Assembly: GCA_036397255.1 (NCBI GenBank)
Contig: DASWJH010000005.1
Location: 1-37,532, forward strand
DNA: 37,532 nucleotides
Source of the DNA: Nitrospiria bacterium
GTDB lineage: Bacteria > Nitrospirota > Nitrospiria > DASWJH01
Direction of reading: 5' to 3'
The translations under genes were made by a program, and so were the position numbers. Positions within the stretch are counted from its first letter, which is position 1. Every line of letters begins with the position of its first letter. Below the pieces are notes generated by a model that saw nothing but the letters and a program-made list of their open reading frames with translations, was not told the DNA's origin and searched no databases. Of the stretch, positions 1 through 37,532 are shown piece by piece.

Positions 1-47
1 CCGCTCCCCGATAGAGGCATTCGAGGACAGGCTTCGCGGGAATGACG
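1..47. repeat. Interspersed palindromic repeat, cut by window edge
   Basis: This copy matches 16132-16178 at all but about two positions. It has the shape of a GGATTCCCG...CGGGAATGACG stem with a long arm carrying GCATTCGAGGACAGG. Related shorter copies lie throughout the window in intergenic DNA. A second GC-rich relic (CCTGCC...GGACAGGCGGG) follows at about 75-105. Confidence 0.75.
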
Positions 48-394
48 GGAAGGGCCTGGATTTCCGCTTTCCCCTGCCTGCAAGTGCCCGCCGGACAGGC
101 GGGTAATGACAAAATTTACCCACTCACTTCCACGATGAGCCAATAATTTATTGTTCCGAAAATGCCTATTAAATTATAGAAATCAAACATTAAAGTGTAA
201 AATGGTTCCTTTGGCCATTTTAATGGATGTTTTCTACTTCACCTGGAACCTCTTTAAAATATTAAACAGCAACAATCCCCATTTTAAATATTCCCGAAAA
301 AAGATCATTCAATTTTCTTCACCAACTTTATATTTGACTGAGAATAAAACCCACAATTCCACTTAAATTAGTTTCAAATTCTTCATAAGAATAA
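48..394. other. Intergenic, AT-rich, no gene seen
   Basis: A 71-codon frame on the plus strand (151-366) has no recognisable domain and no convincing ribosome binding site, so I do not call it. At 384-412 the 9-bp arms CATAAGAAT and ATTCTTATG surround the stop codon of the minus-strand ABC ATPase gene. They could form an AT-only hairpin at the operon end, but no clear T-run follows, so a terminator is doubtful. Confidence 0.5.
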
Positions 395-1252
395 CTATTC
401 AAAATTCTTATGTTTTGCGTATTTATCCGGCTCATTTTTAAATCGCTCTATACACCGTTTTGAACAAAACACATATTTTTTATCCTTATATTCATGGAAT
501 AGCGTTGCTGTCCATTCATCCACACGCATACCACACACAGGATCCCGTACCCACGAATGTTGTTCTGATTTCCGGTCGCGCAGTGAGCCGTCCTCAAGCC
601 AAAGAATCCGGTCCGCGATTTCTTCGACCCGTGGATCATGAGTAACCAAAATCACCGAACACCCTTCATCGCGTGCGATGTCATGTAAAATCATCATGAC
701 TTCCTGGCCGCTCGCGGAGTCCAGATTACCGGTTGGTTCGTCAGCCAGTATTAACCGTGGATGGTTAATGAGAGCACGTGCGATCGCTACCCTTTGTTTT
801 TCTCCACCTGAAAGGGTACGCGGATAAGCTTTACGACGTTGAGCAAGCCCCAATTGTTCGATCAACGAATGGGCACGGGGACGGGCTCGGCGAAGACCGC
901 CGGGGTGCAATGGGGCGGGAAACAGGATGTTCTCCTCTACCGTTAATGCATCTAATAGGTTGAAGGCTTGAAAGATAAAACCAATTTTCAGTGCGCGTAT
1001 CCCAGGAAGGTCCGTTTCTTTTAGCGCGGTGATATTCACGCCATCGATTTCAACCTGTCCCTTGGTGGGTCGAAGCAATCCCCCCAGCATGGAAAGCAAG
1101 GTTGTTTTTCCCGAACCGGAAGGCCCCATAATCAACAAAATTTCGCGATGCGGAATTTCTAAAGAAACGTCATGAACGGCACGTACTTCGGTGTGTCCGC
1201 GACCGTAAAATTTTGAAAGGTTGACTGCCCGGAGAAGTTGTGTAGAACCCAT
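395..1252 (-). CDS. ABC transporter ATPase with C-terminal YHS domain
   Basis: This is the 285-aa nucleotide-binding subunit of a MacB/LolD/DevA-type ABC transporter, expected to power the two permeases encoded just upstream. Visible motifs are Walker A GPSGSGKT (43-50), Q-loop Gln95, signature LSGGE (147-151), Walker B LILADEP (168-174) and H-loop His205. After a normal ATPase end near residue 228 the frame continues into a YHS metal-binding module (about 236-280) with DPVCGM and FCSKRC. I chose ATG 1252 because the frame upstream only overlaps the permease gene in another register; the gap to that gene is then 7 bp. ATPases of this group normally end without a YHS domain, so this is a fusion. 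Cytoplasmic soft-metal binding or sensing is inferred. Confidence 0.9.
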   Translation of the reverse strand: MGSTQLLRAVNLSKFYGRGHTEVRAVHDVSLEIPHREILLIMGPSGSGKTTLLSMLGGLLRPTKGQVEIDGVNITALKETDLPGIRALKIGFIFQAFNLLDALTVEENILFPAPLHPGGLRRARPRAHSLIEQLGLAQRRKAYPRTLSGGEKQRVAIARALINHPRLILADEPTGNLDSASGQEVMMILHDIARDEGCSVILVTHDPRVEEIADRILWLEDGSLRDRKSEQHSWVRDPVCGMRVDEWTATLFHEYKDKKYVFCSKRCIERFKNEPDKYAKHKNFE

Positions 1253-1259
1253 AAACAAC

Positions 1260-2372
1260 TCACACTTGAAAAACCGTGGCCGGGTCCAGCCGCGACACCA
1301 GGTATGCAGGAATGAGCGCACTGATTGCAGCCACGATGATGGCCACCACAGCCATCCCGGCAAGGTCACCTATGGAAACGACTAGAGTGACTTGGGGTAC
1401 CAATGTCGAAATAAATGGAAAAAACACGATGGCGAATATACCCGTCAACAATAAAGCCAACAAGGTAATTACCATCGCATGAAAGACAACAGCCGTATAT
1501 AGGAATAAATTTCGGATACCCACCGCCTTGGCGATCGCTAATTCACGGCGCTTTCGCATGACCTGGGTGTAGGACGTAAACCCAAGAATTAAGACCGCGA
1601 GTCCCGAGCAAATCACCGTCATCATAAAAATAATCTCCCCTCCCATCATCATCCCCAGAGCAAAATCACTTCGTACGAAATCCCCATGGGTCATCGCATT
1701 GACTTTTTCAATCTCATCCATGATGGTCTTTGTAAACCCCCGGGCGTCTATTCCCTCTTCGAGATCCACGAGTAAATAACTGTAGGTCCCAAATGCTGAT
1801 AAAATATCCGTCAAATCCGACATCGATACGAATGTTACCGAATTGGCCATTGAGTAAGTCTCTTCTGAAAGGCCAACGATCTTGAATGACCGGTCAGTGA
1901 TGGTTACACTGTCCCCAATCCCGACCCCACTGAGCTTGGAAAGAACTTCAGGGATCACCGTTTCACCGGAATGAAGCTGGGAACGACCTCCCGCCAGGGC
2001 CCATGGCCCGGCCCTACTGCTCCCTTCCTGAAGGCCGACAATAAAGGAAAAAGCATCTTGGTCTCCTGCATGCACGATTGTGTTGAGATACACAATAGGA
2101 GTAACACGCTTCACTCCAGGTAGCCTGGCAATTTTATCGGCTTTCCAGTCATAAACAAATGAGGTGGCCATGTGCATATTGGAGACACCGCGTTGCATCA
2201 CCCAAATGTCGGGTCTCGTATTCTCTAGATAGGCAACGATTTGTGTGGCCTCCCCTCGGAAAACGGCACTAAAAAAAATGACCAGGATAAATGCGCCCGC
2301 AAGGCCCCCTGCACTTCCGAAGAGTCCCCCACGTTGCCTGATTAAGGTTTTCCAGGCCCATCGCAACATCAT
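1260..2372 (-). CDS. FtsX/MacB-type ABC permease
   Basis: This 370-aa inner-membrane permease has the MacB/FtsX layout. There is one membrane helix near residues 18-36, then a large periplasmic domain (about 40-230), then three helices (about 245-268, 290-315 and 335-358). The C-terminal segment SRLDPATVFQV is typical of FtsX-like permeases. The DIWVMQRGVSNMHMATSF region resembles DevC-type permeases. The start is the first of two consecutive ATGs. The gene lies 4 bp after the stop of the upstream permease and 7 bp before the ATPase gene, so it is clearly co-transcribed. No periplasmic adaptor of DevB/MacA type is encoded alongside. The substrate is unknown; metal-linked export or lipid transport is only inferred from the neighbours. 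Confidence 0.85.
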   Translation of the reverse strand: MMLRWAWKTLIRQRGGLFGSAGGLAGAFILVIFFSAVFRGEATQIVAYLENTRPDIWVMQRGVSNMHMATSFVYDWKADKIARLPGVKRVTPIVYLNTIVHAGDQDAFSFIVGLQEGSSRAGPWALAGGRSQLHSGETVIPEVLSKLSGVGIGDSVTITDRSFKIVGLSEETYSMANSVTFVSMSDLTDILSAFGTYSYLLVDLEEGIDARGFTKTIMDEIEKVNAMTHGDFVRSDFALGMMMGGEIIFMMTVICSGLAVLILGFTSYTQVMRKRRELAIAKAVGIRNLFLYTAVVFHAMVITLLALLLTGIFAIVFFPFISTLVPQVTLVVSIGDLAGMAVVAIIVAAISALIPAYLVSRLDPATVFQV

Positions 2373-2376
2373 CTAA

Positions 2377-3510
2377 TTATTCCCCTTGAAAAGCCAGCAT
2401 CGGATCAGCTCGTCGAATCGACCGGAGCGGGATCAGCGCCCCCAAAATCGCGAAAAAACCACTTCCTAAGATGGTTGATAGAAACGTCGTTGGTTCATAC
2501 CAACGAATCAGATACACCGGGCCAAAGGTGTGAATAAACGAAGCGGTCCCAAGTCCAAGGATAACTCCAACCGGAATGGATATCATAAGAAGCAATAGCG
2601 CCTGCAGGATAATCCCATAAATTAATCTCACATGGGTAAACCCCAGCGCTTTGAGGACCCCAAAGTTCCGCAACCGGGATCGCACCTCCGCATACATTAC
2701 TAGGCCTACAACGAGTAATCCGATAATATATCCGACAAAGACCAACAGACCCATGACCGGGCCTAAAAATCCTCGGCCCATGTTCATGTCGCTCTCAGCG
2801 AGCTGTCCTGGTGTAAAAACGTCCACTTCGGGCACCCGACGCTCAATTTCCTCTGCAACCGCCTCCCGCTGGGCACCCGGCTCAAGGTCTACCAAAAGGA
2901 AACTCAACATCGGAAAAGTGGTTAAGTCCGGTGCAATGTCTGTTTCAATAAAAAGATCAATCATGCCGTCGAAATTGACAAATGCAAAAGGGGTAAACAA
3001 TGCGGCACTATCCTTAGAGATGCCTACGACTGTAAATTCGAAATCGAAAACCACGAACGGATCCCCAATATTAAGGTGATATTTCTTGGCCAAGGAGTCA
3101 TTCAAAATTATCTCTTTGCCCTTGGGAATACCATTTCCCCGCACCATATGAACAGGCCCGCCCTTGGTGTCAACAACAAAGAGAAAAACGGGAGTCTTCT
3201 CTCCTTCCTTTTCGTAGATCAAAGAAATCCAAGCCAGGGGATGGGCATTCACCACACCCGCAATCGATTCCACTTTCTCCCGTGAGAGCTGGGGTATGGA
3301 TGAGCGTACGGCCATAAGATTGGACACACCGGCCTGCGTCACAATCAAATCGGCTTGCCGATTAAAAACGGTACGGGCCAATTGATAATATTGACCCTGC
3401 TCAAAACCCTCAAGTGTCAGAACGACAGCGATGACGGCTCCCAAGGCAAGCGCTGTTAAAAACGTTCGCGCAGGATCAAGGCATAATTGTCGCCAAGCAA
3501 GCAAAAACAT
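2377..3510 (-). CDS. FtsX/DevC-like ABC permease
   Basis: This 377-aa inner-membrane permease is a paralogue of the next gene in the operon. It has an N-terminal helix (about 16-33), a periplasmic domain starting ARTVFNRQADLIVTQAGVSN, and three C-terminal helices near 255-277, 305-330 and 345-368. It ends in RRADPMLAFQGE. Two different permeases next to one ATPase suggest a heterodimeric transporter of the FtsX superfamily, acting by a mechanotransmission-type mechanism rather than classical pore transport. The start is 13 bp after the DUF3047 gene stop, and only a weak Shine-Dalgarno is visible. The assignment to the superfamily is firm; the cargo is unknown. Confidence 0.85.
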   Translation of the reverse strand: MFLLAWRQLCLDPARTFLTALALGAVIAVVLTLEGFEQGQYYQLARTVFNRQADLIVTQAGVSNLMAVRSSIPQLSREKVESIAGVVNAHPLAWISLIYEKEGEKTPVFLFVVDTKGGPVHMVRGNGIPKGKEIILNDSLAKKYHLNIGDPFVVFDFEFTVVGISKDSAALFTPFAFVNFDGMIDLFIETDIAPDLTTFPMLSFLLVDLEPGAQREAVAEEIERRVPEVDVFTPGQLAESDMNMGRGFLGPVMGLLVFVGYIIGLLVVGLVMYAEVRSRLRNFGVLKALGFTHVRLIYGIILQALLLLMISIPVGVILGLGTASFIHTFGPVYLIRWYEPTTFLSTILGSGFFAILGALIPLRSIRRADPMLAFQGE

Positions 3511-3523
3511 AAAATCAAAAACC

Positions 3524-4270
3524 TTATCCCTTATGGAATTTCAAATCGGTAATATAACTGACCGCATCCTGTCCCGTTTGATCGGTATCATTCAGAATGC
3601 CAATAAAGATTAAACGCCGGGGTTCTTCTTTATAAAGTTTCTTAAAATCCTCATACAAGTTTCTCTTGTACGAAAACCACCGATCCACGTTTTCGTGCCT
3701 ACCTTCAATTACCATTAACTTTTGCCAGGGCTTTCCGGGGTCATTAATAATATCCCCCGGTGTTAGGTGGCTACTCCAAAGAAACTCTGTAAAGCGACCC
3801 CCAACCGGGTGTCCATGAACCCAGTCTAAATAAAGAAACCGTTTGATTCGGAACCATAATGACTGCTTGGACTCATCGGGTTCAAAGACAAAAAAGATTC
3901 GAATGGGATGGTCATCTCCTTCCTGTGTCCTCTCATCAATTCCTTCCAGTATATTTTCAACTTTCCATTTCCAGGTCACAATGGGAAATTGTTTGATATC
4001 GATATTTACCCTCTTCTGCAAAAAGGTAAGGACCCCCTTGGATTCGAGTCTAACCGCCGCCACACCATTTTCCTTGACCCATTCCGCTCCGGCGCCTTTT
4101 GGTTTTCCAAACCACCCCTTAAATTTCCACCCTTCAGGGGTCTTCCCTTCCTGGTAGTGTTGGGGAGAAAGGCCCAAATCTATTGTCTCAACCGGGGCCT
4201 CCCCCCAACCTAATGAAAAAAAAACCAGACCCAGGGCCAAAATGTAAATGGTTATCATTTTTTTAAACAA
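3524..4270 (-). CDS. DUF3047-family exported protein
   Basis: This 248-aa protein has a signal peptide (about 1-23, hydrophobic core ITIYILALGLVFFSLGWG). It matches my recollection of DUF3047: a W-rich domain with TWKWKVENILEG, a DD segment followed by RIFFVFEP, a YLDWVHGHPVG region, and the C-terminal block RLIFIGILNDTDQTGQDAVSYITDL. The function of DUF3047 is unknown; the fold is probably beta-rich and periplasmic. It starts 4 bp after the glycosyltransferase stop and ends 13 bp before the first ABC permease, so its position suggests work on the periplasmic side of the ABC transporter. That role is inference from context. Confidence 0.8.
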   Translation of the reverse strand: MFKKMITIYILALGLVFFSLGWGEAPVETIDLGLSPQHYQEGKTPEGWKFKGWFGKPKGAGAEWVKENGVAAVRLESKGVLTFLQKRVNIDIKQFPIVTWKWKVENILEGIDERTQEGDDHPIRIFFVFEPDESKQSLWFRIKRFLYLDWVHGHPVGGRFTEFLWSSHLTPGDIINDPGKPWQKLMVIEGRHENVDRWFSYKRNLYEDFKKLYKEEPRRLIFIGILNDTDQTGQDAVSYITDLKFHKG

Positions 4271-4274
4271 GGGA

Positions 4275-5696
4275 TTACCTATCGGAACCGATATAATTAC
4301 TGTAACGTTCCGGATTCATTTTGAACCGGTTTTGGCACTCTTCCGAACAGAAGAAAAAGGTTTGCTGATTCATCCTGATTGTTAAATTGGATTCTTCCAC
4401 CACCATTCCACAAACAGGATCTTGCTTCATCTTGAATCCAGGTGCAAGGGAAACCCTCTGCTCCTTTTCGAGACCAACCATTAAGGATAAATGATCCAAG
4501 AGAAGGCGAGGAAGAAGAAAATGCTCTTTGACCCGTTGCTGCCCTTTTCTTGCTAATTCCTTTTTTTTCTCAGGTCGTTCAAGCAATTGAGAAATGGCTT
4601 CCGCACATTCCTCCACCCCATCCACGAGTATTCCCCCAACCCCATCCGCCATCTGAAGAGGAATCCCACCTGCCTTCCCAGCGACCACCGGAGTTTCTTT
4701 CCAGAGAGCCTCTGAAACAACAAGCCCAAAACCCTCCCGTATCGATTTTTGTACCACCACATCAGAGAGCCGCTGAAACGCATTCACTTCAATATTGCCT
4801 ACCCCGGTAAGATTGGTAAAAACATGAATAAAGGGATCTTTTCGGCCTTCCTTCATAATTTCCTGATATATTTTCCAACCCTCTGGGTCATCCAAGGCCA
4901 TGGAACCCACCAGGGCAAGCTGAAGATTTGGAATTTTTTCTCGGACCAGACGGTAGGCAGCGATAACACCCAAAGGGTCCTTCCAAAGATCAAAGCGGGA
5001 CACCTGGGTGATCAGTGGCTGATTTCCATCGATTCCGATCCAAGCCAGGATTTGACGTGCCATCTTCTTAGGAAGGTCCATATTTTTTGGACTTAAAGGA
5101 TCAATGGCGGGAGGTATAATGGTCACGTTGGCAATAGGGAAATCTGGGGGTAAAAACTCGCGCATGGTAAATATTGCAGCATTATAATCCTTAAGGAATC
5201 CTTTTAAAAATTTCCACACGGTTGGGTTGGGGTTTGCGGTATCTATATGGCATCGCCAAATCCATCTGGCGCGTTCATTGGGGCAGAGTAATAGCATCCC
5301 TGCGGGTTGGGGGTCATGGATAAAAACAAAGTCATATTGTTCCTGAAATTGGCGTGCATTCTTCTCCGTATTGGAAAGGTAAGCATCTTTTTCCCTGGAG
5401 GTTAATCCTTCCCTTGCTCCTTGAAGTCCATTGTGGACCTTCTTGGTGACATTAAAAAACTCGTCATCCCCACTAATTATTTTCCAGTCTGTGAGAATCC
5501 CAAGGTCGTTCATGAGGGGTACCAAAGACCGAAGCAACTCAGAAACACCTCCCCCATAGGGTGTTGCATTCACATGCACCACCCGCCTTCCTTTGAGTTC
5601 CCCTGCGATATGAATCAGATTATCCATGATGGCATCTGGTGCTATACCCCGATAGGCCTCTATTGAACGTTTTCCAATATCAACCGTCTGCAGCAT
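4275..5696 (-). CDS. GT4 glycosyltransferase (TreT-like) with C-terminal YHS domain
   Basis: Residues 1-420 of this 473-aa protein form a retaining GT4 glycosyltransferase resembling trehalose glycosyltransferring synthase (TreT, which joins NDP-glucose and glucose). Evidence is the N-terminal HVNATPYGGGVSELLRSLVP, EFFNVTKKVHNGLQG, FIHDPQ, the QVSRFDLWKDP loop, and the nucleotide-sugar motif IREGFGLVVSEALWKETPVV. From about residue 425 a complete YHS module follows (DPVCGM, then FFFCSEEC). Met423 sits at the junction, but no good Shine-Dalgarno precedes it, so I read one fused polypeptide. The protein is cytoplasmic. The 4-bp gap to the DUF3047 gene shows tight coupling. A trehalose-forming activity is likely but unproven, and the YHS domain may bind Cu+/Ag+ or regulate activity (inference). 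Confidence 0.88.
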   Translation of the reverse strand: MLQTVDIGKRSIEAYRGIAPDAIMDNLIHIAGELKGRRVVHVNATPYGGGVSELLRSLVPLMNDLGILTDWKIISGDDEFFNVTKKVHNGLQGAREGLTSREKDAYLSNTEKNARQFQEQYDFVFIHDPQPAGMLLLCPNERARWIWRCHIDTANPNPTVWKFLKGFLKDYNAAIFTMREFLPPDFPIANVTIIPPAIDPLSPKNMDLPKKMARQILAWIGIDGNQPLITQVSRFDLWKDPLGVIAAYRLVREKIPNLQLALVGSMALDDPEGWKIYQEIMKEGRKDPFIHVFTNLTGVGNIEVNAFQRLSDVVVQKSIREGFGLVVSEALWKETPVVAGKAGGIPLQMADGVGGILVDGVEECAEAISQLLERPEKKKELARKGQQRVKEHFLLPRLLLDHLSLMVGLEKEQRVSLAPGFKMKQDPVCGMVVEESNLTIRMNQQTFFFCSEECQNRFKMNPERYSNYIGSDR

Positions 5697-5731
5697 TCAA
5701 ATTCACCTTTAATTTCCCTTCATTTTTGTTT

Positions 5732-6427
5732 TTATTTGGGAACAACCTTTTGCCAAAAAAGATGTTCATATAGGCTGGACCACATCATTCCAAAGGTAAA
5801 TGCAAACAGGTATTCTTCTAAGGGAATATGCCAAATAAAACGGCCTGAGAGAGCCTCCAGAGTCCAAACCCGCTCAACGTATCCCGGAAACGCAAGCTCA
5901 AGGAAATGGAAAAACACAAAATAAAGCAGGAGAAAAATGCCGCCTCCCACCCAAATTTTCGCTTTTAAATCAGGCCTGCAAAATAGGGAGGAAATGCCAC
6001 CGATGAACATCGCCAGACTTCCGGAATAAATGGCGTTCCATTCTGTTCCCACCATTAGAGAAATAAAAACCCAGATTGGGCTTGTTAAGGCAATGATATG
6101 AAACCGATGGCGGGGATGGATCCGTTCTTTATGTGTCATCGGAACATGCCGAACCGGTACCACCATTTCGTACAAAACGGTTCCGATGCCTCCTATGGCA
6201 AAACAGAAAATAAGACTTTCGATGTCAAACCCCGTGCGCTGGGCAAGATCAAATAAGGTGGGAGGATTCCAGTATTCCGGGACAAAAAGGGGTTCAGTTA
6301 ATCCTAAGGGAGCCGTCAAAATGCTCACTCGGAGCATCTGCTTTCGAAGGGCAGGTCTTGCCCAATAGAAAATGAACCAAATGCCAAGAAACCCAAGAGA
6401 CCAGATCAACCAGGCATAACGTTCCAT
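5732..6427 (-). CDS. Lycopene-cyclase-domain membrane protein
   Basis: This 231-aa polytopic membrane protein has about six or seven hydrophobic segments. Its C-terminal half contains IPLEEYLFAFTFG (201-213), the PLEE motif of heterodimeric/fused lycopene beta-cyclases (CrtYc/CrtYd type). The N-terminal half has a degenerate counterpart, DIESLIFCFAIGGIG (69-83). Membership in the lycopene cyclase domain family is well supported; real cyclase activity is not, because the first acidic motif is altered and no phytoene synthase or desaturase gene is in the window. It sits between the Rieske reading frame and the glycosyltransferase in the same transcriptional direction, 35 bp before the latter. 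It may be a non-carotenoid membrane protein using the same fold. Confidence 0.7.
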   Translation of the reverse strand: MERYAWLIWSLGFLGIWFIFYWARPALRKQMLRVSILTAPLGLTEPLFVPEYWNPPTLFDLAQRTGFDIESLIFCFAIGGIGTVLYEMVVPVRHVPMTHKERIHPRHRFHIIALTSPIWVFISLMVGTEWNAIYSGSLAMFIGGISSLFCRPDLKAKIWVGGGIFLLLYFVFFHFLELAFPGYVERVWTLEALSGRFIWHIPLEEYLFAFTFGMMWSSLYEHLFWQKVVPK

Positions 6428-6537
6428 TGATTCCTCCGGGTTCTGTTTCTTTACAATGGCGCCTCAAAATTTAAAACCCGCCCATGCATCGCATGGCAAG
6501 ATTCAATTCGGGACCAAAATATTAGAGACGTTATCAC

Positions 6538-7059
6538 CTAGAGGGGAATTTTTTGTGATGCCCCCGCCTTAAAATCTTGGTACCGTACGAAAAGGGTACC
6601 TTCTTTCCGGATTTCAAATTGGAGCGTATCCAGAGGCCGGGGAGGAGGCCCTGCCAAAACCTTCCCATCAATATCGTAGACCCCGCCATGGCATGGGCAT
6701 TTAAAAAGGCGGTCCCCCTGGTCCCAATGATAAGTACACCCGAGATGTGTACAAAGCGGATTATAAACTCTTAGTTCTCCAGCCTGTTTCTAAACAACCC
6801 ATACCGTACGGACCAGGTTTGTACTTCTCCAACCATCCCGTAACTCAACCACGGTCTGCATATCCTGAGGGTGCCCGGGAACTAAACCCGCGATGGGTCC
6901 TGCATTATCCAGTTGTAGCGGCCTCCGTCTTAAGGCAGGTCCAATCACGTAACCCAAAAATGGAACTATAAGGGAGACACCTACAATCCCTGAAATGGCG
7001 ACAATAACTCTCCCCATAAACTTCCGTCGATTTGTACCTTCTTGATCAATTTTTTCCAT
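6538..7059 (-). pseudogene. Rieske Fe-S protein (QcrA-like) with in-frame TAG
   Basis: The frame encodes a complete 173-residue Rieske subunit if the TAG at 6792-6790 (codon 90) is ignored. The first part has a Tat-like RRKFMG motif and a membrane helix (about 17-40), then GPALRRRP. The part after the stop runs KQAGELRVYNPLCTHLGC and continues to CPCHGG, so both [2Fe-2S] ligand boxes lie downstream of the TAG. The two parts are in the same frame; the lesion is a single nonsense codon, not a frameshift. Without readthrough the 89-aa product cannot bind a cluster. No cytochrome b gene is adjacent, so this was a solitary Rieske protein. It could be a pseudogene, a sequencing error, or suppressed TAG; TAG ends other genes here, so recoding is unlikely. 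Confidence 0.82.
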
Positions 7060-7111
7060 ATTGGAAATCTTTTTCTACATTAAAAAAGAAATCCCAACTC
7101 TCTTTAAATTT

Positions 7112-7657
7112 TTATTTCTCTCCCTCTTTTGGCATCATTCCTTGCTGTCTCATCATCATCTCGTGCTGCTCTCTCAACTGATCCATCTCCCTCATCATTT
7201 CACCCATTTCACCCTTGGTTTTCCTATCTTTTGCCATTCCTTCCATCTGCCCCATCATCTTGTGCATCATCTCCATCATTTCACCCCGCTCCCTCATCAT
7301 CTCCATCTGACCCTTGCCCATCCTTTTCACATCCATCCCTTCACCTTCCATCATGCTTTTCGATTTCATCCTGGCCTGATGCCTTGTCATCATCTGGCCC
7401 ATTCTCTGCATCATTTTCCCCATCTCACGTTTCCCTTTTTCATCCTGTTGCATTCCTTGCATATGTCGCATCATCTCGTGCATCATCTCCATCATCTCAC
7501 CTCGATCCCTCATCATCTCCATCTGGCCCTTGCCCATGCTTTTCATATCGCCCTCCTTGCCCTTCATCATTCCCTCACCCCCCATTTGGGCAAATACCAA
7601 TGAGCCGATGGATACGGCACACATACAAACCAGCATTGAGATAATTCGATTTTTCAT
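7112..7657 (-). CDS. Met-rich periplasmic protein with internal duplication
   Basis: This 181-aa protein has a signal peptide (1-23, ending SLVFA). By my count the mature part has about 47 Met in roughly 158 residues, with many Lys, Glu, Gln and His. Two 48-residue repeats, at about 41-88 and 113-160, each start MGKGQMEMMR and contain RGEMMEMMH. The Met-x-x-Met pattern resembles periplasmic Cu+/Ag+ buffers. Similar Met clusters occur in CopA/PcoA, CusF and SilE-like proteins, but I recognise no named family. A strong site (GAGGGGGTAAAA) precedes the ATG. It is transcribed with the free YHS gene 15 bp upstream. I infer a periplasmic copper or silver sponge or chaperone, probably helical. The long plus-strand frames opposite it are artefacts of its ATG/CAT-rich codons. 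Confidence 0.85.
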   Translation of the reverse strand: MKNRIISMLVCMCAVSIGSLVFAQMGGEGMMKGKEGDMKSMGKGQMEMMRDRGEMMEMMHEMMRHMQGMQQDEKGKREMGKMMQRMGQMMTRHQARMKSKSMMEGEGMDVKRMGKGQMEMMRERGEMMEMMHKMMGQMEGMAKDRKTKGEMGEMMREMDQLREQHEMMMRQQGMMPKEGEK

Positions 7658-7672
7658 TTTTACCCCCTCTTT

Positions 7673-7822
7673 TTAATCGGGTTTCACAAATTGTTCAGGT
7701 GCCTTTTCGAATTTTTCCTTACAGGGGATAGAACAAAAATAATAGGTCTTTCCCTGATAGGTACTTGTCCCGGCTGCTTCTTTTTCATCTATTTGCATCC
7801 CGCAGACCAGATCCTTCACCAT
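7673..7822 (-). CDS. Free-standing YHS-domain protein
   Basis: This 49-aa protein consists of one YHS domain: KDLVCGM at residues 3-9 and YYFCSIPCKEKF near 27-38. YHS domains are small Cys-rich modules related to TRASH and are thought to bind soft metals. ATG 7822 was chosen over an upstream in-frame start because AAAGGAGGTGG lies just before it and nothing before it belongs to the domain. It lies 35 bp after the patatin gene and 15 bp before the Met-rich protein gene. It has no signal peptide, so it should be cytoplasmic, where it could pass metal to the YHS-bearing ATPase (inference). Confidence 0.88.
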   Translation of the reverse strand: MVKDLVCGMQIDEKEAAGTSTYQGKTYYFCSIPCKEKFEKAPEQFVKPD

Positions 7823-7857
7823 GAGGACCACCTCCTTTCCCAAATTCTCCCATCCTG

Positions 7858-8769
7858 TCAATCGCAGGGGTATTTCTTTTTTGAACCGGAGGAAAAAGAT
7901 TTTTCACCAAACTTCTTAAATAAGGGAGGAAGCAACCGGAGGGTTTCCTCAAATCCTTGGCGTAATATCCCCTCACCCTCCTCAGGTTTTAACCGGTCCA
8001 TTGGATCAATTCGGGGAGCCAATGTAAGGATCCCGGCCTTGCATCCACATGGGCAGTTCCCCATTTCCTCCTGCCCCGAAATCATTTCCTTCTCATAAAG
8101 TGCATCCAAGACTCTTTCCAGCACATGTAGCATACTCCAGCGTTCACGGATAAATCGATTATTCCCCGTAACCGAACCAAAGCTCGATTGAATCTGATTG
8201 ACAATTAGTATATCCAGGTTTTCTTTACAGCAAATGGCACTGCGCGGGGTAATTTCAAATACACCCCCGTCCACATAATAGGATTCCTCTATGCGTTTGG
8301 CCTTTAATAAAATAGGAATCGTTGCACTGGCTACTGCCCGGGGCGCAATCTCACCCGAATGGAAGACCTCTTTCACACCTTTTGTAATATTGGTTGCAAC
8401 GAGATAGACTGAAACCGGACAGGACTCCAATGTATTGGTGCAAAGTAGCCCGGAAATAGTCGCCTCCAGGCGATCGGTTGAAACAATACCGGTGTAATTC
8501 CTTCCCCTTTTAAATCCGATGTTAAAAAGAATCGTTGGGAGTGAATCCCTATTCCAGTAATCCCGGACGGTTAAACCCTTTAGCCATTCAGCAAATTCTT
8601 TGATCGGCTTTCCACTGCCGATAATAGAGGCCACGATGGCACCTGCACTGGAACCTGCCATCGCTTGATAAGGGACCCCCATCTCTTCCAAGGCCAATAA
8701 AAAACCGGTATGAGCAAATACGCCCCTCAGGTCCCCGGTTGAAAGCACAACGCCAATCCGATGTGTCAT
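7858..8769 (-). CDS. Patatin-like phospholipase
   Basis: This 303-aa cytoplasmic or membrane-associated serine acyl hydrolase has the patatin Ser-Asp dyad: GSSAG with Ser41 (39-43) and DGG with Asp167 (167-169). The usual glycine-rich oxyanion loop appears as STGDLRG (10-16). Length fits the NTE/RssA-like bacterial group. An unusual feature is the C-terminal NCPCGCKAG (238-246), a Cys cluster that could bind metal, and CC at 180-181. The expected reaction is hydrolysis of phospholipid or lysophospholipid acyl esters. It sits between the beta-propeller lipoprotein and free YHS genes in the long minus-strand run. A membrane-repair role during metal stress is inference only. Confidence 0.88.
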   Translation of the reverse strand: MTHRIGVVLSTGDLRGVFAHTGFLLALEEMGVPYQAMAGSSAGAIVASIIGSGKPIKEFAEWLKGLTVRDYWNRDSLPTILFNIGFKRGRNYTGIVSTDRLEATISGLLCTNTLESCPVSVYLVATNITKGVKEVFHSGEIAPRAVASATIPILLKAKRIEESYYVDGGVFEITPRSAICCKENLDILIVNQIQSSFGSVTGNNRFIRERWSMLHVLERVLDALYEKEMISGQEEMGNCPCGCKAGILTLAPRIDPMDRLKPEEGEGILRQGFEETLRLLPPLFKKFGEKSFSSGSKKKYPCD

Positions 8770-8810
8770 ATTGCCTTTAAAAGATTTTCCATTACGAAAA
8801 ATATGTATCT

Positions 8811-9902
8811 TTATTTTTTAAAAACCATTTGATGGGGAACAGGGCCCGTTTCAATTTCACCTTGTATCTTCCCGGACCATGCATTCAATATCCAAATCTT
8901 TCCGAGAGACCGGCTTCCGACAAAAACCCTTTTATTGTTGGGATCCACCGAAAGATGATAGGGACTCTCGCCAACCGTCCAGGTCTTGGTTTGTTGCGTG
9001 TGGGTGTCATAAAGGGTAACGGTATTATCGTTTTGATTGGCAACGAAGACCGTCTTCCCACTGGGGTGAACATCAATCCCATGGGGATTGGCCCCAACTT
9101 TAAAAACCGAAATTTCCTTCTCCAACCTCCGTTCTATCAAGGACACGGTTTCATCAAATGCATTTACCACATAAACCAAGTGGCCATCCGGACTTTCCAC
9201 CAAATGCCCGGGCCCTTTTCCCACTTTGATCTGCTTCCGAACCAGCCACGTTTGGGTATTAATGGAAGTAACCGTCCCATCCCCCGTATTACTCACATAG
9301 AGGTCTTTGCCGTCCTTTGTGGCTAAAACATAGTTGCTGACCGCCCCCGTTTTAATATTATGGATGACCTGTTGTGTAGAAGTGGAGACCACAGCGATCC
9401 CTCCTTGGGAGGGGACAGAAAAAACCGCAAATCGTCCATCTGGCGTCACAACCCCATGGTGGGTACCGGCCCCGACGTTTATTTGGGCCACCACTTTCCC
9501 ATTGGATGTCTCAACCATCACCACATTCCCCGTTTCATTGTCCCTTGGGGTATCCTTCCCTCTAACCGGCTCATCTCCATGATCGTGTTCCCCTCTTCCA
9601 CTCATTGGGCTGTGTTTCATTTCCTTGGGACTCTCCTTCGTACTGGTAGCATATAAAAATAGCCCATCCGGGGTGATGGCCAGCCCATGAGGATTGTATC
9701 CCCCCTCAAACCTTCGTATGATCCTATTAGAAGACAGATCAAGCTCTATAATCTGATGGGTCGCCCCCATGGAAATATAAGCCCTACCGGTGGATTTTCC
9801 TCCACACCCAGAAAAAATAGTGAAGAGGAAAAACAATCCGAAAATAAAACAAACGAACTCTTTCTGTGAAACCCTTTCTTTTTTTTCCTGACTGTTCGTC
9901 AT
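8811..9902 (-). CDS. YVTN-type beta-propeller lipoprotein
   Basis: This 363-aa protein has a lipoprotein signal (hydrophobic 16-30, lipobox IFSGC with Cys33). The mature part is a seven-bladed-type propeller of about 42-residue YVTN/YncE repeats. Characteristic segments are NPHGLAITPDGLFLYAT, GHLVESPDGHLVYVVN, NPHGIDVHPSGKTVFVAN and SPYHLSVDPNNKRVFVG. A His-rich insert (KHSPMSGRGEHDHGDEP, about 102-118) could bind metal. ATG 9902 was preferred because it starts just before the lipoprotein signal and leaves a 32-bp gap to the upstream gene; the frame extends far upstream but overlaps that gene. YVTN propellers of this kind often sit with copper or redox proteins, and their function is usually unknown. 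Confidence 0.85.
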   Translation of the reverse strand: MTNSQEKKERVSQKEFVCFIFGLFFLFTIFSGCGGKSTGRAYISMGATHQIIELDLSSNRIIRRFEGGYNPHGLAITPDGLFLYATSTKESPKEMKHSPMSGRGEHDHGDEPVRGKDTPRDNETGNVVMVETSNGKVVAQINVGAGTHHGVVTPDGRFAVFSVPSQGGIAVVSTSTQQVIHNIKTGAVSNYVLATKDGKDLYVSNTGDGTVTSINTQTWLVRKQIKVGKGPGHLVESPDGHLVYVVNAFDETVSLIERRLEKEISVFKVGANPHGIDVHPSGKTVFVANQNDNTVTLYDTHTQQTKTWTVGESPYHLSVDPNNKRVFVGSRSLGKIWILNAWSGKIQGEIETGPVPHQMVFKK

Positions 9903-9934
9903 CCTACGTCCCATCCCTCTTTTTTCTGAAAAAT

Positions 9935-10618
9935 TTAGGGAACTTCCCATTGCAACACCATCTCTTGGTTCCCCTGCAATTTTTGAATCACCAGCTCTAT
10001 AAAAATAGGGGGGCGCTCCCCAGGTATATGTTCTCCGGTAAGATGGCCCATCATCAAAGTTCCAGCCTTGTTCCTCTGGGGAAAATATAAAATTCCCTCC
10101 AAATGTTGGGGAGAGAAACTGGTCAACTTCGACCACATCAAAGGTTTTGCTTCATCGCCTTTGTCATTGCGTAGGAGAACGTTCTCCTTAACGGAGTATT
10201 CAAACAAGTCAAAAGAGTCGGAATCCATCACAAGGGTAAACACAATGTCGCTGTGAACACGAAAACGCTCGGCATATTCGTGGAAAAGGACCTCATGCCT
10301 TTTAACATCATGTTCCCTCTCTGCTGCGGCAAGGGCTTTGAAAAACGTTGGTGAATTCCAGGTAGCCAAGATTTGAACTTTTTCATTTTTTTTAAATCGG
10401 GTAAACTGCTTTCTTACTTTTTCAAATTCCTCATGTTCAGGGGAACCCTTGGAAGGAAGGCCTTTACCGGGAATATCCGGGGCCTCCGCCACGAATTTCT
10501 CCACTTTGGCATGCTGGGCCCAATCCCAATAGATCACCCCAACTAAAAACAAAGCCCCAATTACTATCCATAACCAGATTTTTGTTCTCCCAGTCTCGTT
10601 TTTAATTTTTGAAATCAT
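9935..10618 (-). CDS. Unknown membrane-anchored protein
   Basis: This 227-aa protein has one N-terminal membrane helix (about 13-33) with a positively charged lead, followed by an extracytoplasmic domain of about 190 residues beginning WDWAQHAKVEKFVAEAPD. I do not recognise the family. The domain is mixed alpha/beta in appearance, with a His-rich helix (EREHDVKRHEVLFHEY, about 99-114) and a Met/His segment TLMMGHLTGEH near 190. It contains no Cys, so a YHS-like or thiol function is excluded. It lies 26 bp after the 2-TM protein gene and 32 bp before the propeller gene. Its position suggests an extracytoplasmic accessory protein of the metal island. Confidence 0.75.
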   Translation of the reverse strand: MISKIKNETGRTKIWLWIVIGALFLVGVIYWDWAQHAKVEKFVAEAPDIPGKGLPSKGSPEHEEFEKVRKQFTRFKKNEKVQILATWNSPTFFKALAAAEREHDVKRHEVLFHEYAERFRVHSDIVFTLVMDSDSFDLFEYSVKENVLLRNDKGDEAKPLMWSKLTSFSPQHLEGILYFPQRNKAGTLMMGHLTGEHIPGERPPIFIELVIQKLQGNQEMVLQWEVP

Positions 10619-10644
10619 CCTATCGCCCTTTCCGTTATCCGGAT

Positions 10645-10902
10645 TTAGGAGATTTTTGCACCAAAAAAGTTATACAGCGGAACAAACACCAGGGCCACAT
10701 AAAATCCATACAGAAAGCTTTCAATTACCCCCAAGAAAAAACTTCCCCAATTGATCCAGGTAAAACCGGGAAGCAAACGTATCCATGCCTCGTACATGGC
10801 ATGACCCGGAAAGAGAAGATCATAAATCACACAGAGGACAAATGTAATTGAAAAAAAAGTTCCCAACGATAACCCAATCACCTTCCAATTTAAAGGCTGC
10901 AT
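10645..10902 (-). CDS. Small two-helix membrane protein (DUF5676-like)
   Basis: This 85-aa membrane protein has helices at about 8-30 and 53-77 joined by an amphipathic segment containing AMYEAWIRLLPGF. The C-terminal FLYGFYVALVFVPLYNFF resembles small proteins annotated DUF5676, often found beside heavy-metal P-type ATPases and YHS genes. The family call is from memory of the pattern. The ATG is preceded by GAGGGGAAAAAA. It lies 19 bp after the membrane-anchored YHS gene, suggesting translational coupling. No function can be stated. Confidence 0.7.
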   Translation of the reverse strand: MQPLNWKVIGLSLGTFFSITFVLCVIYDLLFPGHAMYEAWIRLLPGFTWINWGSFFLGVIESFLYGFYVALVFVPLYNFFGAKIS

Positions 10903-10921
10903 TTTTTTCCCCTCGTTTTTT

Positions 10922-11206
10922 TCAGGCTGCTTTTATATAGGTTTCGGGGTCTTTCTGGAATTTTTCTTGGCATTGGGCTGAACAAAAATAATAAAGCCCT
11001 CCCCGATACATTTTGGTAAAATTCGCTGTGCGGGCATCGAGCCTCTCCCCACAGACGGGATCCTGGACGGGTCTTGAGGTTTCTTTTCCAGAGAATTCCT
11101 CATGATGGCCCCCATGACCACCCCCCATCATATGGGCCCCGCACCCCCAGCGCATCATGACAAAAAACAGAATTCCAATAAAAAGGAAATACAGCACATC
11201 AGACAT
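10922..11206 (-). CDS. Membrane-anchored YHS protein with His/Met linker
   Basis: This 94-aa protein has one N-terminal helix (3-19), then a metal-binding-looking linker CGAHMMGGGHGGHH (22-35), then a YHS domain (about 48-92) with DPVCGE and YYFCSAQCQEKF. The usual Met of the VCGM box is Glu here, the only such change among the six YHS copies. It is encoded 109 bp after the P-type ATPase and 19 bp before the 2-TM protein. Given the short N-terminus before the helix, the YHS side could be either face of the membrane. A copper chaperone that docks metal to or from the ATPase is a reasonable inference. Confidence 0.87.
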   Translation of the reverse strand: MSDVLYFLFIGILFFVMMRWGCGAHMMGGGHGGHHEEFSGKETSRPVQDPVCGERLDARTANFTKMYRGGLYYFCSAQCQEKFQKDPETYIKAA

Positions 11207-11315
11207 TTTTTCACCTCATCCCACTATTTTTTTCTAAAGAATCCCCTTATGCAGTGAAACAAATTCTCTTAAGGACTTAATCTATAAACCCACCCGTTGT
11301 TTTCCATAATACAGA

Positions 11316-13895
11316 TCACAGATTCACGTTTCTCAATCGAAGGGCATTGGTGATGACGGAAACAGAACTAAAGCTCATGGCTGCGGCAGCGATCATCGGT
11401 GATAACAGAAGACCGAATATGGGGTAGATCACACCAGCGGCAATGGGAACCCCAACTGAATTGTAGACAAATGCAAAGAAAAGGTTTTGACGGATATTCC
11501 GCATAGTGGATCGGCTTAAACGCCGTGCACGGACGATGCCCCTAAGATCCCCTTTAACCAAAGTCACCCCGGCACTCTCCATCGCCACATCGGTACCCGT
11601 GCCCATTGCAATACCCACCTGGGCCTGAGCCAAGGCCGGTGCATCGTTGATACCGTCCCCTGCCATGGCCACCGTTCTTCCCTCAGCCTGAAGTTTTTTT
11701 ATTACTTCGGCCTTCTGATCCGGCAGAACTTCGGCCTGGACCTGATCGATATTTAGCTTCCCGGCTACGGCTTCGGCGGTTTTTCGGCTATCTCCGGTAA
11801 GCATAACCACCTTAATCCCTTCGGCATGTAGGTCCCGTATCGCCTCGGGTGTGGTCTCTTTGATGGGATCGGCAACTCCAATCAACCCAACCGCTTTCCC
11901 GTCTATACTCAATAACATAACCGTTTGACCTTCCGCCCGCTGCCGGTCTGCCTGTTGACCTAAATCTCCGGCATCGATCCCCAAATCCTCCAAAAGCTTA
12001 AGGTTACCCAATGCTACCTGACGACCATCCACTTCACCGGTGACACCTTTACCGGTTACCGACTGAAAGTGGTTGGCTTGCCCCAATTCAATTCCTTTTT
12101 CCTCCGCACCCCGAACAATCGCCTCGGCCAATGGGTGTTCGCTGGCCTTCTCCAGCGTCGCTGCCACCTTTAAGGCTTCTTCTTCATTCTCCCCTTCGAC
12201 AACCGTTACCGCGACGAGCTTAGGTTTACCTTCTGTCAATGTACCGGTTTTATCCACCACCAGTGTATCGACTTTCTCCATGATCTCCAGGGCCTCGGCA
12301 TTTTTGATCAGCACCCCCAGGGTCGCCCCTTTTCCGGTTCCCACCATAATCGACATGGGTGTGGCTAACCCTAACGCGCAGGGGCACGCGATAATCAACA
12401 CGGCCACGGCATTAATCACCGCATGAGCCAACCTCGGCTCAGGCCCCCAGAAACCCCAGACCCCCAGTGTAAAAAATGCAATGAGGATAACCGCGGGAAC
12501 AAAATATCCGGAGACAGTATCCACCAGCTTTTGAATCGGAGCGCGGGAACGCTGGGCCTCGGCAACCATATGGACGATTTGCGACAACAGGGTATCAGCC
12601 CCGACTTTTTCCGCCTTCATCAATAAACTACCGGTACCATTAACAGTTGCCCCGATCAGTCGTTCACCAGCCGTTTTGGCAACTGGGATCGGTTCCCCTG
12701 TGACCATAGACTCATCCACATTGCTTTGTCCTTTAACCACCGAACCGTCTACTGGAACTTTTTCACCCGGGCGGATGCGAAGTATATCCCCCGATTTCAC
12801 ATGTTCCAATGGAATGTCCTCTTCCAGGCCCCCTTCATGGACAATACGGGCGGTTTTCGGTGCCAGTCCCAGCAATAATTTGATCGCAGCACTGGTTTGA
12901 CTGCGTGCCCGAAGTTCCAATACCTGCCCGAGAAGAACCAAGGCGGTGATCACCGCCGAAGCCTCAAAATAGACCGGAACCACCCCCATTTCATTGAACA
13001 CGGACCTTGGGAAAATTCCCGGAATGAGAGCCGCGATTGCACTATAGGTCCAGGCTACACCCACCCCCATCCCAATGAGGGTAAACATATTGAGGTTGCG
13101 GGTCACCACTGAATTCCATCCGCGCACAAAGAAAATCCACCCTCCCCACCAGACAACTGGAGTGGCCAATCCCATCTCCACCCATTGTCGGATACGGGGT
13201 TTAATGATCTCCGCAAGCGCTTCCGGCCAGAACTCTGCTCCCATTGCACTCAAAAATATTGGAATGGCGAGCAGGGTGCTGACCCAAAACCGCCGGGTCA
13301 TATCATCCAGCTCGGTTGTATCTTCTTCTACGGTAACCGTTCGGGGCTCAAGGGCCATTCCGCATTTAGGGCAGTTACCTGGATGATCCTGAACCACTTC
13401 AGGGTGCATGGGACACACATATTCCGTTTTGCTGACTGCAACCGGTAACCCTTTTGGCTCCAAGGCCATACCGCATTTAGGGCAACTCCCCGGCCCCACC
13501 TGTTCAATTTCGGGGTCCATGGGGCATGTAAAAATTCTTTCCTCCCCTCCTGGTTTTTCCTCCTTCTGGGTTTTTGCTCCCCCAACTTCTTTTTTTAGAA
13601 ATTGTTGAGGATTTTCCTGAAACTTTCCTAAGCAATGCGTGCCGCAAAAATAATAGGTTTTCCCTTCATGAGTGTGTTCTCCGGATGCTGTTTTTGGATC
13701 GACGCTCATCCCGCAAACCGGGTCGATTTCCTTCCCAACGGCAACGGATTCACCCGGAAGGAACCTGGAAGGTTCGGCTTGAAACTTTTCCAGGCAATGG
13801 GTGCTGCAAAAATAGTATGTCTTCCCTTCATGGGTATGCTTTCCCTCGGCCTTCTCCTCCTCAACATCCATTCCACATATTGGATCCGTTGCCAT
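11316..13895 (-). CDS. copA: Cu+-exporting P1B-type ATPase with tandem YHS and HMBD domains
   Basis: This 859-aa ATP-driven exporter of Cu+ (or Ag+) carries four N-terminal metal modules: YHS1 (about 1-46), YHS2 (57-102), and two heavy-metal-binding domains with CPMDP...CPKCGM (124-143) and CPMHP...CPKCGM (161-180). The ATPase core shows MVTGEP (397-402), CPC (504-506), the phosphorylation site DKTGT (548-552), HP (587-588) and GDGIND (746-751). Membrane residues CPC, YN (811-812) and MSFSS (840-844) match the Cu+ subgroup P1B-1. There is no classical HMA CxxC domain; the YHS/HMBD modules replace it. The start is the ATG directly before YHS1. It lies 24 bp after the methyltransferase-like gene and is probably the core of the island. 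Confidence 0.95.
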
Positions 13896-13919
13896 AAACC
13901 TTTTCCTCTCTTGTTTTTT

Positions 13920-14570
13920 TTAAACCTCGGATTTTACTTTTCTCTTAAAATTTGGAAAAAACATCGGTGTTACCGCTTTGTAGCGACTATAGGCCTCCCC
14001 AAATTGTTTTTCCACTTCGGCTTCTTCTCGGCGGGCCAAGTGCATATACATATAAAGAAGGATCGGGAACATCAGCAAGGTCAGGAGTGTCGGCCATTGG
14101 AATAAAAACCCAAGCATAATCAGCACAAAGGCCGCGTACTGAGGGTGGCGGATATACGCATACGGACCGGTAACGGCGAGGGTTTGGGTCCGCTGTGCCG
14201 AATAGAGCACCTTCCAGGCGTTTGCCAACAAGGAAAATCCGCCCACGATGAAAACAAGACTCAACAGATGAAACGGGCCAAAATGCGGGTTTCCCCGCCA
14301 GCCGAATAGCATCTCGGGCAGGTGTCCCGAATCGTGTGCGAACCAGTCGACGCCGGGGTAACGGCTCTGAAGCCAGCCGGACAGGAAATAAATCGTGAGC
14401 GGAAAACCGTACATCTCCGTGAACAGTGCCACCAGGAATCCTGAAAATGCGCCGAACGATCGCCAATCCCGCGCTGTTCGAGGCTTCGTAAAACTGAACG
14501 CGAAGAGTATGAAGATGAGGGAGTTGACGATCACCAACGACCAAAGTCCGTAGGAAGGGGCTTCATTCAT
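13920..14570 (-). CDS. Isoprenylcysteine carboxyl methyltransferase-like membrane protein
   Basis: This 216-aa membrane protein has about five helices. The C-terminal catalytic-type region VTGPYAYIRHPQYAAFVL (about 135-152), followed by EEAEVEKQFGEAYSRYKAVTPMFFP, is the SAM-binding signature of the ICMT/PEMT superfamily. Bacterial members near heavy-metal ATPases are common, and their substrates are mostly unknown. The ATG overlaps the stop of the DUF2933 gene by 4 bp, so the two are translationally coupled, and the ATPase gene starts 24 bp downstream. Local GC content looks higher than in the next genes, which may mean a separate origin. Confidence 0.85.
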   Translation of the reverse strand: MNEAPSYGLWSLVIVNSLIFILFAFSFTKPRTARDWRSFGAFSGFLVALFTEMYGFPLTIYFLSGWLQSRYPGVDWFAHDSGHLPEMLFGWRGNPHFGPFHLLSLVFIVGGFSLLANAWKVLYSAQRTQTLAVTGPYAYIRHPQYAAFVLIMLGFLFQWPTLLTLLMFPILLYMYMHLARREEAEVEKQFGEAYSRYKAVTPMFFPNFKRKVKSEV

Positions 14571-14806
14571 TTTTTTTCTCCCTCCACTTCGTGGTGATGA
14601 TCCTGAGCGCCGTGCTTTCGATGCATAAACAGGTGTATAAACGGGCAGGCCAATAACAACAAATATGGCAAGATGCCAAAAAAATGCGCCCAGTGCTCAC
14701 TCAAGAGAAGAAAACCCACAATTGCAAGAAAACCCAGCAGCCCGAGGTTGGCAGGTTGCCCGAGCCAATTTTTTCCCTGTGGACCATGTTTATTTTGCAT
14801 CTGCAT
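14567..14806 (-). CDS. DUF2933 small membrane protein
   Basis: This 79-aa protein has two helices (about 20-36 and 42-60) and a His-rich C-terminus (CPFIHLFMHRKHG, DHHHE). It fits the DUF2933 pattern found in copper/mercury resistance islands next to ICMT-like proteins. The site AGAAGAAGGG precedes the ATG. It is the first gene of the 14-kb minus-strand run and overlaps the next gene by ATGA. Function is unknown; the His cluster suggests metal contact. Confidence 0.82.
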   Translation of the reverse strand: MQMQNKHGPQGKNWLGQPANLGLLGFLAIVGFLLLSEHWAHFFGILPYLLLLACPFIHLFMHRKHGAQDHHHEVEGEKK

Positions 14807-14902
14807 TAGCCCTTCTTCTTACGCACGGAAGAGATTTAACAATCCAAGAATACGGTGCCAAGCATTGTATTTATTTTAAAAAATGAGTTGAGGGAAATCA
14901 AT

Positions 14903-14916
14903 TTTGGTATACCAAA
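14903..14916. promoter_or_regulatory. Perfect palindrome, candidate operator
   Basis: TTTGGTATACCAAA is a perfect 14-bp palindrome 97 bp before the DUF2933 start codon, in the only large non-coding stretch ahead of the YHS island. No regulator gene is in the window to match it. An operator role is inferred from position and symmetry. Confidence 0.4.
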
Positions 14917-14997
14917 CTCATGTTGCTGTTACGTCTCAGAAATAATTAGAATAACACTGAAATCCTCGCAACCCTCCACGCACGTTTTTAAATCCCT

Positions 14998-15026
14998 GGA
15001 TTCCCGATAAAACCATTCGGGAATGA
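14998..15026. repeat. Interspersed palindromic repeat
   Basis: GGATTCCCGATAAAACCATT with the matching arm CGGGAATGA. The arms GATTCCCG and CGGGAATG form a stem as in the other copies. Confidence 0.7.
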
Positions 15027-15204
15027 GGGATTCGGAGTTTTTCAACATTCTGCTAATGGATTAATATGCAAATGCAATGCGCATTAACTATCAAAACAGT
15101 TCTTAATAAAATTTTCAATGAATTCAAGAGCCTACAAAAAAAGAGTCATCATTACCGTTCATATCGCAAGAGCAATGGGGCAATTTGCAACAAAAAACTC
15201 TCTC

Positions 15205-16014
15205 TCATTTCTCTCCGAGGAACAGGATATAATGAACCAAGTCCCAAGCCTGATCCTCTCTACCCGAAAAAAGATTACTATAGGAAGGCATGGGTGTTCC
15301 ATCCAGCCCGGTCATAATCGTCCGATAAATATCCTCATGACTGGTCCCATTTCCGAATGTCTCCCGTAACGTTAAATCCACAGGCATGATGGAAAGGCCT
15401 CTTTCATCCTTAAAATTGACAACCGCCCCTCTCCCGTTCTTTCCGTGGCATTCATAACATTTTAATTCTTGGTACAACTTTTTCCCTCTTTTAACGCTTT
15501 CAACGGAATACATATAAGGGCCCACATGTTCCACATACTTGATCGTCGTCTTCTTTGGCAACTCATCCTGGATAAATTCCTCCGCGATATATAAGGCCAC
15601 CTGCCTGATCTTTTCCTCGCCCATATTTCGAAAAGAAGGCATAAAGCCTGGAATTCCTTCCCGGATCGTTCTCATTAGATCGGACAGGGTGGGGTACTCC
15701 CCCGATTCTGTGGATCTAAATTTGAAAATCCCCCGTGTAAAATCATTCGGTCTGGGATGGGAATAAGGGCCGAGGAAAAAAGAAGCGGGGCCGTCCCCTT
15801 TTCCATTGCTTCCATGACAAAAAACACAGCTCATGGAATAGATCATTTTTCCCATCATGACATCCTCAGAAACAGGGGCTTCCATTCCGCCCATGGATTG
15901 TTTTCCATGTTGGTCTTCTGAAGCAAACAGACTGGAGAGGACGGGCACGATACCGAGACTGACCAAAACTACAAACAGCGGAAACAGTTTCATTTTCAAA
16001 CTGACTTTTCTCAT
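15205..16014 (-). CDS. Periplasmic diheme cytochrome c
   Basis: This 269-aa exported cytochrome has a signal peptide (about 1-31, ending LSSLFA). It has two class I cytochrome domains with CVFCH (63-67) and CYECH (186-190). Likely distal Met ligands are in GIPGFMPSF (Met125) and LDGTPMPSY. The region between is typical of two-domain cytochromes that shuttle electrons in the periplasm. GAGGTTAAAAG precedes the ATG. It lies about 200 bp downstream of the porin-cytochrome gene on the same strand, separated by two palindromic repeats that may attenuate transcription. I infer it accepts electrons from, or donates them to, the outer-membrane partner. Confidence 0.92.
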   Translation of the reverse strand: MRKVSLKMKLFPLFVVLVSLGIVPVLSSLFASEDQHGKQSMGGMEAPVSEDVMMGKMIYSMSCVFCHGSNGKGDGPASFFLGPYSHPRPNDFTRGIFKFRSTESGEYPTLSDLMRTIREGIPGFMPSFRNMGEEKIRQVALYIAEEFIQDELPKKTTIKYVEHVGPYMYSVESVKRGKKLYQELKCYECHGKNGRGAVVNFKDERGLSIMPVDLTLRETFGNGTSHEDIYRTIMTGLDGTPMPSYSNLFSGREDQAWDLVHYILFLGEK

Positions 16015-16072
16015 CTTTTAACCTCAATGAACCCATGTATGTTCTTAACGGGGTTTTAATAAACCCGAATCA

Positions 16073-16106
16073 GTCATTCCCGAATGGTTTTATCGGGAAT
16101 CCAGGA
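16073..16106. repeat. Interspersed palindromic repeat
   Basis: GTCATTCCCGAATGGTTTTA followed by TCGGGAATCCAGGA. The arms ATTCCCGA and TCGGGAAT are perfectly complementary. Confidence 0.75.
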
Positions 16107-16126
16107 CCTTAAAATCAACAACTTTT

Positions 16127-16178
16127 GGATTCCCGCTCCCCGATAAAGGCATTCGAGGACAGGTTTCGCGGGAATGAC
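16127..16178. repeat. Interspersed palindromic repeat, long form
   Basis: GGATTCCCGC at one end and GCGGGAATGACG at the other, with the GCATTCGAGGACAGG insert. It is almost identical to the copy at 1-47. Together with the copy at 16073 it forms an inverted pair between the porin and cytochrome genes. Confidence 0.75.
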
Positions 16179-16215
16179 GACCAGATGCACAAATACAACC
16201 TTTTTCAACACTTTG

Positions 16216-17658
16216 TCAAAAATCAAAATCCAAACCCACGGCAACCAGATTCCGGTAGCTTTGAAGGGGATTGGTGCTGTCGTTTTCCACATTGATGCTA
16301 TCTCTCAAATACATTGAAAAATTGTCCCGGAGATAATAGCGCCCCTGAAGGGTAATGACCTTTGCGTTTGCTTTTTGGGAAATGAACCCTCCCGAATCAA
16401 GATGGTCGTACCGTCCAGAAAAAAGGACCTGATCGGAAGCTAAGTAATCCGCTTCCAGTGTAAATCCAAAAGCCTCGTCATCAAACGACGCTCCAATGGA
16501 ACCGGGCAGATCCTGTATATCATCCCAAATAAAGGCCCCGTAAATATCAAAGGATTTATATTTAACATTCCCCGCAAACCCGTACCGGAGCCAATCAATC
16601 AGAACCGTACTGGTTGAACCGGGAACCACAGGAACCCTTCCCGTATCGTTCCCCCAATAAACCAACCCGGATAAACTGCCCGAGATAAACCGGTCCCTTC
16701 CAAAATTTTTTCGAATCATAAAATAGGGGTCTTTTTTCTGGTTCACATCCGTGGTTCCCGAAGATAATCCCTGCATCAGTCCGGCTTGGACCATGGTCCC
16801 GTTCAACATGGCATGGACGTCCAGGCCAAAATCCCCTGTGGTGTTATAAAGAACTTCTTCGGTTACCTCTACCGCCTCTCCCCCGCTGGACCTCATTCCA
16901 AAAAACTTTGAGGCAAAGGCAAATGGCGTTAAAGAAAACCGCTGAATGGAACCGGAATCCGCCTTGCCCGGAACATTCAGAATAAACTGCCGGTTGGTGG
17001 GGTAGGAAAAATTGGTGGAAGGGTCGATTTTCCCCGCCATGATCATAGGCCCCATGAACATCGGTCCTCCCATGGAACCATGACCGTTTTCCTCTTGCCC
17101 GGATCCCATTTTTTGAATCAGGGGATGGAGGTCGAACATCACAAAAAATTCCTTTCCCAATCCAAATCGTGACGTCTCTCCAAATCCTCCCTGGTTGTTA
17201 CCTTCGATTTCTTTGGTTTCATTTTCCAATTCGAAGAAAAAGCTCACCGAATTGGTAACCGTTCCCGCCAAATAGAGCTCCACTTCCTGAGGCAGTGTCA
17301 GATTGGTTTCAGTAATTTCCCCTCCGTTGAAAGACTCCACAAAGTTTCCTTGCGCCCGCAAAGAAAAAATATTTAAAAAATCAAGCTCAGACCAGATCCG
17401 CCCGATTTTCCGTTTTTCTTTAATCTCCCCTTCTTCCGTCATGGGGATTTGAAACCCCGCCATATGAAAGGCTTCGCCAAACGCATTGAGCCGGGGAGGT
17501 TTCGTGTGGCAGGACGTGCAGGAGAGATCATGTTTCCGGGCAAAAGCGGGGATGGCGTGGGAAAAAGCCGGAAAAAGGGAGAGGATAAAAAGAACCGCTA
17601 TCCAACCCAAAACGATTTTCTTCCCGGTGTTTAAGAAAGGGGGACCGCAAAAAGGCAT
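16216..17658 (-). CDS. Outer-membrane fused monoheme cytochrome-porin
   Basis: This 480-aa protein has a signal peptide (1-35, ending AFSHA). The mature N-terminus IPAFARKHDLSCTSCH carries one heme c site (CTSCH, 47-51), then PPRLNAFGEAFHMAGFQIP. The rest (about 80-480) is rich in alternating aromatic/polar strands and ends in F (VAVGLDFDF), as expected for a beta-barrel. This is the architecture of fused cytochrome-porins, including the Cyc2 iron-oxidase group, though the wider family has uncharacterised members. A Gly/Met-rich loop (GHGSMGGPMFMGPMIM, about 192-207) could contact metal. GGAGGAG lies 5 nt before the ATG. I infer electron transfer across the outer membrane, with the diheme cytochrome as periplasmic partner. 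Confidence 0.82.
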   Translation of the reverse strand: MPFCGPPFLNTGKKIVLGWIAVLFILSLFPAFSHAIPAFARKHDLSCTSCHTKPPRLNAFGEAFHMAGFQIPMTEEGEIKEKRKIGRIWSELDFLNIFSLRAQGNFVESFNGGEITETNLTLPQEVELYLAGTVTNSVSFFFELENETKEIEGNNQGGFGETSRFGLGKEFFVMFDLHPLIQKMGSGQEENGHGSMGGPMFMGPMIMAGKIDPSTNFSYPTNRQFILNVPGKADSGSIQRFSLTPFAFASKFFGMRSSGGEAVEVTEEVLYNTTGDFGLDVHAMLNGTMVQAGLMQGLSSGTTDVNQKKDPYFMIRKNFGRDRFISGSLSGLVYWGNDTGRVPVVPGSTSTVLIDWLRYGFAGNVKYKSFDIYGAFIWDDIQDLPGSIGASFDDEAFGFTLEADYLASDQVLFSGRYDHLDSGGFISQKANAKVITLQGRYYLRDNFSMYLRDSINVENDSTNPLQSYRNLVAVGLDFDF

Positions 17659-17733
17659 TTTCTCCTCCAGAAAATCAGATATCCCAATTAAAACATTCTT
17701 TCCAAAAATTGGGTTGATCCATTTGGAAAGACT

Positions 17734-17750
17734 TAATTAGAGTCTAATTA
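17734..17750. promoter_or_regulatory. 17-bp palindrome upstream of porin-cytochrome
   Basis: TAATTAGA-G-TCTAATTA has perfect 8-bp arms around a single base, 76 bp before the porin-cytochrome start and just after the preceding gene's stop. It could be an operator or an AT-rich intergenic hairpin. I see no clear -35/-10 pair near it. Confidence 0.4.
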
Positions 17751-17760
17751 GGAGAAAAAA

Positions 17761-18123
17761 TCAGATCAGAAAAGAGGAATGAAGTTTGTAAAGTTTAGGG
17801 CGGTATTTTGGTAAGAGGGATTTTTTAAAAAAACCGATTGGAGGACCTGGATCTCCAAAAAACATCGGCCGGGGGAGCCCAAAAAGAGGGGACAGACCAA
17901 AAAAGAGGAACAGAAAAAACCCCATGCCCATCAACGGAACCATACCATCCTGAGGGGATGTCAGTGTTAGGCAGGAGTTAAAAAAGCAAACAGGTGCTTC
18001 CCCGTGCCCATGCTGGGCCTGGCTGAACACCCTTTCCAAATGGTCCAGATTGCAAAGGATCAGCGCAAGCCCAATTCCTATGGCCAGTATCACTTCCTTG
18101 GTTTTAGCGTTTCTTCCTAACAT
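17761..18123 (-). CDS. Small hypothetical membrane protein
   Basis: This 120-aa protein has helices at about 10-26 and 63-84, with an extracytoplasmic-looking loop between (QAQHGHGEAPVCFFNSC), and a basic tail. I recognise no family. The loop has His and two Cys that could bind metal or form a disulphide. It is preceded by a strong promoter with an inverted repeat in the spacer and followed at 102 bp by the porin-cytochrome gene, so it may lead that transcription unit. The start is the only ATG near the promoter. Confidence 0.6.
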   Translation of the reverse strand: MLGRNAKTKEVILAIGIGLALILCNLDHLERVFSQAQHGHGEAPVCFFNSCLTLTSPQDGMVPLMGMGFFLFLFFGLSPLFGLPRPMFFGDPGPPIGFFKKSLLPKYRPKLYKLHSSFLI

Positions 18124-18132
18124 GTTCGAATA

Positions 18133-18160
18133 TATATAATGTAGGGTTTCCCTAAGTCAA
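18133..18160 (-). promoter_or_regulatory. Promoter with operator-like inverted repeat
   Basis: On the minus strand, -35 TTGACT (18160-18155) and -10 TATATA (18138-18133) are 16 bp apart. The spacer contains TAGGG-AAA-CCCTA (18154-18142), a perfect 5-bp inverted repeat. The start codon at 18123 follows closely. The short spacer argues against MerR-type activation; repression by a dimeric regulator is more likely (inference). Confidence 0.6.
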
Positions 18161-18344
18161 GAATATATTTCCTTATAAACTCAGGTGTTTTAAGTTGGTT
18201 TGATCCAATGAAAATACCTGGATTAAACAGTTGCGGGGGGAAAGGTCTTTTTGTTAAAGTAAATTATGTCTTTTTATGCACCCCTTTCGGATGACCTTAC
18301 CACCAAACCTTCTCCAACCTTTAACAATTAATTGAGGAAATAAA

Positions 18345-19931
18345 ATGACTCTAAAAATCAATAACATCGGTAATACATCGGCCCTTTATTCTATTTACTT
18401 ATTAATGACGATCCTATTGGTTGCCTGTGGAGGTAATGGGAACGGAGGTGGTGGCGGCCAAGCCAATACGGCACCTGTGGCCAAGGCCGGTGCGGACCAG
18501 AGTGTGTTGAAGAACGGGGTGGTCAAGCTGGATGGCAGCGGCAGCAGCGATGGGGAAAACGATCCCTTAACTTTCAGGTGGGAGATCACTTCCAAGCCTT
18601 TGGGAAGCCAAGCCACTTTAACAAAGCCTGGGAGAGGAGGGGCTATTCTTAGGGAGGCTACCACAGTGAACCCTACTTTTAAGGCAGATGTGAGAGGGGC
18701 CTATGTGATCGGTTTGGTGGTCAATGATGGTCAGTTGGACAGCGCTCCGGATTCGGTCACAGTCCAGGCAAAGGTATTCCCGGAGCAACGATTTACGACT
18801 GGAAATTCCCCTGAATCCGTATTTGTGTCGGATCTGGATGGAGATGGATTGAAGGATCTAGTGGCGGCGAACGATTTGTCAGATGATGTTTCGGTACTCC
18901 TTGGCAAAGGAGATGGGACGTTTCAGGCACAGGAGGTTTTCAACGCGGGAAATGGTCCTGAATCCGTCTTTGTATCAGATCTGAATGGGGATGGAAAGGA
19001 GGACCTGGTTACAGCGAATCTATCTTCAGATGACCTCTCGGTTCTTTTGGGCAATGGAGACGGGACGTTTCAGACTCAGATGATCGTGCCCGTGGGAGAT
19101 GGTCCGGAATCCGTCTTTGTGTCAGATCTGAATGGAGATGGAGAAGAGGACCTGGTGGCGGCAAACATATTTTCAGATAATGTTTCGGTGGTTCTGGGCA
19201 ATGGGGACGGGACATTCCAGGCCCAGAAGGTTTTCCTTGCGGGGGCTCGCCCTATTTCCGTTTTTGTGTCGGATTTTAATGGGGACGGAATAAAAGACCT
19301 TGTCACACCGAATGAGTCAATAGATGAAGCCTCGGTCCTATTGGGAATTGGGGATGGGACGTTTCAGGCAAAGCAAGCCTTCTCCGTAGGAGACTCCCCC
19401 CGCTCCGTTTATGTAGCCGATCTCAACGGGGATGAGATTGAGGACTTGGTCACGGCAAATTCATCAGATGATGTCTCGGTTCTTTTGGGCAACGGGGACG
19501 GAACGTTTCAGCCCCAACAGGTTTTCAGTGTGGGAGGAGGGCCTGGTTCAGTCTTTGTGTCAGATTTTAATGGGGATGGGAATAAGGACCTGGTCACGGC
19601 AAATTCATCAGATGATGTCTCGGTGCTTCTGGGCAATGGAGACGGAACGTTTCAAGCCCAGACGGTCTTCCCCACGGGAGATAGCCCCGATTTTGTCTTT
19701 GTGTCAGATCTGAATGCAGATGGAAATAAGGACCTAGTCACTACGCATGGGAGCCTTAATAATATTTCGATCCTCTTTGGAAATGGGGATGGGACGTTTC
19801 AGCCTCTTCAGGTCTTTGGGGTTGGAGATAGGCCTTCTTCTATCTTTGTTGCGGACCTGAATAAGGATGGAGTGCCGGACCTGGTCACTGCAAATTCATC
19901 AGATAATGTCTCGGTACTCCTGGCGCAATAA
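18345..19931 (+). CDS. FG-GAP/VCBS repeat lipoprotein with PKD-like domain
   Basis: This 528-aa surface or periplasmic lipoprotein has the lipobox LVAC (Cys28) after a hydrophobic segment, then a Gly/Asn linker. A PKD/cadherin-like Ig domain (about 42-147) includes PVAKAGADQSV and DGSGSSDGENDPLTFRW. Then come eight repeats of about 48 residues (about 148-528; the last is truncated). Each contains SVFVSDLNGDGxxDLV and VLLGNGDGTFQ, the calcium-binding D-x-[DN]-x-D-G loops of FG-GAP blades. The fold is probably a beta-propeller for binding or adhesion. ATTGAGGAAATAAA precedes the ATG. It is monocistronic as far as can be seen; function is unknown. Confidence 0.85.
   Translation: MTLKINNIGNTSALYSIYLLMTILLVACGGNGNGGGGGQANTAPVAKAGADQSVLKNGVVKLDGSGSSDGENDPLTFRWEITSKPLGSQATLTKPGRGGAILREATTVNPTFKADVRGAYVIGLVVNDGQLDSAPDSVTVQAKVFPEQRFTTGNSPESVFVSDLDGDGLKDLVAANDLSDDVSVLLGKGDGTFQAQEVFNAGNGPESVFVSDLNGDGKEDLVTANLSSDDLSVLLGNGDGTFQTQMIVPVGDGPESVFVSDLNGDGEEDLVAANIFSDNVSVVLGNGDGTFQAQKVFLAGARPISVFVSDFNGDGIKDLVTPNESIDEASVLLGIGDGTFQAKQAFSVGDSPRSVYVADLNGDEIEDLVTANSSDDVSVLLGNGDGTFQPQQVFSVGGGPGSVFVSDFNGDGNKDLVTANSSDDVSVLLGNGDGTFQAQTVFPTGDSPDFVFVSDLNADGNKDLVTTHGSLNNISILFGNGDGTFQPLQVFGVGDRPSSIFVADLNKDGVPDLVTANSSDNVSVLLAQ
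18780..19930 (+). repeat. Eight tandem ~144-bp coding repeats
   Basis: DNA repeats encoding the FG-GAP blades. Units five and six are very similar around 19440-19510 and 19585-19655, sharing GGTCACGGCAAATTCATCAG exactly. This points to recent unit duplication or gene conversion. Confidence 0.75.
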
Positions 19932-20037
19932 GCCGAAGGGGTAAGGATTTCCAAAAAGGTTAGATCCATTGTGAGCGAGAGTTCCCCAAAAAATAATCGG
20001 GGGGATTTGTTTTGCCGCCTGCAAGGAGGACTTCGCC

Positions 20038-20218
20038 TGCATCGGGTCTCCCGGGTAGAGCGGTATGATGCTGCAACCGGAACCTTTTGCTCCATTGATG
20101 ACCTTCACCAAGCCCGATGGTATCACACGGTGCCCTGCGTCTGGCGACCAACAAACTTCTGATCGTAGGGGGAAATTTCAATAGCAACCCTGTTTCCTTC
20201 TCCGAGCTTTTCCAATAA
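20038..20218 (+). pseudogene. Decayed Kelch-repeat fragment
   Basis: One frame reads VERYDAATGTF then HQARWYHT, ending near 20130. After a one-base deletion near 20130 another frame continues ALRLATNKLLIVGGNFNSN and stops at TAA 20216. YDxxTGTF...ARxxHT...LLIVGG is the pattern of galactose-oxidase/Kelch blades. No start codon or other blades remain, so this is a relic of a lost gene. The rest of 19932-20451 shows only a palindromic repeat at 20262. Confidence 0.6.
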
Positions 20219-20261
20219 ACATTGAACCCTTGATGGGGGAAGCGACGGTTTTCTTCTTGTC

Positions 20262-20290
20262 GTCATTCCCGCGCAGGCGGGAATCCAAGG
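20262..20290. repeat. Interspersed palindromic repeat
   Basis: GTCATTCCCGCGCAGGCGGG followed by AATCCAAGG. The arms ATTCCCGC and GCGGGAAT are complementary. Confidence 0.75.
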
Positions 20291-20451
20291 ATTTTTTCTT
20301 TTTAGGTTTTGCCTCAAATCTCCATATTCTTCTCTCCCTGGGTTACGGTCTCCATTTTTGACACGAAATGTCTGGCCTCCTTTCCCTTCAGATTCCCTTT
20401 TCCATCGCAAGGTAATATGATGTTTTGGCTATTCCCTGCTGTGTCTGATGA

Positions 20452-20838
20452 ATGGGTAAAATGAAAACAAAAAAAGCCACAACGCATTCAAAGCCCCGCT
20501 GGGTTGTCTACATGGTCAAGTGCGCCGATGACAGCCTCTATACCGGCATCACCACGGACCTCTCACGCCGCCTAAAAGAGCACAACCACGGCCAATTACC
20601 AAGCGCCAAATACACCCGAACTCGGCGCCCGGTCACATTTGCCTATCAGGAAAACGTAGACACCCGTTCTGAAGCCGCCAAACGGGAAAATGAAATCAAA
20701 GCGCTCTCACGAAAAGAAAAAGAAAAGCTCATCCACAAAAATAAAAACCGGCCCCGGACTTCCAATAAACTCCCCCTTTCTGATAGAAGACTTGTTAATC
20801 CAACCAGGAAAAAGCCCGTGCCAACTGATAAAGTTTAA
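20452..20838 (+). CDS. GIY-YIG nuclease-family protein (UPF0213-like)
   Basis: This 128-aa protein has a single GIY-YIG domain at about 14-92: WVVYMVKCADDSLYTGIT (Y-x(n)-YTG), the helix Arg in DLSRRLKEHN, and the acidic AAKRENEIKALSRKEKEKLI. It is longer than usual by a basic C-terminal tail. It matches the UPF0213 (YhbQ-type) group of stand-alone GIY-YIG proteins, of uncertain physiological role. The start could be ATG 20452 or ATG 20461; neither has a good Shine-Dalgarno. It stands alone between repeats. Confidence 0.85.
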   Translation: MGKMKTKKATTHSKPRWVVYMVKCADDSLYTGITTDLSRRLKEHNHGQLPSAKYTRTRRPVTFAYQENVDTRSEAAKRENEIKALSRKEKEKLIHKNKNRPRTSNKLPLSDRRLVNPTRKKPVPTDKV

Positions 20839-21232
20839 ACTATTTGAAGGATGAGTCTTTACTGAAAATCTTTCAAATTTAACCCCTTCACACCCAACGT
20901 GCGTCACACCGATTTGATCCCTTTTTTAAAAAACCGATAAACCCGGGTCTATCCTTAAAAAGTCGTCATTGCCGCGCAGGCGGGAATCCAGCATTTTTAT
21001 TTTGGTCTTGCCTCCGACCTCAATCCTCTGACATTTCTCCTGACGCCCCACATCATTTTTGTTTATCTGGTTTTATCAATGCCTCAAGCCTCCAACCTCT
21101 ATCCTCAAACGTTTTTCACTAAGGACAACGAGCGCCTTGACCCCCTTAAGATTGACAACCAACCCTTTTTTTCCTATTATCCGAAACAAATTTACACAGG
21201 GTACAAAAATTTTAATAATGGAGGAACGTAAT
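20839..21232. other. Intergenic region
   Basis: No gene is seen. It contains one palindromic repeat (20965-20993). The frame entering from 21059 is open but has no domain before the DUF1326 start. The site GGAGG at 21219-21223 belongs to that gene. Confidence 0.5.
20965..20993. repeat. Interspersed palindromic repeat
   Basis: GTCATTGCCGCGCAGGCGGG followed by AATCCAGCA. It is a copy of the 20262 element with one change in the left arm. Confidence 0.7.
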
Positions 21233-21883
21233 ATGAGTGATAAATGGATGCTTCGTGGGAAAGAATTCACAAACTGCAATTGTGCTTATGGATGCCCCTG
21301 CCAGTTTAATTCGCCGTCAACCCATGGATTTTGCGAAGCCGTCGCGAGCGCCTTGATTGAAGAAGGGTATTTTAATGACACCCGATTAGATGGGCTAAGT
21401 TTTTGTATTCTTCTCAAATGGCCTGGGGAAATTGCCAATGGAAACGGTCGTTCTCAATTGATTATTGATGAGCGGGCGAATGAAAAACAGCGGGAGGCGA
21501 TCAATAAAATAGCCCATGGGGAATCCACCGCCCCCGGCGCCACCCATTATTTTGTTTTTTACAGCACCATGTCAGAGGTGCTTGAAACACTCTATGCACC
21601 CATTGAGATAAGCATCGATATCGATGCCAGAAAGGCCCATACACGGATTGAAGGTTTGGTGGAATCCGCCGGGGCCCCGTTGATTGACCCCTTCTCCGGC
21701 CAGGAGGCGCGAAAAGGCATCCATTTACCCAACGGTTTTGAGTATACCTATGCAGAAATGGGTAGCGGCAACTCTAGGGTCACCGCAGGCATTCAATTAG
21801 GGTTTAGTAACAGTTACGGCCAATTTAATATCTTGCATATGAACCAGGACGGCGTAATCCGCGATAAGAAACTGGCATTCTAA
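21233..21883 (+). CDS. DUF1326 protein
   Basis: This 216-aa protein's N-terminal motif NCNCAYGCPCQF (Cys15, 17, 21 and 23) and later HYFVFYSTM and HTRIEGLVESAGAPLIDPF fit DUF1326. ATG 21233 was chosen because GGAGG lies 9 nt before it; an in-frame ATG at 21218 has no such site. The Cys cluster suggests metal binding; the biochemical role is unknown. The DUF2182 gene starts 4 bp after its stop, the usual partner of DUF1326, so the two very probably work as one unit. There is no signal peptide, so it should be cytoplasmic. Confidence 0.88.
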   Translation: MSDKWMLRGKEFTNCNCAYGCPCQFNSPSTHGFCEAVASALIEEGYFNDTRLDGLSFCILLKWPGEIANGNGRSQLIIDERANEKQREAINKIAHGESTAPGATHYFVFYSTMSEVLETLYAPIEISIDIDARKAHTRIEGLVESAGAPLIDPFSGQEARKGIHLPNGFEYTYAEMGSGNSRVTAGIQLGFSNSYGQFNILHMNQDGVIRDKKLAF

Positions 21884-21887
21884 AACA

Positions 21888-22658
21888 ATGGGAATTTCCT
21901 ATAAATTACCCCGCCGAGATTTTCTTGCGATTACCACTTCTCTTGGGGGTGTCACTCTATTGTGTTGGGTTTATCTGTTTTGGATGGCCCGCGATATGTC
22001 TACACCCGAATACCTCACCTTTGCGGCTTTGCAGATGGAGCAATGGAGCGCGGGATATTTTTGGATGATGTTTTTGATGTGGGCCATCATGATGGTTGGG
22101 ATGATGGTTCCTTCGGTGGCCCCGATGATTCTGATCTATTCCGCGGTGGTTCGAAAATCTGAAAAACAAGGCACCCCCGTTGCCCCAACCGGTCTTTTTA
22201 CGATTGGCTATTTGATGATCTGGATACTATTTAGCCTTTTAGCAACAATTGCCACCTGGGGATTGAACCAGGCCTCCCTTTTATCCCCCATGTTGGTTGC
22301 AAACAGCCCCTGGTTGGGGGCAGCGTTACTGGTTGGAGCAGGGATCTATCAGTTGCTGCCGTTAAAGGATGCCTGCCTTCAACATTGCCGATCTCCTTTT
22401 CACTTTATTTCTTCCCATTTTTCCCCGGGGCCTTTCGGGGCAATTAAGATGGGTTTATCCCATGGGATCTATTGCTTGGGATGTTGCTGGGTATTGATGC
22501 TGCTTTTGTTTGTCGGTGGGGTAATGAACCTGGTATGGATCGGGGCGATTACATTATTTGTGTTTTTGGAAAAAGTTCTACCGATGGGAAATACCGGCGG
22601 TCGATGGATGGGAATGGTAATGATCACCGTCGGTGGGACGATTTTGTTGTTACAATGA
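21888..22658 (+). CDS. DUF2182 membrane protein
   Basis: This 256-aa polytopic membrane protein has about six or seven helices. The conserved blocks of DUF2182 are visible: WMMFLMWAIMMVGMMVPSVAPM (about 53-74) and GLSHGIYCLGCCWVLMLLLF (about 188-207). Both are rich in Met and Cys inside the membrane, which suggests soft-metal handling. It is coupled to the DUF1326 gene by a 4-bp gap. Function is unproven; a metal transporter or membrane metal-binding partner is inferred from the residues. Confidence 0.87.
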   Translation: MGISYKLPRRDFLAITTSLGGVTLLCWVYLFWMARDMSTPEYLTFAALQMEQWSAGYFWMMFLMWAIMMVGMMVPSVAPMILIYSAVVRKSEKQGTPVAPTGLFTIGYLMIWILFSLLATIATWGLNQASLLSPMLVANSPWLGAALLVGAGIYQLLPLKDACLQHCRSPFHFISSHFSPGPFGAIKMGLSHGIYCLGCCWVLMLLLFVGGVMNLVWIGAITLFVFLEKVLPMGNTGGRWMGMVMITVGGTILLLQ

Positions 22659-22742
22659 TATCATTAAAAAATGATTCGGATTATTTTTTTCAATTTTTAG
22701 GTAGAGAAAGCCCGAACTCCCTCCCCTGGCCTTCTCAAGGTT

Positions 22743-22796
22743 GTCATTCCCGAATGTTTTTATAGGGCCCGCCCGCCGGCAGGCAGGAATCCAGGA
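22743..22796. repeat. Palindromic repeat, possible bidirectional terminator
   Basis: GTCATTCCCGAATG at one end, GGAATCCAGGA at the other, with the GCCCGCCCGCCGGCAGGCAGG insert variant in between. A T-run (ATTTTTT) follows. It lies between the convergent DUF2182 and RND permease genes, so it may end transcription. The rest of 22659-22909 shows nothing. Confidence 0.6.
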
Positions 22797-22909
22797 TTTT
22801 TTCTCTCCTCAATTCTAACGCTTCACGTTTTTTCAAGGTTTTGCCTCAACCCTCCAACCTCTGACCTCTAACTTTTTCCGTAATGTGGAAAACGTCCATC
22901 TTCGACTTT

Positions 22910-25900
22910 TTATCTTTCATGGGCCATCGTATCCAGAGAACCGGGCTCCCCGGCGGATTCCGATGGGAGTTCGGGGATAGGGGGGGAAGGGTGGTTTTTT
23001 GCAATTAGCATGTAGAGCGAAGGAACCACAAAAAGCGTAAAGATCGTGCCAATGGTCATCCCCCCGACCAGGACCAGGCCAATAGAGTTACGTGCCGCGG
23101 CACCCGGCCCGTCAACCAGCGTAAGCGGAAAATGTCCTGCAACGGTTGCAACGGACGTCATCAACACCGGGCGCAATCGAGTCATGGCGGCTTCTTTAAT
23201 GGCAGACAGTTTGTCAGAGCCACTTTCCTGAAGCTTGTTGGCAAATTCAACGATGAGGATCCCATTCTTAGCCACCAGACCCACGAGGGTGACCAGCCCG
23301 ACCTGCGCGTAAATATTCATTGTCGTGGTCCACCCGTCGGTCCAGTAGGAAAGGTCCGGGTTGGGCATCTTCAGGGCGGTAAAGATCAGGGCCCCGAACA
23401 TCGCAAGCGGTGCGGACCCCAGTAGTATTACGAAAGGATCCCGGAACGAGTTGAACTGCACCGCAAGCACGAGGAAAATCATAAGGATCGCGAGTCCCAA
23501 CGCAGGAAGAAACTTGCCCCCTTCGGTTCGAAGCTGCCGTGATTCACCGGTGTAATCGATTGTGTACCCGGGAGGCAGAATCTCCCGCGCGGCGTTCTCG
23601 AGAACCTTTAGCGCTTCGTCCAACTGGGCCGTCATTCCGGATAGCTTGATGGCATTGAGCTGCTGGAAACGGTTGAGCGAACGGGGGACCGTGCTATCGC
23701 GAATGGTCGCAAACGTGCTGAGGGACACAAGCTGGTTGTTCGGGCCTCTTACGTAAATGTCGGTCAACTGATCCGGATTGAGCCGTTCGGCCCGAACGAT
23801 TTGAGGGATTACCTTGTAGGCCCGTCCATCGATGTTGAACCGATTGACGTAGTTTCCGCCTACAGCCGCCCCTAGATCCGCACCAATCTGAGCGTTATTC
23901 AAACCGAGCATCGCAACCTTTTGGTGGTCAAGTACAATTTCCGACTGGGGCTGATCATATTTCAGGTCAATCTCCGGAGGGAAATAAAACAGGCCGCTTT
24001 CCATCGCCTTCATTTGAAGTTCTTCCGCAATCCCCAGCATCCGTTCCGGCTCCTCCGTTGATGCGATAATAAATTCAACCGGAAAGTTTCCTCCCCCAGG
24101 GAGTGCGGGGGGTCTGGAAGCAAAAATTTGTAAACCGGGAATGGCCGATAGCTTTGCCTGCATCTCAGGGAGGATTTCCTTGATGGAACGAGTCCGCTGA
24201 TTCCAGGGTTTCACAACCATGCCGCTGAATCCGCCAACCCCCAACGCCGCCGCAAATGGATCCGATGGTGACATGAGAAGTTGGAAGGTAAGATCCCTTT
24301 CCGGCGCTGAGAGAAAAACCTGTTGAGCGGCCCGGCCAAAATGACTCTTCTGATCCGCGGAGGCATTTGCGGAATTGTTGATGATGCCGAACATAAAACC
24401 TTGGTCCTCTACGGGCGCAAGTTCCTTTGGTGAAAACATGTACATGGGAAACGTCATCAAACTGAGAATGATCCATACCATGTAAACAGCCGGACGCGCG
24501 TTCAAGGTTCGATCGAGCATCCCCCCGTAAACCCGGCGCAGGCGGTCGAAATGATGATTGACCCAACCCGTGAAACCCCGCTCTTCGCGCTCTGCGCTAC
24601 GGAACAACTTCGCCGCCATCATTGGGGACAGCGTGAGGGCCACGATACCCGAAATGGTGACCGCTCCCGCAAGGGTAAGGGCGAATTCACGGAACAGCGC
24701 CCCTGTCAGACCGCCCTGCAGACCGATTGGGGTGTACACCGCAGCGAGTGTAATCGTCATTGCGATGATGGGCCCGATCAACTCGCGGGCCCCGATTAAG
24801 GCGGCTTGAAATGGGGTGCGGCCCAGGCGAAGGTGCCGTTCCGCATTTTCAACCACGACGATGGCGTCATCGACAACAAGACCCACCGACAATACAATGG
24901 CAAGCAGCGTGAGCAGATTAAGTGTAAATCCGAACAACTGCATCAGAAAGATACCGCCAATTAACGACACCGGAATAGCGATGACCGGAACCAACACCGA
25001 CCGGAACGAACCGAGGAAGAGAAAAATGACAATCACGACAATGGTAAGCGTGTCGGTCAGAGTGCCGACTACCTCGTGGATGGCGCTGTTGACGTATTCG
25101 GAGGTGTCATACCCGATTCCGACCTCTAGCCCTTTGGGCACATCCCGTTTGATCGCATCCAGTTCGGTCCGCACCCGGTTGACGACTTCGATGATGTTGG
25201 CATTGGGAAGGGCATGAATTCCCATGAAGACAGCGCTTTTTCCGTTAAAGCTCACCTCCGTATCGTAGTCCTCCGCCCCAAGCTCCACCTCAGCCACATC
25301 CTGTAACCGAACAATGGTATCGTTTTCCCGGCGGATAATAATCTGCTTAAACTCCTCCGCCGTGTGCAAGTCGGTGTTGGCGGTAAGGTTGACTTGAACG
25401 AAAGCGCCTTTTGTGCTGCCGATGGCGGCAAGATAATTATTGGCATCAAGCGCAGCGCGGACCTGCGCAGGGCTGACGTTCAAAGCAGCCATCTGAGCCG
25501 GTTTTAACCACACCCGCATGGCGAATGTGCGCGCACCGAAAAACTCCGTACGCTGTACCCCCGTCAGAGCAGCCAGACGGGGTTGAGCAATCCGAACCAG
25601 GTAATCCGTAATTTCGCTTTGGGAAAGAATTTCAGATGAAAAACTCAGGTAGGCGGCCGCAAATTCAGAATCCGCCGATTGAATACTGATGGACGGCACC
25701 TCGGCTTCCGGCGGCAGCTCGTTGCGCACCTGGTTTACTTTCGCCGTGATGTCGGCAAGGGCTTTGGTTGAATCGTAATTGAGCTTGAGCCGGGCCGTGA
25801 TCAGCGAAAGGCCTGACAGGCTTTTGGATTCAACGTAGTCGATCCCGTCTGCGGAGGAGATGGAGCGTTCAAGAGGGGTGGTGACAAAACCCCGCACAAG

Positions 25901-26074
25901 ATCGGCGCTGGCACCCACGTAAACAGTGGCGATGATGACCGATGCGTTTTCGCTTCGGGGATATTGACGGACGCTCAGCGTCTTCCAGGCCTGCAGGCCT
26001 GCAATGATGATCACAACATTGACCACGATGGCCAAGACTGGACGGCGTACGAAAATATCGGTAAAAAATTTCAT
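22910..26074 (-). CDS. RND multidrug efflux permease (HAE1 type)
   Basis: This 1054-aa inner-membrane proton-driven trimeric pump resembles AcrB/MexB-type transporters. It starts with the canonical FFTDIFVRRPVLAIVVN, and the TM4 proton-relay pair is in LSVGLVVDDAIVVVENAERH near residue 405. Full length and both duplicated halves with large periplasmic loops are present. The sequence favours the HAE1 (hydrophobic/amphiphilic drug) rather than the metal (HME) group. It follows its adaptor by 12 bp. No TolC-like outer-membrane factor is in the window, so an unlinked one must serve. GC content appears higher than in flanking intergenic DNA. Confidence 0.94.
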   Translation of the reverse strand: MKFFTDIFVRRPVLAIVVNVVIIIAGLQAWKTLSVRQYPRSENASVIIATVYVGASADLVRGFVTTPLERSISSADGIDYVESKSLSGLSLITARLKLNYDSTKALADITAKVNQVRNELPPEAEVPSISIQSADSEFAAAYLSFSSEILSQSEITDYLVRIAQPRLAALTGVQRTEFFGARTFAMRVWLKPAQMAALNVSPAQVRAALDANNYLAAIGSTKGAFVQVNLTANTDLHTAEEFKQIIIRRENDTIVRLQDVAEVELGAEDYDTEVSFNGKSAVFMGIHALPNANIIEVVNRVRTELDAIKRDVPKGLEVGIGYDTSEYVNSAIHEVVGTLTDTLTIVVIVIFLFLGSFRSVLVPVIAIPVSLIGGIFLMQLFGFTLNLLTLLAIVLSVGLVVDDAIVVVENAERHLRLGRTPFQAALIGARELIGPIIAMTITLAAVYTPIGLQGGLTGALFREFALTLAGAVTISGIVALTLSPMMAAKLFRSAEREERGFTGWVNHHFDRLRRVYGGMLDRTLNARPAVYMVWIILSLMTFPMYMFSPKELAPVEDQGFMFGIINNSANASADQKSHFGRAAQQVFLSAPERDLTFQLLMSPSDPFAAALGVGGFSGMVVKPWNQRTRSIKEILPEMQAKLSAIPGLQIFASRPPALPGGGNFPVEFIIASTEEPERMLGIAEELQMKAMESGLFYFPPEIDLKYDQPQSEIVLDHQKVAMLGLNNAQIGADLGAAVGGNYVNRFNIDGRAYKVIPQIVRAERLNPDQLTDIYVRGPNNQLVSLSTFATIRDSTVPRSLNRFQQLNAIKLSGMTAQLDEALKVLENAAREILPPGYTIDYTGESRQLRTEGGKFLPALGLAILMIFLVLAVQFNSFRDPFVILLGSAPLAMFGALIFTALKMPNPDLSYWTDGWTTTMNIYAQVGLVTLVGLVAKNGILIVEFANKLQESGSDKLSAIKEAAMTRLRPVLMTSVATVAGHFPLTLVDGPGAAARNSIGLVLVGGMTIGTIFTLFVVPSLYMLIAKNHPSPPIPELPSESAGEPGSLDTMAHER

Positions 26075-26086
26075 AGGAGTGTCCGG

Positions 26087-27226
26087 TCAGGTATTACCTG
26101 GTTTCGGGAAAAAATGAAATTGGGGGGCGAGTGTGTTATCGATGACCACAGCCATCCCCGGCCGGAGTTTGAAAGTACCCGTGGAAACGATTCTTTCACC
26201 GATCTTGAGGCCTTCGGTGACAATGACGAAATCACCCTGTCGCGCCCCAAGACGCACGAACTGCTGCCGGACAACAAAAGGCTTCGCTCCGTCCGGACCT
26301 GCCTGTCCTTCTTCAATAACGAAGATGGAGTCCCCGAAGGGTGCGTGGAGCACCGCGGTTGAGGGGATGAACAGTACCCGTCTGGAGCTTTCGAGAATGG
26401 TATCAACGGAGACGAACATACCGGGTCTCATTCGCCCTTTAGGATTGTCCAGGGTCGCTTGGACACGAAGGTTTCTCGTTTCGGGATCGATATCCGGGTT
26501 AATAGCGGTGATCTGGCCTTCGAACGGCTCCTCGGGAAAGGAGTCAGACGACACGGCCACTTTCAGGCCCTTTTCCAAATCACGCAATCGCTGTTGCGGC
26601 AATGAGAATTCAACATACACCGGGTCGAGGGAATAAAGCGACACCACCGGATTCCCCTTTTCGAGAAATTGCCCAACGCTGATCAGTCGGATGCCAAGCT
26701 TCCCGGAAAATGGGGCTCGCACGGTCTTTTTAGATATAACCGCTTGGATATTTTCCAATTGGGCATTGGCCTGCTTTAAGTTGTTGTTGGCTGAATCGAA
26801 ATGGGTCTGGGAAACACTTCGGGTGACCATAAGGTCCTGAGCGCGTTGGAAAGAAATGAGGGCCAATTCGGCAGCTGCCTCGGCCGCACGCAACTCTGCT
26901 TTCTCGATTTCAACATCAAGTTGAACCAGAACCTCCCCGGCTTTCACCACGGAACCCGGCTCGAAGGTGATCTTGCGAACAATTCCTTCGGCCTCGGCAC
27001 TGACCACGGTTCCCTGAACGGCCTTAACGGTTCCAACCGAAGAAATGCGGGGCTGCCATATTTCTTCGCGAACCTCGGTGACGTTCACCGGCTCCGGTGG
27101 TATCACCATTTGGGAAGCGGCAACACCCATTGCCTTGAATTGGAGAACCTTAATCCCAACGATGCCGCCGGCAATCAAAAGAACGATGATCACACCGAAG
27201 ACAACCCAACGAATTTTGTTTCCCAT
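26087..27226 (-). CDS. RND periplasmic adaptor (membrane fusion protein)
   Basis: This 379-aa protein has one N-terminal membrane anchor (about 5-27) followed by the usual adaptor order. The lipoyl half is GTVVSAEAEGIVRKITFEPG, a coiled-coil hairpin rich in Ala/Glu lies about 110-165, and then comes VRAPFSGKLGIRLISVGQFL and beta-barrel and membrane-proximal domains. ATG 27226 with AAAAGGGAAAAA before it is preferred over TTG 27256, which gives an extra non-family extension. It joins the RND pump to an outer-membrane channel. The gene leads a two-gene operon. Confidence 0.92.
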   Translation of the reverse strand: MGNKIRWVVFGVIIVLLIAGGIVGIKVLQFKAMGVAASQMVIPPEPVNVTEVREEIWQPRISSVGTVKAVQGTVVSAEAEGIVRKITFEPGSVVKAGEVLVQLDVEIEKAELRAAEAAAELALISFQRAQDLMVTRSVSQTHFDSANNNLKQANAQLENIQAVISKKTVRAPFSGKLGIRLISVGQFLEKGNPVVSLYSLDPVYVEFSLPQQRLRDLEKGLKVAVSSDSFPEEPFEGQITAINPDIDPETRNLRVQATLDNPKGRMRPGMFVSVDTILESSRRVLFIPSTAVLHAPFGDSIFVIEEGQAGPDGAKPFVVRQQFVRLGARQGDFVIVTEGLKIGERIVSTGTFKLRPGMAVVIDNTLAPQFHFFPKPGNT

Positions 27227-27763
27227 TTTTTCCCTTTTGGTCAGTTCGATCGTCAAATTTCAAAACGCTGCGCATCAAGCATGTACGGTTACATTTTTCT
27301 CATTGAAGCTGTGATGTTGTTTGGAAAATACAATGTTTTTAGCCGGTCTTTTCCGATTGTCATACATGTAGACTCAAGATTTGAAGTTTACCTCAGTTCT
27401 CAAACTGACGTCAATTACCAATGCCAAATCGTTTAAGGTATCATTTTGGGGGAATTTTAGACAAGTAATGGATGGTTAATTGAGTACGGTTTATTGAGGT
27501 CCTGCTACAGGGCTATCATATTGCCTTCCGTGTCTGTAACTTGGGCATATAAACCCATATCGGCGATTTGCACTTTGGACAATAAGCAACATTCCCCACC
27601 TTCCTAGATTGGTTAAAAACCATTGACACAATCAAATAGGTATATAACAATGTTGCTTTGGAACAACTAGGTTAAAAAAATCCAAAGGCCACTCTTGACG
27701 CCATCTTTTGCGGGTCTCGCTGACCCAACGCGACGGGCAAAAGATTAACAAGTCATAGAGGAT
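27227..27763. other. Divergent intergenic region
   Basis: It holds the candidate RND promoter-operator at 27385-27414. A TTGACA at 27623-27628 followed by an AT-rich TATATAAC gives no standard spacing. TGGTT-AAA-AACCA at 27610-27622 is a short inverted repeat ahead of the plus-strand gene. No gene is visible. Confidence 0.5.
27385..27414 (-). promoter_or_regulatory. Candidate RND operon promoter with operator
   Basis: On the minus strand, -35 TTGACG (27414-27409) and -10 TAAACT (27390-27385) are 18 bp apart. The spacer contains TCAGTT-TGAG-AACTGA (27408-27393), a perfect 6-bp inverted repeat such as TetR-type repressors bind. The leader to the adaptor start would be about 150 nt. Confidence 0.45.
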
Positions 27764-28201
27764 GTGGTGAACGATAAAACTTTGGGTGGAATTCCCCGTA
27801 GTTTTTGGGCTATCGGGGTGGTGGCCCTGATCTGGAATGTGATGGGCTTCCTAAATTTCTTCGGGAAGATGAATCCAGGCGTGGTCAGTTCAATGCCCAA
27901 ATCTCACCGAGCCATCATCGAAGGCCGACCGGTATGGGGCACCGGTGGCTTTGCCATCGCCGTTTTCGGCGGTGCAATTGGCTGCCTTCTGCTTCTGCTC
28001 AGAAAGTCGGCTGCGTTCTATTTGTTTATCGCATCGTTGCTTGGGGTGATAGTAACCATGATCCATACCATCGGGCTGGCCGGTTCAAAATTTGCTTTCA
28101 GCCCCTTCGAGATCTTCATGATGATTCTAATGCCGCTGGTGGTGGCTGCGTTTTTGATCTGGTATTCGAAGCAAGCTGAGAAAAAGGGTTGGATCGGCTA
28201 A
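27764..28201 (+). CDS. Small four-helix membrane protein
   Basis: This 145-aa protein has helices at about 14-33, 61-79, 86-106 and 114-134. Motifs are PRSFWAIGVVALIWNVMGFLNF at the start and the loop HRAIIEGRPVWGTGGFAIAVFGGAIGC. Similar proteins are widely annotated only as hypothetical or, without evidence, as sugar transporters. The start is GTG 27764 or GTG 27767; the second has the better spacing from AGAGG. It is single-gene, divergent from the RND operon. Function is unknown. Confidence 0.7.
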   Translation: MVNDKTLGGIPRSFWAIGVVALIWNVMGFLNFFGKMNPGVVSSMPKSHRAIIEGRPVWGTGGFAIAVFGGAIGCLLLLLRKSAAFYLFIASLLGVIVTMIHTIGLAGSKFAFSPFEIFMMILMPLVVAAFLIWYSKQAEKKGWIG

Positions 28202-28375
28202 GAACAAGGATGTTTTGGAAATTGTTGTTTATTCGAATAGCCGGTAAATTCTGGACACCGTCTTTGCTTACCTTGGTCCGAACCCAGCCTAAAGACCTAA
28301 ATGAGATCTTGCTCTCAATGGACCAAGAGCAGATTTGATTCTTTTTCCTTTTTTATTTAATTTTAAACCCAACCC

Positions 28376-29174
28376 TTATGCTGGCCTGGTTCCGGTCACT
28401 ATGTGTGCGGGGGAATCAAAGACGACATCACCCGGATCATCCACAAAAGGCCGGAGGACTTTTTCGGCTTCTTCCAAAATTTGTTGGATCTGCTCCTCGG
28501 TCGGCAGAACCCCCATGACGGGCAGCCATCCCCGCAGGTCTGCCTCAACCATTACCCGAACATTTGGAAAACGGGCTGTTCCTTGGTGAGTGGTCACCGT
28601 GACTGAGGAAAAACCGGCTTTTTCAACTAAAGCTGCCAGCTCCTGGGGATCCCCAAGAACGAAGGGCGCCCCTAAAGCATTTGCTGCAGGAGAACCTGCT
28701 ATCCGTTCCAGTAAATCTACTTCAGCCGCATACCCAGGTATGGTCAAGGGAATCCCAAACCGCAATGCCCAAATGTCCTCCCGGGGTCAACACCCGAAAC
28801 ATTTCACGAAGAGCTTGGGGACGGTCCGTAAAAAACATAAGACCAAATTGACTCACTACGGTATCGAAGGATTGATCCGGAAAGGGAAGCGACTCCGCCC
28901 TTCCCTGGCGCCACTTGATTGAGGGAGCATGGCGTTCTGCAATGTGTAGCATCCCCGGATTGAGGTCCAGCCCAAAAACAGCTCCTGAGGAACCCACCCG
29001 CAAGGAGGCTTCACGGGCGAGGACCCCGGTCCCGCACGCCACATCCAGAACCCGCTGTCCCGGTTTTATATTGGCCGCTTCCAAAAGACGCGGAGGTCAT
29101 TCCAGGAACAAAGCCGGAACGAAAAGATTATCATACGCGGCGGCAATCTGCTCTTGCAAATAAATATCACTCAT
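28376..29174 (-). pseudogene. Class I SAM methyltransferase, broken by nonsense and frameshift
   Basis: From ATG 29174 the frame reads MSDIYLQEQIAAAYDNLFVP, then meets TGA at 29099-29097 (codon 26) where relatives have Trp (LFLE-W-PPRLL). It continues in the same frame with VLDVACGTGVLAREA (motif I), GLDLNPGM and FDTVVSQFGLMFF. Near 28738 one base is missing after WDSLDHT, and the rest (PGYAAEVDLLERIAG to the stop at 28376) is in another frame. Restored, it is a ubiquinone/menaquinone-type methyltransferase of about 265 aa. Both lesions make it a pseudogene unless the assembly is at fault. Confidence 0.82.
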
Positions 29175-29362
29175 CGGTTACTCTTCTTATATTCCAATCG
29201 CATCGACCTCCTAAAATTTTCTTGGCGGTGGTCTAGATTAAAAAAACTTGGGCGAAAAACCCATTGAGAACGTATTATTTTAATTATTTTTTAATAAATT
29301 TCCAATCTCTTAATTTGGTCCGCCCCAACCGGAAAACGGCCCCTGAAGGTTCAAAATATAAT

Positions 29363-29391
29363 TTGACATTACAACTTTTAAGTTGTATATT
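29363..29391 (+). promoter_or_regulatory. hicAB promoter and operator
   Basis: The -35 TTGACA (29363-29368) and -10 TATATT (29386-29391) are exactly 17 bp apart. The spacer contains ACAACTT-TT-AAGTTGT (29371-29386), a perfect 7-bp inverted repeat. This is the expected layout for HicB autorepression. The hicA GTG starts at 29397, so the transcript is nearly leaderless. Confidence 0.72.
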
Positions 29392-29396
29392 GATTT

Positions 29397-29580
29397 GTGA
29401 CCGGAAAACAGATGATAAAGGTCCTTAAAGAAAAGGGGTGGGTCTTAGACAGGGTTAAAGGAAGCCACCACATTATGATCTAGGGGGAGTAAAACCGTGG
29501 TTGTGCCAGTTCATGGATCTAGCGATTTGGCGAAAGGAACATTAAACCACATTTTAAAATTTACAGGATTAAAAAAATGA
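29397..29580 (+). pseudogene. hicA: hicA toxin, frameshifted
   Basis: From GTG 29397 the frame reads TGKQMIKVLKEKGW and KGSHHIM (the catalytic His of HicA mRNA interferases), then hits TAG near 29479. A different frame resumes SKTVVVPVHGSSDLAKGTL and HILKFTGLKK, ending at TGA 29578-29580. A single base change of length near 29477 would restore a normal HicA of about 60 aa. The stop overlaps the hicB ATG as ATGA, as in intact hicAB operons. The toxin is therefore inactive unless the sequence is wrong. Confidence 0.78.
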
Positions 29581-30029
29581 TCTCTTATCCAGCAATTATA
29601 AAATATGACAAAGCAGACAAAAACTATTTGGTGGAATTCCCGGATCTTCCCGGGTGCGTGACATTTGGCCGTACATTGGAAGAAGCAAAACAAAACGCAG
29701 AAGAAGCACTCTCAGGATATTTAGAGTCTATTTTTGATCGAGGTTTTAAGGTTCCTCCTCAGAAAAAAAAGAAGGGAAAAAATATTTATTATATTACACC
29801 GGAACCCTCCATTGAGATTCCTCTGATGCTCCGATTAATTCGAGAGCAAGAAAATTTAACCCAAGAAAAGGCTGCCCGCCTTTTGGCCTATTCCTACCAA
29901 AACTACCAGAAACTTGAAAATTTAAAATTATCCAACCCAACAATTAAAACCCTCCAAAAGGTACTGGGAAAACTAGGGAAACGCCTTATTATTAAAGTCG
30001 AAGAAAAAAAGAAAGTTTCAAGAAAATGA
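29577..30029 (+). CDS. hicB: HicB antitoxin
   Basis: This 150-aa antitoxin and autorepressor has an N-terminal HicB fold: SYPAIIKYDKADKNYLVEFP, DLPGCVTFGRTLEEAKQNAEEAL (about 20-47). It also has a C-terminal helix-turn-helix (about 80-140: RLIREQENLTQEKAARLLAY, NPTIKTLQKVLGKLGKRLI). It is intact while its toxin gene is frameshifted. It overlaps hicA by 4 bases. The DNA-binding half presumably recognises the inverted repeat in the promoter. Retention of an antitoxin without toxin may provide immunity to related toxins, or it may simply be waiting to decay (inference). Confidence 0.88.
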   Translation: MISYPAIIKYDKADKNYLVEFPDLPGCVTFGRTLEEAKQNAEEALSGYLESIFDRGFKVPPQKKKKGKNIYYITPEPSIEIPLMLRLIREQENLTQEKAARLLAYSYQNYQKLENLKLSNPTIKTLQKVLGKLGKRLIIKVEEKKKVSRK

Positions 30030-30072
30030 ACCTGCACTTGGTCCGACCCCGGGCGTAGAATTGATCCTTTTC

Positions 30073-31578
30073 TTATTGAACACTCAAGCACTGGTAATCT
30101 GAAAGATCATCGCTGGTTTGATCCGGTTTCCAGAAATCTTTCTCCCAAAAATCAAAATCATTGAAGTCCCCATGCCGCTGGGGGGCCAAATCCTTCATAT
30201 TTTTCCCAACGCCGAAAACCTTGATATGGATCTGGGACCGGAAGTCATAGGTGCTCTGAGCGTTGCCGCTTAAACCCGGTGTAGTATGAACGGCCCTCAT
30301 CAGATTACTGAACCTCCCCACCGTCTTATCCAACGAGGTTTCCGGACGGGAAAGAAACTGGTCGATCCAGACGAGCAGTGATCCCCGCATGGGCGGATCG
30401 ATCCAAAGATATTTGTCTCCCCAACGGTCGCGGATTTCGGCAAGGGGATGCAGGACCAGGTGATAGACCTGGGTCTGAGGATGGGCCTTGAGATACGGAA
30501 AAATCGTGTCCTGATAATCCCGGACACTCGTCGCACCAGCCATATACACGATATTTTCAAAGTTCAAGCTGAAACTTCGTATGATTTCGTTCATCACGAT
30601 GGTTCCCATGCTGTGGCCCACCAGCGTAATCTCCCATTCCTCCGGGTTTTCATCCACGGTATCTTTTAACGCTTTCATAAACCGGTAAAGCCCCCCCGAT
30701 TGGTCCGTCCGGGGGGTTCCCCTAAAAAATTCATCCTCCGTATAGAAAAGCATTCGGGCATTCCGGTTCATCATCTCCCATGAGTTGGTTCCAAAGGTAT
30801 CCAAAGCCACAGGTGTCAGAACCCATTTAAAAGGAAGGGTCAGAATATACGTCCCAAGGCTGTCCACAAATTCACCATTCGTCCGCTGATCCGGTCCAAA
30901 GGAAATCGCCAGGGCCGGGTTCGATGTATTCCCTGAACCGCCCTCCTCCCGATACTCCTTCTCAAGGGCCTTTGCCGTGCAGATTTCATTATAGTAGGGC
31001 TTCAAAAAAGGGAATGTGAGCATATCGTTATAAATCTGAGCCAATGACACCATCGGGGCGCGAACCACTCCCCGGGCGATATCGGCACCTAAATAAAAAG
31101 GCCCCAATGGGGACAGCCACCAGTCCCAATCCCTCCCCTGCCTCACCCAGAGCAGATGACTCAGGTAGCTGGAAGGCAAAGACGATTGCCAGTTCACAAA
31201 GACCGGATAGTAACCCGCTTTTAAAATCTTGGGACTCAAATCACGGGCCCGTTCAAGAGTCGATTTTTGAGTGTTCAACCCCCCGTGGATATAGAAAAGA
31301 ACTTTTCGCTTTCCGTTTGAGTCCTTAGGATGGTTCTTCAGAGCGGTGGTAACCTGTTCAAAGTAAAGGGAGGGATCATCAATGGGCGAGTAGCGGAATC
31401 CCGGAATTTTCAGGCCCAGCATGTTATCCGTCGGATCAACCAGGCGTCCCCTTTTATCAAACATCACGACGTTTTCAAGAGGGATGTTCTTCACCATACA
31501 CGCGGACTGGGACATTATGCCGATCAGGGTAAAACCGAAAAGTATCCGCAACGTTAGCTTTAAAATGAAGTTTCGCAC
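30073..31578 (-). CDS. Alpha/beta-hydrolase-fold lipoprotein
   Basis: This 501-aa protein has an N-terminal hydrophobic signal and a probable lipobox (MSQSAC, Cys27). KVLFYIHGGLN (about 92-102) is the strand-loop before the oxyanion region, and LVGHSMG (about 319-325) is the nucleophile elbow with Ser in GHSMG. A late FGVGKNMKDLAPQRHGDFNDF (about 455-475) may supply the catalytic His. The fold resembles lipases/esterases of the DUF900-like or GPI-deacylase type, but I do not recognise a named family. It converges with hicB 43 bp away. It is a single gene; the substrate is unknown. Confidence 0.78.
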   Translation of the reverse strand: MRNFILKLTLRILFGFTLIGIMSQSACMVKNIPLENVVMFDKRGRLVDPTDNMLGLKIPGFRYSPIDDPSLYFEQVTTALKNHPKDSNGKRKVLFYIHGGLNTQKSTLERARDLSPKILKAGYYPVFVNWQSSLPSSYLSHLLWVRQGRDWDWWLSPLGPFYLGADIARGVVRAPMVSLAQIYNDMLTFPFLKPYYNEICTAKALEKEYREEGGSGNTSNPALAISFGPDQRTNGEFVDSLGTYILTLPFKWVLTPVALDTFGTNSWEMMNRNARMLFYTEDEFFRGTPRTDQSGGLYRFMKALKDTVDENPEEWEITLVGHSMGTIVMNEIIRSFSLNFENIVYMAGATSVRDYQDTIFPYLKAHPQTQVYHLVLHPLAEIRDRWGDKYLWIDPPMRGSLLVWIDQFLSRPETSLDKTVGRFSNLMRAVHTTPGLSGNAQSTYDFRSQIHIKVFGVGKNMKDLAPQRHGDFNDFDFWEKDFWKPDQTSDDLSDYQCLSVQ

Positions 31579-31672
31579 AACACCCTCCGCAGTTGGAAAT
31601 TTTTAAGGAAGAGGTTAAGAACCTTAACCCAACACGAACCAAGGAGAGATTCGAACTTTCTTTGAAAAAGTA

Positions 31673-31699
31673 GTCATTCCCGCAAAAGCGGGAATCCAG
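31673..31699. repeat. Interspersed palindromic repeat
   Basis: GTCATTCCCGCAAAAGCGGG followed by AATCCAG: a short form with loop AAAA. The rest of 31579-31847 is AT-rich without a visible gene. Confidence 0.75.
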
Positions 31700-31847
31700 T
31701 TTATTTTAGTCCAATCTTTGACCTCTAACTTTATGCGCCATGGACAACCAGCGATTTGACCTCTTTTTTTTAAAAAGCAATAAGCAAAACCTTTCCCCTC
31801 GACTTTAAGAAATACTTTTTTAAAAGGTGAAAGTATTTTTATAAATT

Positions 31848-32600
31848 TTACAACCCTTTCTTCTTTGGCCCCTTGTATAAATCTGGGAAGGTTTCAGAAT
31901 AGTCTTTCCCAAAAAAACTTGCCAGATCTGGAAACATATTATAAGCAGCCTCATAACTCTTATTATCAAAGGGTCTTGCAAATAAATTTGTACCAATCCT
32001 AAAAGGATTAAGAAAACGGGTACCATGGGGATGTGTCTGTTCCAACTTTATGGCCCCGCTAATTGTTAAAAAATAGAAAGAGGATTTATTAAAAAATATC
32101 TCGAAAACAAAATCCTCGATATAAATTAGCTCTCCCAAATTTTCAAATTTCAAAAAATCGCTGAAATAAAAAACAGTTCTAGCTTCTTTGTCTGGCAAAA
32201 CAACAAAAAACCCAGGGCCACGGTCTGGGTCACTGTCGCATATGACCGTGATGGGTTGAAACCCCCTATTTGAGTTCTTCAAGGTAACCGGTGTGGAGAA
32301 CTTAGAATTTAAATAATTTTTTTGAATTTTGATTTTAATATATCCTCTATTGTTGTTAAATATTTGGTCTTGAAGGATTTGAACCCCCTCAAATCCAACC
32401 AATTCTTTATTTTCCTTGTCAGTCAGAATTGCTTTAAATTCATTCTTTAATTCTTCAGATGAAAGGTCATTTCGGAATTCTGTATTTATCCTATTTCCAT
32501 ACCAAACCGTGATTCCACCAACAACCGTTCCAAGGCCAATGATAATATAACCGAATATTGTTATTAGAGTTCCTGGTTCCATAGCTTTATTTAATTTCAC
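31848..32600 (-). CDS. Hypothetical membrane-anchored protein
   Basis: This 250-aa protein has one N-terminal helix (about 11-34) and a soluble domain rich in Phe, Asn, Lys and Ile, whose codons are noticeably more AT-rich than those of neighbours. I recognise no family. The block VLPDKEARTVFYFSDFLKF and the basic end GPKKKGL are visible. The start may be ATG 32600 or ATG 32582 (MEPGTLITIF). The low GC content and isolation among repeats suggest recent acquisition. Confidence 0.6.
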   Translation of the reverse strand: MKLNKAMEPGTLITIFGYIIIGLGTVVGGITVWYGNRINTEFRNDLSSEELKNEFKAILTDKENKELVGFEGVQILQDQIFNNNRGYIKIKIQKNYLNSKFSTPVTLKNSNRGFQPITVICDSDPDRGPGFFVVLPDKEARTVFYFSDFLKFENLGELIYIEDFVFEIFFNKSSFYFLTISGAIKLEQTHPHGTRFLNPFRIGTNLFARPFDNKSYEAAYNMFPDLASFFGKDYSETFPDLYKGPKKKGL

Positions 32601-32913
32601 TTTTACAGCCTAATAATGTTTTTATAATAAATCTCCTATAAAAGGTTTTTTGATGATTTCCACAGAAATAATTCTTTTAGTATGAATTTTTAAGATTTTT
32701 TCCTAAAATTTTGTATTCGGATATTCGTGTCAGCCTTGGCAAATTGGCTTTTTCCATCCCCATTTATAAACCTCATGATTTTTTTTATTTTCGCAAAAGT
32801 ATATTAAAATCCCTAAAACAACTCAAGGTAATTTATTAGGGGGGTTCTGTTTGAAAAACGTTGGAGGAATGAGGTTAGAGGTTTGAGGCAAGGGTCTAAA
32901 TAATAAAACCTCT

Positions 32914-32965
32914 GGATTCCTGCCTGCCGGCGGGCGGGCCCGATAGAATCATTCGGGAATGACGG
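32914..32965. repeat. Interspersed palindromic repeat, GC insert form
   Basis: GGATTCCTGCCTGCCGGCGG ... ATCATTCGGGAATGACGG. Nearly identical to the copy at 33136. Confidence 0.75.
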
Positions 32966-33135
32966 CCAATAGAATACGTTGGAGGTTTGAGGGGGGAGGC
33001 AAACCCTTGAAAAATCGTGAAGGGTAAAGGGTAAAGAGTAAAGGGCTAGGCGAAAAAAATAATTTCTATCCAACCAGCCCCCGCCTGCCGGGGCGGGCAG
33101 GGCCCCTTACAAAGGGGAGGTTTTTAAATAATTCT

Positions 33136-33187
33136 GGATTCCTGCCTGCCGGCGGGCGGGCCCGATAAAATCATTCGGGAATGACGG
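33136..33187. repeat. Interspersed palindromic repeat, GC insert form
   Basis: Same structure as the copy at 32914, differing at about one base, 222 bp away in the same orientation. Confidence 0.75.
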
Positions 33188-33285
33188 AGGGGGGGGCGGG
33201 AATGAGGGAGGGGAAGATACATCATCCACCCCCCACCTACCTTCCCCCCATCGAGGTGGGAGGAATTAAAAGGGAAATTCATCTT

Positions 33286-33316
33286 GATTCCCGATAGAAT
33301 CATTCGGGAATGACGG
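33286..33316. repeat. Interspersed palindromic repeat, short form
   Basis: GATTCCCGATAGAATCATTC followed by GGGAATGACGG. It lacks the GC-rich insert of the two preceding copies. Confidence 0.75.
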
Positions 33317-33462
33317 CCAATAGAATACGTTGGAGGATTTAGGCGTTCTTTGGAAAAAACGTCAGGGGTGAAGCGTAAGGCGTAAGGGAAAAAAAACAAG
33401 AAAAACGAAAAAAACAAAAAAAACTAGACAAGCCAAATGCCGTTCTATAGGAATTTTCCGGT

Positions 33463-33654
33463 TCAATTGGGATCGGCTCTTTCGCTTTCTTTAAAGCTTT
33501 TGATATGAAGTTTAATCGCGGCTTGGATATTCTTTTTGGTTTCTTCGATAGTTTTACCTTGAGAAAAACATCCAGGAAGCGCCGGAACCGATGCATAGTA
33601 TCCTTTTCCGTTTTCCTCAGGAAGAATATCCACCGTATAGCGATAAAGGGCCAT
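33463..33654 (-). CDS. Solitary HicB-like protein
   Basis: This 63-aa protein has the HicB N-terminal fold only: YRYTVDILPEENGKGYYASV, ALPGCFSQGKTIEETKKNIQ, AAIKLHIKSFKE. ATG 33654 was chosen because GAGGGAAAG precedes it; an upstream TTG adds a basic tail. No hicA-like frame lies on either side. Such short HicB proteins often occur alone, and their role is uncertain; an orphan antitoxin is the simplest reading. There is no DNA-binding domain, so it would need a partner for autoregulation. Confidence 0.82.
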   Translation of the reverse strand: MALYRYTVDILPEENGKGYYASVPALPGCFSQGKTIEETKKNIQAAIKLHIKSFKESERADPN

Positions 33655-33905
33655 TTTTCTTTCCCTCAATTTTTTCAACAATTAAAGGAAACGGGATCTT
33701 CACCCGCTCCCTCGCTCGGAAAATTATTCTTGCTCTCCCCAGGGGGCCAGCCCCCATTAAAACTGCGTGAGTGGTAAGGGGTAAGGCGTGAGGCGTGAGG
33801 CGAAGAGAAAATTTCTACCCTCCCTTAATCTTCCCTTACAAAGGGAGGGAGATTGACCTCCGAACCCCCAGAGCGCCCAGAAAGGCTGCGTCTTCACTTT
33901 TGGCT

Positions 33906-33946
33906 ATTAACCTTTAACTTTTTTAAGTTAAAAGTCATAGGTTAAT
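33906..33946. other. AT-rich compound hairpin
   Basis: TTTAACTT-TTTT-AAGTTAAA (33913-33932) is nested inside ATTAACC...GGTTAAT (33906-33912 and 33940-33946). The inner stem is perfect over 8 bp. Its role is unknown; it may be a remnant of a mobile element end or a weak terminator. Confidence 0.45.
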
Positions 33947-34016
33947 AAGTATCTGCGGAAGCAGATCTTGGAGCGGGAAACGGGACCTGCCTGCCCTGCC
34001 TCTCCGGCAGGGGGGC

Positions 34017-34063
34017 GGCAGACAGGTTTGATCACGAAATGATTTGCTGGCAAGGCCAGCGAA
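34017..34063 (+). repeat. 47-bp direct repeat, copy 1
   Basis: It begins GGCAGACAGGTTTGATCACG and ends TTGCTGGCAAGGCCAGCGAA, and is 44/47 identical to 35809-35855. It contains the hairpin GCTGGC-AAG-GCCAGC and a weaker one, ATCAC-GAA-ATGAT. The two copies flank higBA and vapBC. Confidence 0.75.
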
Positions 34064-34091
34064 AGCAAAAAATGAAACATTTTCAGACCGA

Positions 34092-34120
34092 TTGACACCT
34101 GTTACGTAATATGTTACATT
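34092..34120 (+). promoter_or_regulatory. higBA promoter and operator candidate
   Basis: The -35 TTGACA (34092-34097) and -10 TACATT (34115-34120) are 17 bp apart. The spacer holds TGTTAC twice (34100-34105 and 34112-34117) and the palindrome TTACGTAA (34102-34109), a plausible HigA operator. The toxin GTG follows at 34128. Confidence 0.6.
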
Positions 34121-34127
34121 CCTTTAT

Positions 34128-34406
34128 GTGATTCGTTCCTTTCGGCATAAAGGTCTTGAAAAGTTCTTCCTGACTGGTGGTAAAGGGGGAATCACCATTG
34201 CACACGAAAAAAGGTTGCGTTTAATTCTCGGCCGTCTCGATGCTGCTCACGAACCCCAAGACATGGATCTTCCGGGTCTCAGACTGCATAAGCTTACGGG
34301 AAAATTGAAAGGTTATTGGACGGTTGAGGTAAGCGGAAATTGGCGTGTGATATTCGAGTTCTACCAACACGCTGCCTGGAACGTCGATTACGTGGATTAC
34401 CATTGA
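34128..34406 (+). CDS. higB: HigB toxin (RelE-family mRNA interferase)
   Basis: This 92-aa protein belongs to the HigB branch: it begins IRSFRHKGLEKFF, has LRLILGRLDAAHEPQDMDLPG, LHKLTGKLKGYWTVEVSGNWRV and ends VDYVDYH. HigB cleaves mRNA on ribosomes. The start is GTG 34128; an ATG two bases earlier is followed at once by a stop. The toxin-first order with higA 14 bp downstream is normal for higBA. It is intact. Confidence 0.92.
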   Translation: MIRSFRHKGLEKFFLTGGKGGITIAHEKRLRLILGRLDAAHEPQDMDLPGLRLHKLTGKLKGYWTVEVSGNWRVIFEFYQHAAWNVDYVDYH

Positions 34407-34420
34407 AGGAGGTTTAACCA

Positions 34421-34705
34421 ATGATGCATAATCCCCCCCATCCGGGTGAAACGCTAAAGGAATTATGTCTTCTTCCCCTTGATCTATCCGTGACCCGCGC
34501 TGCAAAAGCCTTGGGCATAACACGTAAGACCCTTTCCCAGTTGCTAAACGGCCACATTGGGGTAAGCCCAACCATGGCCATCAGACTTGCCCTTGCAACA
34601 AATACGACTGCCGAGAGTTGGCTGAATATGCAAACGGCATATGATCTTTGGCAGGCCAAACAGAAAAACAAACGCCTCAAGGTCACACGGTTAGAGGTGG
34701 CTTGA
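34421..34705 (+). CDS. higA: HigA antitoxin
   Basis: This 94-aa XRE-family antitoxin has [15 protein letters not shown] then the helix-turn-helix [20 protein letters not shown] (about 24-43) and [19 protein letters not shown]. It neutralises HigB and represses the operon. AAGGAGG lies 8 nt before the ATG. It follows higB closely and is intact. Confidence 0.93.
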
Positions 34706-34961
34706 AAGTTAATGTTTTATCTCCAGACCCGCCTTTGGCAAAATCGACCAAGGGTAATTTCATACCGAGTCGGGGTCGGACCAAGCTAACAATTTGATAT
34801 GAAAGGTTAAACATCCAAAATACAGGCGTTTTTGAGTCTTAGAAACCTTTTTTCGTCCCTAAAAAGATTGTTATAAGAAGCAGGGGAATTTAATGTCGAT
34901 TGGCCCTGGATACAGACCGATTCCTTATAACACTCTTTTTAACCCCAAAAAATCCGTTTAA

Positions 34962-34984
34962 GCCCATTTTTTGGGCCATTTTTT
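34962..34984 (+). terminator. Weak Rho-independent terminator candidate
   Basis: GCCCA-TTTTT-TGGGC is followed by CATTTTTT. The stem is only 5 bp and lies 257 bp after higA, so the assignment is tentative. Confidence 0.3.
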
Positions 34985-35096
34985 AATTCTTACATAAAAA
35001 TTTCAATCCTTTACCTTGGCCCGGCCCCGACTTCCTACCCTCGCCTTTTATCGTACCCGCAATCCACACGTCAATAATCCGTATATTCCCGTCTGA

Positions 35097-35132
35097 TACC
35101 ATATTTACATATGGTGTTGAATATGGTAAATT
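35097..35132 (+). promoter_or_regulatory. vapBC promoter and operator
   Basis: TACCATATT (35097-35105) and AATATGGTA (35120-35128) are perfect 9-bp inverted arms. A third half-site, ATATGGT, lies at 35109-35115. They overlap a candidate -35 TTTACA (35104-35109) and -10 TAAATT (35127-35132) 17 bp apart. This is the classic arrangement for VapBC autorepression. Confidence 0.65.
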
Positions 35133-35175
35133 AGAACTATCGACAGATTTGTACTCATATCCATGGAGAACATCA

Positions 35176-35373
35176 ATGAAGACTAGAAAGCTGACCGTTG
35201 AGGTCCCGGAAGACCTCTTGGCCCGGGCCACCAAGGCCACCCGGGAAGGAATCACACCGACGATTCGCCGCGGGCTCGAACTCGTCGCCGCAGGCGGCGC
35301 TTATGCCCGGCTCAGGGAGTTGAAAGGCAAGGTCAAATTCACAGTGAAATTATCGGCCCTCAGGAAAGACTGA
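35176..35373 (+). CDS. vapB: VapB-type antitoxin
   Basis: This 65-aa protein starts with MKTRKLTVEVPEDLLARATK, a ribbon-helix-helix-like DNA-binding domain (about 1-43), followed by a toxin-binding tail RLRELKGKVKFTVKLSALRKD. ATG 35176 was chosen because GGAGAACATCA precedes it; the in-frame ATG further upstream lies nearer the promoter and has no site. The stop TGA shares its last base with the vapC ATG. Its family could be RHH or a related fold; the antitoxin role rests on the PIN partner. Confidence 0.85.
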   Translation: MKTRKLTVEVPEDLLARATKATREGITPTIRRGLELVAAGGAYARLRELKGKVKFTVKLSALRKD

Positions 35374-35768
35374 TGCTCTGTATCGATACCAGCTCACTGA
35401 TCGCCTATTTGGAAGGCCGAACCGGAAACGATGTGGATCTGGTAGACCGGGCCTTTTCGGATCAGGTAGCCGTTCTATCTCCCGTTGTGGTCACCGAACT
35501 GCTCAGCGATCCACATCTCCCCATCGAGGTCCGACAGGTTATTCTTGAAATCCCGGTGCTTCCAATTCTGGATGGCTTCTGGGTTCGAGCCGGGCTTTTG
35601 AGAGACAGAATGCTTCGAAGTGGCCACAAGGCAAAATTGGCAGACACCCTGATCACCCAGAACTGTCTGGATCACCGTTCCACGCTGGTGACGCGCGATC
35701 TCGATTTTAAAAACTTCAAGCGGGTGGTCAAGCTCAACATCGTCTACGAACCATTTCGTAAGTCCTGA
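35373..35768 (+). CDS. vapC: VapC PIN-domain toxin
   Basis: This 131-aa PIN-domain ribonuclease has the acidic residues of the active site present: Asp5 (CIDTSSLIAYLEG), Glu42 (VVVTELLSDP), Asp91 (AKLADTLIT) and Asp109 (LVTRDLDFKNF). VapC toxins cleave tRNA or rRNA in a Mg-dependent way. It overlaps vapB by one base, so translation is coupled. It is intact, and the downstream 47-bp repeat begins 40 bp after its stop. Confidence 0.93.
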   Translation: MLCIDTSSLIAYLEGRTGNDVDLVDRAFSDQVAVLSPVVVTELLSDPHLPIEVRQVILEIPVLPILDGFWVRAGLLRDRMLRSGHKAKLADTLITQNCLDHRSTLVTRDLDFKNFKRVVKLNIVYEPFRKS

Positions 35769-36071
35769 ATCCCCACCGTTTTTCGCATAAACGGCCCTTT
35801 TCCCTAATGGCAAACAGGTTTGATCACAAAGTGATTTGCTGGCAAGGCCAGCGAATCAAAACAAGATTGGACTTCGAAGAAGAATCCTTACGGGACAAGC
35901 GGTCGGGTTGTACACCTTCACCCCTACCCTCGTCTTGGCAAAGTTTACGAATAAAATAGCCGCCAACGGTAATGAGAGGATACTAACGGTGACAAAGGGT
36001 GATTATACAAAGTGGTGGCACGGTGGTGGTCGGTAAAGTGAAAGGGAGTGAACTTTTTTAGAACCACTTTT
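35769..36071. other. Intergenic region with repeat copy
   Basis: It contains the second 47-bp repeat (35809-35855). A 66-codon frame (35836-36036) starts inside this repeat and has no recognisable domain, so it is not called. Confidence 0.55.
35809..35855 (+). repeat. 47-bp direct repeat, copy 2
   Basis: It begins GGCAAACAGGTTTGATCACA, with three differences from 34017-34063. The first hairpin is perfect here (ATCAC-AAA-GTGAT), and the second, GCTGGC-AAG-GCCAGC, is identical. Confidence 0.75.
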
Positions 36072-37400
36072 TTAAAACTTTTTTTCCCTTTTCTCACACT
36101 GTTCGACAAATGATTTAGCTATTCCAGGATTGGAACCAAAATGTAAATGAATATAACTGCCCAACAGGTTTTTATATATATAACCCTCCTTCCTGGGGTT
36201 TCCATTTCCTTGAACCAAATACCCTGCCTTTATCCTTCTTTTTTTCAGTGGACTTTTTTCCCAGGTTGAAAAATGAAATTCATGCCCCCTTGCTCTTTCC
36301 CCTTTTTTCATAAAAGGATTTTCATCTGTGGCCTCAACCTCTATGTAACCGAGAGCGGATAGTTTATGCTCCATTTGAACACATCCGGGAATCACGCTAA
36401 CCATTTCAAAACGTTCATTTGAAACCGTCCGAATTTCGTCGGTTACATACATCATTCCGCCGCATTCCGCATAAACCGGTCCTCCTGCCTCTACAAAATC
36501 CCGAACGGCGGTTTTCATCGCTTGATTCCCCGACAATTCTTTAAGAAACAATTCCGGATAGCCCCCACCTATATAAATGCCGTGAATATTCCTTGGAAGG
36601 TCTTCATCATGAACAGGGGAGAATTCAACCAATTCAGCCCCCTCTTTTTGTAATAAATCCAGGTTATCCTGGTAATAAAAATGAAAGGCCGCATCTCGAG
36701 CAACAGCAATTCGGCATCGGGGTTGGTAAATATATTGATTTTCCATCATGGATTTCAGAGGGAGAACAGACTGTGCGACATTGACAATTTCTTTTAAGTT
36801 TATAAAAGAATCTGCCATTTGAATGAGGACGTTGATATTGAACCCTTCAATGCCCTTTGATTCTGGTCCAATGAGGCCCAAATGGCGTTCGGGAATTTGA
36901 ATCCTCAAATCATTTAGCAACCCACCAAAACTCGGTAAGTCATCTACAGCAATGTCCTTTAACCAATCAAGATGAGATTTATTTGTTGCCCGATTAAAAA
37001 TTACTCCTGAAAGCGACAAACTCCTGTCGAAATTTTTAAATCCCTGGAGTAGAGCCTTAAGACTTCTGGCCAACCCGGACCCATCTACGACCAATAAAAC
37101 GGGGGCTCCCAGCCATTTTGCGATTTCCGCCGTACTTGCTGAATCAGAGGTTATATCTTTTCCATCAAAAAGCCCCATCATCCCTTCTATGATTGCGATA
37201 TCCGCTCCACGGCACCCATATTGGAAGGTTTTCAATACATTTTCCTGACTCAGCATCCAACCATCTAAGTTTCGAGATGCTCGCCCCGTAATCCAGGTAT
37301 GATGTAAGGGATCTAAGAAGTCTGGCCCGACCTTAAAGGGCTGGACGATATACCCCTTCTTCTTCAAGGCTGCCATAATCGCTAGTGCAACCGATAGTGT
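36072..37400 (-). pseudogene. Cobyrinate a,c-diamide synthase, 5' end lost to IS
   Basis: The remaining frame encodes a CobB/CbiA-type enzyme of cobalamin synthesis that amidates two carboxylates of cobyrinate with Gln and ATP. Visible are VQPFKVGPDFLDPLHH and IIEGMMGLFDG near the start, the GATase3 domain GIYIGGGYPELF and AECGGMMY (nucleophile Cys305, counting from ATG 37376), and SYIHLHFGSNP with catalytic His. Homology continues upstream of that ATG as TLSVALAIM to about 37400, then stops. The Walker A GxxxGKT, always just before, is missing, and foreign sequence follows. No Shine-Dalgarno precedes ATG 37376. The product lacks its ATP site and is probably dead. No other cobalamin gene is nearby. 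Confidence 0.82.
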
Positions 37401-37433
37401 AAAGTATTATGTGTGAAATTGAGGGTTGAAAAA

Positions 37434-37490
37434 ATGGCGTTTTCCAACCAAGATAAAGTGTGCAACCCTAACCCAGGAGGAAAACGCCAT
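37434..37490 (+). promoter_or_regulatory. Start-sequestering hairpin
   Basis: ATGGCGTTTTCC (37434-37445) and GGAAAACGCCAT (37479-37490) are perfect 12-bp complements. The right arm covers part of AGGAGG (37475-37480) and the first bases of the ATG at 37489. RNA read in from outside would hide the start, as in IS10 and IS50. The AGGGTTG/CAACCCT stem lies partly within the loop and would compete. Confidence 0.6.
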
Positions 37491-37532
37491 GATGGAACTC
37501 AAAGTCAATGTACCACAAATCCGAGAGTTTTT
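37489..37532 (+). CDS. Partial ORF, probable transposase start
   Basis: AGGAGG lies 8 nt before ATG 37489 (or the next ATG, 37492). Only the first residues, MMELKVNVPQIREF, are in the window. I do not recognise a family from so little. The transposase call rests on the element context. Confidence 0.45.
   Translation, partial: MMELKVNVPQIREF

Follow-up and report, generated by a model that had tools for sequence, protein, structure and literature searches.

The class IIIc adenylyl cyclase of M. phlei carries a C-terminal YHS domain that confers activation by 1-10 µM Cu2+, an effect that is specific and reversible, with D178, C181, C204, and C208 of the YHS domain proposed as ligands (PMC4626032). 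YHS domains also occur in CopA-type ATPases, which are membrane transporters with the domain at either the N- or the C-terminus. The known structures of trehalose synthases of the TreT type (GT4), from P. horikoshii (2x6q) and T. uzoniensis (6zj4), end near residue 411 without a YHS domain; the P. horikoshii enzyme dimerizes via its C-terminal part (PMC11046441). Our search of the literature found no paper joining YHS with a glycosyltransferase or trehalose, or with a phosphorylase.

Here we describe a TreT with a YHS domain at its C-terminus (TreT-YHS), encoded in the window, by which we mean the whole 37,532-nucleotide stretch of contig DASWJH010000005.1 that was analyzed. The protein may tie the synthesis of a sugar protectant to metal stress. 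Like the M. phlei cyclase, it is a soluble enzyme with a single C-terminal YHS domain after a short linker and the same D-C-C-C set of residues, and in both cases the domain is a single-domain add-on seen in several bacteria. The two differ in that their catalytic domains are unrelated, the product of the cyclase is cAMP, and the cyclase linker is shorter (8-11 residues vs. 9-29 in TreT-YHS). The YHS-bearing CopA-type ATPases have a domain of the same family and are encoded beside TreT-YHS in the window, in locus L065 and on S. mirabilis plasmid pI, but are not sugar enzymes.

Architecture of TreT-YHS

The minus-strand frame from 5696 to 4275, exactly the interval given in a preliminary description of this DNA, contains 473 codons and no stops, and encodes a TreT-type GT4 part followed, after a short linker, by a YHS domain that is nearly complete (Table 1). 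The Pfam matches were TreT_GT1 (PF21269, residues 41-182, 2.2e-55), Glycos_transf_1 (PF00534, residues 221-388, 1.3e-22), and YHS (PF04945, residues 425-467, 39.7 bits vs. a gathering cut-off of 30.3, profile positions 2-45 of 47), which together with the open frame confirm the glycosyltransferase-YHS architecture first described. The start of the protein, MLQTVDxG, is conserved in its relatives. A scan for promoters and terminators gave no more than chance level.

The preliminary assignment to TreT was likewise upheld, based on the PF21269 and PF00534 matches and on solved structures. The nearest of these, both by sequence (1e-112) and by fold, are the TreTs of P. horikoshii (44% identity, TM 0.90) and T. 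uzoniensis (42% identity, TM 0.96; both TM values normalized by TreT length), with the same domain order, fold and EX7E glutamates at about 42-44% identity over about 400 residues. The EX7E pair and the GGG loop are invariant among 92 aligned sequences, and E321 of the window protein aligns with P. horikoshii E326, which is mutated in PDB 2xmp. The score against the NCBIfam equivalog TreT_Thcocales (NF041139) fell below its cut-off (416.5 vs. 775 bits); because this model is specific for Thermococcales, the miss bars the equivalog label only.

In the AlphaFold model the enzyme part is confident (mean pLDDT of 89), linker residues 416-421 are below 50, and the YHS domain is good to moderate. 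Based on this confidence profile, the Pfam matches and the closest structures, the window protein is a complete TreT to which a YHS domain is attached by a short flexible linker. The same genome encodes two further TreT copies, on contigs C13 and C79, both without YHS and both outside the clade of fused proteins described below, as well as one OtsA-type enzyme. One of these unfused paralogs (contig C13; L048, 2268-3551, minus strand) adjoins an alternative F-type ATPase operon and a CBS-domain-like gene.

Table 1. Coordinates of the fusion gene, its parts and neighboring genes in the window.
Feature	Coordinates	Strand	Evidence
TreT-YHS fusion gene, 473 aa	4275..5696	-	One open frame, Pfam, relatives
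GT4 (GT-B fold) TreT-type catalytic part, residues 37-406, EX7E pair E321/E329	4479..5588	-	Pfam, structure, alignment
Flexible linker, residues 411-423	4428..4466	-	AlphaFold model, alignment
YHS domain, residues 424-467; presumed metal ligands D426, C429, C450, C454	4296..4427	-	Pfam, alignment
Shine-Dalgarno-like AAAGGTGA ahead of the TreT-YHS start	5703..5710	-	
DUF3047 protein, TTG start 4 nt past the TreT-YHS stop	3524..4270	-	Pfam
FtsX/MacB-like ABC permease	2377..3510	-	
FtsX/LolC-like ABC permease (weak family match)	1260..2372	-	
ABC ATPase of LolD/MacB type, itself tagged with YHS at the C-terminus; end of the tight gene run starting with TreT-YHS	395..1369	-	
Small stand-alone YHS protein	7673..7861	-	
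YVTN beta-propeller protein	8811..10136	-	
94-aa protein, YHS at C-terminus	10922..11206	-	
CopA-type P-type metal ATPase; CPC motif, two YHS domains at the N-terminus, two HMBD domains	11316..13895	-	

A cluster of YHS genes in the window

Six of the seven YHS domains in the genome are encoded within 14 kb of the start of this contig (chance about 4e-11): one in TreT-YHS, one in the ABC ATPase, one in each of two small YHS proteins, and two in the CopA-type ATPase. The genes for TreT-YHS, the DUF3047 protein, the two permeases and the ABC ATPase-YHS either overlap or lie no more than about 15 nt apart, and may therefore constitute one operon with a YHS-tagged protein at both ends. No other ABC-YHS fusion was seen among the matches listed when the last 101 residues of the window ABC ATPase were searched against 391 sampled Nitrospirota genomes. 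Mis-binning of the contig was considered and rejected, as the tetranucleotide profile of the window (0.954-0.958) is inside the range of stretches of the host (0.942-0.987).

Several further genes were observed in the window. A Rieske iron-sulfur protein gene (6613-7059, minus strand) has a single in-frame TAG at 6790-6792, past which the frame remains open and includes CTHLGC and CPCHGG, so that the TAG is either a nonsense mutation or a sequence error. Between this gene and that of the small stand-alone YHS protein is the gene for a Met-rich, apparently exported protein of 181 residues (7112-7657, minus strand), a possible periplasmic metal binder. A DUF1326 protein gene followed by PpoB2 (Pfam "copper chaperone") is situated at 21059-22658 (plus strand), and RND-type pump genes, recognized from sequence, are at 22910-27256 on the opposite strand.

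Distribution and history of the fusion

The fusion is not the rarity that the preliminary description implied, but a widespread family present in many bacterial phyla. In a sample of 396 genomes of the phylum it was found in one other genome, that of the public Nitrospirae bacterium JdFR-81 (G178, locus L075), whose protein has 62% identity to that of the window. A contig scan seeded by the window protein alone gave no match. When bacterial genomes were scanned with the aligned window and JdFR-81 proteins as query, in a search seeded by two conserved peptides and not a census, 54 loci were obtained, 24 with an intact TreT-YHS and two more with a disrupted frame. Fused TreTs occur in at least eight phyla: Actinomycetota (Rubrobacter, Streptomyces, Glycomyces, and Streptoalloteichus), Chloroflexota, Thermomicrobiota, Myxococcota, Acidobacteriota, Planctomycetota, Gemmatimonadota, and Nitrospirota, along with pseudomonadotal MAGs. 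A plasmid search gave three matches, all to Streptomyces plasmids, and both of the two that were examined have the YHS tail; the domain is easily overlooked in these copies because they are annotated only as "glycosyltransferase." TreT-YHS is thus a real and conserved enzyme architecture, and apparently an undescribed one.

The most conserved part of the fused proteins is the GT core and the least conserved is the linker (9-29 residues). The pattern D-x2-C ... C-x3-C is present in the window YHS domain, and its residues D426, C429, C450, and C454 occupy the same four positions as the ligands proposed for the M. phlei cyclase. Among 25 fused proteins, the first three are each conserved in 24 and C454 in all 25. 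A natural variant from Gemmatimonadales (L092:8001-9458, plus strand) retains only one of the three cysteines presumed to be ligands, the other two having been lost (DPVSGV, FQSEEC).

A tree of 69 rows was built from the GT part alone. It unites the 25 fused proteins with 12 proteins without YHS in one supported clade (97/90), and there are no fused proteins outside this clade. The presence and absence of YHS on this tree needs eight changes, at least six of them by supported branches, counts that give no direction. The simplest reading would be one old fusion, followed by losses and by transfer between phyla. The 12 clade members without YHS imply that the domain is dispensable in some lineages; no stand-alone YHS gene that could be a split-off domain was found adjoining the unfused clade members. 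Local capture of YHS from a neighboring gene is not supported, the fusion being common to relatives and probably old.

The surroundings of the fused genes are varied. In JdFR-81, TreT-YHS is directly downstream of a YHS-thioredoxin-reductase-like gene and is followed by a gene for a propeller-type repeat protein (recognized by eye from sequence), a YVTN beta-propeller gene being present in the window as well; three metal P-type ATPases are encoded on the same JdFR-81 contig. The thioredoxin-reductase-like enzyme has an N-terminal YHS domain (L075:219-1439, plus strand; equivalent to L047:13950-15173, minus strand). On plasmid pI of S. mirabilis P16B-1 the order is a metal ATPase with C-terminal YHS, ftsH, and TreT-YHS, the last with locus tag SMIR_RS40965, and on plasmid pFRL3 TreT-YHS is amid merA, ArsR, a metal-sensitive regulator and a metal ATPase. 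Many chromosomal fused genes adjoin carbohydrate or stress genes (PPDK, PEPCK, GalT, phosphoketolase, acetate kinase, and Usp). Metal (CPx-)ATPases were not significantly enriched near fused vs. unfused TreTs (6/27 vs. 3/22, p = 0.49), and we therefore do not argue for metal-gene enrichment on chromosomes in general; the corresponding values for GalT were 9/26 vs. 3/28 (p = 0.05).

An acidobacterial locus (L073) encodes, in order, TreT-YHS, a CopA-type ATPase, a glycogen phosphorylase (PF00343) with an N-terminal YHS domain (8790-10637, plus strand), a debranching-type enzyme and acetate kinase. Searching Nitrospirota with this phosphorylase revealed many full-length YHS-tagged relatives, and the D-C-C-C set is kept in all 17 of the loci examined (L149-L157, L161-L168). 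These tagged phosphorylases are similar to TreT-YHS in being alpha-glucan enzymes with a ligand-intact YHS domain, often near other YHS genes, and differ in enzyme family and in the N-terminal position of the domain. A second YHS gene is present within about 8 kb at 10 of the 17 tagged loci vs. none of 19 untagged phosphorylase loci (Fisher 8e-5, indicative only, as the genomes are related), while the untagged phosphorylase adjoins an untagged TreT in six of the 19. This suggests that an ordinary TreT-phosphorylase module exists and that its YHS-tagged versions live in YHS neighborhoods.

Possible metal control of trehalose synthesis

In the mechanism we propose, a cytosolic TreT-type glycosyltransferase would form trehalose from NDP-glucose and glucose, and its C-terminal YHS domain would bind a thiophilic transition metal, most likely copper, via the presumed ligands. 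Occupancy of the tethered domain would alter the activity of the adjoining GT domain, and trehalose synthesis would thereby respond to metal load. The route from glycogen to trehalose may be under the same signal, as the tagged glycogen phosphorylases suggest. Metal binding by the YHS domain is probable since the ligand residues are conserved. Allosteric control of the GT domain is proposed with moderate confidence by analogy with the cyclase, and it is this analogy alone that suggests that the metal is copper and that its effect is activation. Since P. horikoshii TreT dimerizes through its C-terminal part, a YHS domain tethered at that end could reach the dimer; this and the M. phlei precedent lead us to favor metal-dependent modulation. 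A tie between trehalose synthesis and copper, as the preliminary description had suggested, is plausible given the conserved putative ligands, the metal-resistance neighborhoods here and on Streptomyces plasmids, and the Cu2+-activated cyclase (PMC4626032). Counted against metal control are the many fused genes among carbohydrate and stress genes, the similar frequency of CPx-ATPases near fused and unfused TreTs, the clade members without YHS, the cysteine losses in the Gemmatimonadales variant, and the predicted disorder of the linker, which would allow a tether without allostery. On balance, we consider the chances that TreT-YHS is a trehalose synthase modulated by copper or a similar metal bound to its YHS domain to be about even.

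The YHS domain could instead serve for docking or metal handling, holding TreT (and glycogen phosphorylase) near YHS metal ATPases, or buffering or passing on metal, with catalysis left uncontrolled. We regard this as doubtful. In its favor, metal ATPases adjoining fused genes are often YHS-bearing (the window, L065, L159, and L160), tagged phosphorylases cluster with other YHS genes, and the linker is predicted to be flexible; against it, many fused TreTs lack a YHS ATPase in the surrounding 8 kb, although the gene for such a partner might lie elsewhere. A structural role, in which a treble-clef-like domain with constitutive Zn or no metal aids stability or dimerization and senses nothing, would be in keeping with the relationship of YHS to the TRASH domain, as it occurs in ribosomal L24e with an occupied site (PMC4626032), with weak L24e matches, and with TreT dimerization through the C-terminal part (PMC11046441). 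We think it unlikely, as the TreT core fold is complete without YHS, the domain is missing from the 12 clade members and from all other TreTs, and there is a link to metal-resistance loci.

That YHS is a passenger spread by recombination among neighboring YHS genes would fit the six copies in the window and the similarity of the window TreT YHS to that of the ABC ATPase (42%), which is about that to other TreT YHS domains (27-49%). This seems very unlikely to us, however, since the ligand residues are conserved across phyla, at the same position and in one clade. Least credible, to the point of being negligible, is that the fusion is an artefact of annotation or sequencing, or that YHS is translated separately, starting at Met423; the preliminary description had named a stop or frameshift at residues 420-424 and independent translation from Met423 as what would refute the fusion. 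Met423 as a possible start codon is all that favors it, and there is no clear ribosome-binding site ahead of this codon. The other fused homologs have a DPVCGM-type motif in the same frame after the linker, and such an explanation is refuted for the family by at least 24 independent genomes that have the in-frame fusion, most of which have no Met at this position.

If metal-dependent modulation is correct, the level of a protectant sugar would be set directly by metal load via regulation of the enzyme and not by transcription, and YHS would be a metal sensor that can be plugged into soluble enzymes in general, for which the adenylyl cyclase is the only tested case that we found. YHS tags touch two enzymes of one pathway, TreT and glycogen phosphorylase. 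A broader and more tentative reading, which we think somewhat doubtful, is that YHS is a reusable metal-sensing module that has been added independently, in many phyla, to glycogen-trehalose enzymes, often in metal-resistance islands or plasmids. Metal stress would then directly gate the conversion of storage glucan to trehalose, a post-translational switch from metal to carbohydrate not described before. The question is testable now because some of the bacteria with TreT-YHS are in culture, among them Anaeromyxobacter oryzisoli; Streptomyces mirabilis P16B-1, which has metal-resistance determinants on plasmid pI and of which there is also a plasmid-cured strain (PMC9195940); and Rubrobacter taiwanensis, which has one fused and one unfused TreT.

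Follow-up and report, generated by a model that had tools for sequence, protein, structure and literature searches.

The question raised by this locus is which donor is served by a porin resembling Cyc2 and by the diheme cytochrome encoded beside it. The first-pass annotation of the window (the whole stretch of 37,532 nucleotides analysed here, part of a genome assembly of 3.35 Mb) had described a 480-aa protein uniting one heme c site with a predicted barrel, as in Cyc2-type iron oxidases, followed by a diheme cytochrome, and had proposed that the two could move electrons from an outside donor such as Fe(II) or another reduced metal. Cyc2 homologues serve as markers of iron oxidation and, in this order, also of manganese oxidation. 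If a Cyc2-like clade were a copper device, marker-based inferences of lithotrophy on Fe(II) or Mn(II) in Nitrospirota would have to be divided according to clade and partner gene. The pair offers a concrete target of two genes. The features are listed in Table 1.

Table 1. Positions in the window of the gene pair, its motifs and the surrounding genes
Feature	Position	Strand	Remarks
181-aa very Met-rich exported protein	7112..7657	-	no Pfam match
Small membrane protein with YHS domain	10922..11206	-	PF04945 5e-14
Copper-type P-type ATPase with N-terminal YHS-type repeats	11316..13895	-	CPC motif, MSxSS near C terminus
PEMT/isoprenylcysteine-methyltransferase-like membrane protein	13920..14570	-	PF04191 6.1e-8, PF04140 6.4e-7
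DUF2933 small membrane protein	14567..14806	-	PF11666 8.1e-22
Periplasmic diheme c-type cytochrome, 269 aa, obligate partner	15205..16014	-	two CXXCH
Met/His-containing stretch of the diheme N terminus (EDQHGKQSMGGM...VMMGKM)	15835..15918	-	
Dispersed repeat between the porin and diheme genes	16020..16215	-	42 matches in own genome
Cyc2-like cytochrome-porin, 480 aa	16216..17658	-	signal peptide, one CXXCH, barrel of about 16 strands
Met/His-rich stretch KMGSGQEENGHGSMGGPMFMGPMIMAG, linking predicted strands 4 and 5	17032..17112	-	predicted periplasmic turn
Heme c site CTSCH	17506..17520	-	only CXXCH of the 480-aa protein
AIPAFARKH motif	17530..17556	-	H where the published Cyc2 motif has T/Y
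120-aa protein of no recognised family, upstream of the pair	17761..18123	-	no Pfam match

Cyc2 likeness, fold and clade of the porin

The open reading frame of the porin lies where it had been annotated. It begins with a hydrophobic leader ending in SHA just before IPAF, taken by eye as a signal peptide, and ends with a C-terminal Phe. In the part of PMC8406198 drawn on here, Cyc2 is defined by AXPXFAR[Q/K][T/Y]...CXXCH...PXL in a protein of at least 365 aa with a 16-strand porin. The N terminus of the window porin reads AIPAFARKH-DLS-CTSCH-TKP-PRL and the heme site is single; the length of 480 aa lies within the size range of the definition. Measured against the strict motif in that part of the source, PRL is present but the window copy has H for T/Y. 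The last position of the motif is Y in 12 and H in 3 of the 15 members of the window branch; in one of the Y-bearing members (L029) S replaces A in FAR. No match to the window porin was found in Pfam and NCBIfam at E 10 and 1, and membership of a curated family was rejected after a scan of 20 clade members returned two single chance matches. When PDB sequences were searched, the porin itself and two profiles yielded nothing beyond chance matches, so that no solved Cyc2 was found among them; plasmids held no match to the porin. The porin is conserved in 14 further loci at 51-62% identity.

The AlphaFold2 model of the porin has low confidence (mean pLDDT 43, pTM 0.47, six sequences), with an order of 16 strands in which long loops alternate with short turns. 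This predicted pattern is porin-like, with both ends periplasmic as in a porin. The 50 matches shown by Foldseek against the PDB are all porins or porin-containing complexes (best E 1.1e-7). VIA-align 2 gave Z values of 13.3-15.7 over model residues of about 50-446, mostly to porins (OprO 13.8, OprP 13.5) and also to AlgE and one TOM complex. With the heme domain fused to it, the predicted barrel thus agrees with the 16-strand outer-membrane porin of Cyc2, and the barrel foreseen in the first-pass annotation is borne out within the confidence of the model. The fold comparisons support a barrel as fold class and are silent on the substrate. The arrangement differs from MtrAB/MtoAB-type systems, which have a separate barrel and a deca- or multiheme cytochrome, since here barrel and heme are in one chain and the partner has two hemes.

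Such proteins abound in genomes of the class, the sampled loci including 52 with the Cyc2-like motif. The window porin belongs to a clade with support of 100/100, made up of the 15 members of the window branch and 5 Nitrospiraceae-type members of family f2. The names used here, Ca. Troglogloeales-type for the branch and Nitrospiraceae for family f2, are probable assignments. Cytochrome 579 (NF033864) was used as a marker and exceeded the model cut-off in 21 genomes, all of family f23, which is presumably Leptospirillum-like; five long proteins from the 8 of these genomes that were searched form the Cyt572-type sample. They group with other Nitrospiria paralogues, apart from the window clade. 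A tree joining them with that clade was rejected (p-AU 1.4e-5), the Cyt572-type proteins being the only sampled group near a verified iron oxidase in a tree that holds no named verified Cyc2. No characterised protein appears, from the sequences, among the clade members found.

Profile comparisons show that the clade shares ancestry with Cyc2-like proteins, and by descent the window porin is therefore Cyc2-like. The clade matched a set of Cyc2-like proteins taken from further genomes in the class with E 1.6e-23 over 351 columns, two proteins of the FARQT...CHFQHYP type with E 6.5e-15 over 140 columns, and the Cyt572-type set with E 7e-10 over 376 columns. Motif, profile and fold comparisons together show that the protein is a Cyc2-like cytochrome-porin. 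The annotated likeness to Cyc2 thus holds for motif and ancestry.

Like Cyc2 of clusters 1-3 (background in the portions of PMC10654088 and PMC7029218 used here, also for Cyt572), the protein has a signal peptide, a heme domain of the form AXPXFARK...CXXCH...PXL, more than 365 aa and a porin-type barrel. It differs from these clusters in the H at the T/Y position, the separate clade, the obligate diheme neighbour, a Met/His-rich turn predicted to be periplasmic and the neighbourhood of copper pumps. Cyt572 of Leptospirillum (cluster 3) has a Cyc2-like N terminus and a profile match, but it is of a different clade and has 542-560 aa instead of 480. The Cyc2-like proteins of Ca. Manganitrophaceae and other Troglogloeales come from the same class and match by profile, the assignment of a Manganitrophus genome being a guess; they too fall in a different clade.

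The diheme partner and the layout of the genes

The diheme cytochrome annotated next to the porin was likewise found in place. Pfam recognises two cytochrome c domains in it (PF13442 2.5e-20, PF00034 3.4e-17), and it proved to be a conserved partner. It matches PDB 6h5l_B, which we take to be the Kustc0458-type diheme cytochrome, part of a HAO-like complex, along the whole length with E 2.6e-33. Unlike the Kustc0458-type protein it is partnered by a cytochrome-porin and has a Met/His-rich N terminus. The two heme sites (GIPGFMPS, GTPMPS) look like high-potential Met-ligated c hemes, and from the family and these Met/His heme sites the protein is probably an electron carrier.

A homologue of the diheme gene adjoins the porin gene in all 30 testable Nitrospirota loci among 32 examined. 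Of the 20 clade loci 19 could be tested, L032 being cut by a contig end, and in all 19 the two genes are immediate neighbours; in L034 the diheme gene lies upstream of the porin. Twelve further loci, a subset of the further homology matches from which others were left out, gave 11 of 11 testable, including one from another class (L157), with L160 cut by a contig end. The gene is beside none of the 32 other cytochrome-porins, in which respect the pair differs from the Cyc2-like proteins of other Troglogloeales, Ca. Manganitrophaceae among them; for one of the 32 (L065) a diheme homologue is found five genes away on the opposite strand. The conserved adjacency shows that the diheme cytochrome is an obligate partner of the porin, and the possibility that it is an unrelated neighbour was rejected on the same counts.

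The gap between the two genes is about 10-15 nt in several relatives, which fits an operon. In the window it is 201 nt because of the dispersed repeat, whose core is GTCATTCCCGC/GCGGGAATGAC. The repeat is also found at the contig start (1-47), and it breaks the assembly, as several contigs, including this one, start inside it. The 120-aa protein encoded upstream of the pair occurs in 7 of 58 genomes and adjoins the pair in all 7; clustering added two more loci (L027 and L029). Promoter and terminator scans gave no excess over shuffled sequences, and an Rfam scan of the window found no family.

Met/His-rich stretches and copper genes

Both proteins carry Met/His-rich stretches that are largely restricted to the window branch. 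In the porin the stretch was scored as the 27 residues ending with, and including, the G of G-K-x-D-P-S. In the window porin 7 of the 27 are Met or His, residues that make up 3.8% of its remaining sequence; in 14 of the 15 branch members the count is 5-10, against 3-6% elsewhere in each protein. It is 2 in the divergent member L034, and 0-2 both in the five Nitrospiraceae-type members and in the 7 of the 12 further loci in which the stretch could be located. A Met/His-containing tail at the N terminus of the diheme cytochrome is present in 13 of the 14 proteins seen in the window branch, and is absent from L034 and from all 5 Nitrospiraceae-type members. Six relatives, all of family f8, have a literal MDHSxM in this tail, a sequence reminiscent of the copper-binding repeats of CopA, CopB and PcoA. 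Searches with a 48-aa tail gave no match in the PDB, and in plasmids a single one to a "multicopper oxidase domain-containing" protein, whose E value of 9 is too weak to count as evidence. The stretches are putative Cu(I)-binding sites, as looked for in a cuprous oxidase, and from their composition we infer that soft-metal sites binding copper were gained on the periplasmic side in the Ca. Troglogloeales-type branch. That side is predicted from the strand order; given the low confidence of the AlphaFold2 model, it is a topology argument. L034 is a second, divergent copy in genome G035, with the diheme cytochrome enlarged to 406 aa and without Met/His stretches, and is a useful natural control.

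A cuprous oxidase could be expected near copper export genes. The loci were scanned for copper-type P1B ATPases and RND proteins of the CusA/CzcA family, and one or the other was found within 9 kb in 8 of the 15 branch members, in none of the 5 Nitrospiraceae-type members and in 2 of the 32 other cytochrome-porin loci (8/15 against 2/37, Fisher p 2.8e-4). As five of the eight come from family f8, they amount to about four independent cases (f1, f5, f8, f11). The remaining 7 branch loci have no pump in view, several being cut by contig ends. The ATPase of the window scores 598 bits against TIGR01511 (cut-off 397), and all four ATPases scanned with NCBIfam (those of the window, L022, L024 and L033) exceed the cut-off for copper-translocating ATPases. 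RND proteins of the CusA/CzcA family are found in L029 and L024, the latter having a CusB-like adaptor as well. In three f8 genomes porin, diheme, MerR, cytochrome c and ATPase genes follow each other on one strand, directly in L027 and L030 and with two genes between in L024. In L025 the MerR and ATPase genes are divergent and upstream of the pair. The MerR protein of L024 is closest to MerR/ZntR models rather than CueR, and is below every cut-off. The RND pump of the window itself (22910-26074) was rejected as copper evidence, because Pfam places it with AcrB-type pumps and it shares 23% identity with the CusA-type protein.

The Met-rich 181-aa protein of the window has a 50%-identical gene near CopA in the relative L022. 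YHS-type domains are found on four unrelated proteins within 14 kb, all on the minus strand (395-1369, 4275-5696, 10922-11206 and 11316-13895): an ABC transporter ATPase and a trehalose-synthase-like glycosyltransferase each carry one at the C terminus, the small membrane protein contains one, and the copper ATPase has them as its N-terminal repeats. Such tails on so different enzymes are odd, and the region may be a metal-responsive island. Near it, on the plus strand (21059-22658), is a second metal-type pair, a DUF1326 protein followed by a DUF2182/PpoB2 membrane protein annotated as a copper chaperone.

If the pair did the work of a cuprous oxidase, genomes that have it may manage without a CueO-type enzyme. 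A strong match to PF07732 (E 1e-26 or better, a threshold chosen after the list had been viewed, in a family broader than CueO) was found in 23 of the 58 genomes. It occurs in 1 of the 14 genomes with a Met/His-rich pair (G048) against 22 of the 44 without (p 0.0045; p 0.024 when families f2 and f12 are left out). Weaker matches are widespread, with 52 of 58 genomes at 1e-5. The comparison is confounded by family: the oxidase but not the pair is found in 6 of 6 f9 genomes, while a strong oxidase is missing from all 6 f8 genomes that carry the pair, and every f8 genome has either the pair or neither. The exclusion is a hint in support of copper.

Candidate functions of the pair

The pair is best explained, with a probability of about 0.45, as a copper-adapted conduit for electrons in the outer membrane, which may be a respiratory Cu(I) oxidase. 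Cu(I) would then be the donor, with electrons probably flowing to the diheme cytochrome and from there to the respiratory chain. Cu(I) would be moved to the periplasm by CopA or CusCBA and held there by the Met/His stretches; the porin heme would take one electron from it and hand this on, by way of the diheme cytochrome, to the respiratory chain, and Cu(II) would leave through the barrel. In this way the pair would act as a respiratory cuprous oxidase standing in for a CueO-type multicopper oxidase. The pair resembles CueO-type cuprous oxidases and the Met-rich copper proteins CopA and CopB in proposed function and in stretches of the MDHSxM type, but has heme instead of copper centres and no evident sequence relation to them. 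It is also conceivable that the stretches bind soft metals such as Ag or Hg, or that they merely buffer copper. Since the Nitrospiraceae versions are without the Met/His parts, the ancestral role would not have been specific to copper. The wider proposal that a heme-based respiratory cuprous oxidase replaces CueO-type enzymes in Ca. Troglogloeales, possibly yielding energy from copper, is rather doubtful. If the clade is a copper device, copper would be detoxified with the electron saved, whereas a multicopper oxidase passes it straight to O2. No literature joining a cytochrome-porin to copper handling was found among the open-access titles and abstract openings listed.

Iron, the donor named in the first-pass annotation, was not supported: the clade is separate from the Cyt572-type group, and the additions specific to the branch and the gene neighbourhood point to copper. 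A Cyc2-type oxidase of Fe(II), or of Mn(II), in which soluble metal would enter the barrel and be oxidised at the heme while the diheme cytochrome relayed the electron, is nevertheless a possible though not a likely reading. The motif, size and porin fold of Cyc2 fit it, as do the profile matches to the Cyc2-like and Cyt572-type proteins of Nitrospirota. In the part of PMC9040806 drawn on here, Cyc2 homologues are reported for the majority of Ca. Troglogloeales and for other Nitrospirota, with a role in Mn(II) oxidation proposed in Ca. Manganitrophaceae; these homologues may already include the window porin. The nearby copper genes would then be incidental or would supply copper to a terminal oxidase. 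Such an oxidase leaves the Met/His additions in both proteins and the linkage to pumps unexplained, the clade stands apart from the Cyt572-type proteins, and other cytochrome-porin-like proteins in the genome could do the job.

The stretches and the copper genes would also suit a pair working in the other direction, with the porin admitting copper, the cytochrome reducing it to keep Cu(I), electrons running outward from the diheme cytochrome, and the Met/His stretches passing Cu(I) to cuproproteins or buffers. Porins, and OprC/NosA, are entry routes for copper across the membrane in the portion of PMC7558416 used here, and the DUF1326 protein and the putative copper chaperone of the window would agree with uptake. 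This is improbable, because the neighbouring pumps are exporters and not importers and both diheme hemes look high-potential and Met-ligated, suited to accepting electrons. Least probable is an unspecific function common to all Nitrospirota members, with another donor or an extracellular electron route, in which the stretches would only protect the pair from soft metals or oxidants. In its favour, Nitrospiraceae-type genomes and a further class keep the pair, lacking the Met/His parts at the loci where their position could be identified, but the stretches were gained by two separate proteins in the same branch and the pumps cluster there.

Two further observations concern genes around the pair in relatives. 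In the four f2 loci L035-L038 the pair is followed by an exported protein of about 245-283 aa, with a weak CarboxypepD_reg match, and by large hybrid histidine kinases; because of these downstream genes the regulation of the pair may differ in Nitrospiraceae-type genomes. In L022 and L032 the gene of an 11-heme cytochrome (717-738 aa) lies upstream of the porin gene, at a distance of four to five genes, possibly a further extracellular electron system.
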